The position numbers and the translations under genes are program-made. This document shows, one piece after another, positions 1 to 64,000 of a DNA stretch of 64,000 nucleotides. Under the pieces are notes generated by a model. That model saw only the letters and a list, made by a program, of their open reading frames with translations, searched no databases and was not told the origin of the DNA. Numbering within the stretch: the stretch's first letter is position 1; the number at the start of each line of letters is the position of its first letter. Origin of the DNA: Chondrosia reniformis (taxonomy: Eukaryota > Porifera > Demospongiae > Chondrillida > Chondrillidae); assembly GCA_947172415.1 (NCBI GenBank), contig OX359195.1, forward strand, positions 6,361,501 through 6,425,500. The letters run 5' to 3'.

Positions 1-801
1 TACACTGCTACTATGAAGCAAGACTTGGAGCAGCAGCAGTTACATGATGAAGCATCACAACCAGCAGGCAAACCTCTCTATAGCACAGAACAAGTCAGTC
101 AATACTCATCACATACATGCACAGACACATGAATATAAACTAAAGCACTATTTTTCTGATCATTAATCTGACTAGTCTATCCTCCGCGTATGTTCATGAT
201 TGTGCAATAGTGATGTGCACGGAGGATGGGGGTGGAAGTGAGACTAACAGTTGACATGCATGCATCATATATGTATACATGTCCTGTATCCTCATCCAAA
301 GCTCTCACTAAGTTTAGTTTCTTATAGGTCTAATTTATTACATGTAAGAAAGTGGTGAATTAGATTATTCATGATAGTCTAAGCATACATATAGAATAGA
401 ATAGATGAATGTACAAAAATGCTCATATAATCTCAGTAAATGTATATATTAGTTGATTAAATTCTCAACTGATAACCCCTCCCCCCTCAGGTGGGACAAG
501 TTGTGTTTGAACCACTTTCAGAGATAATGGAAATTGGAGAACTGTACCATTATTCACCTCCGACCTTTGACCTCCAAGGTCCCTCCATCCCTCTCATAAA
601 TGAGATCGAAAGATTAAAGTAAGATATCCCTAGATGCATGTGTGTACAAGCTGACCACGCCTCCTAACTTCCCCTCCCTACAGTTGCCCCGCCCACTGTA
701 TACCTCTGGAGGAATCAAGAAGAGGAGGCGGTTTCACTCAAGTACAAGCTTGTAGAAGACTACTGGAAGATGCCTACACCTGTCTACTATTTGACAGCTA
801 G
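1..801 (+). CDS. 3' end of an unrecognised multi-exon gene (partial)
   Basis: Three exons are visible. <1-93 ends at CAA before a gtcagt donor. 491-618 follows a cccctcag acceptor and ends before gtaaga. 684-801 follows ctacag and ends in TAG at 799-801. Phases 0 and 2 keep one open frame throughout. The peptide includes GQVVFEPLSEIMEIGELYHY, then SPPTFDLQGPSIPLINEIER, and a final exon starting NCPAHCIPLEESRRGGG. I do not recognise the family. No membrane segment, signal or known motif is evident, and the start of the gene lies outside the window. The last two exons recur at 6982-7293 as a decayed copy, which supports the exon borders. The reading frame is well supported by splice sites; identity is unknown. 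Confidence 0.6.
94..490 (+). other. Intron with a partial SINE-like fragment
   Basis: This intron of the partial gene contains, at about 280-370, a truncated match to the dispersed element described at 18897 and 46181 (the part with ctcatccaaagctctcacta). No coding sequence is visible. The stretch from 422 to the end of the intron is the left edge of the segment that recurs from 6914. Confidence 0.5.
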
Positions 802-803
802 TG

Positions 804-913
804 CAGGTCATGTGACAACTATGACTGATCATGTGACAACTATGATTGGTCATGTGACAACTATATGATTGATCATGTGACAACTATATGATTGATCATG
901 TGACAACTATACA
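804..913. repeat. Minisatellite, ~20-23 bp unit, about 5 copies
   Basis: Repeats of a unit containing gatcatgtgacaactat with variable spacers such as atgattg. It begins directly after the stop codon of the partial gene. The related array at 7296-7612 is about three times longer. Single units also occur near 2490, 5060 and 9945, inside the spacers of the NHR-TRAF array. Confidence 0.85.
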
Positions 914-957
914 TAATTGATTTTTGTAAACTATGTAAGAAAATATGAATATACTGT

Positions 958-2156
958 ACTTTTCTGCTTGTACTCACTTGTGTACAAAGGACCTGAAGGA
1001 AGAACATTCACATCAGTAGAAAGGATATATCATTCACAATTAATAAGAGACACATTAACTTTACTAAGTAAATTACTAGTTACACAGGCAGGACTTGTTA
1101 CAATTACAGTTTACAGAGATCATATTATATACAAGTAAATAAAAGGCATTTACAAAAATGATGTTAGAAGTAGGAATGGCAGTGTTCACTAGTATATCTG
1201 TATTAGATAGGGCCATTCCTACTTGATACACATAAAGTATAGACCTATTATCACTCACCATCTACTGCAATGTAGTCTGTTCTGAGTGTACCATTCACAT
1301 TTGTAATAAAACCATAACTCATCACAGCCCAAATGGGTAGATCTGTCGGTAGCCCCTCCCATGCCACACCCAATTCCTTTCCATTCTTGTAAATGTAAAA
1401 CTTTCCATTTTCTTTAACCGAACAACCAAAAGTATCATCTCCTGTCACAAATAACTGCCACTTCATCTTCCTCTTCTCTCCATTGTGATATAAAGTGTTA
1501 CCACTCATATACCAGTACTGCTTGTCATTCTTTACTTCAAACCAATCGTTTGGTATATATACATCAGGACTAACTGTAGTCACACCAATGATTGGACACT
1601 ACAGACACAAATATCATGAAGATATTCACAACACTTGTATACTACACTATTGCACAGAACACACTAAGAGATCGTCTATCTATTAGAGGTGTGAGGTAAT
1701 CCTTTTCCACACATGCCTCGCAGTTAGTTGTCATACTGTACGCATGTATCACAGTTAACTAATAGCTGGTTAGCAAGCAGGATAAAGGTATTAAGTGTGT
1801 TTTAATGAATACTAACAAGGACAGGTCGATTAACTATTTAATAAGATAGTGTTGCGTGCTATTTGGATGTACTGAATTTACCAAAGACTTTGTTTTAATT
1901 TAACAAATCTCTCAATGTCGATATCTCATATTGACTTATCGAATGATGCATGCTTACCTGTGATCCTGTTCCTCCTTCATACTTAATTTGAAAGAGCTGG
2001 TCAATCAATGGGGTACTTGAAAACATAAGACCTTAAAAACAACCCTAACAAATCCCGCCTAATGATATCGGCACTTTCTCTGTCGGGACTGAGCTGTACA
2101 TCAGTTCCACAACAAGTATGAAACTTTCCCTTGTAGTTAGCTACTCTAACGGCCAT
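958..2156 (-). pseudogene. NHR-RING-zfTRAF copy 0, broken
   Basis: Exon 1 is 1958-2156, exon 2 is 1259-1598, and a stub of exon 3 spans about 958-992. Exon 1 is 199 nt, not a multiple of three. Compared with copies 1 and 3 it has lost bases after the conserved RRDLLG region, so the frame stops before the splice site. Exon 2, the second half of the NHR domain, is intact and carries five extra codons (VMSYG). Exon 3 keeps only its first dozen codons before a breakpoint near 958, so the RING, zinc fingers and coiled coil are gone. An NHR-only product from an unusual transcript cannot be excluded, but the exon 1 frameshift argues against it. Exon 2 is closest to that of copy 3, fitting the larger duplication. 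Confidence 0.8.
1163..1225. repeat. Small inverted-repeat element in intron 2
   Basis: The sequence opens with agaagtaggaatggc and closes with gccattcctactt, an inverted repeat of about 13 bp around a short core. The same insertion is present in copy 1 at about 3738-3800 but not in the matching introns of copies 2, 3 and 4. Its outer parts resemble the ends of the dispersed element at 57001-57185. Confidence 0.6.
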
Positions 2157-2713
2157 CTTGAAAAGAAAAGCTGGATATCGTAAAGTTACAAGAAAGTTGC
2201 AATATTTATATGCAATCATCGATATATGAACCTCAAACTTGCAATTGGTGTCACCATCCACAGGCATCCATAAAGGATGTAGGCCTATACATAGAGATTT
2301 GCAAATGTTGATGTTTACTGTTAATCTTTCACCTAAGTATATTTTGTTAAAGGTGTCAGTTCGTATGTTACAATTTAAGGAAGAAGCTAACACTTGATGT
2401 TAGCACTCACAGGCTTCTGCAAAGTATATCCTATGAGTATTCTAAAGATCTATATCGATAAATAATTTTCCCACAGCTAGCTGGTGATAAGCCATGATTG
2501 ATCATGCGACAACTATATAGCTGCTATAATTTGTGCAATTAAGTTCAAATTATTTTCTTCTAAAGGATAGACTATACAAGAAAATGCGTATTTACATGTA
2601 AGAAAGCAAAACAACTTGAGAAATATCTAAGAATACTTTGCTATAATCACAAGTTTGTATATACTAACTACATACTACTTCACATTAGTGAACAAAAATA
2701 TTATTTTATTTAG
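2157..2713. other. Spacer of the NHR-TRAF tandem unit
   Basis: About 560 bp between copy 1 and pseudogene 0. It matches the spacers at 4725-5267 and 9602-10160 closely, including a single minisatellite unit (ttgatcatgcgacaac near 2500). It probably holds the promoter of copy 0 and the 3' flank of copy 1. An AATAAA signal on the minus strand overlaps the stop region of copy 1 (2704-2709). No open frame of note. Confidence 0.6.
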
Positions 2714-4724
2714 TCATTTCTTCGTGAGGCTATCAATCTTAGCTTCTAAATCAGAATATTTCATTTTAAGATCAGCTGTTTCTTCTAGCAATGTAGAAAG
2801 TTTAACTGTCAAACCAGTATTTTCAGACTCCAACTTTAATACTCTATTCATTGTGAGTAAGAGATGTTGTTCCACTGAATCTTTCATGTGCTGTGACAAA
2901 TCCTTACGTAGCATCTTCTTTTTGCAGCCAAAGGGCTCATATTGACATGGAACTTTCTGCCGAGGACAGAACTGTCGGTGAGAGGAGACATCTTTTCTGA
3001 GGATTTCCTTTTCACCACACCTATTAGGACAATCTACAGGAAGCATGGGACACTTCTTCTTGTGATCTCCATTGATGTCTTCATAAGTAGATGAGATTTT
3101 GCAGAATTCACAAGTAGCTTCTCTCAAGGGACAATGGCTGGTGAGGTGGTATGAGAGAGAACATCTAGGAATCATTCTCTTACACCCGTTGGGACAGTTT
3201 AGCAACTGAAATTTGCATCCTTTTTCAGAACTTAGATGATGATCTAGATCTGACAACTCCATCCTCTCCCTACATCCACCTTCTACATTCTGACACAACA
3301 CAAGGAGGTTGTTGATGCGTTGTTGAGCATTGCGATCTACAAACAGATCAAATTTTGATTGAGATGTTGTAGTACTTCTGCAGGTGGGGCAGGTGTGTGA
3401 TCTCTGCTTCCACTGCTGTACACAAGCTTCACAGTACAGTTTACCACAACATGTAGCCTGCATGGGACTGACAGCCAGTGCTTGACAGATACTACAAAAC
3501 AGCCACTCTGGTGGATTAGATGGAAAGTACACCTTTTTCTGCTTGTACTCACTTGTGTACAAAGGACCTGAAGGAAGAACATTCACATCAGTAGAAAGGA
3601 TATATCATTCACAATTAATAAAAGACACATTAATTTTACTAAGTAAATTACTAGTTACACAGGCAGGACTTGTTAGAATTACAGTTTACAAAGATCATAT
3701 TATATACAAGTAAATAAAAGGCATTTACAAAAATGATGTTAAAAGTAGGAATGGCAGTGTTCACTAGTATATCTGTATTAGATAGGGCCATTCCTACTTG
3801 ATACACATAAAGTATAGACCTATTATCACTCACCATCTACTGCAATGTAGTCTGTTCTGAGTGTACCATTCACATTTGCAATAAAAGCCCAAATGGGTAG
3901 ATCTGTCGGTAGCCCCTCCCATGCCACACCCAATTCCTTTCCATTCCTATAAATGTAAAACTTTCCATCCTCTTTAACAGAACAACCAAAAGTATCACCT
4001 TCTGTCACAAATAACTGCCACTTCATCTCCCTCTTCTCTCCGTTGTGATATGAAGTGCCACAACGCATACACCAGTACTGCTTGTTGTTCTTTACTTCAA
4101 ACCAATCGTTTGGTATATATACATCAGGACTTACTGTAGTCACACCAATGATTGGATGCTACAGACACAGATATCATGGAGATATTCACAACACTTGTAT
4201 ACTACACTATTGCACAGAACACACCAAGAGATCGTCTATCTATTAGAGGTGTGAGGTAATCCTTTTCCACACATACCTCGCAGTTATTTGTCATACTGTA
4301 CGCATGTATCACAGTTAACTAATAGCTGGTTAGCAAGCTGGATAAAGGTATTAAGTGTGTTTTAATGAATACTAACAAGGACAGGTCGATTAACTATTTA
4401 ATAAGATAGTGTTGCGTGCTATTTGGATGTACCGAATTTACCAAAGACTTTGTTTTAATTTAACAAATCTCTCAATGTCGATATCTCATATTGACTTATC
4501 GAATGATGCATGCTTACCTGTACGTATGATCTTGCTCCTCCTTCAAGCTTAATTTGAAAGAGCTGGTCAATCAATGGGGTACTTGAACAGACAAGATCAT
4601 CAATAATAAGCCTTAAAAAATCCCGCCTAATGATATCGGCCGTCTCTCTGTCGGGACTGAGCTGTACTTCAGCTCCACAACAAGTATGAAACTTTCCCTT
4701 GTAGTTGGCTACTCTAACGGCCAT
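2714..4724 (-). CDS. NHR-RING-zfTRAF-coiled-coil protein, copy 1 (intact)
   Basis: Three exons: 4518-4724, 3834-4158 and 2714-3567; 1386 nt, 461 aa. Phases are 0 then 1, with gtaagc and gtgagt donors. Residues ~11-170 are a Neuralized homology (NHR) domain split by intron 1. It shows FHTCCGAEVQLSPDRE, CSSTPL, GVTTVSP, GCSVKEDGKFYIYRNGKELG and VAWEGLPTDLPIWA. A RING follows at C202-C240, of the CCGKLYC type in which the usual His is absent (all-Cys, as in RBBP6). TRAF-type zinc fingers span ~270-410 and a coiled coil ~415-461. There is no MATH domain. Expected role, from family knowledge: a ubiquitin E3 ligase or signalling adaptor, with the NHR as substrate-binding module. NHR-RING is known (NEURL family), and so is RING-zfTRAF-coiled coil (TRAFs). 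The fusion of both is what is unusual. Confidence 0.85.
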
Positions 4725-5267
4725 CTTGTAAAGAAAAGCTGGATATCGTAAAGTTACAGGAAAGTTGCAATATTAATATGCAATCATAAAGATATGAACC
4801 TCAAACTTGCAATTGGTGTCACCATCCACAGGCATCCATAAAGGATGTAGGCCTACATAGAGATTTGCAAATGTTGATGTTTACTTTTAATCTTTCACCT
4901 AAGTATATTTTGTTAAAGGTGTCAGTTCGTATGTTACAATTTAAGGAAGAAGCTAACACTTGATGTTAGCACTCACAGGCTTCTGCAAAGTATATCCTAC
5001 GAGTATTTTAAAGATCTATATCGATAAATAATTTTCCCGAAGCTAGCTGGCGATAAGCCATGATTGATCATGTGACAATTATAGCTGCTATAATTTGTGC
5101 AATTAAGTTCAAATTATCTTCTTATAAAGTATAGACTATACAAGAAAATGTGTATTTACATGTAAGAAAGCAAAACAACTTGAGAAATATCTAAGAAAAC
5201 TTTGCTATAATCACAAGTTTGTAACTACATACTTCACACTAGTGAACAAAAATATCATTTCATTTAG

Positions 5268-6914
5268 TCATTTCTTCATGAGGCTATCAATCTTAGCTTC
5301 CAAATCAGAATATTTCATTTTAAGATCAGCTGTTTCTTCTAGCAATGTAGAAAGTTTAACTGTCAAACCAGTATTTTCAGACTCCAACTTTAATACTCTA
5401 TTCATTGTGAGTAAGAGATGTTGTTCCACTGAATCTTTCATGTGCTGTGACAAATCCTTACATAGCATCTTCTCTTTGCAGCCAAAGGGCTCATATTGAC
5501 ATGGAGCTTTCTCCCGAGGACAGATCTGTCGGTGAGAGGAGACATCTTTTCTGGGGATTTCCTTTTCATCACACTTATTAGGACAATCTAAATAAAGCAT
5601 GGGACACGTCTTCCTCTGATCTCTATTGATGTCTTTATAAGTAGATGAGATTTTGCAGAATTCACAAGTAGCTTCTCTCAAGGGACACTGGATGGTATGA
5701 GAGAGAACATCTAGGAATCATTCTCTTACATCCGTTGGGACAGTTTAGCAACTGAAATTTGCATCCATCTCTGCTTCCACTGCTGTACACAATCTTCACA
5801 GTACAGTTTACCACAACATGTAGCCTGAATGGGACTGTCAGCCAGTGCTTGACAGATACTACAAAACAGCCACTCTGGTGGATTAGATGGAAAGTATACC
5901 TTTTTCTGCTTGTACTCACTTGTGTACAAAGGACCTGAAGGAAGAACATTCACATCAGTAGAAAGGATATATCATTCACATTTCGTAAGAGACACATAAC
6001 TTTACTAAGTAAATCACTAGTTACACAAGCAGGACTTGTTACAATTACAGTTCTCTTGATAACATACACAGATATCATACATGTATATACACATAGACCT
6101 TTCATCACTCACCATCTACTGCAATGTAGTCTGTTCTGAGTGTACCATAACTCACAGTTCACATCTGTAAAAGCCCAAATAGGTTGATCTGTCGGTAGCC
6201 CCTCCCATGCCACACCCAATTCCTTTCCGTTCTTGTAAACACAAAACTTTCCATTTTCTTTAACAGAACAACCAAAAGTATCACCTCCTGTCACATTTAA
6301 CTCCCACTTCATCTTCCTCTCCTCTCCATTGTGATATGAAGTGTTACCACTCATAAACCAGTACTGCTTGTCATTCTTTACTTCAAGCATATATACGTCT
6401 TGGGAAATGAAAATCAGGACTAAATGTAGTCATACCAATGATTTGATACTACAGACACAGATAGGTGTCATGTATTCACAAATCACATTCACAACACTTG
6501 TATACTACACAACACACTATATTATCTTTCAACTATTAGAGCGTCTAAAGACGCAGTTTTTTTGTCTCTTTTTGGTTGTCAGACGTTTCGAGGGTCTTAT
6601 TCAGTGACGTCATAAGACACTTTAAAAGTCCAAAGATGTACCTTTTAAAAGATAAGTTCGACGCAGTTAGAAGAAATCCTCATTCTATTAACCAAATTAA
6701 CCAGATTAATTAATCAAAGACTGTGATTTAAGTTATATAATTAAAATATGCTCAATGTCGATATCTCATAATGACTTATCAAACTATTTAATGATGCTTA
6801 CGTGTGATTCTGCTCCTTCATACTTTATTTGAAAGGGCTGGTCAAACAATGGGGTACTTGAAAATACAAAATCATCAAAAAAAACTAACAAATCCCGCCT
6901 AATGATATCAGTTC
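5268..6914 (-). pseudogene. NHR-RING-zfTRAF copy 2, broken
   Basis: Exon 3 spans 5268-5934. It has lost about 150 bp between the RING (after WKQR) and the first zinc finger, throwing the rest out of frame, and a second small deletion lies near 5690. Exon 2 (about 6113-6448) has a rearranged start, where the TTVSPDVYIP region is scrambled, and shifts frame near its end. Exon 1 survives only as about 6807-6913, cut where the duplicated segment carrying the flanking gene's 3' exons begins (6914). Three independent lesions make it a clear pseudogene. A foldback element at 6524-6652 sits in its intron 1. Confidence 0.9.
6524..6652. mobile_element. Foldback/MITE-like element, degenerate
   Basis: Homologous, by eye, to the reverse complement of 29677-29806. 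Both share atctttc, gtctaaagac, and a central tcagac-tttcgag block. The right part (aaagatgtaccttttaaaagat) is a partial inverted copy of the left. No coding capacity. Confidence 0.5.
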
Positions 6915-6981
6915 TCATATAATCTCAGTAAATGTATATATTAATTGATTAAATTCTCAACTGACAACCCCTCCCCCCCAG

Positions 6982-7293
6982 GTGGGACAAGTTGTGTTTG
7001 AACCACTTTCAGAGATAATGGAAATTGGAGAACTGTACCATTATTCACCTCCGACCTTTGACCTCCAAGGTCCCTCCATCCCTCTCATAAATGAGATTGA
7101 AAGATTAAAGTCAGATATCCCTAGATGCATGTGTGTACAAGCTGACCACGCCTCCTAACTTCCCCTCCCCTACAGTTGCCCCGCCCACTGTATACCTCTG
7201 GAGGAATCAAGAAGAGGAGGCGGTTTCACTCCAGTACAAGCTTGTAGAAGACTACTGGAAGATGCCTACACCTGTCTACTATTTGACAGCTAG
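6982..7293 (+). pseudogene. Duplicated last two exons of the left-edge gene, decayed
   Basis: 6982-7109 and 7176-7293 repeat exons 491-618 and 684-801 almost exactly, with the same lengths, acceptors and terminal TAG. The donor after 7109 is gtcaga instead of gtaaga, so its efficiency is doubtful. No upstream exon accompanies it: the copied block starts within the preceding intron (422 corresponds to 6914). The copy is probably not expressed as a normal transcript and marks the duplication that carried array copies 3 and 4 or their ancestors. Confidence 0.8.
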
Positions 7294-7295
7294 TG

Positions 7296-7612
7296 CAGGT
7301 CATGTGACAACTATGATTGATCATGTGACAACTATATGATTGATCATGTGACAACTATATGATTGGTCATGTGACAATTATATGATTGGTCATGTGACAA
7401 CTATAGGATTGATCATGTGACAACTATATGATTGGTCATGTGACAACTATATGATTGGTCATGTGACAACTATAGGATTGATCATGTGACAACTGATCCT
7501 GTGACAACTATGATTGATCATGTGACAACAATATGATTGATCATGTGATAACTTTGATGGATCATGTGACAACTATGATCATGTGACAACTATGACTGAT
7601 CATGTGACAACT
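7296..7612. repeat. Minisatellite, ~20-23 bp unit, about 15 copies
   Basis: An expanded version of the array at 804-913, with units gatcatgtgacaactat plus atgattg or aggattg spacers. It directly follows the duplicated terminal exon and precedes copy 3 of the NHR-TRAF array. Confidence 0.9.
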
Positions 7613-7781
7613 ATATAGCTGCTGTGAACTATGTAAGAAAATATGTATTTACTGTACATGTAAGAAAGGAAGAAAGTTAAGAAATATCTAAGAAAGTTTT
7701 GCTACAAATACAAGTTGGTGTTTTAGTACTAATTACAGTACATACATACTATATACATCATAATAAAGTGATTCACATTAG

Positions 7782-9601
7782 TCATTTCTTCATAAGGCTA
7801 TCAACTTTAGCTTCCAACTTTAATACTCTATTCATTGTGAGTAAGAGATGTTGCTCCACTGAATCTTTCATGTGCTGTGACAAATTCTTACGTAGCATCT
7901 TCTCTTTGCAGCCAAAGGGCTCATACTGACATGGAACTTTCTCCTGAGGACAGATCTGTCGGTGAGAGGAGACATCTTTTCTGGGGATTTCCTTTTCACC
8001 ACACTTATTAGGACAATCTAAAGGAAACATGTGACACTTCTTCTTGTGATCTCCACTGATGCCTTCATAAGTAGATGAGATTTTGCAGAATTTACAAGTA
8101 GCTTCTCTCAAGGGACAATGGCTGGTGAGGTGGCATGAGAGAGAACATCTAGGAATCATTCTCTTACACCCGTTGGGACAGTTTAGCAACTGAAATTTGC
8201 ATCCATTCTCAGAACCTAGATGATGATCTAGATCTGACAACTCCATCCTCTCCCTACATCCACCTTCTACATTCCGACACATTACAAGAAGGTTGTTGAT
8301 GCGTTGTTGAGCATTGCGATCTACAAACAGATCAAATTTGGATTGAGATGTTGTAGTACTTCTGCAGGTGGGGCAGGTGTGTGATCTCTGCTTCCACTGC
8401 TGTACACAAGTTTCACAGTACAGTTTACCACAACATGTAGCCTGCATGGGACTGACAGCCAGTGCTTGACAGATACTACAAAACAGCCACTCTGGTGGAT
8501 TAGATGGAAAGCACACCTTTTTCTGCTTGTACTCACTTGTGTACAAAGGACCTGAAGGAAGAACATTCACATCAGTAAAAGGATATATCATTTACAATTA
8601 ATAAGAGACACATTAATTTTACTAAGTAAATCACTAGTTACACGGGCAGGACTTGTTATATGTATAGAATTACAGTTCACTTGATAACATAGGCAGAGAT
8701 CATACATGTATATACACATAGACCTTTTATCACTCACCATCTACTGCAATATAGTCTGTTCTGAGTGTACCATTCACAGTTGTAAAAGCCCAAATGGGTT
8801 GATCTGTTGGTAGCCCCTCCCATGCCACACCCAATTCCTTTCCATTCTTGTAAACATAAAACTTTCCATTTTCTTTAACAGAACAACCAAAAGTATCATC
8901 TCCTGTCACAAATAACTGCCACTTCATCTTCCTCTTCTCTCCATTGTGATATAAAGTGTTACCACTCATATACCAGTACTGCTTGTCATTCTTTACTTCA
9001 AACCAATCGTTTGGTATATATACATCAGGACTAACTGTAGTCACACCAATGATTGGACACTACAGACACAAATATCATGAAGATATTCACAACACTTGTA
9101 TACTACACTATTGCACAGAACACACTAAGAGATCGTCTCTCTATTAGAGGTGTGAGGTAATCCTTTTCCACACATGCCTCGCAGTTAGTTGTCATACTGT
9201 ACGCATGTATCACAGTTAACTAGTAGCTGGTTAGCAAGCTGGATAAAGGTATTAAGTGTGTTTTAATGAATACTAATAAGAACAGGTCGATTAACTAGTT
9301 AATAAGATAGTGTTGCGTGCTATTTGGATGTACTGAATTTACTAAAGACTTTGTTTTAACTTAATAGATCTCTCAATGCCGATGTCTAATATTGACTTAT
9401 CGAATGATACATGCTTACCAGTGATCCTGCTTCTTCATACTTTATTTGAAAGAGCTGGTCAAACAATGGGGCACTTGAAAAGACAAAATTATGATACCCT
9501 AACAAATCAATGATGGCACTTTCTCTGTCGGGACTGAGCTGTACATTAGTTCCACAACAAGTATGAAACTTTCCCTTGTAGTTAGCTACTCTAACGGCCA
9601 T
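7782..9601 (-). CDS. NHR-RING-zfTRAF-coiled-coil protein, copy 3 (intact)
   Basis: Exons 9419-9601, 8738-9059 and 7782-8551; 1275 nt, 424 aa, phases 0 and 1 as in copy 1. The architecture matches copy 1: split NHR, all-Cys RING (CSIC, CCGKLYC, CPTC) and TRAF zinc fingers. The C-terminal coiled coil is shorter, because about 35 codons present in copy 1 (SENTGL to SDLE) are missing in frame between VLKLE and AKVDSLMKK. Exon 1 is eight codons shorter than in copy 1, with different residues in the IIDLLGYHNFVFSS segment. That is NHR surface variation rather than damage. Likely a cytosolic E3 ligase or adaptor; role inferred from domains only. The shorter coiled coil could change oligomerisation. 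Confidence 0.85.
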
Positions 9602-10160
9602 CTTGAAAAGAAAAGTTGATATCGTAAAGTTACAGGAAAGTTGCAATATTAATATGCAATCATAAAGATATGAACCTCAAACTTGCAATTGGTGTCACCA
9701 TCCACAGGCATCCATAAAGGATGTAGGCCTACAATGAGATTTGCAAATGTTGATGTTTACTTTTAATCTTTCACCTAAGTATATTTTGTTAAAGATGTCA
9801 GTTCGTATGTTACAATTTAAGGAAGAAGCTAACACTGCACATTAGCACTCACAGGCTTCTGCAAAGTATATCCTACGAGTATATATTCTAAAGATCTATA
9901 TCGATAAATAATTTTCCCGAAGCTAGCTGGCGATAAGCCATGATTGATCATGTGACAACTATAGCTGTTGTACATAATTTGTGCAATTAAGTTCAAATTA
10001 TCTTCTTATAAAGGATAGACTATACAAGAAAATGTGTATTTACATGTAAGAAAGCAAAACAACTTGAGAAAAATCTAAGAAACTTTGCTATAATCACAAG
10101 TTTGTATATACTAACTACATACCACTTCACACTAGTGAACAAAAACATTATTTCATTTAG

Positions 10161-12094
10161 TCATTTCTTTGTGAGGCTATCAATCTTAGCTTCCAAATCA
10201 GAATATTTCATTTTAAGATCAGCTGTTTCTTCTAGCAATGTAGAAAGTTTAACTGTCAAACCAGTATTTTCAGACTCCAACTTAAATACTCTATTCATTG
10301 TGAGTAAGAGATGTTGTTCCACTGAATCTTTCATGTGCTGTGACAAATCCTTACGTAGCATCTTCTCTTTGCAGCCAAAGGGCTCATATTGACATGAAAC
10401 TTCCTCCAGAGGACAGACCTGTCGGTGAGAGGAGACATCTTTTCTGGGGATTTTCCTTTTCACCACACTTATTAGGACAATCTAAAGGAAGCATGGGACA
10501 CTTCTTCCAGTGATCTCCACTGATGTCTTCATAAGTAGATGAGATTTTGCAGAATTCACAAGTAGCTTCTCTCAAGGGACAATGGCTGGTGAGGTAGTGT
10601 GAGAGAGAACATCTAGGAATCATTCTCTTACATCCATTGGGACAGTTTAGCAACTGAAATTTGCATCCTTTTTCAGAGTTTAGATGATGATCTAGATCTG
10701 ACAACTCCATCCTCTCCCTACATCCACCTTCTACATTCTGACACAACACAAGGAGGTTGTTGATGTGTTGTTGAGCATTGCGATCTACAAACAGATCAAA
10801 TTTTGATTGAGATGTTGCAGTACTTCTGCAGGTGGGACAGGTGTTTGATCTCTGCTTCCACTGCTGTACACAAGCTTCACAGTACAGTTTACCACAACAT
10901 GTAGCCTGCATAGGACTGACAGCCAGTGCTTGACAGATACTACAAAACAGCCACTCTGGTGGATTAGATGGAAAGTACACCTTTTTCTGCTTGTACTCAC
11001 TTGTGTACAAAGGACCTGAAGGAAGAACATTCACATCAGTAGAAAGGATATATCATTCACAATTAATAAGAGACACATTAATTTTACTAAGTAAATCGCT
11101 AGTTACACAAGCAGAACTTGTTAACGTTGGAATTACAGTTCACTTGATAACATCCACAGAGATCATACATGTATATACACATAAAGTATTGACTTTTTAT
11201 CACTCACCATCTACTGCAATGTAGTCTGTTCCGAGTGTACCATAATTCACATCTGCAAAAGCCCAAATAGGTTGATCTGTCGGTAGCCCTTCCCATGCCA
11301 CACCCAATTCCTCTCCATTCTTGTAAACACATAACTTTCCATCTTCTTTTACAGAACAACCAAAAGTATCACCTCCTGTCACACTTAACTGCCACTTCAT
11401 CTTCCTCTTCTCTCTGTTGTAATATGAAGTGTTACCACGCATACACCAGTACTGCTTATCATTCTTTACTTCATGCCATGTGTTTGGTATATATACATCA
11501 GGACTTACTGTAGTCACACCAATGATTGGATGCTACAGACACAGATATCATGAAGATATTCACAACACTTGTATACTACACTATTGCACAGAACACACTA
11601 AGAGATCGTCTCTCTATTAGAGGTGTGAGGTAATCCTTTTCCACACATGCCTCGCAGTTAGTTGTCATACTGTACGCACGTATCACAGTTAACTAGTAGC
11701 TGGTTAGCAAGCTGGATAAAGGTATTAAGTGTGTTTTAATGAATACTAATAAGAACAGGTCGATTAACTATTTAATAAGATAGTGTTGCGTGCTATTTGG
11801 ATGCACTGAATTTACCAAAGACTTTGTTTTAACTTAACAGATCTCTCAATGTCGATATCTCGGAATCTCATCGAATGTCTAATATTGACTTATCGAATGA
11901 TGCATGCTTACCAGTGATCTTGCTCCTTCAAACTTAATTTGAAAGAGCTGGCCAAACAATGGGGCACTTGAAAAGGCTAAATTATGAAACGCTAAGAAAT
12001 CCCCACATACACTTTCTCTGTCGGGACTGAGCTCTACATCAGCTCCACAACAAGTATGAAACTTTCCCTTGTAGTTAGCTACTCTAACGGCCAT
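10161..12094 (-). pseudogene. NHR-RING-zfTRAF copy 4, single-base frameshift
   Basis: Exons 11912-12094, 11208-11532 and 10161-11015. NHR and RING are intact. In exon 3 an extra T in the run near 10451-10455 (tttt where other copies have ttt) shifts the frame within the zinc fingers, at GEKE. The product then ends at 10384 after a short unrelated tail, losing the last zinc finger and the coiled coil. The original frame stays open from there to 10161, with normal coiled-coil sequence, so the lesion is very recent, polymorphic or a sequencing error. The sequence upstream of the ATG does not match the other copies, so the array boundary is at about 12095. It shares a 143 bp divergent promoter region with PSMD14. 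Confidence 0.75.
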
Positions 12095-12237
12095 CTCGTA
12101 GTGTAACCATAGATATACGACTCCTATGTTGTAACAGTTGTACTGTTGCAATATTAATAGAAGTCGAGCTGGCTACATGAGACTAGCATAGGCGTCCCGT
12201 TCCCGATCCAAAATTGTGCTGAGTGTAAATTTGAGAA
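12095..12237. promoter_or_regulatory. Divergent promoter region between NHR-TRAF copy 4 and PSMD14
   Basis: Only 143 bp separate two start codons on opposite strands. No TATA element is obvious on the PSMD14 side. Assignment as a bidirectional promoter is inference from spacing. Confidence 0.45.
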
Positions 12238-14845
<2,608 letters not shown>

Positions 14846-15027
14846 ATTAATTACAGGAAGAAAACTTTTCACATATATGACATTTTCATGGTGCTTATGA
14901 TGAGAATGACGTCATTGATTAGGTCGGAAAAATGGCGGCAAGGCATAGAGAAGGGTGATGTTGAGAGAAGGTTTGGACCAAGAACTAAAGTTTTATTAAG
15001 CAAAAAAGTCCTTTTGAAAGCTTTGAG

Positions 15028-18000
15028 ATGAGTTCTTCTCGTGAATCAATGTCTGATCGACACATGGGATTCAATTCAGCCGAATCAATCGGAAGAATCA
15101 TTATGCTACTCTTGCAGAGATTTTGGCGGATATGTAGCGCCGCTCTTCTAATTATTGTACTGATCTACCACCTATATGGAGGCAAGCCTATCCTTGTGAT
15201 CCTAGTAGCCATCATTTTGGGTGCCATATACCACTACCAGGACTCACTGTTGTACTTTCCTGAGCAACCCGAGAGCGCTAGAATATTTGTGCAGACACCA
15301 ATAACGGTGGGCCTAGCCTACGATAATGTTCACCTAGTGACCAAAGACGGGTACAAGATTGTTGGCTACTTCATCAAGCAATCGCCAGAGAGAATTGCAA
15401 GAGCCCCAACCTTGTTGTATTTCCATGGGAATGCTGGTGAGAGCCAAGAAATTGTTTCTGTACTACTTTAAGAAGTAGCAGTCATTAATCCATCAGCTAC
15501 CCGAACAGAAGTAAAATGGAGTAAATGTTGCTTCCGCTAGTGTATTCTCAACTATAGTCATCCTGCAGGTGACACAGGGGAAGAGTGTTGACCTGTAATC
15601 TAAGGTCGACGTGCTAAAACCTTCCCCTTATGTGGTATTCTTTTTTTCCCTATGTACGAGCTACCTTATATGCAGTGGCTATATATGTTTGTCCTATTCT
15701 ATTAGGCAATATTGGTCACAGATTGCATAATGCCCACTCATTCTACACTTACTGTGGTTTTAACATTTTCCTTGTGGAGTATAGAGGTTATGGGAAAAGT
15801 GAAGGAACAGCAAGCGAATCAGGTACACAAGTCTTGCACAATATTCCTATACTACATAAGATATGTATGTATGTACATAGAGAAGGCATTGTAATGACTA
15901 GTTTATAAATATGGAGGATGGTTGTGCTGTTGCTTAGATACAGCATATGTAATTGGTGTCAAGGTTTTCTTTTCAGACTTAATTCTTGTATATTGTTACA
16001 ATTTCCTTCACTGTTACCATGGTGATTTGTATAATAGTAAGTGTCTAACCAGACACCAGAAAGTGATTTAGCAATGTCACTGAGGCATAGTGATCTCTAA
16101 ACTTAGTCAGATTAAAACAGAGAGCAGTGGTGATATAATTGTGCCTGTGTGATCAGTTTTGTACCGTCTCCATCACTTACTGCTGACATTTCGGAATGGT
16201 GGTAATATTTCATGCCAATCCTATAGGCATTCGTAAGGATGCGCATGCTGCCATGGACTACCTCCTCAATCGTCATGATATTGACCACAAGAAGATTATA
16301 GTATTTGGGCGATCCCTTGGAGGAGCTGTAGCTGTAGATTTGGTCTCAGATGTGGCATACAGTGACAAGTACGTACCTACCTGTGTCTGCATGAGGTCTG
16401 TATTACAACTACATATGTATAAGCATTATAATTAAAGTTCACTGGAAATGATTAGTTATTTATGGTTGTCTCATGATGTGAAAGTTCGTTTGGTCTTGAT
16501 TACTTCCTCTTTAAGACATTTCCTTTTCCCTATAATGTGATGTGCCCAAGTCATACAGCTTACTTGGCACCTATGTACAGGGTTATACTGGTGTTTATAT
16601 GAGACTGAGTATTGTACTAACAGTATAATTATTAGGTTGTACTGGTGTTTATATGAGACTGAATATTGTACTAACAGTATAATTATTATGTTGTACTGGG
16701 CAGCTGCTGTTATAGAGAGCTTTAGCAGCTGCTGTGAGCTTGTTGTATAATAATGTGTTTATGGATTTCTGTTTTGCACTTATTGTAGAATTATGGCGCT
16801 GATTGTGGAAAACACCTTCACCAGTATTCCAGATGAGGCCCACCAAATGTTTCCAGGAGCACGCTACATTCCTCTGATCTGCTACAAGAATAAGGTACTG
16901 GTCTACGTATATGTACACAGCATTGTGTGTTTCCTTTATAATCATTATACTCATTATCTATCTATATACAGTATAATATACGTATACATATATGGATATG
17001 CGTAAATTTAATAACATCATTTAGGCAAATTTCTGCTGTAACATTGTACTTAAGTAATACCTTATGTATGTTTGCATTCAAATGTATGTATAGAGTGTGC
17101 CAATAAAGTGTCTGCCATAACAGTGTGAATTGTACATTATGTGTATTGACCGCGTGTGTAGTTTATGAGCAAGAGGAAGATAAAGCTGGTTTGTGTACCT
17201 ACCCTATTTCTCTCTGGGTTGGCGGATCAGTTAATCCCTCCCAGGATGATGAAAGATCTATATCAGGTTGGTAGTGATTATCTTTTACTTAAACACTTAT
17301 ATCTACGTATTTACCAACTGACCTAAGTTCCTAGTACCAATTCTTGTTATTTCACCGTAAAACTATTGAGCCTTGCTTTCATTTAGCTTAATTTCTCTGA
17401 ATGATTTCAAACAGCTTGTTTGTAGAACTATATATATATGTATAACATTTTACATCATTCACATCTGAATGGCTTTATTATACAAAGCTTCACCTATTAT
17501 GCATATTTAGATCTATACACATCATTAAAATGGAGATATGTCATTTCACCCAAATGCCTCAGTTATAGTGTCATTACTTGTACTCAATTTAGTGTATAAG
17601 CAGTTTTATGGGTTAATTCATACATAGTTCCAGTTTTCTAATAATTTTATACTTTAGTTTTCAGCTGGTTGTCCCAAGCATCTCCAGCAGTTCGAAGGAG
17701 GCACTCACAACGGGACCTGGACCTGCTATGGTTACTATGACACTATTAACAACTTTCTAGCACCAGTGAGTTTCAAACTTATAATTTTACAGATTTGCTA
17801 GGTATAGGATCTCTGTCCCTTATATACACATGCATAAGCACCATCTACTCCAACTAGCTCATACCCACAGTTCACAGAGTAATAAATAGGGTTCTCCCCT
17901 TCAGTTGAGTATCCCATATTGACAATGATGTGGCAGGCATCCAAGTGCTATATACATGTACTAGTCTGCAGATCTACATATGTAGGTTCGTTCATACACA

Positions 18001-18314
18001 CATGAACCTAACCATATGTACGTACATGACTGGCCCAGTGGAGCAGAAAAAGAAAGAGAAGCTTGTATACTCATCCAAAGCTCTCTGGAATAATTCCCTA
18101 GGTTGCAAATAAACAAATAAGACTCCTCAAAGGCCAAAATTCAAACAATATTATCCCAACCAATATTTTTTGGCTTTATGATATATATACTTAAAATGAT
18201 TCACTCCCTGCACCATTTTCATCTCTACTTTAGATACTACAGAATGCCAGTTTGTCTTCAGAACATACGGACATCAAAGAAAATGAACACAACACAAACC
18301 AACAATTTGTATAG
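15028..18314 (+). CDS. ABHD13: ABHD13-like alpha/beta hydrolase (Bem46 family), membrane-anchored
   Basis: Seven exons: 15028-15436, 15706-15822, 16227-16368, 16789-16894, 17162-17266, 17658-17765, 18234-18314; 1068 nt, 355 aa (human 337). An N-terminal hydrophobic region (~33-70: [13 protein letters not shown] and [16 protein letters not shown]) anchors it in a membrane. YFPEQP, YFHGNAGNIGHRL and YRGYGKSEG are family signatures. The catalytic triad is visible: Ser in GRSLGGAVA, Asp in [10 protein letters not shown] and His in GGTHNGTW. Each junction is in phase. The last acceptor used before FSAGCPK is tttag at 17657, since the neighbouring ttcag would break the frame. Substrate is unknown for the family; depalmitoylase-type activity has been suggested for relatives. 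The C-terminal tail after the triad is polar and poorly conserved. Confidence 0.93.
18031..18095 (+). mobile_element. SINE-like element, truncated, in ABHD13 last intron
   Basis: Starts with the A-box-like tggcccagtgg at 18031, followed by an A/G-rich stretch and ctcatccaaagctctc. The B-box half is missing. Same family as 18897 and 46181. Confidence 0.55.
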
Positions 18315-18578
18315 CACATAACTAGGGGCTATATACTGTATTCATTTTATTTTTACCTAATAACATACAATACATTCAAATGGACTGTTATTGTAAATTA
18401 AGCAAAATTTGTAAAATTAACTACTGCTCATGCATATACATACGTATGTAAAAATCCTACCTAGGTATACCTATATACGTATATAAGTTTCTAAAGGGTA
18501 AAATAGTTACTATTATGTATAGTTGGATAGTTTTCATTTCTATTTAATTAAAGTAGAACTCCTTTCACTTTTTATGCT
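18315..18578. other. Convergent intergenic spacer between ABHD13 and HDDC3
   Basis: 264 bp of AT-rich sequence between two convergent stop codons; shared 3' flank. Nothing else seen. Confidence 0.6.
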
Positions 18579-21109
18579 TTAAACTGCTTTCTGTTTGCCG
18601 TCATCATCTCTGTTCAGTTTTACATTTCTTGTTTTGAGTAGAGTTTCAAGCTCCTTCTCCAACCTATCATTAGTCCCGAGAAGACCCTCAACCACCTCCC
18701 CCGCCCACACATAGTACTGCTGCACCCTCTCCTCCTCCCATCCTTGGGGGGTTTCCCTCTGAAGGTCCCTTAAGTTGTACAGCTTGTCTGCCAACTTGAC
18801 AAGCTTTGCTTCGCGACTCTTTTTCGGAGCATTTTCCACCTGAACAGGAGAAGAGGACGTAAAGACCTTATTTGTACATGTACATACATACATACATGGC
18901 CCAGTGGAGAAGAATAGAAGTAGATTGAAGGAGGAGACTCTTGTATCCTCATCCAAAGTTCTCACTAGGTTTAGTTCCATATAGGCCTTTTACTCTAAAG
19001 TAGATGTAAATGGTGCTTATGTACTTTACCTATAGTAACATTCCAATTAGAGAAAGCAATATACTGAAAGCTGGTCATACATTTGCTGATGCAAGATAGC
19101 TATAATTACATTATCACAACATATTTAATATACCTATGCCTGGTGTTGACTATGCAATGTTAATCAAGTGAAGTCATCTATCTCAGAAATGCTGAATCAG
19201 CATATCTCCACTTACTAGTTACTACACAAACATTATACCAAATGCAAGTTTATAAAATCTCTTTTGTTGCATACAAAGACATTACTGGAGATTCTGTTAA
19301 CTTTAATACATTTAAGAAATGTTGACTCCCGAAAAGCCTCTATTTTAATCAATTACCATTTCAGACATTTCAGGTCTGTATACATAGCTACATTACGTAT
19401 GTATATACGTAGGTAATACTAAAATTACAGTATTGATTGAATGAGGAACATTGAAACATTCTGTTTCTCAAAAATGTATTAATGTCCCAATCTGAGATAG
19501 AATAGCATAAACACACCATATATGGTGATAATGTACTGCTTTCACACTAATGTCACATGACTGTAATTCAACTCAATTCAATTCAACATGAGCTAGTACA
19601 TTTCAGAGTAGAAAGTATAATTATTATTATTAGTAGTACGATGTGCTATGCAACAACTTACCATACTTAAGGATAACAACTTAAGGCTTATTTATGGTTG
19701 AATGAAATCAAAAATTGCTTCGTTGCTGATTTACAAGGTGATAATTGATAATACATTGAATAAGGCGGCCATGTTTTTGGGCCATCCCTACTTAGAGAGT
19801 ACAATATGACTGGCTGTTCTACTAGCTTGCTATAGTAGATACTGCATATCTGTACATAAATTTATAGATGAAACACAAGTTGATGATTTCACAGAGGGCT
19901 TTGAAGGAGTAGATTCTTGAGCAGTCAGTAATACTTTGTACATTTGATTCAAGATACATACGTACATACCTGCAATCTCTTTCTCTTGGCTTTTGGTAAG
20001 GATTTATCATCAGTAACTTCATCTACGATGGATCTGATGGCCGGACCAAAGTGCTCTTCTATCTCCTCCAAAGAGGTGTCAGTGTCTTCAACAGTGTCAT
20101 GCAGCAGTGCAGCCTGAGGGGGCGGAGGTACCACTGGGAGCTTATCAGAAGAGAATACTTTACCATTGTTAACTTAACCAACAGATAATGATAAGAATAA
20201 TCACTTATGAATACAATGGAAATTGTATGGAATAGTCACCCATTTAACCATGATTCATGATTATTGATTTTTTGAAGGACCATGGTTTTCATGTATATGT
20301 ATTTAGAACATGATAATCCAGTCACCTATCTAATACACTGGGTGCCTAGTATAGTAGCCGATGGCTAAAGGTCTCCCCAGTCTAAATAAGATACTTGACT
20401 TGACTTGACTTGACAGACTGCCATATAAATCAGGTCCTATAGGTGACACCGTTCCACATCATGTATAGAAATAGTCACACTTGGTGGAAACATATTTTAA
20501 TTCTATTTTCTGAGCTAGTAACTCCAAATTATACAGTGTATAGACTGTATAACTTTCAGGTGCTCTCCATAGGCAAGTTTCACTTGTAAGAAAACTTGAA
20601 AGTTTTTACGAAATTTACATTCATTAGGACTGCAGAATATATAGCTACGTACTTAATCCCGTGTAGCGGTGCTGTACCCGGGAATTTGACCTAATGAAGC
20701 GCTATCAATGGGATGTGGGGCGGTGGTTTTCTGTTACCACAAATACCTGGAGTCATAACAAACATTACGCCAGACGTAGCACCGTAGCACCACTGGCGAA
20801 ACTGTTTAATTACTTCACTAAACTTAAAAACTGAAAACAGATCTAGGTAAGGTTAAGCTGTTAGGGAGCGTTATCGCTGGCCAACAAGTTAAATACACAG
20901 AAAAACTTTTCTAATACACACTGCATATACTATAGCTACATTACCTGTAAAATGGGTAGTTCAAGGACGCCTCCTTCATTTGCAAGGATATTTGCTACAC
21001 CAATCGGATGATTGATGTACGGTGTCTCCGCCTTGTTCTTTCTTCTTTGATTTTCATGACGTCTAGCAGCAAAGTCTGTCGTCTTCAATAGCAATGCGAG
21101 GTCGGCCAT
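18579..21109 (-). CDS. HDDC3: MESH1 / HDDC3, HD-domain (p)ppGpp and NADPH phosphohydrolase
   Basis: Three exons: 20945-21109, 19970-20113, 18579-18839; 570 nt, 189 aa, phase 0 at both introns. It is the metazoan SpoT-like small hydrolase, shown in animals to hydrolyse ppGpp and to dephosphorylate NADPH. HD-domain metal ligands are present: H34 in [10 protein letters not shown]60-D61 in [10 protein letters not shown], and D121 in [29 protein letters not shown] is strongly conserved. Length and exon organisation fit the family (human isoform ~179 aa). It lies head-to-head with the RhoGAP gene (218 bp between start codons). Intron 2 contains a SINE-like copy at 18897. Confidence 0.95.
18897..19010 (+). 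mobile_element. tRNA-derived SINE-like element (A and B boxes)
   Basis: A-box tggcccagtgg at 18897-18907 matches the pol III consensus TRGYNNARNNG. B-box-like ggtttagttcc at 18968-18978 has two mismatches to GGTTCRANNCC. In between is gactcttgtatcctcatcc. It lies inside HDDC3 intron 2, antisense to the gene. At least seven related copies are in the window. Confidence 0.65.
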
Positions 21110-21327
21110 GCTGCGTGAGAAGGCGTTTTATGCCGTTAACTGTAAAGTGCGAAATCACAAAAGTTCATCCATCTATAGTTTATGCTGCTGTTCGGCCGTG
21201 ATACTGTAGAGGATAGGCTTGGATCGAGTACAAGTAGCAGTTTCTTAGTATCAATAACGCCTTAAAACGAGAGCAAGATAACAGAAGAGAAGCTGTTTAG
21301 AGTAGAAAATAGGCTATGAGTTATAAT
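21110..21327. promoter_or_regulatory. Bidirectional promoter region, HDDC3 / ARHGAP18-type gene
   Basis: 218 bp between divergent start codons. It is less AT-rich than the surroundings (ttcggccgtgatac, aaaacgagagcaag) and has no TATA box. Assignment rests on spacing. Confidence 0.5.
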
Positions 21328-24300
21328 ATGGCATACAAAATGGATAACGGAGTGGTCGAACTCAAATCGGTGAAGAAGTTAAAGGTAAGCGTGTGAAATA
21401 GAAGCCTGTCGGTACCTGAAACCGCTACTACAAACTGTAAATCGTGAGTACATGGTCCTTGAGGCGTACCCAACAGATGTGAATTCGCCGAAACTGTTAA
21501 ATTAACTTCGCTATATAACCAGTGTTAAAAAAACTATTTTCTCTTTTCTTACTTAGACTGACATACCAGACGAAACAAAGTTTGAAGCCTTTCTTCACGA
21601 AATGAAAAGTATTCGCGAAAGTCTAAGCGAAGAGGGTCAAGAAGAAGGCAGGGTAGAAGAAGATCCGACGGAAGGTAAACAGTTCTGTTGTAGTGGTATG
21701 GTAGAGTTGCTTTAAGATCGCACGTCAAATCGAGTCTGCAGTCCCACGAAGCAGTGGATTTTGGCGCCCATTCTGTGGTGGTCACTGGAGTCTTATTAGA
21801 TTGCGAATATGTAAAGCATTTAATGCCTGAATATCGATGTAATCACTCTTTCTGATTAGCCACGGATTAAGGTGTCTCTTGCGGTCACTAGAGACCTCAT
21901 TTTAGTATTAGCTACTGTGGCGTTATGCGCTGCTGTTGTTTAACCTTTATGATTGGATTTGTCTGTATCTTCATTCTTTCCTTAAGCGCTTTGTGTGTTA
22001 TGGAGTCACGTACGTACATCGTTAATGTAAACCTCTTCTATCACATTATGAAATTACCAGCTGATAAGTCTCTTCATTCTTAAGCTATACAATGTGTAAT
22101 TCTAGAATGTAAAGGCATTGTCCAACTATATACTCTACTTCTACCAGCACTTGACCCGAGAGGTCTTTATTTACATTGCTACTAAGTGCGTAGCTTGTTC
22201 CACTCAGTGTAGTGTCTGTGAATGCATAAGGTTTGTATCCTGCGCCAAATGGGTGTTAAAACCCTTTTGCTGTTTCATGAAACCTTTGCAGGCATGTGAA
22301 TCTTTAAATGACCAGTAATATACGCAACAGGTGCATGCCTACAACAATTAACTCATGAATCTGTTTATCTGTTTAACTGTACATTGTTTAATTTCACACT
22401 TTTCTGTTTTCATATATAATTTCCAAACATATCAATATTCTCTTTCAGTGATGGAATGGTTTAGTGTAAAGATTAATGGTGATAGAATTCTGTTGAGGAA
22501 TGTTAGGAAGTAGGGTGTTGTAAGGTTGAGTTGACAAGAATAGACTAAAGATATAGTGTAAGCTTCAAATAATTCAAACATGGCACCCAATTATCTCTGA
22601 CTAGTGGTTGGGCTGGCTGTTTGTCCACGGGTTTGGTACTACTTGGCAATGCTTTGTGTGTAGTTGACAGTAGGAAGCATTTTAACTTGGGGCCTTTTGT
22701 GTATAGAGGAGGGTCATGGTGGTGGGTAGCGTGTCGTTCATTCCTTCCTTCCAATTTAATGGATGGGCGGGATGAAATCCAAAGTAGATAAAGTTTTAAG
22801 AGTCAAAATGATGAAGATAAAGTTTTAAGATTGGTATTCTTGTGTAAGCTATTCATGCTTAGTGTTTGAATTATTCCTTTTCCATTGGGAGACTGAGAGT
22901 AAAGCACTGGATGAAGACACTGCTTTTCATGCTTTGATGTTTTGAGATTATCCATTAATCTTACAATAGTGACTGGGAGCCTACTAATAGTGAAGCCTTA
23001 GTAGGCAATACGTATCTGGTTGTATACAATCGCCTGCAATAAATGTATTGCACAATAGCACCTTCCTTTGCGTAATGTGTTCAGCCTTAAATGACATTCA
23101 TACGTATGTCATCATTGAAATACTTGTCTCTCCAGATAACATATACACATGTTAGCTACATGTACACACAACTTACTAGGAAGGAGAAGGTATCAGATGC
23201 TGTGACCAGTAAGGTAGTTTTTATATAATGCTCCTGGCTTTCATTGAATCCTGTGTGAAAATGATAATAGTTTAGATTTGTGTGTGTGTACTTTGTGAAC
23301 TAGACTGCTTTGAGTTCAAAGGAGATGCATCTATCAAATGCTTCTGTTGCCATGGTGATGTAAATTTTGCACTGTGATGTCATTTCGTATTTGAATGCAA
23401 ATAGAATACAAAAACTGTTTGAATACAAAACTGAATGGTGCAAGTCTGAAGAGGAATGTCGTGTTAGTATTGTGCTCGGAGTGTTACTATTAGAAATGTC
23501 TGTTATGACCATTTCTTTATAAATTTCACTTTTAATTAGTAAAGAACCTTTCTGTAATATTTGACAGGTGTAATATTTGACAGGTGTAGATTCACTAACT
23601 GTTTGTGTACAGTATGTATATTCAATTTCATCCGATTTAGATTCAAACCGTATGCCAATGTGGTGTCTGTATACGTACACATGAAGTGAATTTGGTCAGT
23701 GAGTGTAACTTTCCTTCTAAAATGAGCTTCAGTTGCTAAGATACATGTATTGCTTCAGTTGCTAAGATACCTGTATCGCTTCAGTTGCTAAGATACCTGT
23801 ATTTTTTAAAAAAAACTCACCCAAAGTGGCCCAGTAAAGTAGAAGAATAAGGAGAAGACCCTGGTATCCTCTTCCAAGCCTTCACTGGGTTCTGTTAGCT
23901 TACTCTTGCAGTGTATGCAGAGTATCTAAGCTCCTTATCACTCTACATCATCCTCATGGTAATAATAGATGGCCATAGTCAATTTGAGTGCTATACCTTT
24001 CTACTGAAGTAACCTCAGTCTACCTCATTTACTAAACATTCTTCTTTGATGTGGGAATCCATGCAGTCTATGATGGAGGATATCCCTGTAATGATGTAAT
24101 GGAAGATTTTAGAACTACCTAAGGCTGTGCTGCTAATTTAGCTGAGGAAAAATGTGTAAGGTGTGATAGTATTTATTGGAATCTTATCTAGTGCAAGTTG
24201 ATATTATCCCAAAGACATTCCATAAATGCTTCACTGGAAAAGATTACAGGGAGAATTTTAGGGGAATTGTTCTAATTTCTTTTAAGATAACCTGCATCAT

Positions 24301-25703
24301 GTAGAACATTAAGTATGTATCAAACCTTATTTAAATTTATACGTAAGACTAATAAATTATCTAAACAAATTTTTAAGACTTTTTTATGGCAGAACTAAAT
24401 ACTTTCCTTAGGAATAGGATGAATTGTTCTGCCTTTTCTTCCTCTCCACTGTGCCACTCCATAGTTATATGCTAGGTTGTGAAGGTTGTAATGGAGTGGA
24501 GATGTAGATACTTGTAAGGCTTCTGCCATGCTTAGTTTTCCCTAACGTCAAGCTCCTAAGGCGGCAACCTGTCATGTATGTACATATTAAATAGTGACAA
24601 GAATTATATAGTCTATACAGCCTATACAGCAGTAGTTACATGTGTAAATGTGTTATTGCAATTAACTTGATTATACTGGTATTCTGTAATTACGATCCTA
24701 TACATTAGCAGTATACCAGGAAATATATGTACCTATATACCTTTATTAAGTGTACCTATGTACCTATATACCTTATGTACCTATATCCTTTATCTATGTA
24801 CCTATATACCTTATGTACCTATATCCTTTATCTATGTACCTATATACCTTATGTACCTATATCCTCTATCTATGCACCTATATCCTTTATGTACCTATAT
24901 CCTCTATCTATGCACCTATATCCTCTATCTATGTACCTATATACCTTTATTAGGTGTACCTATGTACCTATATCCATACATACGTACACATATACATATA
25001 TAGAGGATAAATTTTTTTTTCATTTTTATGAGATTACCGTTAAAGGAGAAAGTAGTAGGAGAAAACTCTTGTATTCTCTTCCTCCAGAGCTCTCACTAGA
25101 TTTAGTTCCATATAGGCCTTTGCTCTAAAGTAGATACGTACATACATACCTCAAAAACATGTTGCATGGATGAAGTAGAGTGTGGTAGTTTCTCCTCCAG
25201 TGTTATTTATGTGGTCAGCTTCACTCCTTATCTGTAATACCTGTAATACCTGTATAAGGAAGTTATGTCATCTCAATTGATTGGCCAAGTTCTTATCATT
25301 CATCTACACATTGTCCATGTGGTTACAGCTCTAATGTTTTACGTACGTACGTGAATACATTTGGATAAATGGTACTTGTTGCAATCTACGTACGTATATG
25401 AAAAAGAATTTTTTAACTGATTAATACCTACAAACCTGTTGAAACGTCTTAATCTATTGCTTGAGGAAGTGTTGATTGCTCAAACGTTTTTCTTGATCAT
25501 ATATTTAGTACATATGTACATACATTAGCATGTAAGTATATATGTAATTGTATAATACATACTATAATACATACTCCATAGCTCTCTTCAGGTTTAGTTC
25601 CCTATAGGCTCTTTTACAGAATAGGCATAGCATGTAGGAAAATGGTATCTTATTTCATACATCCATTGAGAATAGATTACCTTATCTAATTTTTCCAAGT
25701 AGT

Positions 25704-25785
<82 letters not shown>

Positions 25786-28700
25786 TTTATTAAAGTGACA
25801 TATGCAACAAAAGCACAAGGCCAAGTTGGGGCCCATGAGTCACTATAAAAAGAAAACTATACTACAGATCAATCTAATGTCGAGTTGAAATGTGTGAATT
25901 GAATCAGCCAAATGCATAAGTTCAGACTTCTCATGAAGAACCCAATGTCCTGCTAGGTCAAAGTACATATGTACGTATGTATGTGGTGTCATACCTCAGT
26001 GCAGCCTTTGTAACTTAGGGCATCCTTCATAAAGAGACTGCAGTTATTATTGAGTTAAGTCTGTTTTGAACTAGTTAAACTTTTCAACCCTTGCTGAGTA
26101 ATTTAAATGTAAGGAATGTTAGTTAAATGGCTTCACTGACCACAGAACTCCTACAAACTAATTTCTATCTTTTGAATAACACTCCCTCTCATCACAACAT
26201 GTATTACTTTCACATCAGATTGTTACTTCTGGTGAATTTTTGAAGATATGGATCTCATAAGATAATCAAATACCAACCAACTCTGTCTCTAAAGTGTGCA
26301 CATTTGTAGAGACACGATTATTTCATATTTTCATGTTCAAATTACTAGGACCAGATGTTCAGCTGTAGCTTCATAATTATGACACTGTAGTCATCAAACC
26401 CACAGAATTGTGTTACAATTGTGTTGTTGTTCCCAGTTTCCAAGGAAGTGCTGGAATGTGATCATTGGCTGTTTCTCACAAAGCTTGGGCCATTTCTAAG
26501 CTTGTGTAGTCAACCAATCACTTTGTAAGTGTGGAAATTGGCCTAAAGAGCTGTTTTACAGCTATTCACCATAATACTTTCTTTACTATACTGTGTGAAT
26601 GTACAAGAATATAAAATATGAAGTCCATTCTGTTCTCTCAAAACATATAGCCAATTGAAATGTTCAAGTGAATGTATTTCTGAATACCTTATTTGGGCTA
26701 TAGAAAGCATTGTTTTAGAATATTGGTTTTCGTAAATAATTGTTTCTTCACAAACACATTTTTGTGACATGTTTCATATAAATAGGTGTTTGTATGTAAT
26801 GTACCACAGGTCAGTACACAATGGTTGGATTGTCATACTGTATACTCGTGTACACCTTACCTTTGTGTATGTGTACATATGTGTCACACAGTGTGTATAA
26901 TGCACATATACACCTTACTTGTTAATAAATCTTATTTCTGACGTATTTATATATGTACAATAGAATCTCGTTAACACGAAATCCCTTAACGTGAAAAATT
27001 GCTTAACAGGAAAGTTTTAATTGGTCCCTATATTTGCTCCATACTTCCCCATACATTAGTTCCCTTTTAACACAAAATTCAATAAATCAGTTAACACGAA
27101 GCAGTCCCTTGGATTTTGTGTTAATGAGATTCTACTGTATATATGTATATGTATATATGTTGTATATATACGTATATATAATAAAACGTCATAAAGATTC
27201 TAAAATTTAGTCAAGAAGTGCTTTACATTCAAGCATACATACGTACGTACGTACGTACGTATGTATGTAGAGGAATTATCTTGGTATAACTGTTTATGTT
27301 ATGTATACACATGATGATTTGTTTCACATTTCTTATTTCCCCCCTACATATGTGGTTGTCATGGTAACAGAAGGAGAAGCTGATGAGCAGTGGTTACAAA
27401 TGGTTGGACTGGAAAAGATTTTAACTCAAATCAATTGTAAGTTTGCTAGTTACTATTTATAGGGATTACAGTGTTACTATATATGTCCTGCTTATCCATG
27501 CACTGAAGCCAATGTATATGTCAGATAAGGGAATTGTAAGAAAGCCTTGCATGGGTAATTACAATAGTAGAGATGAATAGTTGGCAACAATCAGATATGC
27601 TACATATAGTTCTTGATGTTTTTATTCAACTCATTAATGGCTGAAGAGGAGATTCAACTGTTAACCAATGGTTGCTTGTATCCAAATTGGTTGACCTGGG
27701 TGACCCTGCCTATTGAAGGGGTCAGTCCAGTAGCCCCTAGGAATATGATTGGCTGCCTGATTGCTTGGATACCTGCAGAGACCACTCCTTTGAGGGTATG
27801 CTGTCTGTGACCTGGAATGTGTACTTTGTACATCTCATTGAATTTGGTATAGAGCATTTCTATTGGTCCCCTATGGATTGAACTTTTGTACAGAGTACAT
27901 AGGTACATTGTGTTTCTTATTAAATTTGGTATCAAGCACTTCTATTGGATTGAATGCTTGCATAGATGCTTTTCAATGTGTCTTGCTCTAGTAATTTGAG
28001 GGAAATGTTCATGTGAGGATATTAAGAGAATTGTATGTTAGAGGGCTTCATTCAACCCAGGTCATTGAGCCTGACGTAGATTGCCTACGTATTTATATGC
28101 AATTTGGACATTTTCTCCTTTTTTGGGAATGCATTATCTCTGACTGCTTTCTTGTTGATCACTGGGAAGACTTTTAGTGTTTTGGCTGCCCCTGTTTCAA
28201 TCTATTAAATAAATCCTTATAATTTCAAATATAATCTGATAAATTAAGAGTGAAATAATTCTTAAAATTGAAGCCCTATACCACTTATGTCTAAGTATTG
28301 GTAATTTCTAGTTAATTGTCTCTATATTAGACTTGGAGCTAAATGAAGAAGCCATACTTGTAGTTGTAGAAATTGAATATAATTTCAGTTTTGTTGTGTT
28401 AAAGGTTATTGAAAAATTAAATCATCATCTATGAACCATTTGCATTTTAATTGAAATATTTGTGCTGAATTGTATATTTGTTAAGAATAACCTTCATCAC
28501 AAATGTAGAGGAAAATGAAACATTCCTATGACTATTCCGTTCTTTTTCATAGCAGAAGTAATTAATAATCTGCTTGAATAGTAGTAAATTTTTTGAAGGA
28601 TGTAGTACGTGTTTTAGCTATCCTACTTTCACGAACCCATAAGCTCTAGCAGAGTTGACGAGGATGTGACAGTACCGATTAGTCAATGTGACTGGGATCT

Positions 28701-31700
28701 TTATTTAATTACCTACGTATGTATGCACATATGTGTACATTCGTACGTACATACATGTGAATGCTTCCAGTAGAAATTGTCCAACTGATACCTAAACAGA
28801 AATCTACTTTTATAGTAAACGTCTTTATGGCCCTTAGAAAACGTTTGTACCAAGTTTGAATGAATCATAGGTATGGATGTTTGTATGTAATTACCCTGGG
28901 CACAGATGCAGCAGGGTTAAGCAATTGGCCGTGTCCATATGTATGTATGGATGTGTGTGTGTATAACAAATGCTGTTTAGTGCCTTGCCACTCGCAAATC
29001 TCCGCTGAATGCTTCCTGCCGCCAGCCCTTCACATGTCGTTAAGCGAGCCTGCTCCTTTTGTCTAGTCCTAGAAGCCTAGGAGTGCACATTTTTCTGCTT
29101 ACGGGCAGCCATTTTTCTGGAGCCATGCAGGCCACCCATGTGGACTCTCGCGCTGAGTCTTACATGTACATACGTACATCTCCTTCTACTCTGAGTAGTG
29201 CAACTGGTATAACTGCACAGCAACGCACAGGGTATGCGTTCTATGAGCATCTAGTTTATATATGGATGTATGATGTACATACATACATATGAAATTATAT
29301 GTACGTTCACATTTGAGGGTGATTAGTAATATTTCAGTCCTCCAACATTCTTGCAGCTGTCATCTGATGATGTCAACCCCCTCTGAACTATCCACATGTG
29401 ATCTCTTGTGATTTAAAATGTTTGAATAGTATACTAGTGTCCTCATTGGCTGCCTTTACCTCACCAATTAATATCCCTCACTTCTGTGTGATCTCATTTA
29501 TATACATAGGTAGAAATCACTTCCCTTGTTGATTAAACAAAAGTGAATATCCTTGTTAAGGGACACTTGTAGTGGACATGAATAATCTAATATACCATTT
29601 GTCTTACATGCTACATCTACTTTAGAGTATAGGCCTAACAAGAACTGAACTTTGAGAGAGCTTAGGATGGAGATAATCTTTTGACTTTTGGAGCACCTAA
29701 AGACACATTTTTGTTGTCAGTCTTCTCGAAATGTCTGACGGTCAAGGGAGACAATAAAACTGTGTCTTTAGACACTCCAAAAGTCGAAAGATGATCCTTT
29801 CAAAAGATAGCTATATTTATCACATCTAGAGTATTGAGGAACAGTATATGAAGGTTTTATTCTGATAAGCTGTATATATGTGTATATACGTACGTATGAT
29901 TGCCTTTATTCCTATATACCTCTATGGACAAACCATATGTACGTATATGGAAGAAGGTATTATGATATGAATCAAACATTTAAAGGACCTGTATTTTAAG
30001 CACTTCCTGTGAAAGAACGTAGGTGGACTTTTGTACTAGTACAGACAACTTGGCTATATGAAGCCAAAATAGAAGCTATAGTGTCCTGATTACCCTTACT
30101 GGCTGCTCTAAATCTATGAACTCTTCATCTGGGGTTGGATGCTTAATTTAGCTCATTGACTATGAATGCACTTAAAAGGTAACAGTAATGAATGGTTTCT
30201 ATGGGTTTGACATATTTGATATAATAACTTTGAAATCATTCACACAGTCAGTTTAGATTGTGAAGAGTTGGAGAGCTAGGTAGGTAGTTTTGTCTAACTG
30301 AGTAGTCACTTTATAGGATAGTTTCATTGGTTGTAGTGTTGCTATAGTTACCCCAGACATAGAATCTGAGTGCCAATTAGCTGTGAAATACTTAGAGTAA
30401 GATGTGTATATGTGTACCGTATGTATGTAGTAACCTTAATATATTTTTCATTCTTGTCCTGTATTTGCCTGCGTTGTAGTGAAGATTATTATGTATGTGT
30501 ATATATAGCAGTAGTAATATATCCTGATTTGAGGAGGTAACCATTGGATATGGTTTGTGTTTCCATTTCCATTTTGCTTGTGTCGTACTAATTTTGAATT
30601 TGAGCCTTATAAAATGATATCTGTAAGCCTGTGTGTGTGTCACTGTATACTGTGTCTAACTGATATAACATTTCTCATGCTTATCTCTCCTTGTACATAC
30701 CTACGTACGTACTCATACAAGACTTAATCCCTTCTGTTCTCCAACTGTAAATTGTACTTCCTTGTGCAGCTCTTTCTGATAGTGAAGAAGTGGATTTGGA
30801 CAAGTCATTTACAGCAAAGCAGGTGGAGACTATTCGAAAGAGAGTGGACACACTAAGTCATACTCTACGAAAGAGAAGAAACAGCATGAGGCCGGATGTT
30901 CAGGACGTCTTTACAAGTAGTTTACCTTTTGAGCAAGCCAACACTGAAAGTGGGGGGGAGGAAAGACACACCCCCCAGTCGCCCTCTCCTTCACAATCCC
31001 CTCCCACCCCAGTGAGAACCAAAGTGCACTCTCCATCACCTGATAAGAACACCATAGAACATCAAAATGGATCAAAAGTGAGCGCCTGAGAACGGAAGCT
31101 GTATATATTCAGAAATGGTGTTTTATCTAATTGATGTCTTGAATGAACACTTTAACCATTCACTCCCTGATTTGTAATCTGTGTACGTACGTACATACAT
31201 TCCTACGTACGTACGTATGTGTATACTTGTGAAGGCAAGTTATTGATGTAGTGTACATTTAGCCATCCCATGTAGGGATTCAAATTTTCTGTTTATTCAT
31301 GACTAGTGATTGTCTATGTTGATAACCAGTGGTCACAGATGCTTTCTTGCCGCCCATCCCATGCCTGTCCACCCATTTAGACAGCCACTAACCACACCTA
31401 ACCACCATTCTTTCTTGTCCTTTTCCCAGACACCGGATGCTGGCTCATCTCGCTCCTCCAATTCTATTGAAGATGAAGACATTACATTGGCTGTTGGCAG
31501 TCCGGTGCAAACGCCTCCTGGATCACCCCAGGCCAGCAAGAAAAGTATCAAAAGAGACTCTTTACCAGTAAGTTCTGGTTGTCTAGGCAACGAGAAGTGT
31601 TAGATAGTAGGCCAGGTTGTGTGGCTTCCAAGATATTGTTTACTTGTGGTTTGCATGCATGCATACTTGAGTAATTCCTTCAGCAGGTCAGTCAGTAGGT

Positions 31701-34664
31701 TTCTGTAAAAGTATCTTGGTTTCCATGTTGTCTGACCTACATACATGCGTATTATGTATGTATTATGGATAGGCTGATACCTATACTTGTGTATTGGTAT
31801 TAACCTATCCACTTGTATTGGGCTAGTGTTGCTATGTACGTGTATGGATATGTACGTTATGTGGTAGGTAGGTATATCAATAATGAATACATTGAACTGC
31901 GCCATTCAGTGTAATAGTAATTTTATGGTGTAATATTGATTGGATTATGTAATAATTCTGGTGCCAAAATACTACATTCCCAGACTGCAGACGTATATCT
32001 AATACATGTACACAGTCATAGCAGTAAAATTTCAGTCGCATAGCTAAAGTATGCGTATACATGCGTACATACATATAGCGCGGTATGTCAATCAAAAGTT
32101 ACCATATTGATTAATGACAATTTTGTAGAATTTCCAATTGGCCCCAGACCCCCAGGGGATTACATGCATTGGAGATTTGTCCCCAAAAGACATGCAAAAG
32201 ATAAGACATTTTGCGCTGATAGAGCTAACCACAACCTTTGATCAACATGGACTAGCCCTACGTATTCCAAAACAAGAAAAGGTCAAATTTGTTAAAGGTA
32301 CGTACGTATATTCATACAACTGATGGTTATTTATTGTATATATATTGTATATTGTATATTGTATATACGTATACGTATATTTACCACTGAGCTACAGACA
32401 GTTACAATATAACAATGGATGTACACAGCTAGATTTCACCTTACCCATCTATGAAATTGAAGTTCTACAACACTTACTGATTTGTGCTACGTATGTTAAT
32501 TTTATTAGATCAGGGAGTGTTTGGCGTGGCATTGTCAACCCTTGTACATACGGATAGACAAAGAGTAGATAAAGTACAGATTCCCCTCTTCTTACATGAG
32601 GCAATAGACTTCTTAGAGAGAGAAGGTATTAATACTGAGGGAATACTTAGAATACCAGGACAGCAATCCCGAATGAAGGTCAGTTAGACGGAATCCAATA
32701 TTTGAATGCATTTTCAAACGTAAAGCAAGGAGGTCACACCTACGTATTGTAATTCTACTTCTACGTCTTTATCTTTTCACCTTCTTTATTTTTACAGGCC
32801 ATGGTTGAGGAACTAGAGTTGTTATTTGCTGCCGGTGTATTTAAGTGGGAAGACAGACGTGTATCTGACGTTGCCTCTCTGTTGAAGAGATTCCTCAGAG
32901 AACTTCCCAGTCCAATGCTGACAAGAGACTACATGCGATCCTTTGCTAGCATCCCCAGTATCTCAACACCAAAGGAACAGATCAAGGCCTTGAATCTTCT
33001 AATTCTCCTCCTGCCTGAAATCCATCAAAACTCCCTTAAGGTACATAGACACGCATAACATACATATATGTACATATAATCCAGTTACCATAGTAACACT
33101 CTAAAGTGATGTATTTTTAGCTAAGGAGAAGATCTGTTAAATTGCACATTAATTCTCTTCTTTTTTGTTCATTATACGTATATCTATATCTTAATGTTCT
33201 AGAATGTAACCACAACTGTTTTACAAGCCTACATTTAGAATGATATTCTATCTTTTGGTGTTTTAACTCTGCTCCCTCATTTGTAGCGCCTACTGCAGTT
33301 CTTAGAGAACATTGTACTGCATCAGGACAGGAATAAGATGGATCTCGACAATGTGGCCATGTTAATAGCACCCAACCTCTTTTACAACCTGCCGCAGGAT
33401 CCAGGAATGGACCAGCTTACCTTGGCCAAAGGAACAACCCACGTAATGAAGCTTCTCATTAAATACCACCAGTTATTATGGACAGTGAGTTTAAATTTGC
33501 AATTTATAGTGAAAATCAATGTAAAACAATATACTGACAACGATACGATTGGGTGTTGAAGGATTTGAATTTATTTGTCTTTCCTGTGTCTCCTTACTAG
33601 ATACCTGGAGAGATGGTGAACCAGGTTAGAATTTTGAATTCAAAAGGCAAGAAAACAGGCATTATGAGGAGGAACAAGCAAACACAAGGACAAACACCAG
33701 CCAAGAGCTTCGAGGTATGACAGAAAAATAGCTTGAAATCTACAGTACATAACTACGTAGGTTACAGATGATAAGTGTCACTCTCCTTTTTGCAACTCTT
33801 GGTCAGATAACACACAGTGTACGTAGTCACAGATAACTATAATTTTTGTTTACTTTTATTTATATTATCCAGTCTTAAGTAGTCTACAGTTATACGTACG
33901 TATGTATGTCATAGTTTTCACTTATCCAAGGAGTTACGTAGTTCTAAAATGTCTAGTTTTCTTTTTTATACTTTGTTTATGCTCAAATGATTCTCTTCTG
34001 TAGACGGATAATGCCATCATCACGGTGCATGCTCCCTTCTTTATGAGGGTAACAATGAAAGTTGGATTAAATTTTGGCATGACCGCTGACGACATTGTCA
34101 CAAAACTGAAGAAGAAATCGCAGCTGAATGAAGACTTTATTTCAAGAAGACTCTCCAGTCCTCCCATTTCCAGTCTTGGGGGCGATTTAGCTCTCTCAGA
34201 TGTGACCTATTCAGTGCCTAAAGTTATCCCAGACAAGCAGTTTTTATTTGAAGTTGGAGGAAATATAGGTAAACATGTTTATTTTGTAATAGAATACTTC
34301 TATTTTTGCTAACTGTGTATATAGCTTACATTGTCGTTATACATGAATCACACATATTTATTTATAGTATATTAAAAGATAGTTTAGAAATGTATACCGA
34401 GGAGATGTGACTGGCTTTATATGTTTTTTTTTTTTACTTTAAAAGACTCACTGAATACTTGTGTATACTGATTGTCATTCTAGAAACTTTTACTTTATTG
34501 AATTTTTAATCTGCCCTCAATACTGCTGCTGTAAATTTTTTCATTCTCTCTGTTTTAAAGGAGAAAGATGTCTGCACCCGAAAACTAATATGTGGGAACT
34601 CTATCGTGTCAACCCCTCAGCTCATTGGGTTATTAAGCCCAGGAACTGTCCTGACCTAATGTAA
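21328..34664 (+). CDS. ARHGAP18: Rho GTPase-activating protein of the ARHGAP18/28/40 family
   Basis: Twelve exons: 21328-21384, 21557-21674, 27371-27436, 30770-31077, 31430-31567, 32129-32297, 32509-32678, 32798-33040, 33287-33484, 33601-33714, 34004-34268, 34561-34664; 1950 nt, 649 aa (human ARHGAP18 663). The N-terminal half is acidic, Ser/Pro-rich and probably disordered. CIGDLSPKDMQKIRHFALIE is the family-specific segment before the catalytic domain. The RhoGAP domain (~300-490) carries the arginine finger R333 in EGILRIPG, then LKRFLRELPSPML and NVAMLIAPNLF. LLWTIPGEMVNQVR and the C-terminal EVGGNIGERC are also diagnostic. It should switch off RhoA-type GTPases and shape actin. Introns 2 and 3 are 5.7 and 3.3 kb and full of repeats; the rest are short. 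One gene here corresponds to three vertebrate paralogues, so the symbol is by similarity only. Confidence 0.92.
23726..23803. repeat. 26 bp tandem repeat, three copies
   Basis: gcttcagttgctaagatacc followed by tgtatc, three times in a row with 1-2 differences. Confidence 0.9.
23827..23910 (+). mobile_element. SINE-like element, degenerate
   Basis: Begins tggcccagtaaagtag and retains gtatcctcttccaagccttcactgg; the B box is mutated to gggttctgtt. Same family as 18897 and 46181. Confidence 0.5.
24722..25000. repeat. Tacctatat minisatellite
   Basis: Imperfect tandem array of 12-14 bp subunits (tatgtacctata, ccttatgtacctatatcctt) grouped in ~38 bp higher-order units. It gives open frames of Tyr/Leu/Pro repeats in all forward frames, which are low-complexity artefacts. 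Confidence 0.85.
25040..25135 (+). mobile_element. SINE-like element, 5'-truncated
   Basis: Retains ctcttgtattctcttcctcc and ctagatttagttccatatag, ending ctctaaagtaga as in the copy at 18897. A second fragment lies at about 25570-25620. Confidence 0.5.
25705..25786. repeat. (ATA)n trinucleotide microsatellite
   Basis: About 27 uninterrupted ATA/TAA triplets. Confidence 0.98.
26958..27137. mobile_element. pogo/Tigger-like MITE, ~180 bp
   Basis: The left end caatagaatctcgttaacac and the inverted right end gttaatgagattctactg form terminal inverted repeats of about 24 bp with few mismatches. TA dinucleotides flank both sides (26956-26957 and 27138-27139), the target duplication of Tc1/mariner/pogo elements. 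The core has no coding capacity, so it is a non-autonomous element. Confidence 0.8.
27437..30769 (+). other. Long intron 3 of the RhoGAP gene
   Basis: 3.3 kb without a supported exon. A foldback element lies at 29677-29806 and a reverse SINE-like fragment at about 29610-29680 (ctttagagtataggcct). Several ACATACGTACGT runs are present. Confidence 0.55.
29677..29806. mobile_element. Foldback/MITE-like element with ~33 bp inverted arms
   Basis: The left arm contains cttttggagcacctaaagac and the right arm gtctttagacactccaaaag; they are inverted copies with a few mismatches. The centre carries tcagtcttctcgaaatgtct. A related, more decayed copy is at 6524-6652. Confidence 0.75.
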
Positions 34665-35213
34665 CATATTCATGCATAATAACATCAATGTTTTATTATA
34701 ATATGTATTATTGTAATATTGGTAATTATTAATGTTTTTACAAAACTGCATTATTTAATTGACAGTGATTATGGGAAAAAATATCCATATATATAATAAT
34801 TAACAGTATACATAAATATATATAGTTATACACTAACTCATTATGCAATGATGCAAATAACTCCTTATGCATGCATGAAAAACTTCAAATTCTGCACAAC
34901 TTTCACTTTTCTAATGCGGCCTGTATATTTGAATTTTGCTTTCACTTTTCTAATGTACATTTGAATGTTCCCAAATTCATCCACTGAATTAATATTCATA
35001 CTTCATACACTGCAGTGTGTTGAAAAGACAAGATGCATGCACACAGATAATATCACAACATTTGTGATTGTGTATATGTATACTATATGCTAATGACACA
35101 CATTCTGTATAAGAACCACATGATCAAGTGAAATATGTATTATATAAATGTTTAAAAATATCTGTTTAAAAAAGCTGTAAACCATGCAGAAATTTATAGA
35201 TTAAATGCGATCG

Positions 35214-35300
35214 GAAAAAGAAGAAAAAGAAAAAAAAGAAAAAAGAAAACTAAAAAGGAAAAAAAGGAAGAAAAAAGAAAAAAAGAAAAAAGGAAGACAG
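35214..35300. repeat. Polypurine (GA/A-rich) tract
   Basis: About 85 nt almost entirely A and G on the plus strand (gaaaaagaaaaaaaagaaaa and similar). Simple-sequence DNA; could adopt H-DNA, inference only. Confidence 0.85.
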
Positions 35301-38218
35301 ATGTATGCACAGTAAATACAGGTGATATATTCTGTGCTGGAAGAGTCAATGCACGTACCCCTGCCATCTAAACTACACTAATTATCACTATATGTAAGTT
35401 GGTGGATAAAATAGCCTTCAAATTGGTGTGCAATAATTCACCTTTATTTGGTAAAGATTTCTACCTTGTACATACATATATTATGTATAATAGTACTAGT
35501 TTTACAAAAATTTACAAGAGTATACTGAATGCTTATAGATGGATGCATTTCTGGCAAGTTGGGTTATATACATTAATATAGATATAGATTTACAGTATAC
35601 TAAACTGCATTTTGTATTTGATCATTATGCACCATTTGGAGTTGTATAATAAAAATTATTTTTGACATTTCTGAAATTACATAAAAAAAGAAAATGTTAA
35701 ACAGTATAGTTCTTAAATAAGTTCTTTGTGGCTGTTAAGAAGCCATGTTCTTTAGCTTTCTTTCTTTTTGAGTGGTTACTTGATTGTTGCTACTGTACTT
35801 CGCTTTGCATCACTTTACGGAGTGATCCCAGGGCACACCACGAGGAGGTGGAAGTACTTCGTGCCCCAAAAATTGTTTACAACTCTGTTTGACACTTCCA
35901 CTACTTGCGTCGTAAGAGAAGTTGCACGGGAACGATCCGGCGTACCTGACCGACCTCTGACCAGTTACTAGTCTTGCCCTGCCACGCTACGAACAGAACA
36001 AGCCCGACCCTGGCGGACCACAAACTCCCACCAATGAGAATCATCATGTGCACACAACGTAGCTTGGGAACACTGTACACAGACTTTAGCTCATTGGGAT
36101 CGGCCAGGCGCTTTAGAGTAGGGACCCATCAGTTCAAGGAACTATAAGAAAAGAATTGAAAAAATACATGATATACAATGAATTAAATATTGCAATTGAT
36201 GCATGGTTAAGAAAACTGAATACAAATTCAAATACAAATGCCTTCCATACAAACCAACCTGAAGCTGCAGCCTACAACAGGGGTTCCTGACCGACTACGT
36301 AGTGGCACTGGACCCACGCTCCTCCAGGTACGGGTCGTATAGCAAGAATCCGCAAGTGCCAATTTAAACACACAAGCAGGATTAATAGTGAGATACATCT
36401 CCAGGCACTAACCCATAGGTAGAGAGACCACCCCACTATACGAACACCGATGACCCTTCGTCGCATGGTACCATGGTCGTGCTCCTACCACGGTTGGCGC
36501 ATCGATCTACGCAAGCATAGACCTCCAGAGTTGATGGCCCGTAGGCCAACGACTGAAAATGTCCTCGCCTATTTATTAGAAATTGTCGGCGGGAAACATC
36601 GTGAACTTGGCGGAAAATCGTGGAACCATAATTGTTTTCGAGGTTATGTTCGAGAACAATAGACAACATGCAGAACATGACCTGGCCTATTCAGCAAGTT
36701 GTTATTGTTATTGAGTTTCGACTAGAAATCATTTATGGCTATCCAGCGAAGCAAATCATAAAATGTATAGTGACCCCATGAATAGAAGTACTTAATTAAT
36801 AAACAAAAAAACAAAGCTAGCAATATCTTAATGAACCTCTGATTATTATTTCAGCAGTGATCACAATCTTGCAAGCGTACGAACATGTTTCATGCATGCA
36901 CAATGCTGCATGGACAACGTCACAAGGATATTTATTTAACAAGAATCACTGGTCATCTTACACGCTATTTTGCACTATTGTGTTCTTTTGTGAGCAGAGG
37001 TATATAGCGTGCTATTGTTAATCAATTTGTGAATCCAAAATGGCGGTTGCTTTAGCTTGAGCGTTGTCCATGCTAAACTACACTCATTGGTAGGTCGTCT
37101 TGTTTAGAGAATCAGCTAGACTCTTTAAATGAAGTCTATAATGTTTCTTTTTCTTTTAAGTTATAATACATATATACATAGCATCTTTGCCTCATGTAAA
37201 ACACTTTTTACTTGTGAGACTGTTCAAAATGTAATTTGTACTTAACGTTTATACAAACTAACATTAAATTTTGATTAGCCAAGTATATGTCTTATTGTGC
37301 AGCCTATATTTGATTTGCTGTATTATTTATAGAATTGTCATGGAAGTCAAATATCAGTTACCTAGCAACATGTCCAATTAAGAAATATGGAGGACTGAGT
37401 GCAATTATTATTAAAGTTATTAGCTTAACCCATTCAGGTAGGAAAAGATAGTGAAAGAAAGTATTGGATCAAGGGAAAATTTGCATGGAATTTACAGTGA
37501 GTATAATAACTGTAAGGTCCTGGATTACGTCTGTTCAATGGGACCACCAGATGTAGCATGTCAACCAGTCCCTAGTAACTAGTAACTCCCAGCTACTGTA
37601 ATTCAGTTAGGGGAGGTGTGTTAACACATTCTCTCTATCCTATAGATCAGTTTGCCTTGCGTACAATCCCTTTGAGCAAGATTATTATTGCTTGAGCTTT
37701 TATAGGAAAATTTGGCGGGTTAGTCGGACCTCAGTGTGACATTATGACAAGACATCACTCTTGTCTTAGCCAATACCAGTCCATGCAGGGTACTACAGAA
37801 GGCACGTTTTAGCCATGTTGATTCCTATAGGCCGATGCTAAGTTGTTTATAAAAACTATAAGCTTTTGAAATTACAGAGTTTACAATTGTTTCATCATAA
37901 TCTTATCATCTGTACTATACATTATTCAAAGTTTTAATTTACATGTCTGCGTGGTTTTAAAATTGGTTTGAATAGTGATCTATGTGAATCTTGTAAAATC
38001 TTGACAGGTTTGTGTTTATAAATTAACTCATTCAAATCAAATTTGATATAACAAAGGCTCTATGTAGAACCTGTTACAGGTCAAGCATGTGGGACCAATG
38101 AATAAATTTAATAGCAATGCAGTAATAATGTAAATACATATTTCATTCCAGGTGTACTACAACATTGACTAGCACACCTGGAACTGGAAAACAAGACAAT
38201 CTATATGTTTGGACACAT

Positions 38219-38400
38219 CATAATAGCTGAAGTAGGGATGGTGCACCCAGACATGGAAGTGATGTGTATGGTCAAGTCACTTAAATTTTATTATGCCATT
38301 TCTCAATGGTTAGCCTTAATTATCATATGATCACTGTCTTGCTTTTCCAGATGTGCTATTCATTGTTGCTGGCCATATCCACTTCTAACTTCATTTTTAT
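38219..38400 (+). repeat. Dispersed repeat, related to 57001-57185
   Basis: Shares gtatggt-aagt-acttaaattt, gattagcctta-type, atatgatcactgtcttg and cacttctaacttcattttt blocks with the copies at 57001-57185 and 57715-57880. The end gctgaagtagggatggtgca is an inverted form of the left end of 57001. No coding capacity. Confidence 0.6.
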
Positions 38401-39331
38401 TATGATGCAATAGCCTTAGACAGATATGTATATCTTCTCAATTATTTTGATAATATAACTTCTGTGTCTATACACATGTTAACCATATAGCAACTGACTT
38501 TAGGAGGATATTCCTCTTCATGTGCATGTGTGTTGTTGTTATTGCTAATCTTAAGTTCTTGATAGTACATGGTTTCATGTAGCCTATTGTCCAATACCTC
38601 ACAATGGCTGTCAGAGAATAATGGATGTTTGTAATATTACCTAATTGGAATGGTACCAAAATCAATTTGGCTACAACAGTACTATAGTAGATTAGTGTCT
38701 GGTATAGCCATGGCCAATTAATCAATTTCCCTTGTATATATACTTGTACACTGTCTCCTGACCACTTTGCCACCTATACGTATATACACATGCATGTATA
38801 TAGGCATTGTTCATGTTTCTCTTGTTACAAGTAAGTGTATGATCAGGAGTCAGGGAAATAATATCAAACTGTTGGAGTAGAATAATTGATTTACACATTA
38901 AGCCTTTCTGTGAAAATAGATCTGTATAATTCATTCAAGTCTGTCTTAAGCAAATAACTAAATTATTATTTATTGTTTATCTTCTAAGCCTTATACAGTG
39001 TTATATATGTCTATATACAGAATATAGCCATAATAAGCTATATATGGTACACTTTGTTTCTCTCTTTTCAAAGTTGTTCCATCTCCAACAAACCAAAGGT
39101 TTCCATAGCAACCTGTTTCACGGTAACAAGTCTAATTAAGGTGTATACAACTCTTTACCCAAAGATTTATTAGCTATTTATTTTCTAAAAATTCTGATAA
39201 ATATGGTTTTCTTGCAAGGTAAAGAAAATATATACTTTAAAGTATTATATATTCTGCAAATAAAAAGTTAATGTATTGTGCAGTCAAATACAGCCATTAG
39301 GAAAAGTCAAAAATGTGTAAAAAGAATATCC

Positions 39332-39431
39332 CAAGTGCACAAGATTAAACTCAAGTGCACAAGATTAAACTCAAGTGCACAAGATTAAACTCAAGTGCAC
39401 AAGATTAAACCCAAGTGCACAAGATTAAACT
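39332..39431. repeat. 20 bp tandem repeat, five copies, overlapping the PHF20 stop codon
   Basis: Five nearly perfect units caagtgcacaagattaaact. The last unit contains, on the minus strand, the gtttaa that provides the PHF20 stop (39425-39427). The repeat thus runs from the terminal codons into the 3' UTR. Confidence 0.95.
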
Positions 39432-42400
39432 ACTAGTTTTGGTTGATCTGTTTGAATGAGTGAGAGCAAGTCTTCCATTAGTCTTCTATGAGATTGTGTA
39501 CTTCCTTCTCTTCCAAATGTGATGCTTTCAACCTCTGGAAGATCTACATAATATGCAGATATATGTACAGATATATACGTAGTACGTACATAGAGGAGTG
39601 AAGGCAGACTTTAACTATGTACTGTATATAACAATTACATAACTACGTACACACACAAGTGGAACATGTGTTTACAAATAACAAATATAGCTGACTAATA
39701 CACCTTAAGAAGGCATCAATGTTTAGCGACCTTCCATGAAGGAGACACAGATATCTCAAACAGAAAAGAGACAGACGAGGAAGTATTAAAGACAGAATAG
39801 TGGGGCACAGAAATACATACATTTTAACAAAAAGGGTTTTACTGTACTATAACTTGAATGTTCATTTTTATTTGTGGGGACAATTTTTTGCAGGTAAATG
39901 TTTTAGTGACTATTGCATAACTGGTTAATTTTGTAACCTTAAGGTTGATTGCAAAAGACTTGTAATTATTGCATAATACGGACCTTCAATTTCTTTCTCT
40001 ATAACCATCATTCGTTTACAAATCTTTTCCTGCACATGTGATATGTGGTCCACTAGCATCATTCTAGCACACCAGTTATCTGGGTCAGACCTCACAAAGG
40101 CATCAGCATAGGTTGCTATGGGAACAGTCTGCATTCCACTACCACTTTCGTCCACTGGTGGGCTGATACATGCGAAATCCGGAGATAAGGATGGTGCTTC
40201 AATACCTGAACAGGGATTACATGAACAGAGATTACAGTAATGTATGTAAACCACAGTTTCTTCTAGAAATCACAAGGGGGTCAAAGTACAATATAGAGGG
40301 TCTAGTTTAATGTGTTTGCTATTAAAATTTGGTAATTTGATTTTCTATAAAGGAGGGGGGATCCCCTCCCCCTACCTTCTAAAAGTATATAGCAAACTAT
40401 ACCTCTGATGTTGATGGACTGTTCCTGTTCTCTGCAGGATTGGATGGGCTTGAATGGAGACTCCTCTTGAGATCGGTGTGCCAGTATCCCGGCAACCAGC
40501 GGAGGTCTGGGCCCACTTGTTTGGTGCTCAGAGCCTGAAGACCTCACAGGAATGGGGCAATGTATATCAAAACTTTGAGAGGCAAAATTCTGCTGACTCG
40601 GCACTACCAGATTGACACTTTCACTTGTTGTGACAGGTACATGACAGGATGAAACATCACCAGCCGTTTCTGACCTGACTGCCACTGGTTCAGGGGGAAG
40701 GGGTGGGAGAGGACGAAGGGTAATTGATGACTTAGTGGCTAAGCATTCATCACTGTTGTAGGATGTGGATTGGGTAGGCCCACTGTATAGCTCTGATGAC
40801 TGAGGGGGGAGGGGTGGGAGGGATTTGGTGCTGTGAGTCGAGATTGTACTCTCTGCTACAGCATGTACTCCAACATCACTAGCAGAATAGTCCCTTCCAG
40901 TGATAGTCATGTAATAGTCATGTGACTCATCCTTTTGTTTGAAATCTGCTTCCTTCAGTGGACTGTTATCACTATGCAATACAGATTCCCTTTCCGTGTG
41001 ACCATCACATGATTTAGCACAGATCAATGCATCCTTTTCTTGGTTATCAGGACTGTTGCCATGGCTATCAGGAGGACTGTTGCCATGGCTACTGTGGGTA
41101 CAATTCATACTCTCATCAGGTGCTATATCATTAGGTACATGTGCCAGTGCTTCAGCTAGTAACACCTTTAAATGCTCAGTGATCTCACTGCTGTTAGGAG
41201 ACCAGTGAGAAAGAGCAAGATGATCTGGTTCACTACACAAAATAAGAGGAAAACTGCATCATTCACATGATTGAAATGTTCACGCTATTCATGAGAAAAC
41301 ACTAGGTGTTATGCAATCATTGAATTTACTTACAAATTCTGTTGTCAGCAAAGAACAAAAAGATACAATACATCAAACTAACGTACAATTATATGCATAA
41401 GGACTAGAAATACAAAATACAAATATCTAGACAGCAACCAATACATACGTACCAGGCCATCTGAAATAATAATTTAAGCGATTGATGTATGTCTCTTAAT
41501 CGAAGTAGTTCATCAGCGAGGCGATTGGCCTTCAAGACTTCCTCACTAAATGGGAAAGATGGCTGGCTCGGAGCAGACATTACCTTCCCAGACCCAAACC
41601 ACATTCTATCAAGCTGAAGCAGAAGAAGGAAAGGACGTCAAAATGGTTAATCAAAGAGAAGTAGATTTACATACACACATACCTGGTACTTTGACTTTCT
41701 TCTCAAAAGTTGTGGATTACTGCAAATAAAGCAAATGTAATCCTCCGGAGGGCTCTCGGCATCAACACCCACACATTCTCCGTGTTGCCAAGCGAAACAT
41801 TGTTCACACTGAAAGACATCAGAAAACATTGTTTTGCATGTAATGTGCACATATGTACGTATGTATAGTAGCTGCTATTTAAACTTGACAGGTATATACA
41901 ATGAAGAAGTCAAAAGAGGTCATTTGACAAACAATTTTGATAGGAAATTATATTTACAATAACAGACATAAACAAACTACCTAAAATCACATTTGAATGT
42001 ATGAAAATATGTAAAAGGATGTAGAGATAGCATGCATGTAAGAGAAGATAAATCTTAATACATTCTAGTCACTTTTGAATATGTGTAGATAATGTACTCA
42101 CCTGAATCATAAAACCTTCCTCCTTAAATGATCCACACAAGCAATGGATGACATCATCTTTATGACCACTGCAGTACCGATTGTAGACACGCCCCCTTAG
42201 AACAGGTTCAGGAGTGACCCACCCTCTGTTAAGCAGATGGTCCTCCTGGTCCTCATCATCAATCAGAGTCAACTCATGCCCGATATCCAAGCTGGCAAAG
42301 GAGAGGGAATTGCTACTTTCAGACTTGAAGCTGATTTGTGATCCATCTCCACTTTCATCGGAGGGCAGGAATTCGGAGTCACTGTTATCATTGATTCTTG

Positions 42401-45400
42401 ATCTCGCTGCCCACTTTCTCACTGTCTGCTTGGGGACAACCTTTGGAATATCCTTGTCTAAATCATCAGATTCCGTCAGCTTCGTCTTTTCAACCGAGTC
42501 AATCAACTTAATCTTCTTTGAGGGGGTTTCCCCTACAGGGGAAAGGACTGGCTTGTTGGCTCCTCCCGTCTGTCCTTCATTGGATAATTGCTTCTTGGGC
42601 GGCCTTCCCAAAGTGGGCTTGATGGGCGTGATGCCAGGGATGATGGGCGTGTGTGGAGACACTTGTATTGGTTCACCTACAACAAGAAAGAAACTGCTTG
42701 AATTACAGTTGTATAAAAATGCAATTACAGTTGTATAAAAATGCAATAACAAGGATAATATGCTGTAAGATTTCTACATGATACTTTCAGGTTTCAGCCA
42801 TAACTGATACGCAATAAGTTCTTAAACAATCTCTCTATGGTTATTTTAACTAGTTTTACCACAATTTCCAGTAGTAGGTAAAATGTTTTGAGCAATAATT
42901 TTCCTAATAGAGGGGATTCCGCGTTGAGAGTTGAAAGATTATTAAGCCTACAAACCTGGCAAGGGTGACGCTGAAGATGTCTTTTGCGTAGTTGCTTCAT
43001 TCTTCTTGGTGGTAGTAGATCTGGTAGCCCCCTCCTCATCTCGATTGCCCTTAGTAGCACAACTTTTCTTTCCTGATGTTGCTTCTTCCGATTTACCATG
43101 TGATGATTTTCGTGGCCTGGCTGGAGCACCCTCTGTGCGGGTGGGTGGGGTAACCCCGCCCTTTAGTCTGTCCTTCACCCCAGGTATAGCTACAGAAGTA
43201 CAGTTAATTTGAAGGCAAGAAACAGGGTCTAGAAAATAAACTTCAAAAAGGTATACTACTAGTAAATTAATTACCACTATAACAGGTGTTATTATATTCT
43301 ATCTTAATAAAGAGGTAAATCTTTCATACAAACAACATACGTACGTAGGCACATACATAAATATGTATGCAAAACTTAGTGTAATAAAACTGTATTAATT
43401 GTATTCTGAAAGGGAAGTTACATACATACATATGGTCAATAATTGTATATAAAGTTTTTTGCTGATAAAGACCTAAGGGTCAAAACACATAACCACAATG
43501 ATAAGATAGGAACAAGTAACCTTACGTATGTAGCAATTCTATTCCTAAATTTGCACATATATAGCCACAGCTGATTTCATTTCATGTAAGCAATGAGAGT
43601 AACAGTGCCCAAACTAGCCCGCTACTCACCAGGTGTAGACTTCCCTGTCTTGAGGACCCCTGGATGATAATGCTTCATGTGCCATAGCAGGAGTGTCTCT
43701 TTGCGGAATGACTTGGTGCATCCCTTTGCCTTGCACTTGAAGTCATTGTGGTCCAGGTTGATGACAACTTCCTGCTGCGGCTTACTTCTTGCATTCACTG
43801 GTAGAAGGTCCAGACCAGTAGCACGTTTAAATTTCTTCACATTAGGAATGGCTAATTTGCTTCCATCAGTTTCCGATCTCAGACGTACCCTCCTTTGACC
43901 AGGGTCTCTTAGGGAACGTGATCGCAGTCTAGCCTTTGGTGGTTCCGAGGGTACTAATGTAGTTTGCAGTCTACGGATGGGGACTGCTTCCTCCGTCTCT
44001 TTAGTGTCAGAAGGTTCCGATAGCTCACTAGCAGTAGTTGGTGTTGCATCTGCAGCTTCACTCTCTTTATCAGACTCCTCCTCCTTGGGTGGGGGAGACT
44101 CTTTAATTTGAGTAATATCAATTTCAATAGGTTCTTTGAGCAGACCTGATTTCTCACCAAAGTTTTTAGTTTGCTGTCTTGTGTATCTCTCAGGAGCTAC
44201 CTTGACCGGGTCTATCACTATCACAGCCATGTCCGCTGAGGTCCGGGTGCTCTCAATATCCAGGATGGACACTTTGTAACCACTGGAAGATAATTCCCGA
44301 TCAGCTTCAAGAGGTTGGACCTCCTTTGTTAATTCCAACCTTACAGATGAATCTTTTTCAGTCTGATTATCAAAATCTGGTTTCAGCTTCTTTTTTGGAG
44401 TAAAAGTGGGACTGGCTAGCTGTAGTTTTCTTGTTGTGACCTGAGATTCCTCGGTGGTAGCCATTTTCTTTTCACTGTCCCTGGTGTTGCTAGGTAGCAC
44501 AGGAGTGCTGAGGTCAATAAGCAGGGGTGGTCCAGGGGTGTGGCAAGGACTGCTCGGGAGGGATGACTTGTGTTGAGGAGTGTAAGCCTTGCGTTTTGAA
44601 GTGGAAATGGAAACAATAGGAGTTTGACTCTCAGTTGCAGATTGATCTTCACTAGATGAAATACCTTGTGGATCCCTACTTCCACTTTCTTTTACGGTAT
44701 CAGAGCCAGAATAACCCTTTTTTCTTCTTGACTGCCTGTTGCCATCAGATGAAGAGCCATCTTTTCCTCTTCTCTTTGAAGCAGGTGACACCTTTGAATC
44801 ATTCTTCTTTTCCTTGTTCTCCAAATCAGTTGGTCTCAATCTTCTACTCTTTCCTTCCATGGTTTTCCTTAGAGCAGCACCTTTGTTCTCCTCTCCTCTA
44901 GGGCTCTTCCTCAACTTCTTTGCCTCAGGAGTGCTACTTCTTGATTTTGGTTCTGGTGAATCTGAATCAATTCTTCTTCTCTTAATGGCCCTTCTAATTG
45001 GCTTGGGGTCTATGTCTGCTGGACTAAGTGACTTTATCGAGTTGTTTCTGGGAGACAAGGAGAGTCGTGAAGAGATGCTGTCGCATGAACTACTCCTGTG
45101 CCTGCTGTGGGTTTTCTCTGCCGCCTGTTGCCTTGACAATGGATGTTTTGGTGTTTTAGTTTTAGGTGGGATATTTGTAGCTTGTTCCTTGCCAGCTTTT
45201 TGTGTCTTGTTGGTGCTCTTTGAAGCAGATGAAGAGACTTTGACCTCTGTGAAATTAACATTAATAATACTGCAATATAGTATTAGTAACAGTGGCATAG
45301 CATAGTATTGACATCAATACAACATTGCTAGTTTATATTTAGGAAAAGTACAAATACCACCCAAAATTGCAGTATAAGTGAACTGCAGCATAACAATTTA

Positions 45401-47483
45401 TTGTTTAGAGCTTAATTATGCGAGGAAGTAAGCAGACATAGAAGGCAGGTCTTATACAAAAGCCAGGAATAGACACTGAGCATCTTTAAGAGGGAATAAG
45501 TTCAAATAGAAACTGTGTTTGAAAGTGATCCAAAGTGACACATTTTGAATTTCATCTGCAGCCACAATGACCAAGGATAGAATAATGATGCTACATACAT
45601 TATACAGACTTTATATGAAAAGAAGGGGTTAGAGACAAAGGTCAGCATTTCATAGTAGCAGGTTCAAATAGGGGCATGGCTAAACTACCTGGAAAGAAAT
45701 AAAGTCTGGCTTCTATTTCAACAAAATGGCAACAAATACAAAACTCTGGTCATAACTCTCTACTATTCAGGAGCAATGGGTTTTCCTTACCTTTGCTTGA
45801 AGACTGCCTCTTTGATTCCTTGCCTTTCTCATCTTCTTTGCTGATGCTACCACTTCCTGTTGGGTTGCTAGGTGATGACTCATCCTCAAGTTTGAGTGGT
45901 TCCCTGAATTTTATAAAACCCTTCTGAATTGGCTGGATAAGTGAAAGGAATATCTGTAAAAAGGCTGATGTTGAAACATGTAGTGCTGGCTTGAGCAAAC
46001 ATACCTTAACAGGTCTCAAATCTTCATAGTCAACTTCCAATTTAAAACCATCCTTGAACTTAACATCATATGTTCCTGTATAGAAGAAGTAATATATACA
46101 GGGTTCACAAAAGATCAAGAAAAAAACAAAGATTCCCAGGGTCACTGATGAAGGGCAGAATTTCCAGAAACAGCGCTGTCTGGCCCAGTGGAGCAAGAGA
46201 AGAAAGAGAAGACTCTTGTATCTTCATCCCAAGCTCTCACCAGGTTTAGTTCCCTATAGGCTTTTTATTCACATGACTCACCGTCAACTGATATATGTAC
46301 AGTATATGTTTATGCATGCATACATGTAGAGTAACATTAAGATCATGTAGAGTCAAAAAATTACATACTCTTCACCAATGAACAAATTAACCAACCAATC
46401 AGTGCTAAGTGGGCGGAGTGTAGGAGTCACATGACTCACCATTGTTATGTACTTTGAGTATCTTTCCAAGGTACAGTCTCCTATCAATCCACCTAGCCCT
46501 CACTTCCTGTCCAACTTTGGGTTTCTAAACAGGAAAAGGAAGTAGTAATTGTAGGTTCTATTGCATGGATTCACCAAATATAATAAAGATAATAAATTAA
46601 CAAAATTGAGATTTCAGATGCATTCTCAATACTGTACCCATTTCTCTGGTTCCAGCTGCCTAATTGTGGTGGGTGTCAGTGGGCGGAGCCTATCACTGTC
46701 AAACTCCACCCATTCATCATGTCTGTGATGCCATCCTTCAAAGTGAACGCAAACATCTTTGTCTTCCTCATCGATCTCCAGTAGACTTGCAAGATACCTA
46801 AGATAGAGACATCAGCCTATCTTGAAGTACGTATGTTTAGGCTATTATCGTTTCCCTAGCCTCTCATGGTTGACATGACAACCATGTGGGAAAATGGTGA
46901 TTTAGATAAGTCATATGTATGTACATACATACTGTATGAATGGGTGAAGAATTTGTATTTCAATAACCACCAATTTGTGAACCATCAAAGTGTCCATGAG
47001 TATGTATTTACAGTGATGTCATTATTATGTTTCTATGTAATTGTACTGTCTATAGGAACAAAATGGCATAAATAGGTATGTAGACAGCATTTTATACATA
47101 CTCTAATGCAGTATAGACAGATATTTTTGAGGATAGAAATTTTTGTAAATCTTTGAAAAAGTCCTCAGAATAAATGATCACTATGCTTATTTTCATGGTG
47201 GCAGAGAAATGATCACTATGCTTATTTTCACGGTGGCAGAGAAATGATCACTATGCTTATTTTCACGGTGGCAGAGAAATGATCACTATGCTTATTTTCA
47301 CGGTGGCAGAGAGTGATAGTTAAAACAAGTGAAACTCAAGAAAAATGGCAGAAGAAACTTGCACAATTTGTACAGTATTAATGTGTATATATATTGATAA
47401 CTTAAGCAACCCTACCATTTTCCAGTTCTGTCCTTGGCCTTAATTTTGAGGCCCACTTTGTATTCAGAAGACTTCAGGGACAT
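39425..47483 (-). CDS. PHF20: PHF20/PHF20L1 orthologue: Tudor, C2H2 and PHD chromatin reader
   Basis: Thirteen exons: 47416-47483, 46638-46797, 46440-46524, 46005-46075, 45791-45932, 43630-45246, 42956-43189, 42102-42676, 41683-41808, 41453-41613, 40403-41232, 39984-40205, 39425-39543; 4410 nt, 1469 aa (human PHF20 ~1012). Tudor/MBT-like domain ~1-75 ([21 protein letters not shown]); Tudor 2 ~76-128 ([20 protein letters not shown]). Exon 6 encodes a long basic, Ser-rich region ending in a C2H2 finger (FKCKAKGC...WHMKHYH). An AT-hook-like GRPPKK follows. The PHD finger ~970-1017 (CLCGSF...[14 protein letters not shown]...CFICS) is split by an intron. In other animals PHF20 reads methyl-lysine in the MOF/NSL acetyltransferase complex. 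The last exon uses a gtccgt donor; read-through instead gives a stop at 39925. Confidence 0.9.
46181..46270 (+). mobile_element. tRNA-derived SINE-like element (best copy)
   Basis: A box tggcccagtgg at 46181-46191 and B-box-like ggtttagttcc at 46243-46253, 51 nt apart, a spacing compatible with a tRNA-derived pol III promoter. It sits in PHF20 intron 3, antisense to the gene. Shares gactcttgtat-ctcatcc with the other copies. Confidence 0.65.
47172..47312. repeat. 35 bp tandem repeat, four copies, in PHF20 intron 1
   Basis: Units starting aaatgatcactatgcttatt and ending ttcacggtggcagag, nearly identical. Confidence 0.95.
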
Positions 47484-47576
47484 CTTGTATCACTGACCTA
47501 GAGGTAATGGATTCCCACAAATACTGTAATTAGTTATGTTTAACTAGCAATGAAATCACAGGATATCACTAGGCAG

Positions 47577-47585
47577 TATATATAA
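47577..47585 (+). promoter_or_regulatory. TATA box of UBL-RBR gene i
   Basis: tatataagg, about 75 bp upstream of the start codon at 47658. Comparable elements lie ahead of the other four family members. Confidence 0.6.
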
Positions 47586-47657
47586 GGCTACATCCACATG
47601 ATGTAGATCATTTTAAGTACAGTGCTGAAGAAGAGCAATTGAGAACTGAAAGTAGAA

Positions 47658-48972
47658 ATGGTATTGTGGAATATCTTTGTACAAAGGTCTACTGGCAAAA
47701 CCTTTCCAATAGTGAAACAAAAGAGTACATTTGAAGTACGTACGTACGTACACTAACAGAACAATGCAGTGATTATGTGTACTGAACATAAGTATTACTG
47801 TAGTAGGTACGTATTAAGTATACATACGTATATAAGTGGTGCAAGATGTAGATCAGGTATATATGTACGTAATTAATGGCAGAAGGACAGATACAGTTTA
47901 TAGATGGTCTATATCCAGTAGCTTTAATATTCAAATTTATCTTCTTACTTTCTTTCAGATGATGTAGCTACGTACGTACATATGTATAATTTTTAATACT
48001 ACATTTACGCATGTAAATATGTACGTATACATATGATTATCGTCCTGTTTTCTGCAGAAACTGTCTGTAGATAGATTTAAAGATCTCGTCAGAGAGCACA
48101 CGGGCATTGCCAATGAGGATCAAAGATTGATTCTCTGCGGAAAAACCCTGAAGAGCGGGAAAATGCTAAAGGATTATTATGATGATGGGTTTGAGGATGA
48201 AGCAACGCTCTTCCTCGTCCACAGGTTACCTGGGGGAGGAGCTTCAAACACAACGGTGCAATACCAACTGTTGAAGTGCATGATATGTTTAGAAGACAAA
48301 GTGACCAAGAGAATGCCGTGCAGCCACTCAGTCTGTCCCGAATGCATCTTCAAGCACTCTTGGAATGAGGCCCATGAAAAGAGGAATATAGAGATTGTCT
48401 GTCCGGAACGTGGTTGTGGTAATGTGTGGAAGATGAGTTCCATCCTTGAGCAGGGAAACATTCAAGGTGAACAGAGACAAAAGCTTCAATCTCAACTGTC
48501 AAAAAATGTTATCCTTAAGGACATAGAACTGAATGAATGCCCGGGATGTGGAAGCTATTGCGAAAGAAAGAATAAATCTCGAAATCGTGTTAGTTGTTCT
48601 GAATGTAGCAGTAAAGGAACCACTACTGACTTCTGCTGGAACTGCCTGCATACATGGAAAAATCAAGATAGTACAATTGACTGTGGGAATAAGGCATGCC
48701 ATAATGAACTAGCTCTCAAAGCCCTCAATGAGGCTCCCCTAATAAGCATTCAGTACCAACTGTCCAGTCTAAAGTGTCCTTCCAAAAGAGCATGTGTCAC
48801 CTGTGGCAATGTTATTGAGCTGAAAGAGGGATGCAAGCACATGCTATGCAAATGCCAGACTGAGTTCTGCTTCATCTGTCTGGGAAGGAGAAAGGGGGAC
48901 ATTTGGCCCTGTGGGTCATACAAAACAGAATGTACCCTTGCACCAGTCCAGAGAATCATTCCACACAACTAG
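47658..48972 (+). CDS. Ubiquitin-like domain RBR E3 ligase, gene i
   Basis: Two exons, 47658-47735 and 48058-48972, phase 0; 330 aa. Exon 1 (MVLWNIFVQRSTGKT...) is the first beta hairpin of a ubiquitin fold, completed by exon 2 up to VHRLPGGG. RING1 follows (C100 in CMICLED, CSHSVCPECI, to C146), then the IBR/BRcat (~187-240: CPGCGSYC, FCWNC, CGNKAC) and the RING2/Rcat (~272-300: RACVTCGNVIELKEGCKHM). The family's catalytic Cys, which carries ubiquitin as a thioester, is C285 in GCKHM. The Rcat has CKHMLCKC where paralogues have C-x2-C, one residue fewer. The order UBL-RBR recalls Parkin and HOIL-1, but there is no RING0 or NZF. The first exon is too short to appear in simple frame scans; it was found by matching paralogues. 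Confidence 0.88.
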
Positions 48973-50169
48973 CTACAGCTCACAACAAAACACAATCTTA
49001 CTTTTTCACCTAAGGGGCTTAATTGAAGAGACAAATTCACTAACCTACAACACTTAGGTCATGAATACTAAATAAATTTGTAAGCTGTTTTTCATTTCAG
49101 TTCACCAGTAAACACATTCCAGTATTGCTTGAAACTATTCAAATAGTAACTAAACTTACTCACTTGTGTTCATATCCACATATTGCACGCAATGGTTAAA
49201 GGGGTTTTCCGTGAAAAAATCCCTTCAACCAACATTGCCTAATCTAATAATTACACCCCTGTTTTTGAATTCTCTCTGATAAAACAATTAACAAGGACAA
49301 CCATACATATTAAACACTTATATTGTGTCACAGTAAGAAGGATAATAATAATTACTATACATAGCCATGGTAACATTCATCACACAGAGATAGACCTACT
49401 AAGTTAGCTTATTAGTTTCACAATTATGGTGGATGATTGCACAATAACTTGTGGTAGAAATAGATAGCAAGTTCAAATTAACAATTTTTGGGCATTTATG
49501 GTAAGAGAATCACAGTACAGCCCTTTTATACAGAATCATCATATAGGTGGTGAGAGGATACACTTCTGGGAAATGGAGCCTTACTTGGAACTTTGAATAA
49601 TAATCAACAACCACAAGTATTTCTAATTGAATTATCTAATTGAAATTCCACCTAACACATCAACAGTATACTTAACAGGAGGTAAGTAGTACATTCTACT
49701 AATATATACCAACTTTCAAGTTCTAGCTTCCATATACCTATGCATGTAAAAGTAGCTACAAACTTATATTTAGTATTTAATTTCTGGCTTGATATCCTCA
49801 AAGTTACTCAACTATAGTCTTAAATAGGGCTGGCTGGCTGTACCAAATGGATACTTCAGTAAATATTCCCAACTACCTTACTGAGACTTGTAAGTTTGCT
49901 TACATACATGTACAAGTCACATGACAAGTCACATGACAGGGTTGTTTGTTGTTGAGAATAAATTAAATTACCTCAGCAATGGAATATCAAGTATGGGTTT
50001 ATAGTAGGGAAATTCCCTCAACTTTCACTGTAAAACAGTCCTCTCTGAACTGGAAGGGTTTTCTTAGAATTTTTCATTCTAAATATAGTTACCAGTATGA
50101 CATCATCAGCTCTATATATTACAGCGTATTAGTGAGTATGAGATCACTTGAAGCAGAAGCAGAAGAAAG
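48973..50169. other. Intergenic region between UBL-RBR genes i and ii
   Basis: 1.2 kb of AT-rich sequence with no supported exon. A TATA-like ctatatatta lies at about 50111-50120, roughly 50 bp before gene ii's start. A short direct duplication (aagtcacatgac, twice) is at 49914-49937. Confidence 0.5.
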
Positions 50170-51669
50170 ATGGGAATGTGGAATATTTCGGTAAAGAAGC
50201 CAGAAGGGGGCACACTAAACTTTGTAAAGGAGAAGGAACAGTTTGAGGTAAGCTGTCCACATAGTTTACACAAGCCAGTGACAGGTATAATATTTAATAC
50301 ACAGTACACTGGTTGGTAAAGTGTACAAATCTGGTAAATGCACAGTTCAGTCAGAAAATTTGGACTATACAGACGTACAAAATATTCTAAAATATATAGC
50401 ATCTGTTCTGTCTCTATACAAGTAATGTGCTTCTCTTGAAAACAGAGGTAGGCTATCAAAGTGTACAAATCTTGAAAACAGAGATCACACCAACTACTTA
50501 CTACGTGCTACATGTCATATACGTATACAATGACAACCAGTATTACTACCAATAACCAGACTCTAATAGTAATATGCCTAGGCCAGTGGAGAAGAAGAGA
50601 AGGAGAAGGAGAAAATTCTTGCATCCTCATCCTAAGCTTTCACTAGGTTTAGTCTATATGCCTTTACTTGTAGTATATTAAAAAATGGTGTGTTAGATTA
50701 TTCGTCAGTACACACATCCTTTAATAATGAGTGTTACTCTGTTTTCATTAGAGAATGACAGTTTTACAATTCAAAGAGCTTGTCAAAGAGAGGCTGGGGA
50801 TTCCCCCAGATGACCAGAGACTGATTCACGCTGGAAAGGAAATGAGAGAAGGCCTACTCTCTGACTACGAGGATCTGGGCGATGGGTCTACTATATTCCT
50901 TGTGCTGAGGCTCCTTGGAGGTACACACGCCCCCTTCTCTCCTGACAGACCACGGTCACTCCCCTCTGGAGTGCCACAAGCTCTGGAGGACTGTATATTG
51001 TACTGTGGAGAGACTATCTGCGCCAGGATGCCATGCGGTCATGCCATCTGCCCCTCCTGCCTCCTAGCACACGCTTGGAATGCAATAGGGTCAAGTGCTC
51101 ACACCGAAGTCCACTGTCCTCAGCCAGGATGCACTCAGGAGTGGAGACCGGCCATCATCAAGAAGTACGGAGATGCTACTACTGAAGAGAAGAGGGCACT
51201 AGACGACAAGCTCAGCCTCAACGTACTACACAAGGACAAAAATGTCCACACTTGCCCCGGATGTGGTTACTTTTGCGAGCGGCGGGACCAGACCACGAAT
51301 CGGGTCCGTTGCCAGGTGTGCCAGAAGGGGGACTTCTGCTGGCAGTGTAACAAGCCATGGAAGAGCAGCAACCAAGAAGAATGTGGAAACTATGAGTGCG
51401 GTACAAATCAGCGACTCCAGCTCCTCCAAGAAGCGCCTCTGAAGAGTATCGGCTATCTCTCAGACTCGCACAAGGTCCCTTCTCTACGTGCTTGTCCCAA
51501 ATGTTCTGCGCTCATAGAACACAGAGACGCTTGTAAGCATATCCAATGCACTCGCTGCAAGGCAGACTTCTGTTTCGTCTGCCTGAATATAAAGTTGTCT
51601 AATGGATCGTGGCCATGTGGCTCCCATGTTACAGCTTGTGCAGTTGCTCCGCGGCAGATAATAGCATGA
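50170..51669 (+). CDS. Ubiquitin-like domain RBR E3 ligase, gene ii
   Basis: Exons 50170-50247 and 50752-51669, phase 0; 331 aa. Exon 1 reads MGMWNISVKKPEGGTLNFVK; the second Met, two codons on, could also start. The UBL ends VLRLLGG. RING1 has C107-x3-C111 (CILYC) instead of C-x2-C, so its first zinc pair is irregular. BRcat (CPGCGYFCERRDQ, FCWQC, CGNYEC) and Rcat (RACPKCSALIEHRDACKHI) are complete, with catalytic C287. This gene is visibly GC-richer than its four paralogues, most of the difference being at third codon positions. Expected to act as a RING/HECT-hybrid E3; substrates unknown. A SINE-like remnant is in the intron at 50578. Confidence 0.88.
50578..50700 (+). mobile_element. SINE-like element in intron of UBL-RBR gene ii
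   Basis: A-box-like taggccagtgg followed by a GA-rich stretch, then cttgcatcctcatcctaagc and a decayed B box (ggtttagtcta). Ends ggtgtgttagattattc, a tail shared with the fragment near 355-370. Confidence 0.55.
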
Positions 51670-51895
51670 TCAAAGAGAAGTGATGAGATTACTAATTACA
51701 GTATATATCATCTGTTACTCATACTTATCTACTAAAGCCATTATATTATACATTTTTATTAATTGGTTTGTCCTAAAACTTATTAATAAGGCTCTACAAC
51801 ATACTTACCTCAAAACTTTCCATATAAACGGGTCGCCATATTTTTTACTAATTTCTCCAGCCACGCCTTCCTTTTATTGCTATAATTTCCCCATT

Positions 51896-53338
51896 ATGTG
51901 GCGATCGTTCCTAGTCTGCAATCCATCCATCTACCTCAAGCGTCTAGGCTCATCCGTGGCGCGTAGTCCTCTCGCTCAGTTGAGGAAGCGGACGAATTTA
52001 CCCTTGAACAAGTGCAAGGAAGCACTTGTGAACTGCGATAATGATGTAGTTACTGCAGAAAAATGGCTGTTAGAGAAAGCTGAGAAGGAAGGATGGCTTA
52101 AAGCAGAGAAGTTGTCAGGTAGGGACGCGACACAAGGATACGTTGGAGTGATGGTGCAGCGAAATAGAGCAGTTTTGACAGAAGTAAGTTTGCAGCATTT
52201 CTACCGAACATTTACCAGAAATTTGATTATACAAGCGGTGGAGGGCTTTGTATGCAAAAGCCATCCTAATGTTTGGCCCTGAATAATTTTTACATGCAGT
52301 TATATGTGCTAAATGTTATAGACTCCGCAGTCACACATCCAGACTGAATCAGTAGGGCTCTAATTCTAGTAGGGGCTCTAATTCCAGTAGGGGCTCTAAT
52401 TCCAGTAGGGGCTCTAATTCCAGTAGGGGTTCTAATTCCAGTAGGGTTCTAATTCCAGTAGGGGTTCTAATTCCAGTAGGGGTTCTAATTCCAGTAGGGT
52501 TCTAATTCCAGTAGGGCTCTAATTCCAGTAGGGGTTCTAATTCCAGTAGGGTTCTAATTCCAGTAGGGCTCTAATTCCAGCAAATTGGTTTGCCCTAACC
52601 TTCCCCCTCTAAGCTAGAAAGTTCTCTGTTACCAGTGGATTAGGTTTTGTTTCAGACATGTAATGAGACGTTATATCCCGCATACATATATAATTGTACT
52701 GTTTGGTTGCATAGGTTAATTGTGAAACTGATTTTGTTGCCAGAACAGATGTTTTTAAGGATTTAACAAGAGTCATAACTGCTGAGCTACATCAAATGGC
52801 TAATGTCAGTGATTCTACATTCATGAAAGTTTTTCAAGAGGCTCCGGGTGATCTGGGCCCACTGACTGACTATAAAACTGTGTCTGATGCTATCATCAAA
52901 GCAATTGGTCAGTTATCTGAGAATATCAAACTGTCTCATGCATGTGTGCTGGAAGCTAAGGAAGGTTCCATTTCAACTTTCATTTACAACAACCTACTTC
53001 AAACCTCTCATTTTGGAATTGGAACATATGCAGCTGTATTACACTTGAAAGCTGAATCAGAATTGGTCAGTGATAATGATATTCATAGTCTAGGTAAGAA
53101 GCTTGCTCAACATGTGGTTGGACTAAACCCAAAGTCCATTGACACTACAGAAGTGACATCTTCAAGTGAAGTGCTCTTGAAGCAGCCATTTTTACTGGAT
53201 AACTCGCTATTGGTGGGTGAACTGTTGGAGAGGGAGAGAGTTAAGGTGACCAGCTTTGTGTCTTACAGACTTGGAGAAGTGACTGCCGTAGTTGATGAGG
53301 ATGAATGTCAGTTTGTATCTTATAATCACTCAACTTGA
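51896..53338 (+). CDS. TSFM: Mitochondrial translation elongation factor Ts
   Basis: Two exons, 51896-52183 and 52715-53338, phase 0; 303 aa. It acts as nucleotide exchange factor for EF-Tu in mitochondria. The N-terminus (MWRSFLVCNPSIYLKRLGSS) is a plausible mitochondrial presequence. The UBA-like EF-Ts domain follows (LRKRTNLPLNKCKEALVNCD, AEKWL), then the hallmark NCETDFVARTDVF across the exon junction. The C-terminal dimerisation-type region ends CQFVSYNHST. The single intron holds an 18 bp minisatellite. The gene sits between UBL-RBR genes ii and iii, all on the plus strand. A ~240 bp internal piece is duplicated at 57258. Confidence 0.95.
52350..52580. repeat. ~17-18 bp minisatellite in TSFM intron, about 13 copies
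   Basis: Units ctaattccagtaggggct or ctaattccagtagggtt, in alternating variants. Length polymorphism is likely. Confidence 0.95.
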
Positions 53339-53615
53339 CAAACTATATATTACACCTGATTTTCATTAAATATTGAAATAGTTGATGGTTGAAGTTGAAT
53401 TTAATGTCAATATGTCAATCTTGTTTCTGTGATGTTGACTTTGAATAAATAGTATTGGGCAGGTTTATACATGGGCTTACTTAAGTTGTGGTTTGTGGAG
53501 GCGCTGTATGCGTTAGATATATAATTGGAAGCTGGTAATGGTGAATTCCCTAGGAAAATACCACTTGCTGAGTTGGCACAACACTTTCATCAACACTCGT
53601 GACCGCATAATGTGC

Positions 53616-53625
53616 TATATATAAA
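53616..53625 (+). promoter_or_regulatory. TATA box of UBL-RBR gene iii
   Basis: tatatataaa, about 40 bp upstream of the start codon at 53662. Confidence 0.6.
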
Positions 53626-53661
53626 TAAAACGGCTCGAAAGCCTCAGCAAGCGATAGGAAG

Positions 53662-55141
53662 ATGACTACAAAGTGGAACGTCGGTATTAAGTCCCACAAT
53701 GGAAAGATGTACAATGTAGTGGAGACGGCAGTATATTTCAAGGTTCGCAGTGAATAATTCCATTGATTATCTAGTGAATAATACAATGTCATAGCCAGTG
53801 CCTGCATGCACGACCCAGCTAATATAACAAGTCAGTTTACTGTTAGACCAAACTAGACCTATACGATGCGTCCATACAAGTATGAAATATCCAGTTACAG
53901 AATGGATCGATACAGTCCCAGTAGTATAGCCACGTCGTGATACTATTGATAGTGGAGAAGGTAAGCGTAAAGCTTGGACAGATGGTCTCCTTTCGTTGTT
54001 ATGGTGACAGAAAAGGATAGTAAATTGCCCCTTCTTACAAGCACTCATTTATAACGTCTCACTCTGTATGTTTTTTACCCCTATTGAATTGATCGCGATA
54101 GGTCACAAATGTGAAAATCGATAACTTAACCAATGTGTAACCTCTGATAGGAACAAGCTATATTTCCAATCCTTAATTCCTATTTGAATATCTACAGAAA
54201 TTGACAGTCACAGAAATGAGGTATGTTGTGAAGGAAAGGACAGGAATACCACAGGATGAACAACTTCTTGTGTGTTCTGGAAAACAGCTGGAAGATGATA
54301 AAAAGATGATTGATTATGATTTTGGTGATGGGAGTACGATATTTCTGTGTTTAAGGCTCAAAGGAGGTTCTGAAGTTGGGGAAACTCTTGACACTTCTAA
54401 ACCACGCCCCTTTCCTAAGGGTGCTCCAAAGCACAAGGATAATTGTCCCATATGTTTGGATGAAGGCAATTCTTTGAAAATGTCGTGCGGGCATCCAGTG
54501 TGTCCATCATGCTTGATTGACTATGCATGGAATGAAGTAAGCTCCAGACATAGAGATAAGTTGACCTGTCCTACTTGTAAAAGTGAATGGTCTCTCCAAG
54601 ACTTGAAGCACTATGGAGTAGCTGACAAAGAGGAAATCATGCTATTGGGTGACTGCCTCTCAAAAAATTATATCCACAACAACCCTGATATCGCTAACTG
54701 TCCTGGGTGTGATGCTATGGTTGCTAGGATGAAGGATTCTGACAATCGTGTAACATGCAGAGAATGTAGAGCCAAGGGGAAGAAGGATTTTTGCTGGCAT
54801 TGCTTGAAACCATGGAAAGATGATAAATCCACAGAGAAGTGTGGCAATGACAGGTGCTACAGGCAAGAGATGCTTAACATACTTCAGAAAGCACCCTTAA
54901 CTACATTTTTCAATTTTTGCCTCCTGACATTACTGCACCTAGCAAACGTGCTTTCCCAGAATGTGGTTCTCTGATCAAGCTTGATGGAGGATGCAAACAC
55001 ATGATGTGTAAGGACTGTCAAACTGAGTTTTGTTTCCTCTGTCTCCGTAAGAAGGTGGGAGGAAAGTGGGACTGTGGGTTATACGATACAGTATGTGCTG
55101 TGGCTCCTGTCCAGACCAAGATTCCTCACAAGATGTGCTGA
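53662..55141 (+). pseudogene. Ubiquitin-like domain RBR E3 ligase, gene iii (frameshifted)
   Basis: Exon 1 is 53662-53742 (27 codons, MTTKWNVGIKSHNGKMYNVV); exon 2 runs from 54198. UBL, a complete RING1 (CPICLDEGNSL, CGHPVCPSC, CPTC) and BRcat are open to 54974. A missing T in the run near 54913-54917 then shifts frame. The Rcat continues in another frame from LPPDITAPSKRA to the stop at 55141. In addition, the first Rcat zinc ligand is Phe (RAFPECG instead of RACxxCG), although the catalytic GGCKHM motif survives. The Phe change suggests relaxed selection independent of the indel. Truncated at 54974 it would be a UBL-RING1-IBR protein without the catalytic ring; whether it is expressed cannot be told. 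Confidence 0.75.
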
Positions 55142-55525
55142 CTAGCTAGTAAATATAAATCAACATTGCATGCAATTGCTCACTGAAACTTGAGGATTTT
55201 CATTCTCTCAAATAATTTACATCTTGTCTGGCCTGTATAACTTTCATTCAGTGTATCAATTATATTATGTAACATGTTGATATCATGCATATTTAATTTA
55301 AGGTTGGAATTAAATTAATACACAAACTTTGGGGCTATAAGGTTATTGTCATATATAATACACTGCATGTAATAAAAATGAAATGCTGATGGTTAATGAA
55401 TGAAAACAAAACTTCACTTCAAATAGAGATAGCCATCATAAATGTAGAACATTACTGACTAAATTAAAGAAAAAGAGTTGACATGTTATGTATATATGCG
55501 TGTTTATGTTTCAGAAGTATAATGT
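55142..55525. other. Convergent spacer between UBL-RBR gene iii and the collagen/fibrinogen-like gene
   Basis: 384 bp, AT-rich, with an AATAAA-like aataaaaatg near 55371. Nothing else seen. Confidence 0.5.
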
Positions 55526-56650
55526 TTACATAACATATATCTCCAGAATATCTATGTATGTGTCCTCATTGTCAGTTCCTTCATTAGCACAATTGCGCAC
55601 TTCAATATCATCATCTACTTCCTGTGGAAAGGCTCTGCAGAACCAAGGCATACCAGATTGGGCACAACAGTTGTTACCAGCTCCACAACCTTCACCATCC
55701 CAAAGAGGTTCATCATAGAAGTGATATTCATATGGTCCAGTATTACCAGATTCACAATAATAGTGATTACCCACAAAGGATGGTGGAGATGGACCAGGGA
55801 ACTTGGCACAGGGACAGTTATTATAGCCACTATGATCTACATCATCAGATAAACCAACAGCATAAGTCCAGAGATGCTTGCGAGGGGAACCATGTGTGAT
55901 GGAAATACCATCAACATAATATGAATCAATATCTATAGAACCAGCAAATCCATCATGACTGGCATATTGATATCCCTTGACCTGTCCACAGACCTTATTG
56001 TAGCTGATACCATGAGTAGAGAAGGTCTTTGAAGAACAGCCACCTGTTGCTATTGATGCCCTTCCACACAACCTCTTGGGGGAGGTGACCAATCTAAAGG
56101 GGGAGGGGCACTCTGCTCCTGGTTGACTCATGCTGATGTAGGCCACTCTCATCCATCCACCCTTCACTCCACAATGCCATGCCTCCATGTCACAGTAGAC
56201 CTGATAAATACGAACACTTTCCTCATCTCCAGTAGTCAACCAGTACAGTCCATTGGTAGTCTCACTGTTGCACTTGTAAATCTCACCACACGACTTGGTA
56301 GCTTGATCTGAAGTGGATCCAAGACCAGTACAAGGTTGAGCAATAGATCTCATCTTCTCTTCAGTAAAGTTCCTGATTGCAGCTTCAATGATATCACTCA
56401 AGTCTCCTTCAATGTCTTTCTTCAGATCTCTACTATCAGCAAAAGACAGTGAACAAGTCCCAGGAGATCCTGGCAAGCCATCCCTTCCATCACGACCAGG
56501 AGGACCTTGGACAATACGACATCCACCAACAGTGCCTGATGTTTCCATGGTAACATTGTCAGTATCAGGTTGAGGGGCTCTTATAGAAGGCTTGGCTGAA
56601 GCACCAACAAGGAAGACCACCAGAACAATGATACATACAGTGAATTTCAT
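55526..56650 (-). CDS. Secreted short-collagen plus fibrinogen-like protein
   Basis: Single exon, 374 aa. Residues 1-19 are a signal peptide (MKFTVCIIVLVVFLVGASA). Residues 49-64 form five Gly-X-Y triplets (GPPGRDGRDGLPGSPG), far too few for a stable triple helix alone. From ~118 a Cys-rich domain starts like a fibrinogen-related domain (SCGEIYKCNSETTNGLYWL, YQVYCDMEAW, GGWMRVAYISM). It continues with GCSSKTFSTHGISYNKVCG, YYVDGISITHGSPRKHLW and NCCAQSGMPWFCRAFPQEVD. NFTEEK is a potential N-glycosylation site. Expected to be extracellular, perhaps a pattern- or carbohydrate-binding molecule by analogy with ficolin-like proteins; that is inference. A TATA element lies about 50 bp upstream. A near-identical C-terminus is at 63542. 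Confidence 0.85.
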   Translation of the reverse strand: MKFTVCIIVLVVFLVGASAKPSIRAPQPDTDNVTMETSGTVGGCRIVQGPPGRDGRDGLPGSPGTCSLSFADSRDLKKDIEGDLSDIIEAAIRNFTEEKMRSIAQPCTGLGSTSDQATKSCGEIYKCNSETTNGLYWLTTGDEESVRIYQVYCDMEAWHCGVKGGWMRVAYISMSQPGAECPSPFRLVTSPKRLCGRASIATGGCSSKTFSTHGISYNKVCGQVKGYQYASHDGFAGSIDIDSYYVDGISITHGSPRKHLWTYAVGLSDDVDHSGYNNCPCAKFPGPSPPSFVGNHYYCESGNTGPYEYHFYDEPLWDGEGCGAGNNCCAQSGMPWFCRAFPQEVDDDIEVRNCANEGTDNEDTYIDILEIYVM

Positions 56651-56701
56651 TTCTTCTTACACAATTTCTATATAGAGATTTTAGACTGTTTCTGTGCTTG
56701 T

Positions 56702-56711
56702 GTTTTTATAC
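56702..56711 (-). promoter_or_regulatory. TATA box of the collagen/fibrinogen-like gene
   Basis: On the minus strand ggtataaaaa, about 52-61 bp upstream of the ATG at 56650. Confidence 0.6.
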
Positions 56712-56976
56712 CTTATTTTCAGAACTACGTATATTTTGTTATTGTTTACAGTACTATCAATACACAACCTCAGGCCCTACCTACCTGCATGGTGGAATGA
56801 ACTTTATTGTCAGTTGATTTAGTTACTAATAAGTACACTTCTAGTTCTAATAAACAGGTCCCCTAGTTGACATTATATACTAATAAGGTAAGTAGCTACA
56901 TTAGTAGTTATGCATGGGTCCACTGCAATATTCATGATTGCCTCCCAGTCATCCAAGTCTGTGTTTGGGCTGTGTT

Positions 56977-57026
56977 CTGTGTTTGGGCGCACCATTCCTA
57001 CTTCAGCTTAGTGCGCCCCAACACAG
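56977..57026. repeat. Hairpin with 16 bp arms
   Basis: ctgtgtttgggcgcac and gtgcgccccaacacag are inverted copies with one mismatch, around an 18 nt loop. It marks the left end of the dispersed repeat that follows. Confidence 0.85.
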
Positions 57027-57185
57027 AAGTGTATGGTTAAGTTACTTAAATTTCAGTATACATGCAACCTCTGTATGATTAGCCTTATCATATAATCACT
57101 GTCTTGTTTCGATACTTTTTGCAGATGTATTAGTGAACACTGTCATTCCTACTTCTAACATCATTTTTGTAAATGTTTTTTATTT
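57001..57185 (+). repeat. Dispersed non-coding repeat
   Basis: Shares blocks with 57715-57880 and 38219-38400 (tggttaag, ttagccttat, tcactgtcttg, cctacttctaac-tcattt). Its right end (acactgtcattcctacttct, then aacatcatttttgtaaatg) also matches the reverse complement of 1145-1200 and 3720-3775. Probably a non-autonomous transposon family. Confidence 0.6.
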
Positions 57186-57257
57186 ACTTTATATGATAGT
57201 GAGATTATAAAACACTTTAATATCATTCATAAATAGGATGTGTTTGTGGCATTTGGA

Positions 57258-57496
57258 GATCTGGGCCCCCTGACTGACTATAAAACTGTGTCTGATGCTA
57301 TCATCAAAGCAATTGGTCAGTTATCTGAGAATATCAAACTGTCTCATGCATGTGTGCTGGAAGCTAAGGAAGGTTCCATTTCAACTTTCATTTACAACAA
57401 TCTACTTCAAACCTCTCATACTGGAATTGGAACATATGCAGCTGTATTACACTTGAAAGCTGAATCAGAATTAGTCAGTGATAATGATATTCATTG
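57258..57496 (+). pseudogene. TSFM exon 2 fragment
   Basis: Nearly identical to 52851-53086: gatctgggccc-ctgactgact through gataatgatattcat. It encodes about 80 internal EF-Ts residues, then stops. Both ends break inside exon 2, so it is a partial DNA duplication rather than an intact retrocopy. It sits directly after the dispersed repeat at 57001. Confidence 0.95.
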
Positions 57497-57714
57497 CAGA
57501 GGATAAACTGGAGAGAACATTGTTGTGGCAAATGTGGTTCAGTAGTGGCTATATAGAAAATCAATTATCCTGGGGTTTGATTTCCCTATAGTGTTACTGT
57601 TATATCTTTTGTATTTCTATCTTGCAATATGTACGGAGTTGGTCTAATCTTTATTCACAAATAACGCAACAATTCTATGCTCAGGTACATTGTCCCACCT
57701 TCAGCTGTGATATA

Positions 57715-57880
57715 TCTATATATGCCTAAACAAAGAAGTGGCAAAGTCAGTATAATACCACTTCCATATGGTTAAGCCTTATTACATGAGCACTTTTTTG
57801 GCATGTTTTGTTACTTTTTCCAGTTATGCACTGTTGCAAATGCTGTCATCCCTACTTCTAACTTCATTTCTGAAATACTT
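57715..57880 (+). repeat. Dispersed non-coding repeat, second copy
   Basis: Contains ggttaagccttattacatga, catccctacttctaacttca and flanking motifs of the family at 57001. It ends about 90 bp before the stop of UBL-RBR gene iv. Confidence 0.55.
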
Positions 57881-57973
57881 TAATTTAATATGTTATATGG
57901 TAAACAAATCTAAATTTGCAGCTAACATTTAGAAGTCAAAATATTAAACTTCGGAATCCCTAATTTTATTGTA

Positions 57974-59552
57974 TTAGGTATTGTTCCTTCTAGGTATTTT
58001 CAGCTGAACTGGAGCTGGTGAACATTCCGAGTTGAATAGTCCACACTGCCAACTTCCTTCTGTTCGTTTTCTAAGGCAGATGAAACAGAATTCTGTCTTG
58101 CACTCAATGCATTTCATATGCTTGCATTGTCCACCATGTTCAATAATAATTCCACAGGTAACACAGGCACGTTTTGATGGAGCTTTAATATTTGGTGGAA
58201 GATAGTCAAAATGAATAAGGGGAGCAGCTTTTAACATCTCAACTAAACTGGCATCATTGCAGGCTGCATTTCCACACTCCTTGGTACTGCTTTCATTTTT
58301 CCATTTACGGAGGCAATGCCAACAAAAATTAGAAGATGCTCCCTTCTTTGCACACACAAAGCAATGGACATTGTTGTTAGAAGTATCACTTCGCTCACAG
58401 TAGCTCTGACATCCAGGACATTCTTTTATGTCATTGCTGCTTATAATGAAATTCTTTGATAGCCCCTGTTGTAGCAACTTCATCTCTTCATCTGAAGCAC
58501 TTCCATATTGCTGTACGATGCCAAGAGGCCATTCTTCAGAACAAATGCAACAGCAAATTGCTGTCTTGTGGTTACTACTGACTTCAGACCAAGCATAATT
58601 CATAAGGCAAGCAGGACAAAAAGGATGTGAGCATGGCATCTGCATAGATTCTCCCTTCTCAAAGTTAATAGTGCATTCCTCATCATGGCTGGGGGCGTTT
58701 TGTGGTCTATATCGCTTGACGTTTTCATGGAAAGGGCGAGATTCTGTTAATCCACCTCCTGGTAGGCGGAGCACAAGAAATATGGTAGAGTTGTTACCAA
58801 AGCCTGAATAATTCACCAATTGCTTTCCATCTTCAAATTGCTTGCCCCCAAATATTAATCGCTGCTTATCGCATGGGATTCCAAGACGTTCTTCAGCTAA
58901 CTTCTTAAAGGCTTCAACCTTCATATCCTACATATTATGGTAAAGAGAATATTTAAATTTTAATTATTATGCATAGACTAAATGCCATCTTTACAAGTGT
59001 AAGGGTTTATAGAAGTATAATTTGCGGGCACCTAGATAAAATTGCCTTTCGTTATTAAAGGTTTGTAGTTTTCCGGGAATCTCTACATACATATTACAGA
59101 TTAGTCTCGCGTAGTATTTCGCCTCCATATTTTCTTGATGACGTCACACGGTCGACGACAGATGTCAAAATAATGCAGGAAAGTTTAAAAGAACTACCGC
59201 GGCCGAGAGATCCTTTCTAGTGATTACGAAAATAAGAGGTCTGCCAAATTAGACTCGCCCAAAAAAAGACTGTTAAAAATGACAATGGCCCAAACCATGA
59301 CAGTCATTATTTTAAAAGCTAGAGTGACAAATATTAGATCTAGTTTGCAGCTCGTCAAATATGTCAATAGGCTGCATGCTTACAAGCTAACTAATGCATC
59401 TTATATACTTGACGTTAGCTCCTATTAATACATACTATATACCTTTATGCACGAGCTTGACATTAGCTACATACCTGAAATACGCTTGCTGGCTTTACAA
59501 AATTAACAGTTTTGTCATTGGCAGTTTTAACAAAAACATTCCAATCTCCCAT
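57974..59552 (-). CDS. Ubiquitin-like domain RBR E3 ligase, gene iv
   Basis: Exons 59475-59552 and 57974-58927, phase 0; 343 aa. It is the only family member on the minus strand. Exon 1 is MGDWNVFVKTANDKTVNFVK; the UBL ends LRLPGGG. RING1 keeps the C(S)H-xx-C-xx-C core (CSHPFCPAC) but its first pair is CTINF, lacking the second Cys. BRcat (CPGCQSYCERS, FCWHC, CGNAAC) and Rcat (RACVTCGIIIEHGGQCKHM) are complete, with catalytic C294. The linker between UBL and RING1 is longer than in its paralogues (about 13 extra residues, rich in Arg, Pro and Asn). Likely an active RBR with altered E2 recruitment; inference. Confidence 0.87.
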
Positions 59553-59605
59553 AGTAATTGCAGTTAAGTGAAGTAAATCAGACGAAAAATAAGTCCAAAC
59601 CAGCA

Positions 59606-59616
59606 ATTATATATAC
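59606..59616 (-). promoter_or_regulatory. TATA box of UBL-RBR gene iv
   Basis: tatatataatt on the minus strand, about 54-64 bp upstream of the ATG at 59552. Confidence 0.55.
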
Positions 59617-60021
59617 GAATGAAATATCCTTATTTGTATGTGACAAATATAGGTATTTTCTCATAGAAAAAGTCCCTATGTTTCCAAATTAAAAACTGCA
59701 TGGGAACTGGTTTATATATATCTTTGCATTATTGATGCCATTCAATGATGTATATATAGCCACAGTCTAGGTTGATTATCTCCTGGAAAAAGAGAACAAG
59801 GATGTTAAGAAGAGGCTGCATGTAAGGAGATCATTCGCATGCATTATTATGTAGTCTATCATACAGAATCCGTTAGGGCATGTAGTTTAATATTATACGT
59901 GGGGGAGGGGGTGGATTTACATATGCTTTACTAACAAATGATGCAAAGGTACTTCCCATTGGAAAGTACCTCAACTATATATAGTAAATCAATAATCACA
60001 TCATGATCATGATCACCCTGG

Positions 60022-60028
60022 TATAAAT
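60022..60028 (+). promoter_or_regulatory. TATA box of UBL-RBR gene v
   Basis: tataaat, about 50 bp before the ATG at 60079. A short upstream ATG frame (60036, eight codons) precedes the main start. Confidence 0.6.
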
Positions 60029-60078
60029 TGAGTCCATGCATTTCGCCTGCCAATTGCAAGGCTAACCAAACAGCAATC

Positions 60079-62216
60079 ATGAGCATTTGGAATATATTTG
60101 TGAAGAGTCATGATGGTAAAACTATTACCATTGCTGAAGCAGAAAAAAAGTTTTCTGTAAGTGTATGCATATATATATCTACGTTACATATGTCGCTATA
60201 CCATCTGCAAGTATCAAAAGTCAAGTCATGAAGCCAGTTAGGAATGATTTCTTCTTGAATCGTTCCCAAGCTTTGAGCAGAAGGTATAATACTGTGAAGA
60301 TAGTCGGACATTCAGTTTACCTAACATAAGCAGTAACAATTTGCGTAGAGAATGAGAAGTAGTTCCGTTCTACGATAACTCTTTCTTTGAGATTTACATT
60401 TTACAATTTTACACTTGTGCTAGACTATTTTCTGCGCCCCTATTTGCAGTTCATGTTTACCGTTACGTTGTCCAGACATATCTGCAAAGTCGCTGACTAA
60501 TTCTAGATAAATTGTACTAAATATACTGCAAAAATGGATTCTACTGATTCTATTTTAAAATGGACCTCGGGAGGCCTTCACAAATAACAGAAAGCACTCA
60601 TGAGTCTTTTTGTAACATTACTTCAGTCAGCACTGTATATATGTCAGCACAAATAGAATCTGATATGGATCCGGAGTACATTATATTGTGCAGAATGTAT
60701 AATTATCCGATTACCCCTAGGTCTCTAATACAAGCTTGTCTCCAATAGAAGCCCACCTTTATGAGTTATCAAAAAATAGAAGCCCAGTCCCCAATATAAG
60801 CCCATGGCCACTGACACACTACTAAATTACTTATGGTATTCATACTTATCAAACATGCTGCTCTCTATAGTTTATGTTGAAATTGTCCCAATAAAGTTGA
60901 TTTATCAATATGAATTGAAGGATTGAAAAAAAGCCTAGTCTCCTATGCAAACCCATGCAGTCTCCAATAAAAGTCCAGGTTCAGAGGGGTTTGAAAAATA
61001 CAAGCCCCGGGCTTATAATACAGTATGTACGTACATATCCTATGAAAAATTAATCTAAAACACTGTTTTACCATCTGTTAAATAATATGGTTGACATGCA
61101 TATGAGCGAGGTTAGACACTATTTCCTAGGCTTATTAATTTGAAAAGCCTATCTTTGTATATTATGAACTCAAGGGATACAATTTTCATATCTGATCGAA
61201 TCTATACAAGTTAAATTTCTTATTTTCACTGAATGTATATGGAATATGTACGTAATATGTTATAAAAATCAAATAATATACTGTACTTGCCTTAATTCCA
61301 GATAATGACTGTGCTTGAATTCAAAAGTCATGTCAAGGAAAGGCTCAGAATACCACCAGATGAGCAACGTCTCATATTTGCTGGAAAGCAACTGGAAGAT
61401 GAAAAAGAATTGTCCTACTATAAGGGCCTTAAAAATAGAGCCACACTATTTCTTGTTTTGAGGCTACCAGGAGGAGCAGATAGACCAAACGAGGCCCTGC
61501 CAAAGTCTTTAGAGGACTGCATGATTCATTTTGATAAAGACGAATCCCTAGAGATGCCTTGTGGGCATTCAATTTGCTCACCCTGTCTTATGAATTATGT
61601 ATGGTCTGAGCTAGGTGGCAACAAGTCTGAATTCCTTTGCCCTTTACGTCAGAGTGAATGGACCATAGACGTTATAGAGAGGTATGGAAATGCATCTAGT
61701 GAAGAGATGGAGCTGATACAAGAAAGCTTGTCCGAGAATGCTATCAGAAATGATTCTTCAGTTTCTGAATGCCCTGGCTGTCACAACTACATTGAACGTA
61801 TTGATGAAGACAAAAACAGAGTAAGGTGTCGCATATGTGCCAAAGCAGGTAGAACACCAGAGTTCTGCTGGCATTGTTTTGAAAAGTGGAACAATCCTAA
61901 AAGTGACACAGAATGTGGAAATGCTGATTGCAATGTTGGTACCTTTCTTACAATACTCCGTGAAGCTCCTAAAAAGACAATGATGGGAATATCAAATCTA
62001 CAAGTTCCATCCAAACGCGCTTGTCCAGGATGTGGGATTGTCATTGAACACACAAAAGCTTGTAAGCACATGAGTTGTTCAAGCTGCAAGGTATCATTTT
62101 GCTTCATTTGTCTTCGCAAAAAGAGTGATGGCAGCTCAATGTGTGGTGATTACAACACTAAATGTTCACTAGCACCAGTGCAGAAAATCATTCCAAAAGC
62201 AAACAAGAAAAAGTGA
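60079..62216 (+). CDS. Ubiquitin-like domain RBR E3 ligase, gene v
   Basis: Exons 60079-60156 and 61302-62216, phase 0; 330 aa. The UBL is the most ubiquitin-like of the set ([11 protein letters not shown] in exon 1; [20 protein letters not shown] and VLRLPGG in exon 2). RING1 is strongly degenerate: the first pair is CMIHF and a later pair CPLRQ, so at least two zinc ligands are missing, while CGHSICSPC remains. BRcat (~183-236) and Rcat (~267-296: [19 protein letters not shown]) are intact, with catalytic C280. The tail is Lys-rich (KANKKK). The 1.1 kb intron carries a decayed repeat around 60690-61020 (gcccagtccccaatataagc, caagccccgggcttataata). Confidence 0.88.
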
Positions 62217-63541
62217 AGCTTACTCTATATTTAACTCTTAACTCTTAACTGCTATATGTGATAATGTTTTAGTTTCATTTCAAAAGTGTAAAAGCTATAT
62301 AATATGCCACTTATCTCCCTGTATAGGGACAACGTATATATGTAGGGATTAATTTTATTCCTAGCTAATTAATTAGATTTCAATTTGAAGTTCATGATCA
62401 CCTACTGTAAAGTCATTATATGATATACATATATACATAGCTGCTATACAGTCCAATGTTATTGGTGTGAGTTGTCGCATTTCCTTTTCTTCTTGTTTTT
62501 TACGCTTAGGTCTTCGAGTTCCTATATCCCAGCTGGTTGACATAGCTACGTATATAGGGACCTATCATGCAATCTATACACTATATATAGCTAGATTAAT
62601 TGCATGGGATTTGCTAGATTTGATATTGCACAACAACTGACCAGCCTGTGAAAGTCCTCATTAACATTTGTGACTGCATCCAGTTCTTGAAGTGTAGCAA
62701 TGACAGTTTCATCTTCTTTGTAGCAAATTGGACAGTGAAATTTACCATCTTCTCCCTCCTCCAGACAACTACATACGTCATTATATATATATATATTCAC
62801 CAACCATATATTGATAGGAAAGTGATATCTTAGAATAGCTATGAACTGTGGCACAACTACAGTGTAGTTGTAATGTACGTATAATCAAACACTTACGTAC
62901 ATACAGTATTTGTACATATACATAAAAGGGATTTTCCCTTAGGTGGGCTTGTATACTGTAAAGGCCAAATTGATTAAGTACCATCTAATTGAAATGAGTG
63001 CTGTTTCATTAGAATAGTATATAGAATGCTAGGGGGTTAATATCATGAGCTAAGATCATAGCATTTCACTACATTTACACACACATGCTTGGCTTCTGAA
63101 TTATAGATCATTTTGTAGCTTGCACACAAGGGAATGGCAAGTTTAGCTTCATGATATTAAGACTTAGGATATTCATGCCTTTGTGCACATGTATGTGTGT
63201 AAGTGTGTGAGTGTGAATGTTGCAAAACATCATGCTGTTGTTGCTAAGTGAGATTTCTTAAAGATTGGCTCAAAACATGAATGGTGACTGAGTACTGGTG
63301 GTGATATAACCAGCTGTCGTGGGTTCAATTTCCAGAAATTGCTTCTTTCATGATTCTCCCTCTTTATTTATATTTGAGAACGATCAGTTGTGGTTTGGTT
63401 ATCACTTCAATTATTAATATACGTACAATTACAGATTGGTCTCAATGTAATTGTATAAATGTGCAATTTAGTTCAGTAAGAATTATGCATGTATATAAGT
63501 ACTGTCAAATGTAGTATCCTTAAGTCAACGCTGATAGAATT
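62217..63541. other. Intergenic region with one orphan exon
   Basis: 1.3 kb, AT-rich. One exon-like frame on the minus strand (62642-62768) is described separately. A tRNA-like B box (gggttcaatttcc at about 63319-63331) follows tggctcaaaac at about 63264 and may be a SINE remnant. Nothing else supported. Confidence 0.45.
62642..62768 (-). pseudogene. Orphan exon, RING/TRIM-like Cys motif
   Basis: A 127 nt frame bounded by a gtatgtag acceptor and an aggctg|gtcagt donor. It encodes CLEEGEDGKFHCPICYKEDE followed by TVIATLQELDAVTNVNEDFH. The spacing resembles the end of a RING and the linker before a B-box in TRIM-type proteins, but neither neighbouring exon is visible on this strand. It may be a relic or an internal exon of an unseen gene. 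Confidence 0.3.
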
Positions 63542-64000
63542 CTATTTAACATAGATTTCAAGTATCTCAATATATGTGTCTTCGTCACTAATTCCTTGAT
63601 TAGCACAATTGCGCACTTCAATATCATCATCTACTTCCTGTGGAAGAGCTCTACAGAACCAAGGCATACCAGATTGGGCACAACAGTTGTTACCAGCTCC
63701 ACAACCTTCACCATCCCAAAGAGGATCATCATAGAACTGAAATTCACATGGTCCAGTATTTCCAGATTCGCAATAATAGTGATTACCCACAAAGGATGGT
63801 GGAGATGGACCAGGGAACTTGGCACAGGGACAGTTATTACCACCGTTAAGATCATAATCATCAGAATGACCAACAGCATAAGTCCAGAGATGCTTGCGAG
63901 GGGAACCATGTGTGATGGAAATACCATCAACATAATATGTATTGATATCTCTAGGACCTTCAAATTCATCATGAGTGGCATATTGATATCCCCTGACCTG
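63542..64000 (-). CDS. Second collagen/fibrinogen-like secreted protein, C-terminal part
   Basis: Open frame from the right edge to a stop at 63542. It covers the last ~152 residues and is almost identical to 55526-56650: RGYQYATHDEF, YYVDGISITHGSPRKHLWTY, NNCPCAKFPGPSPPSFVG, ESGNTGPCEFQFYDDPLWDG, NNCCAQSGMPWFCRALPQEV, and a terminal EILEIYVK. Differences cluster at a few sites (HSDDYDLNGG against LSDDVDHSGY). The N-terminal signal and collagen part lie outside the window. Two copies flanking UBL-RBR genes iv and v show that this gene was also duplicated locally. Confidence 0.85.
   Translation of the reverse strand, partial: QVRGYQYATHDEFEGPRDINTYYVDGISITHGSPRKHLWTYAVGHSDDYDLNGGNNCPCAKFPGPSPPSFVGNHYYCESGNTGPCEFQFYDDPLWDGEGCGAGNNCCAQSGMPWFCRALPQEVDDDIEVRNCANQGISDEDTYIEILEIYVK

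Follow-up and report, generated by a model that had tools for sequence, protein, structure and literature searches.

The window, a stretch of 64,000 nucleotides from the sponge Chondrosia reniformis (contig OX359195.1, here C7, positions 6,361,501 to 6,425,500), contains at positions 47658-62216 a cluster of five linked two-exon genes, A to E. In each of them a ubiquitin fold is cut by a phase-0 intron and followed by a RING1-IBR-RING2 (RBR) module. Four of the five (A, B, D, E) are intact and encode chains in the order UBL-GlyGly-linker-RING1-IBR-RING2; gene C is broken. Splicing of exon 1 to exon 2 is predicted from the sequence.

Exon 1 of gene A (47658..47735, plus strand) has 26 codons covering the first hairpin of the ubiquitin fold and is followed by a GT...AG phase-0 intron of 322 bp. 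Exon 2 (48058..48972) encodes the remaining UBL (48058-48237, ending in HRLPGG), a 13-residue linker and RING1-IBR-RING2, with the catalytic Cys codon at 48832-48834. Gene B, on the same strand, consists of a 26-codon exon 1 (50170..50247), an intron of 504 bp and exon 2 (50752..51669), which contains the remaining UBL (50752-50922, ending in LRLLGG), a 23-residue linker and the RBR, the catalytic codon being 51532-51534. Gene D lies on the minus strand, with a 26-codon exon 1 (59475..59552), an intron of 547 bp, and exon 2 (57974..58927) encoding the remaining UBL (58927-58754, ending in LRLPGG), a 26-residue linker and the RBR (catalytic Cys codon 58124-58126). Gene E, again on the plus strand, has a 26-codon exon 1 (60079..60156) and, after an intron of 1145 bp, exon 2 (61302..62216) with the remaining UBL (61302-61475, also ending in LRLPGG), a 14-residue linker and the RBR (catalytic Cys codon 62061-62063).

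Gene C (plus strand) starts with a 27-codon exon 1 (53662..53742), and its intron begins with GTTCGC. The first piece of exon 2 (54198..54908) encodes the remaining UBL (54198-54368, ending in LRLKGG), a 25-residue linker, RING1 and IBR; the frame is then lost ahead of RING2. The RING2 piece continues in a different frame (54911..55138) and retains the CKHM codons, with the Cys codon at 54992-54994, but the first RING2 cysteine, a zinc ligand, is replaced by phenylalanine. The initial annotation described one design shared by five genes, all with the catalytic cysteine. The first part holds for the split UBL followed by an RBR and for the 26-27 codon first exon, and the second for A, B, D and E; gene C, although it carries the Cys codon, is frameshifted. 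Traces of duplication are seen near the cluster, namely a second collagen-like copy (90% identity) and a TSFM fragment (97.5%).

All four intact genes have a Pfam IBR match above the cut-off and a RING2 motif CKHM or CKHI, with histidine two residues past the catalytic cysteine, so that the defining features of the RBR class are present and thioester chemistry on the RING2 cysteine is predicted. The IBR begins with CPGC and ends with CGNxxC, and the chains end 9-16 residues past the last cysteine. RING1 is less regular: the second cysteine is displaced in gene B (CILYC) and missing in gene D, whereas in gene E the second ligand is histidine and the last cysteine is absent. Thus E2 binding by these three proteins is doubtful. 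An NCBIfam scan of the four intact UBL-RBR proteins gave no match.

The linkers between the diglycine and the first RING1 cysteine (13-26 residues) are variable and contain no cysteines. They are too short for a RING0 or NZF domain, and Pfam scans of the five proteins (E<=1) revealed no zinc finger between UBL and RING1. This bears out the initial description of a local multicopy UBL-RBR cluster lacking both modules.

The UBLs of A-E are 39-55% identical to ubiquitin and 24-32% identical to the human Parkin UBL. Exon 2 of gene A overlays ubiquitin residues 20-76, and its UBL is ubiquitin-shaped; the structure model of this exon has pLDDT 68.8 and pTM 0.41, with pLDDT <50 in the linker. The 50 VIA-align rows cover only the UBL part (residues 1-60) and are thus uninformative on the RBR part.

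A second cluster, located on C3 (region 5,728,000-5,748,000) and thus outside the stretch seen in the initial annotation, which missed it, consists of four genes encoding RING1, IBR and a protein kinase but no RING2, adjoining two genes of free UBLs, U1 and U2. U1 ends exactly at the diglycine (VRLKGG-stop), and U2 four residues past it (QVMPGG-SLSK). U2 scores under the Pfam cut-off, and the identity of both to ubiquitin and NEDD8 is 25-36%. All four kinases have retained the G-loop and the motifs VAVK, HRDLxxxN and D[FL]G. The RING1-IBR assignment in these genes is based on similarity to A-E (E 5e-14 to 2e-24) and on the common zinc-ligand pattern; a Pfam scan of three of them found no IBR, and zf-RING_UBOX was below the cut-off in two of the three.

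The family has the beta-grasp fold and C-terminal Gly-Gly of modifier-type UBLs, the diglycine being internal in the fused genes. Gly75-Gly76 occurs in all seven UBLs (five fused, two free), whose pairwise identity is only 26-54%, and the diglycine codons differ at synonymous sites. Lys48 is also retained in all seven and Arg72 in six (valine in U2), whereas Arg74 is replaced by proline, leucine or lysine, a change that proteases might not tolerate. The diglycine of the fused genes is followed by G, T, S, G or A, never by proline, which would permit proteolytic release after Gly-Gly. The intron position is common to fused and free UBLs; four other ubiquitin loci of this genome, read or listed, are split elsewhere or unsplit. 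In the tree, a branch with support 98/99 sets the seven UBLs apart.

Pfam ubiquitin has 33 matches in the genome. One of them, C6:7069440, begins at profile position 19, like the gene D exon; it is not the eS30 gene, as eS30 matches are on C12. On C2 there is a diverged five-repeat polyubiquitin-like array with PRRRR or LRRRR at four junctions in place of the ubiquitin LRLRGG, a within-genome contrast noticed after the fact; this array is possibly a pseudogene.

The RING1-IBR modules of both clusters (nine members) are separated from the others by a branch of length 5.5 with support 96/100, and the five UBL-RBRs by one with 100/99. The UBL-RBRs are thus set apart, in line with the initial annotation, and the AU test rejects none of three deeper placements, with p = 0.11 for Parkin, 0.078 for HOIL-1 and 0.50 for ARIH1. 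The modules of the family are long-branched, and the human HOIP, HOIL-1 and Parkin sequences carried a long-branch flag as well. Saturated pS combined with low pN indicates strong purifying selection and excludes chance open reading frames. Genome searches with gene E, one RING1-IBR module, U1 and U2 produced no members beyond the nine RING1-IBR genes and seven UBLs. However, at E<=1 the U1 query missed gene C and the U2 query missed B and C, and the counts are lower bounds. Pattern matches in viral contigs (35) and in contigs of prokaryotic genomes (58) yielded no confirmed case.

Two upstream patterns are only leads, as they were sought after the sequences had been seen. TATAWA occurs between -40 and -100 relative to the ATG of all five UBL-RBR genes and U1, but not U2 (six of seven), compared to 12.7% of random window positions; of the kinase genes checked, kin2 has one site at -79 and kin1 has none. 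TGACATCA was observed in the 150 bp preceding B, U2 and kin2 (three of eleven).

We tentatively favour, at a little under even chances, the reading that the C7 genes encode UBLs of the modifier type, each synthesized in one chain with its own RBR ligase and released by a cut behind the diglycine. Deubiquitinases cut the fusions of ubiquitin with ribosomal proteins and of FUBI with eS30 after GG, and those of the sponge cell could process the C7 chain in the same manner. The cut would free equal amounts of a UBL with an activatable tail and an RBR ligase; the latter would carry ubiquitin or the released UBL on its RING2 cysteine and hand it on to targets. As in UBA52, RPS27A and FUBI-eS30 (FAU), a ubiquitin-fold protein with GG is in frame with an unrelated C-terminal protein; however, the partner here is an RBR ligase module, and cleavage is a prediction. 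On C3 the same two ingredients would be present unfused. U1, ending at GG, and U2, with its SLSK tail, resemble free diglycine modifiers and their tailed precursors (NEDD8, ISG15, SUMO), although their identity to NEDD8 and ubiquitin is low; their conjugation is a prediction. As the C3 partners lack RING2, they are read not as ligases but as kinases that would bind E2 or the tag. No RBR ligase dedicated to the free UBLs is evident there, which counts against this reading.

A close rival, possible but also short of even chances, is that the UBL is never cut off and controls its ligase in cis through docking on RING1/IBR. It would then either block E2~ubiquitin, as it does in Parkin, or occupy the allosteric ubiquitin site and so activate the ligase, and the diglycine would be a relic or belong to the docking surface. 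Indeed, Parkin and HOIL-1 likewise have a UBL ahead of the RBR, the gene A UBL is ubiquitin-shaped, and a Foldseek search with the gene A model ranks ARIH, RNF216, HOIP and HOIL-1 chains alongside the top-scoring Parkin ones. The fusion on C7 and separation on C3 fit a purely regulatory UBL too, and the diglycine could be a sign of descent from a modifier rather than of a current role, although synonymous sites have diverged to saturation. On the other hand, docking needs no diglycine, and the human Parkin UBL has none, yet it is complete in five deeply diverged copies, and the free siblings U1 and U2 have GG termini. The gene A model, at its low pTM, cannot position the UBL.

It is improbable that the UBL merely gives an ordinary RBR ligase a general handle for docking, such as to the proteasome or to proteins with UBA domains, within a neutral tandem expansion. 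Integral UBLs frequently serve this role, and the nearby duplication traces and the broken gene C agree with it, but it leaves unexplained why the diglycine is retained, why free siblings exist and why two chromosomes carry matched RING1-IBR groups, and strong purifying selection speaks against it.

The initial assignment to a Parkin/HOIL-1-like lineage is not supported. Both RING0 (PF17976) matches in the genome are on C9 (291,221-291,632), beside four stretches there (287,918-289,990) matched by the human Parkin RBR, whose 12 genome matches at E<=1 include no member of the C7 or C3 family; Parkin is thus a separate gene. The best PDB sequence matches of the gene D RBR, the only one tested, are ARIH1 and ARIH2 (E ~1e-4; Parkin 0.15). 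The C7 genes share the N-terminal UBL with Parkin (UBL-RING0-RBR) and HOIL-1/RBCK1 (UBL-NZF-RBR), the catalytic RING2 cysteine with Parkin and the Cys-x-His active site with ARIH1 and ARIH2; however, they lack the Ariadne domain, differ from ARIH1 and ARIH2 in their CPGC...CGNxxC IBR, and their catalytic cysteine is followed by KH rather than the DW of HOIL-1. An expansion of Parkin or HOIL-1 is rejected on the absent RING0 and NZF, the ubiquitin-nearer UBL and the C9 Parkin gene, and the same observations make a divergent sub-branch that lost these modules very unlikely, despite the same domain order, the top Foldseek rank of Parkin and the AU test, which does not reject sisterhood to Parkin or HOIL-1.

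Teleost genomes may also encode predicted proteins that pair a UBL with an RBR of this kind, which would make the sponge family less novel. Literature searches found no paper containing LRLPGG and none joining RBR, ubiquitin-like domain and Amphimedon. No UBL-GG-RBR family appeared in titles and abstract openings or in passages of PMC12181767, PMC3087547, PMC4327156 and PMC11354881; Marin's 2009 paper on animal RBR proteins might describe one.

The fused UBL-ligase genes on C7 and the free tags and kinase-fused relatives on C3 hint at a tagging system for which we found no description. For a sponge, proteins of the UBL-GG-RBR and RING1-IBR-kinase types would be exceptional. In a broader and rather unlikely version, the sponge would have its own modifier family (U1, U2 and as many as five UBLs released from UBL-RBR chains) whose precursor carries the conjugating RBR ligase, the RING1-IBR-kinases would read the tag or couple it to phosphorylation, and modifier, writer and kinase would evolve as linked gene clusters. 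If the UBL is indeed released, as in the cleavable-precursor reading, a single gene would supply a tag together with its attaching enzyme in a fixed ratio, and the origin of new ubiquitin-like systems would become experimentally accessible.

Genes A-E (window positions 47658-62216), which encode a ubiquitin-like domain (UBL) followed by RING1, IBR and RING2 (RBR), have the common design proposed in the initial annotation: each opens with an exon of 26-27 codons, which a phase-0 GT-AG intron separates from one further exon encoding the remainder of the UBL and the RBR. The reading frame is intact in A, B, D and E (330, 331, 343 and 330 residues, respectively). These four carry CKHM or CKHI with the histidine two residues past the cysteine. 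The description of the catalytic cysteine as retained in all five genes overlooked that gene C is broken: its frame is lost between IBR and RING2, and the first RING2 cysteine is replaced by phenylalanine. As the 5' part of gene C has pS of 0.78-0.87 versus pN of 0.38-0.46, we infer that it was under constraint for most of its history. RING1 has one displaced cysteine in B and one missing cysteine in D; in E the second ligand is histidine and the last is missing. The linkers between the UBL and RING1 contain 13-26 residues and no cysteine. Thus there is no space for RING0 of Parkin or NZF of HOIL-1, in agreement with the earlier reading.

The UBLs of genes A-E share 39-55% identity with ubiquitin from this sponge, versus 24-32% with the human Parkin UBL. 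When gene E exon 2 was compared with PDB, the best 60 of 422 sequences (E up to 1) were ubiquitins, ubiquitin-derived or ubiquitin-fused chains. All five UBLs terminate in x-R-L-x-G-G, where ubiquitin has LRLRGG. A structure model of gene A exon 2 was made with five sequences from the window (mean pLDDT 68.8, pTM 0.41). In it, residues 1-60 superpose on residues 20-76 of ubiquitin, which places the glycine pair at positions 75-76 and leaves residues 1-19 to exon 1. The glycine codons of the fused UBLs vary only synonymously, with synonymous divergence saturated across the copies.

The searched genome comprised 117,379,552 bases in 15 contigs (C1, 10,409,357; C2, 10,288,994; C3, 9,415,654; C7, which contains the window at 6361501-6425500, 8,459,200 bases). 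For Chondrosia reniformis odChoReni1.1, the published description gives 117.37 Mb, 14 chromosomes and the mitochondrion, a scaffold N50 of 8.46 Mb, and first chromosomes of 10.41, 10.29 and 9.42 Mb (PMC12181767).

A search with gene E produced 24 matches and led to a cluster at C3:5,730,000-5,747,000. It contains four single-frame genes encoding RING1-IBR followed by a protein kinase domain, without RING2. Pfam identified the kinase domain in all three genes scanned, sub-threshold RING in two of them, and IBR in none of the three; the candidate RING1-IBR label rests on matches to A-E (E 5e-14 to 2e-24) and common zinc ligands. The main kinase motifs are kept in all four domains; the one compared with PDB (L033:7577-8458) is nearest to CTR1, WNK3/1 and IRAK4 (41 sequences, E up to 1e-20). 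On the same strand are two free UBL genes. U1 (L033, exons 5265-5357 and 4545-4730) ends in VRLKGG-stop and scores above the Pfam ubiquitin cut-off; U2 (exons 3755-3847 and 2793-2990) ends in QVMPGGSLSK-stop and scores below it (21.1 vs 25.4). Their introns occupy the same alignment column as those of A-E. Ubiquitin loci L047 and L048 are split ahead of GIPPDQQ, and the repeats of the ubiquitin arrays on C12 and C2 have no intron.

In the UBL tree (11 rows), one branch (98/99) separates the seven UBLs from the other rows. In a tree of RBRs along the lines suggested in the initial annotation (19 rows), a branch (96/100) likewise parts the nine RING1-IBR modules from the rest, with gene C entered as a truncated piece and the kinase genes with RING1-IBR alone. 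A genome search with one RING1-IBR gave nine matches, all from this family, and searches with U1 and U2 (E up to 1) gave 14 and 10. None revealed a further member; U1 missed C, and U2 missed B and C, so nine RING1-IBR genes and seven UBLs are a minimum. A Pfam ubiquitin match at C6:7069440-7069604 (forward strand), in a 161-residue open frame, begins at profile position 19, so its intron may match that of the family UBLs in position.

The family stands apart from known RBRs in these sequence comparisons. In the tree its branch has 5.5 changes per column, long branches were flagged for human HOIP, HOIL-1 and Parkin, and AU tests rejected none of the candidate sisters (Parkin 0.11, HOIL-1 0.078, ARIH1 0.50). 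The D RBR, the only one searched alone, matched ARIH1 and ARIH2 in PDB at E about 1e-4 and Parkin at 0.15. Foldseek with the gene A model listed Parkin chains first, then ARIH, RNF216, HOIP and HOIL-1, with TM-scores of about 0.2-0.35. The proposed Parkin/HOIL-1-like lineage is not upheld, given the UBL identities, the missing RING0 and a separate Parkin gene on C9 with two RING0 matches, adjoined by a UBL-like stretch read by eye; the human Parkin RBR found four stretches there (40-56% identity) and no family member among 12 genome matches at E up to 1. Two near-identical RBR ORFs on C7, about 100 kb from the window (L035 2412-3197 and 6016-6762, reverse strand), are placed away from the family and are presumably RNF144-like.

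Traces of segmental duplication are seen near the cluster. B and C are separated by a gene for elongation factor Ts (EF-Ts; 52715-53335, forward), of which a 240 bp fragment, 97.5% identical, lies between C and D (57255-57494, forward). Two collagen-like genes on the reverse strand (55529-56656, with a fibrillar-collagen C-terminal match under the Pfam cut-off, and 63545-64000, extending past the window edge) are 90% identical across 455 bp. As the UBL-RBR copies are far more diverged, we infer that they are older. Imperfect repeats of a unit of about 20 bases (ctctaattccagtagggg) lie at about 52350-52570, between two EF-Ts coding stretches. A tandem array of RING and zf-TRAF ORFs (1254-12172, reverse; three of three scanned above cut-off) is a second local multicopy RING-type family within the same 64 kb. 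Similar, shorter ORFs are interspersed; the one scanned matched Neuralized, with SPRY below cut-off.

In six of the seven UBL genes (A-E and U1), the motif TATAWA occurs 40 to 100 bases before the ATG, versus a 12.7% background, and TGACATCA occurs upstream of B, U2 and the kinase gene kin2. Common inducible promoters across the family are possible, these motifs having been spotted after the fact.

The free sisters U1 and U2 show, at the sequence level, that UBLs of this lineage also occur as proteins of their own, with a tail like that of a modifier. Since such sisters exist, the fused copies keep the tail, and a polyubiquitin-like array has lost it, we tentatively favour the reading that deubiquitinases would release the UBL from the UBL-RBR chain after the glycine pair, and that the released UBL would serve as a modifier. 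The diverged array (L049 1144-2352, C2:10040144-10041352, reverse strand) has five repeats and PRRRR or LRRRR at four junctions instead of LRLRGG, although its body is still close to ubiquitin; this is a single, uncontrolled contrast noticed afterwards. The alternative that the UBL remains attached and acts in cis is nearly as likely in our view. Beyond release and modifier use, a dedicated modifier-ligase system is conceivable but less likely. The main facts against a simple picture of a tag with its own ligase are that RING1 is defective in B, D and E and that the C3 genes lack RING2. The A-E cluster itself is real, and odder than first noted.
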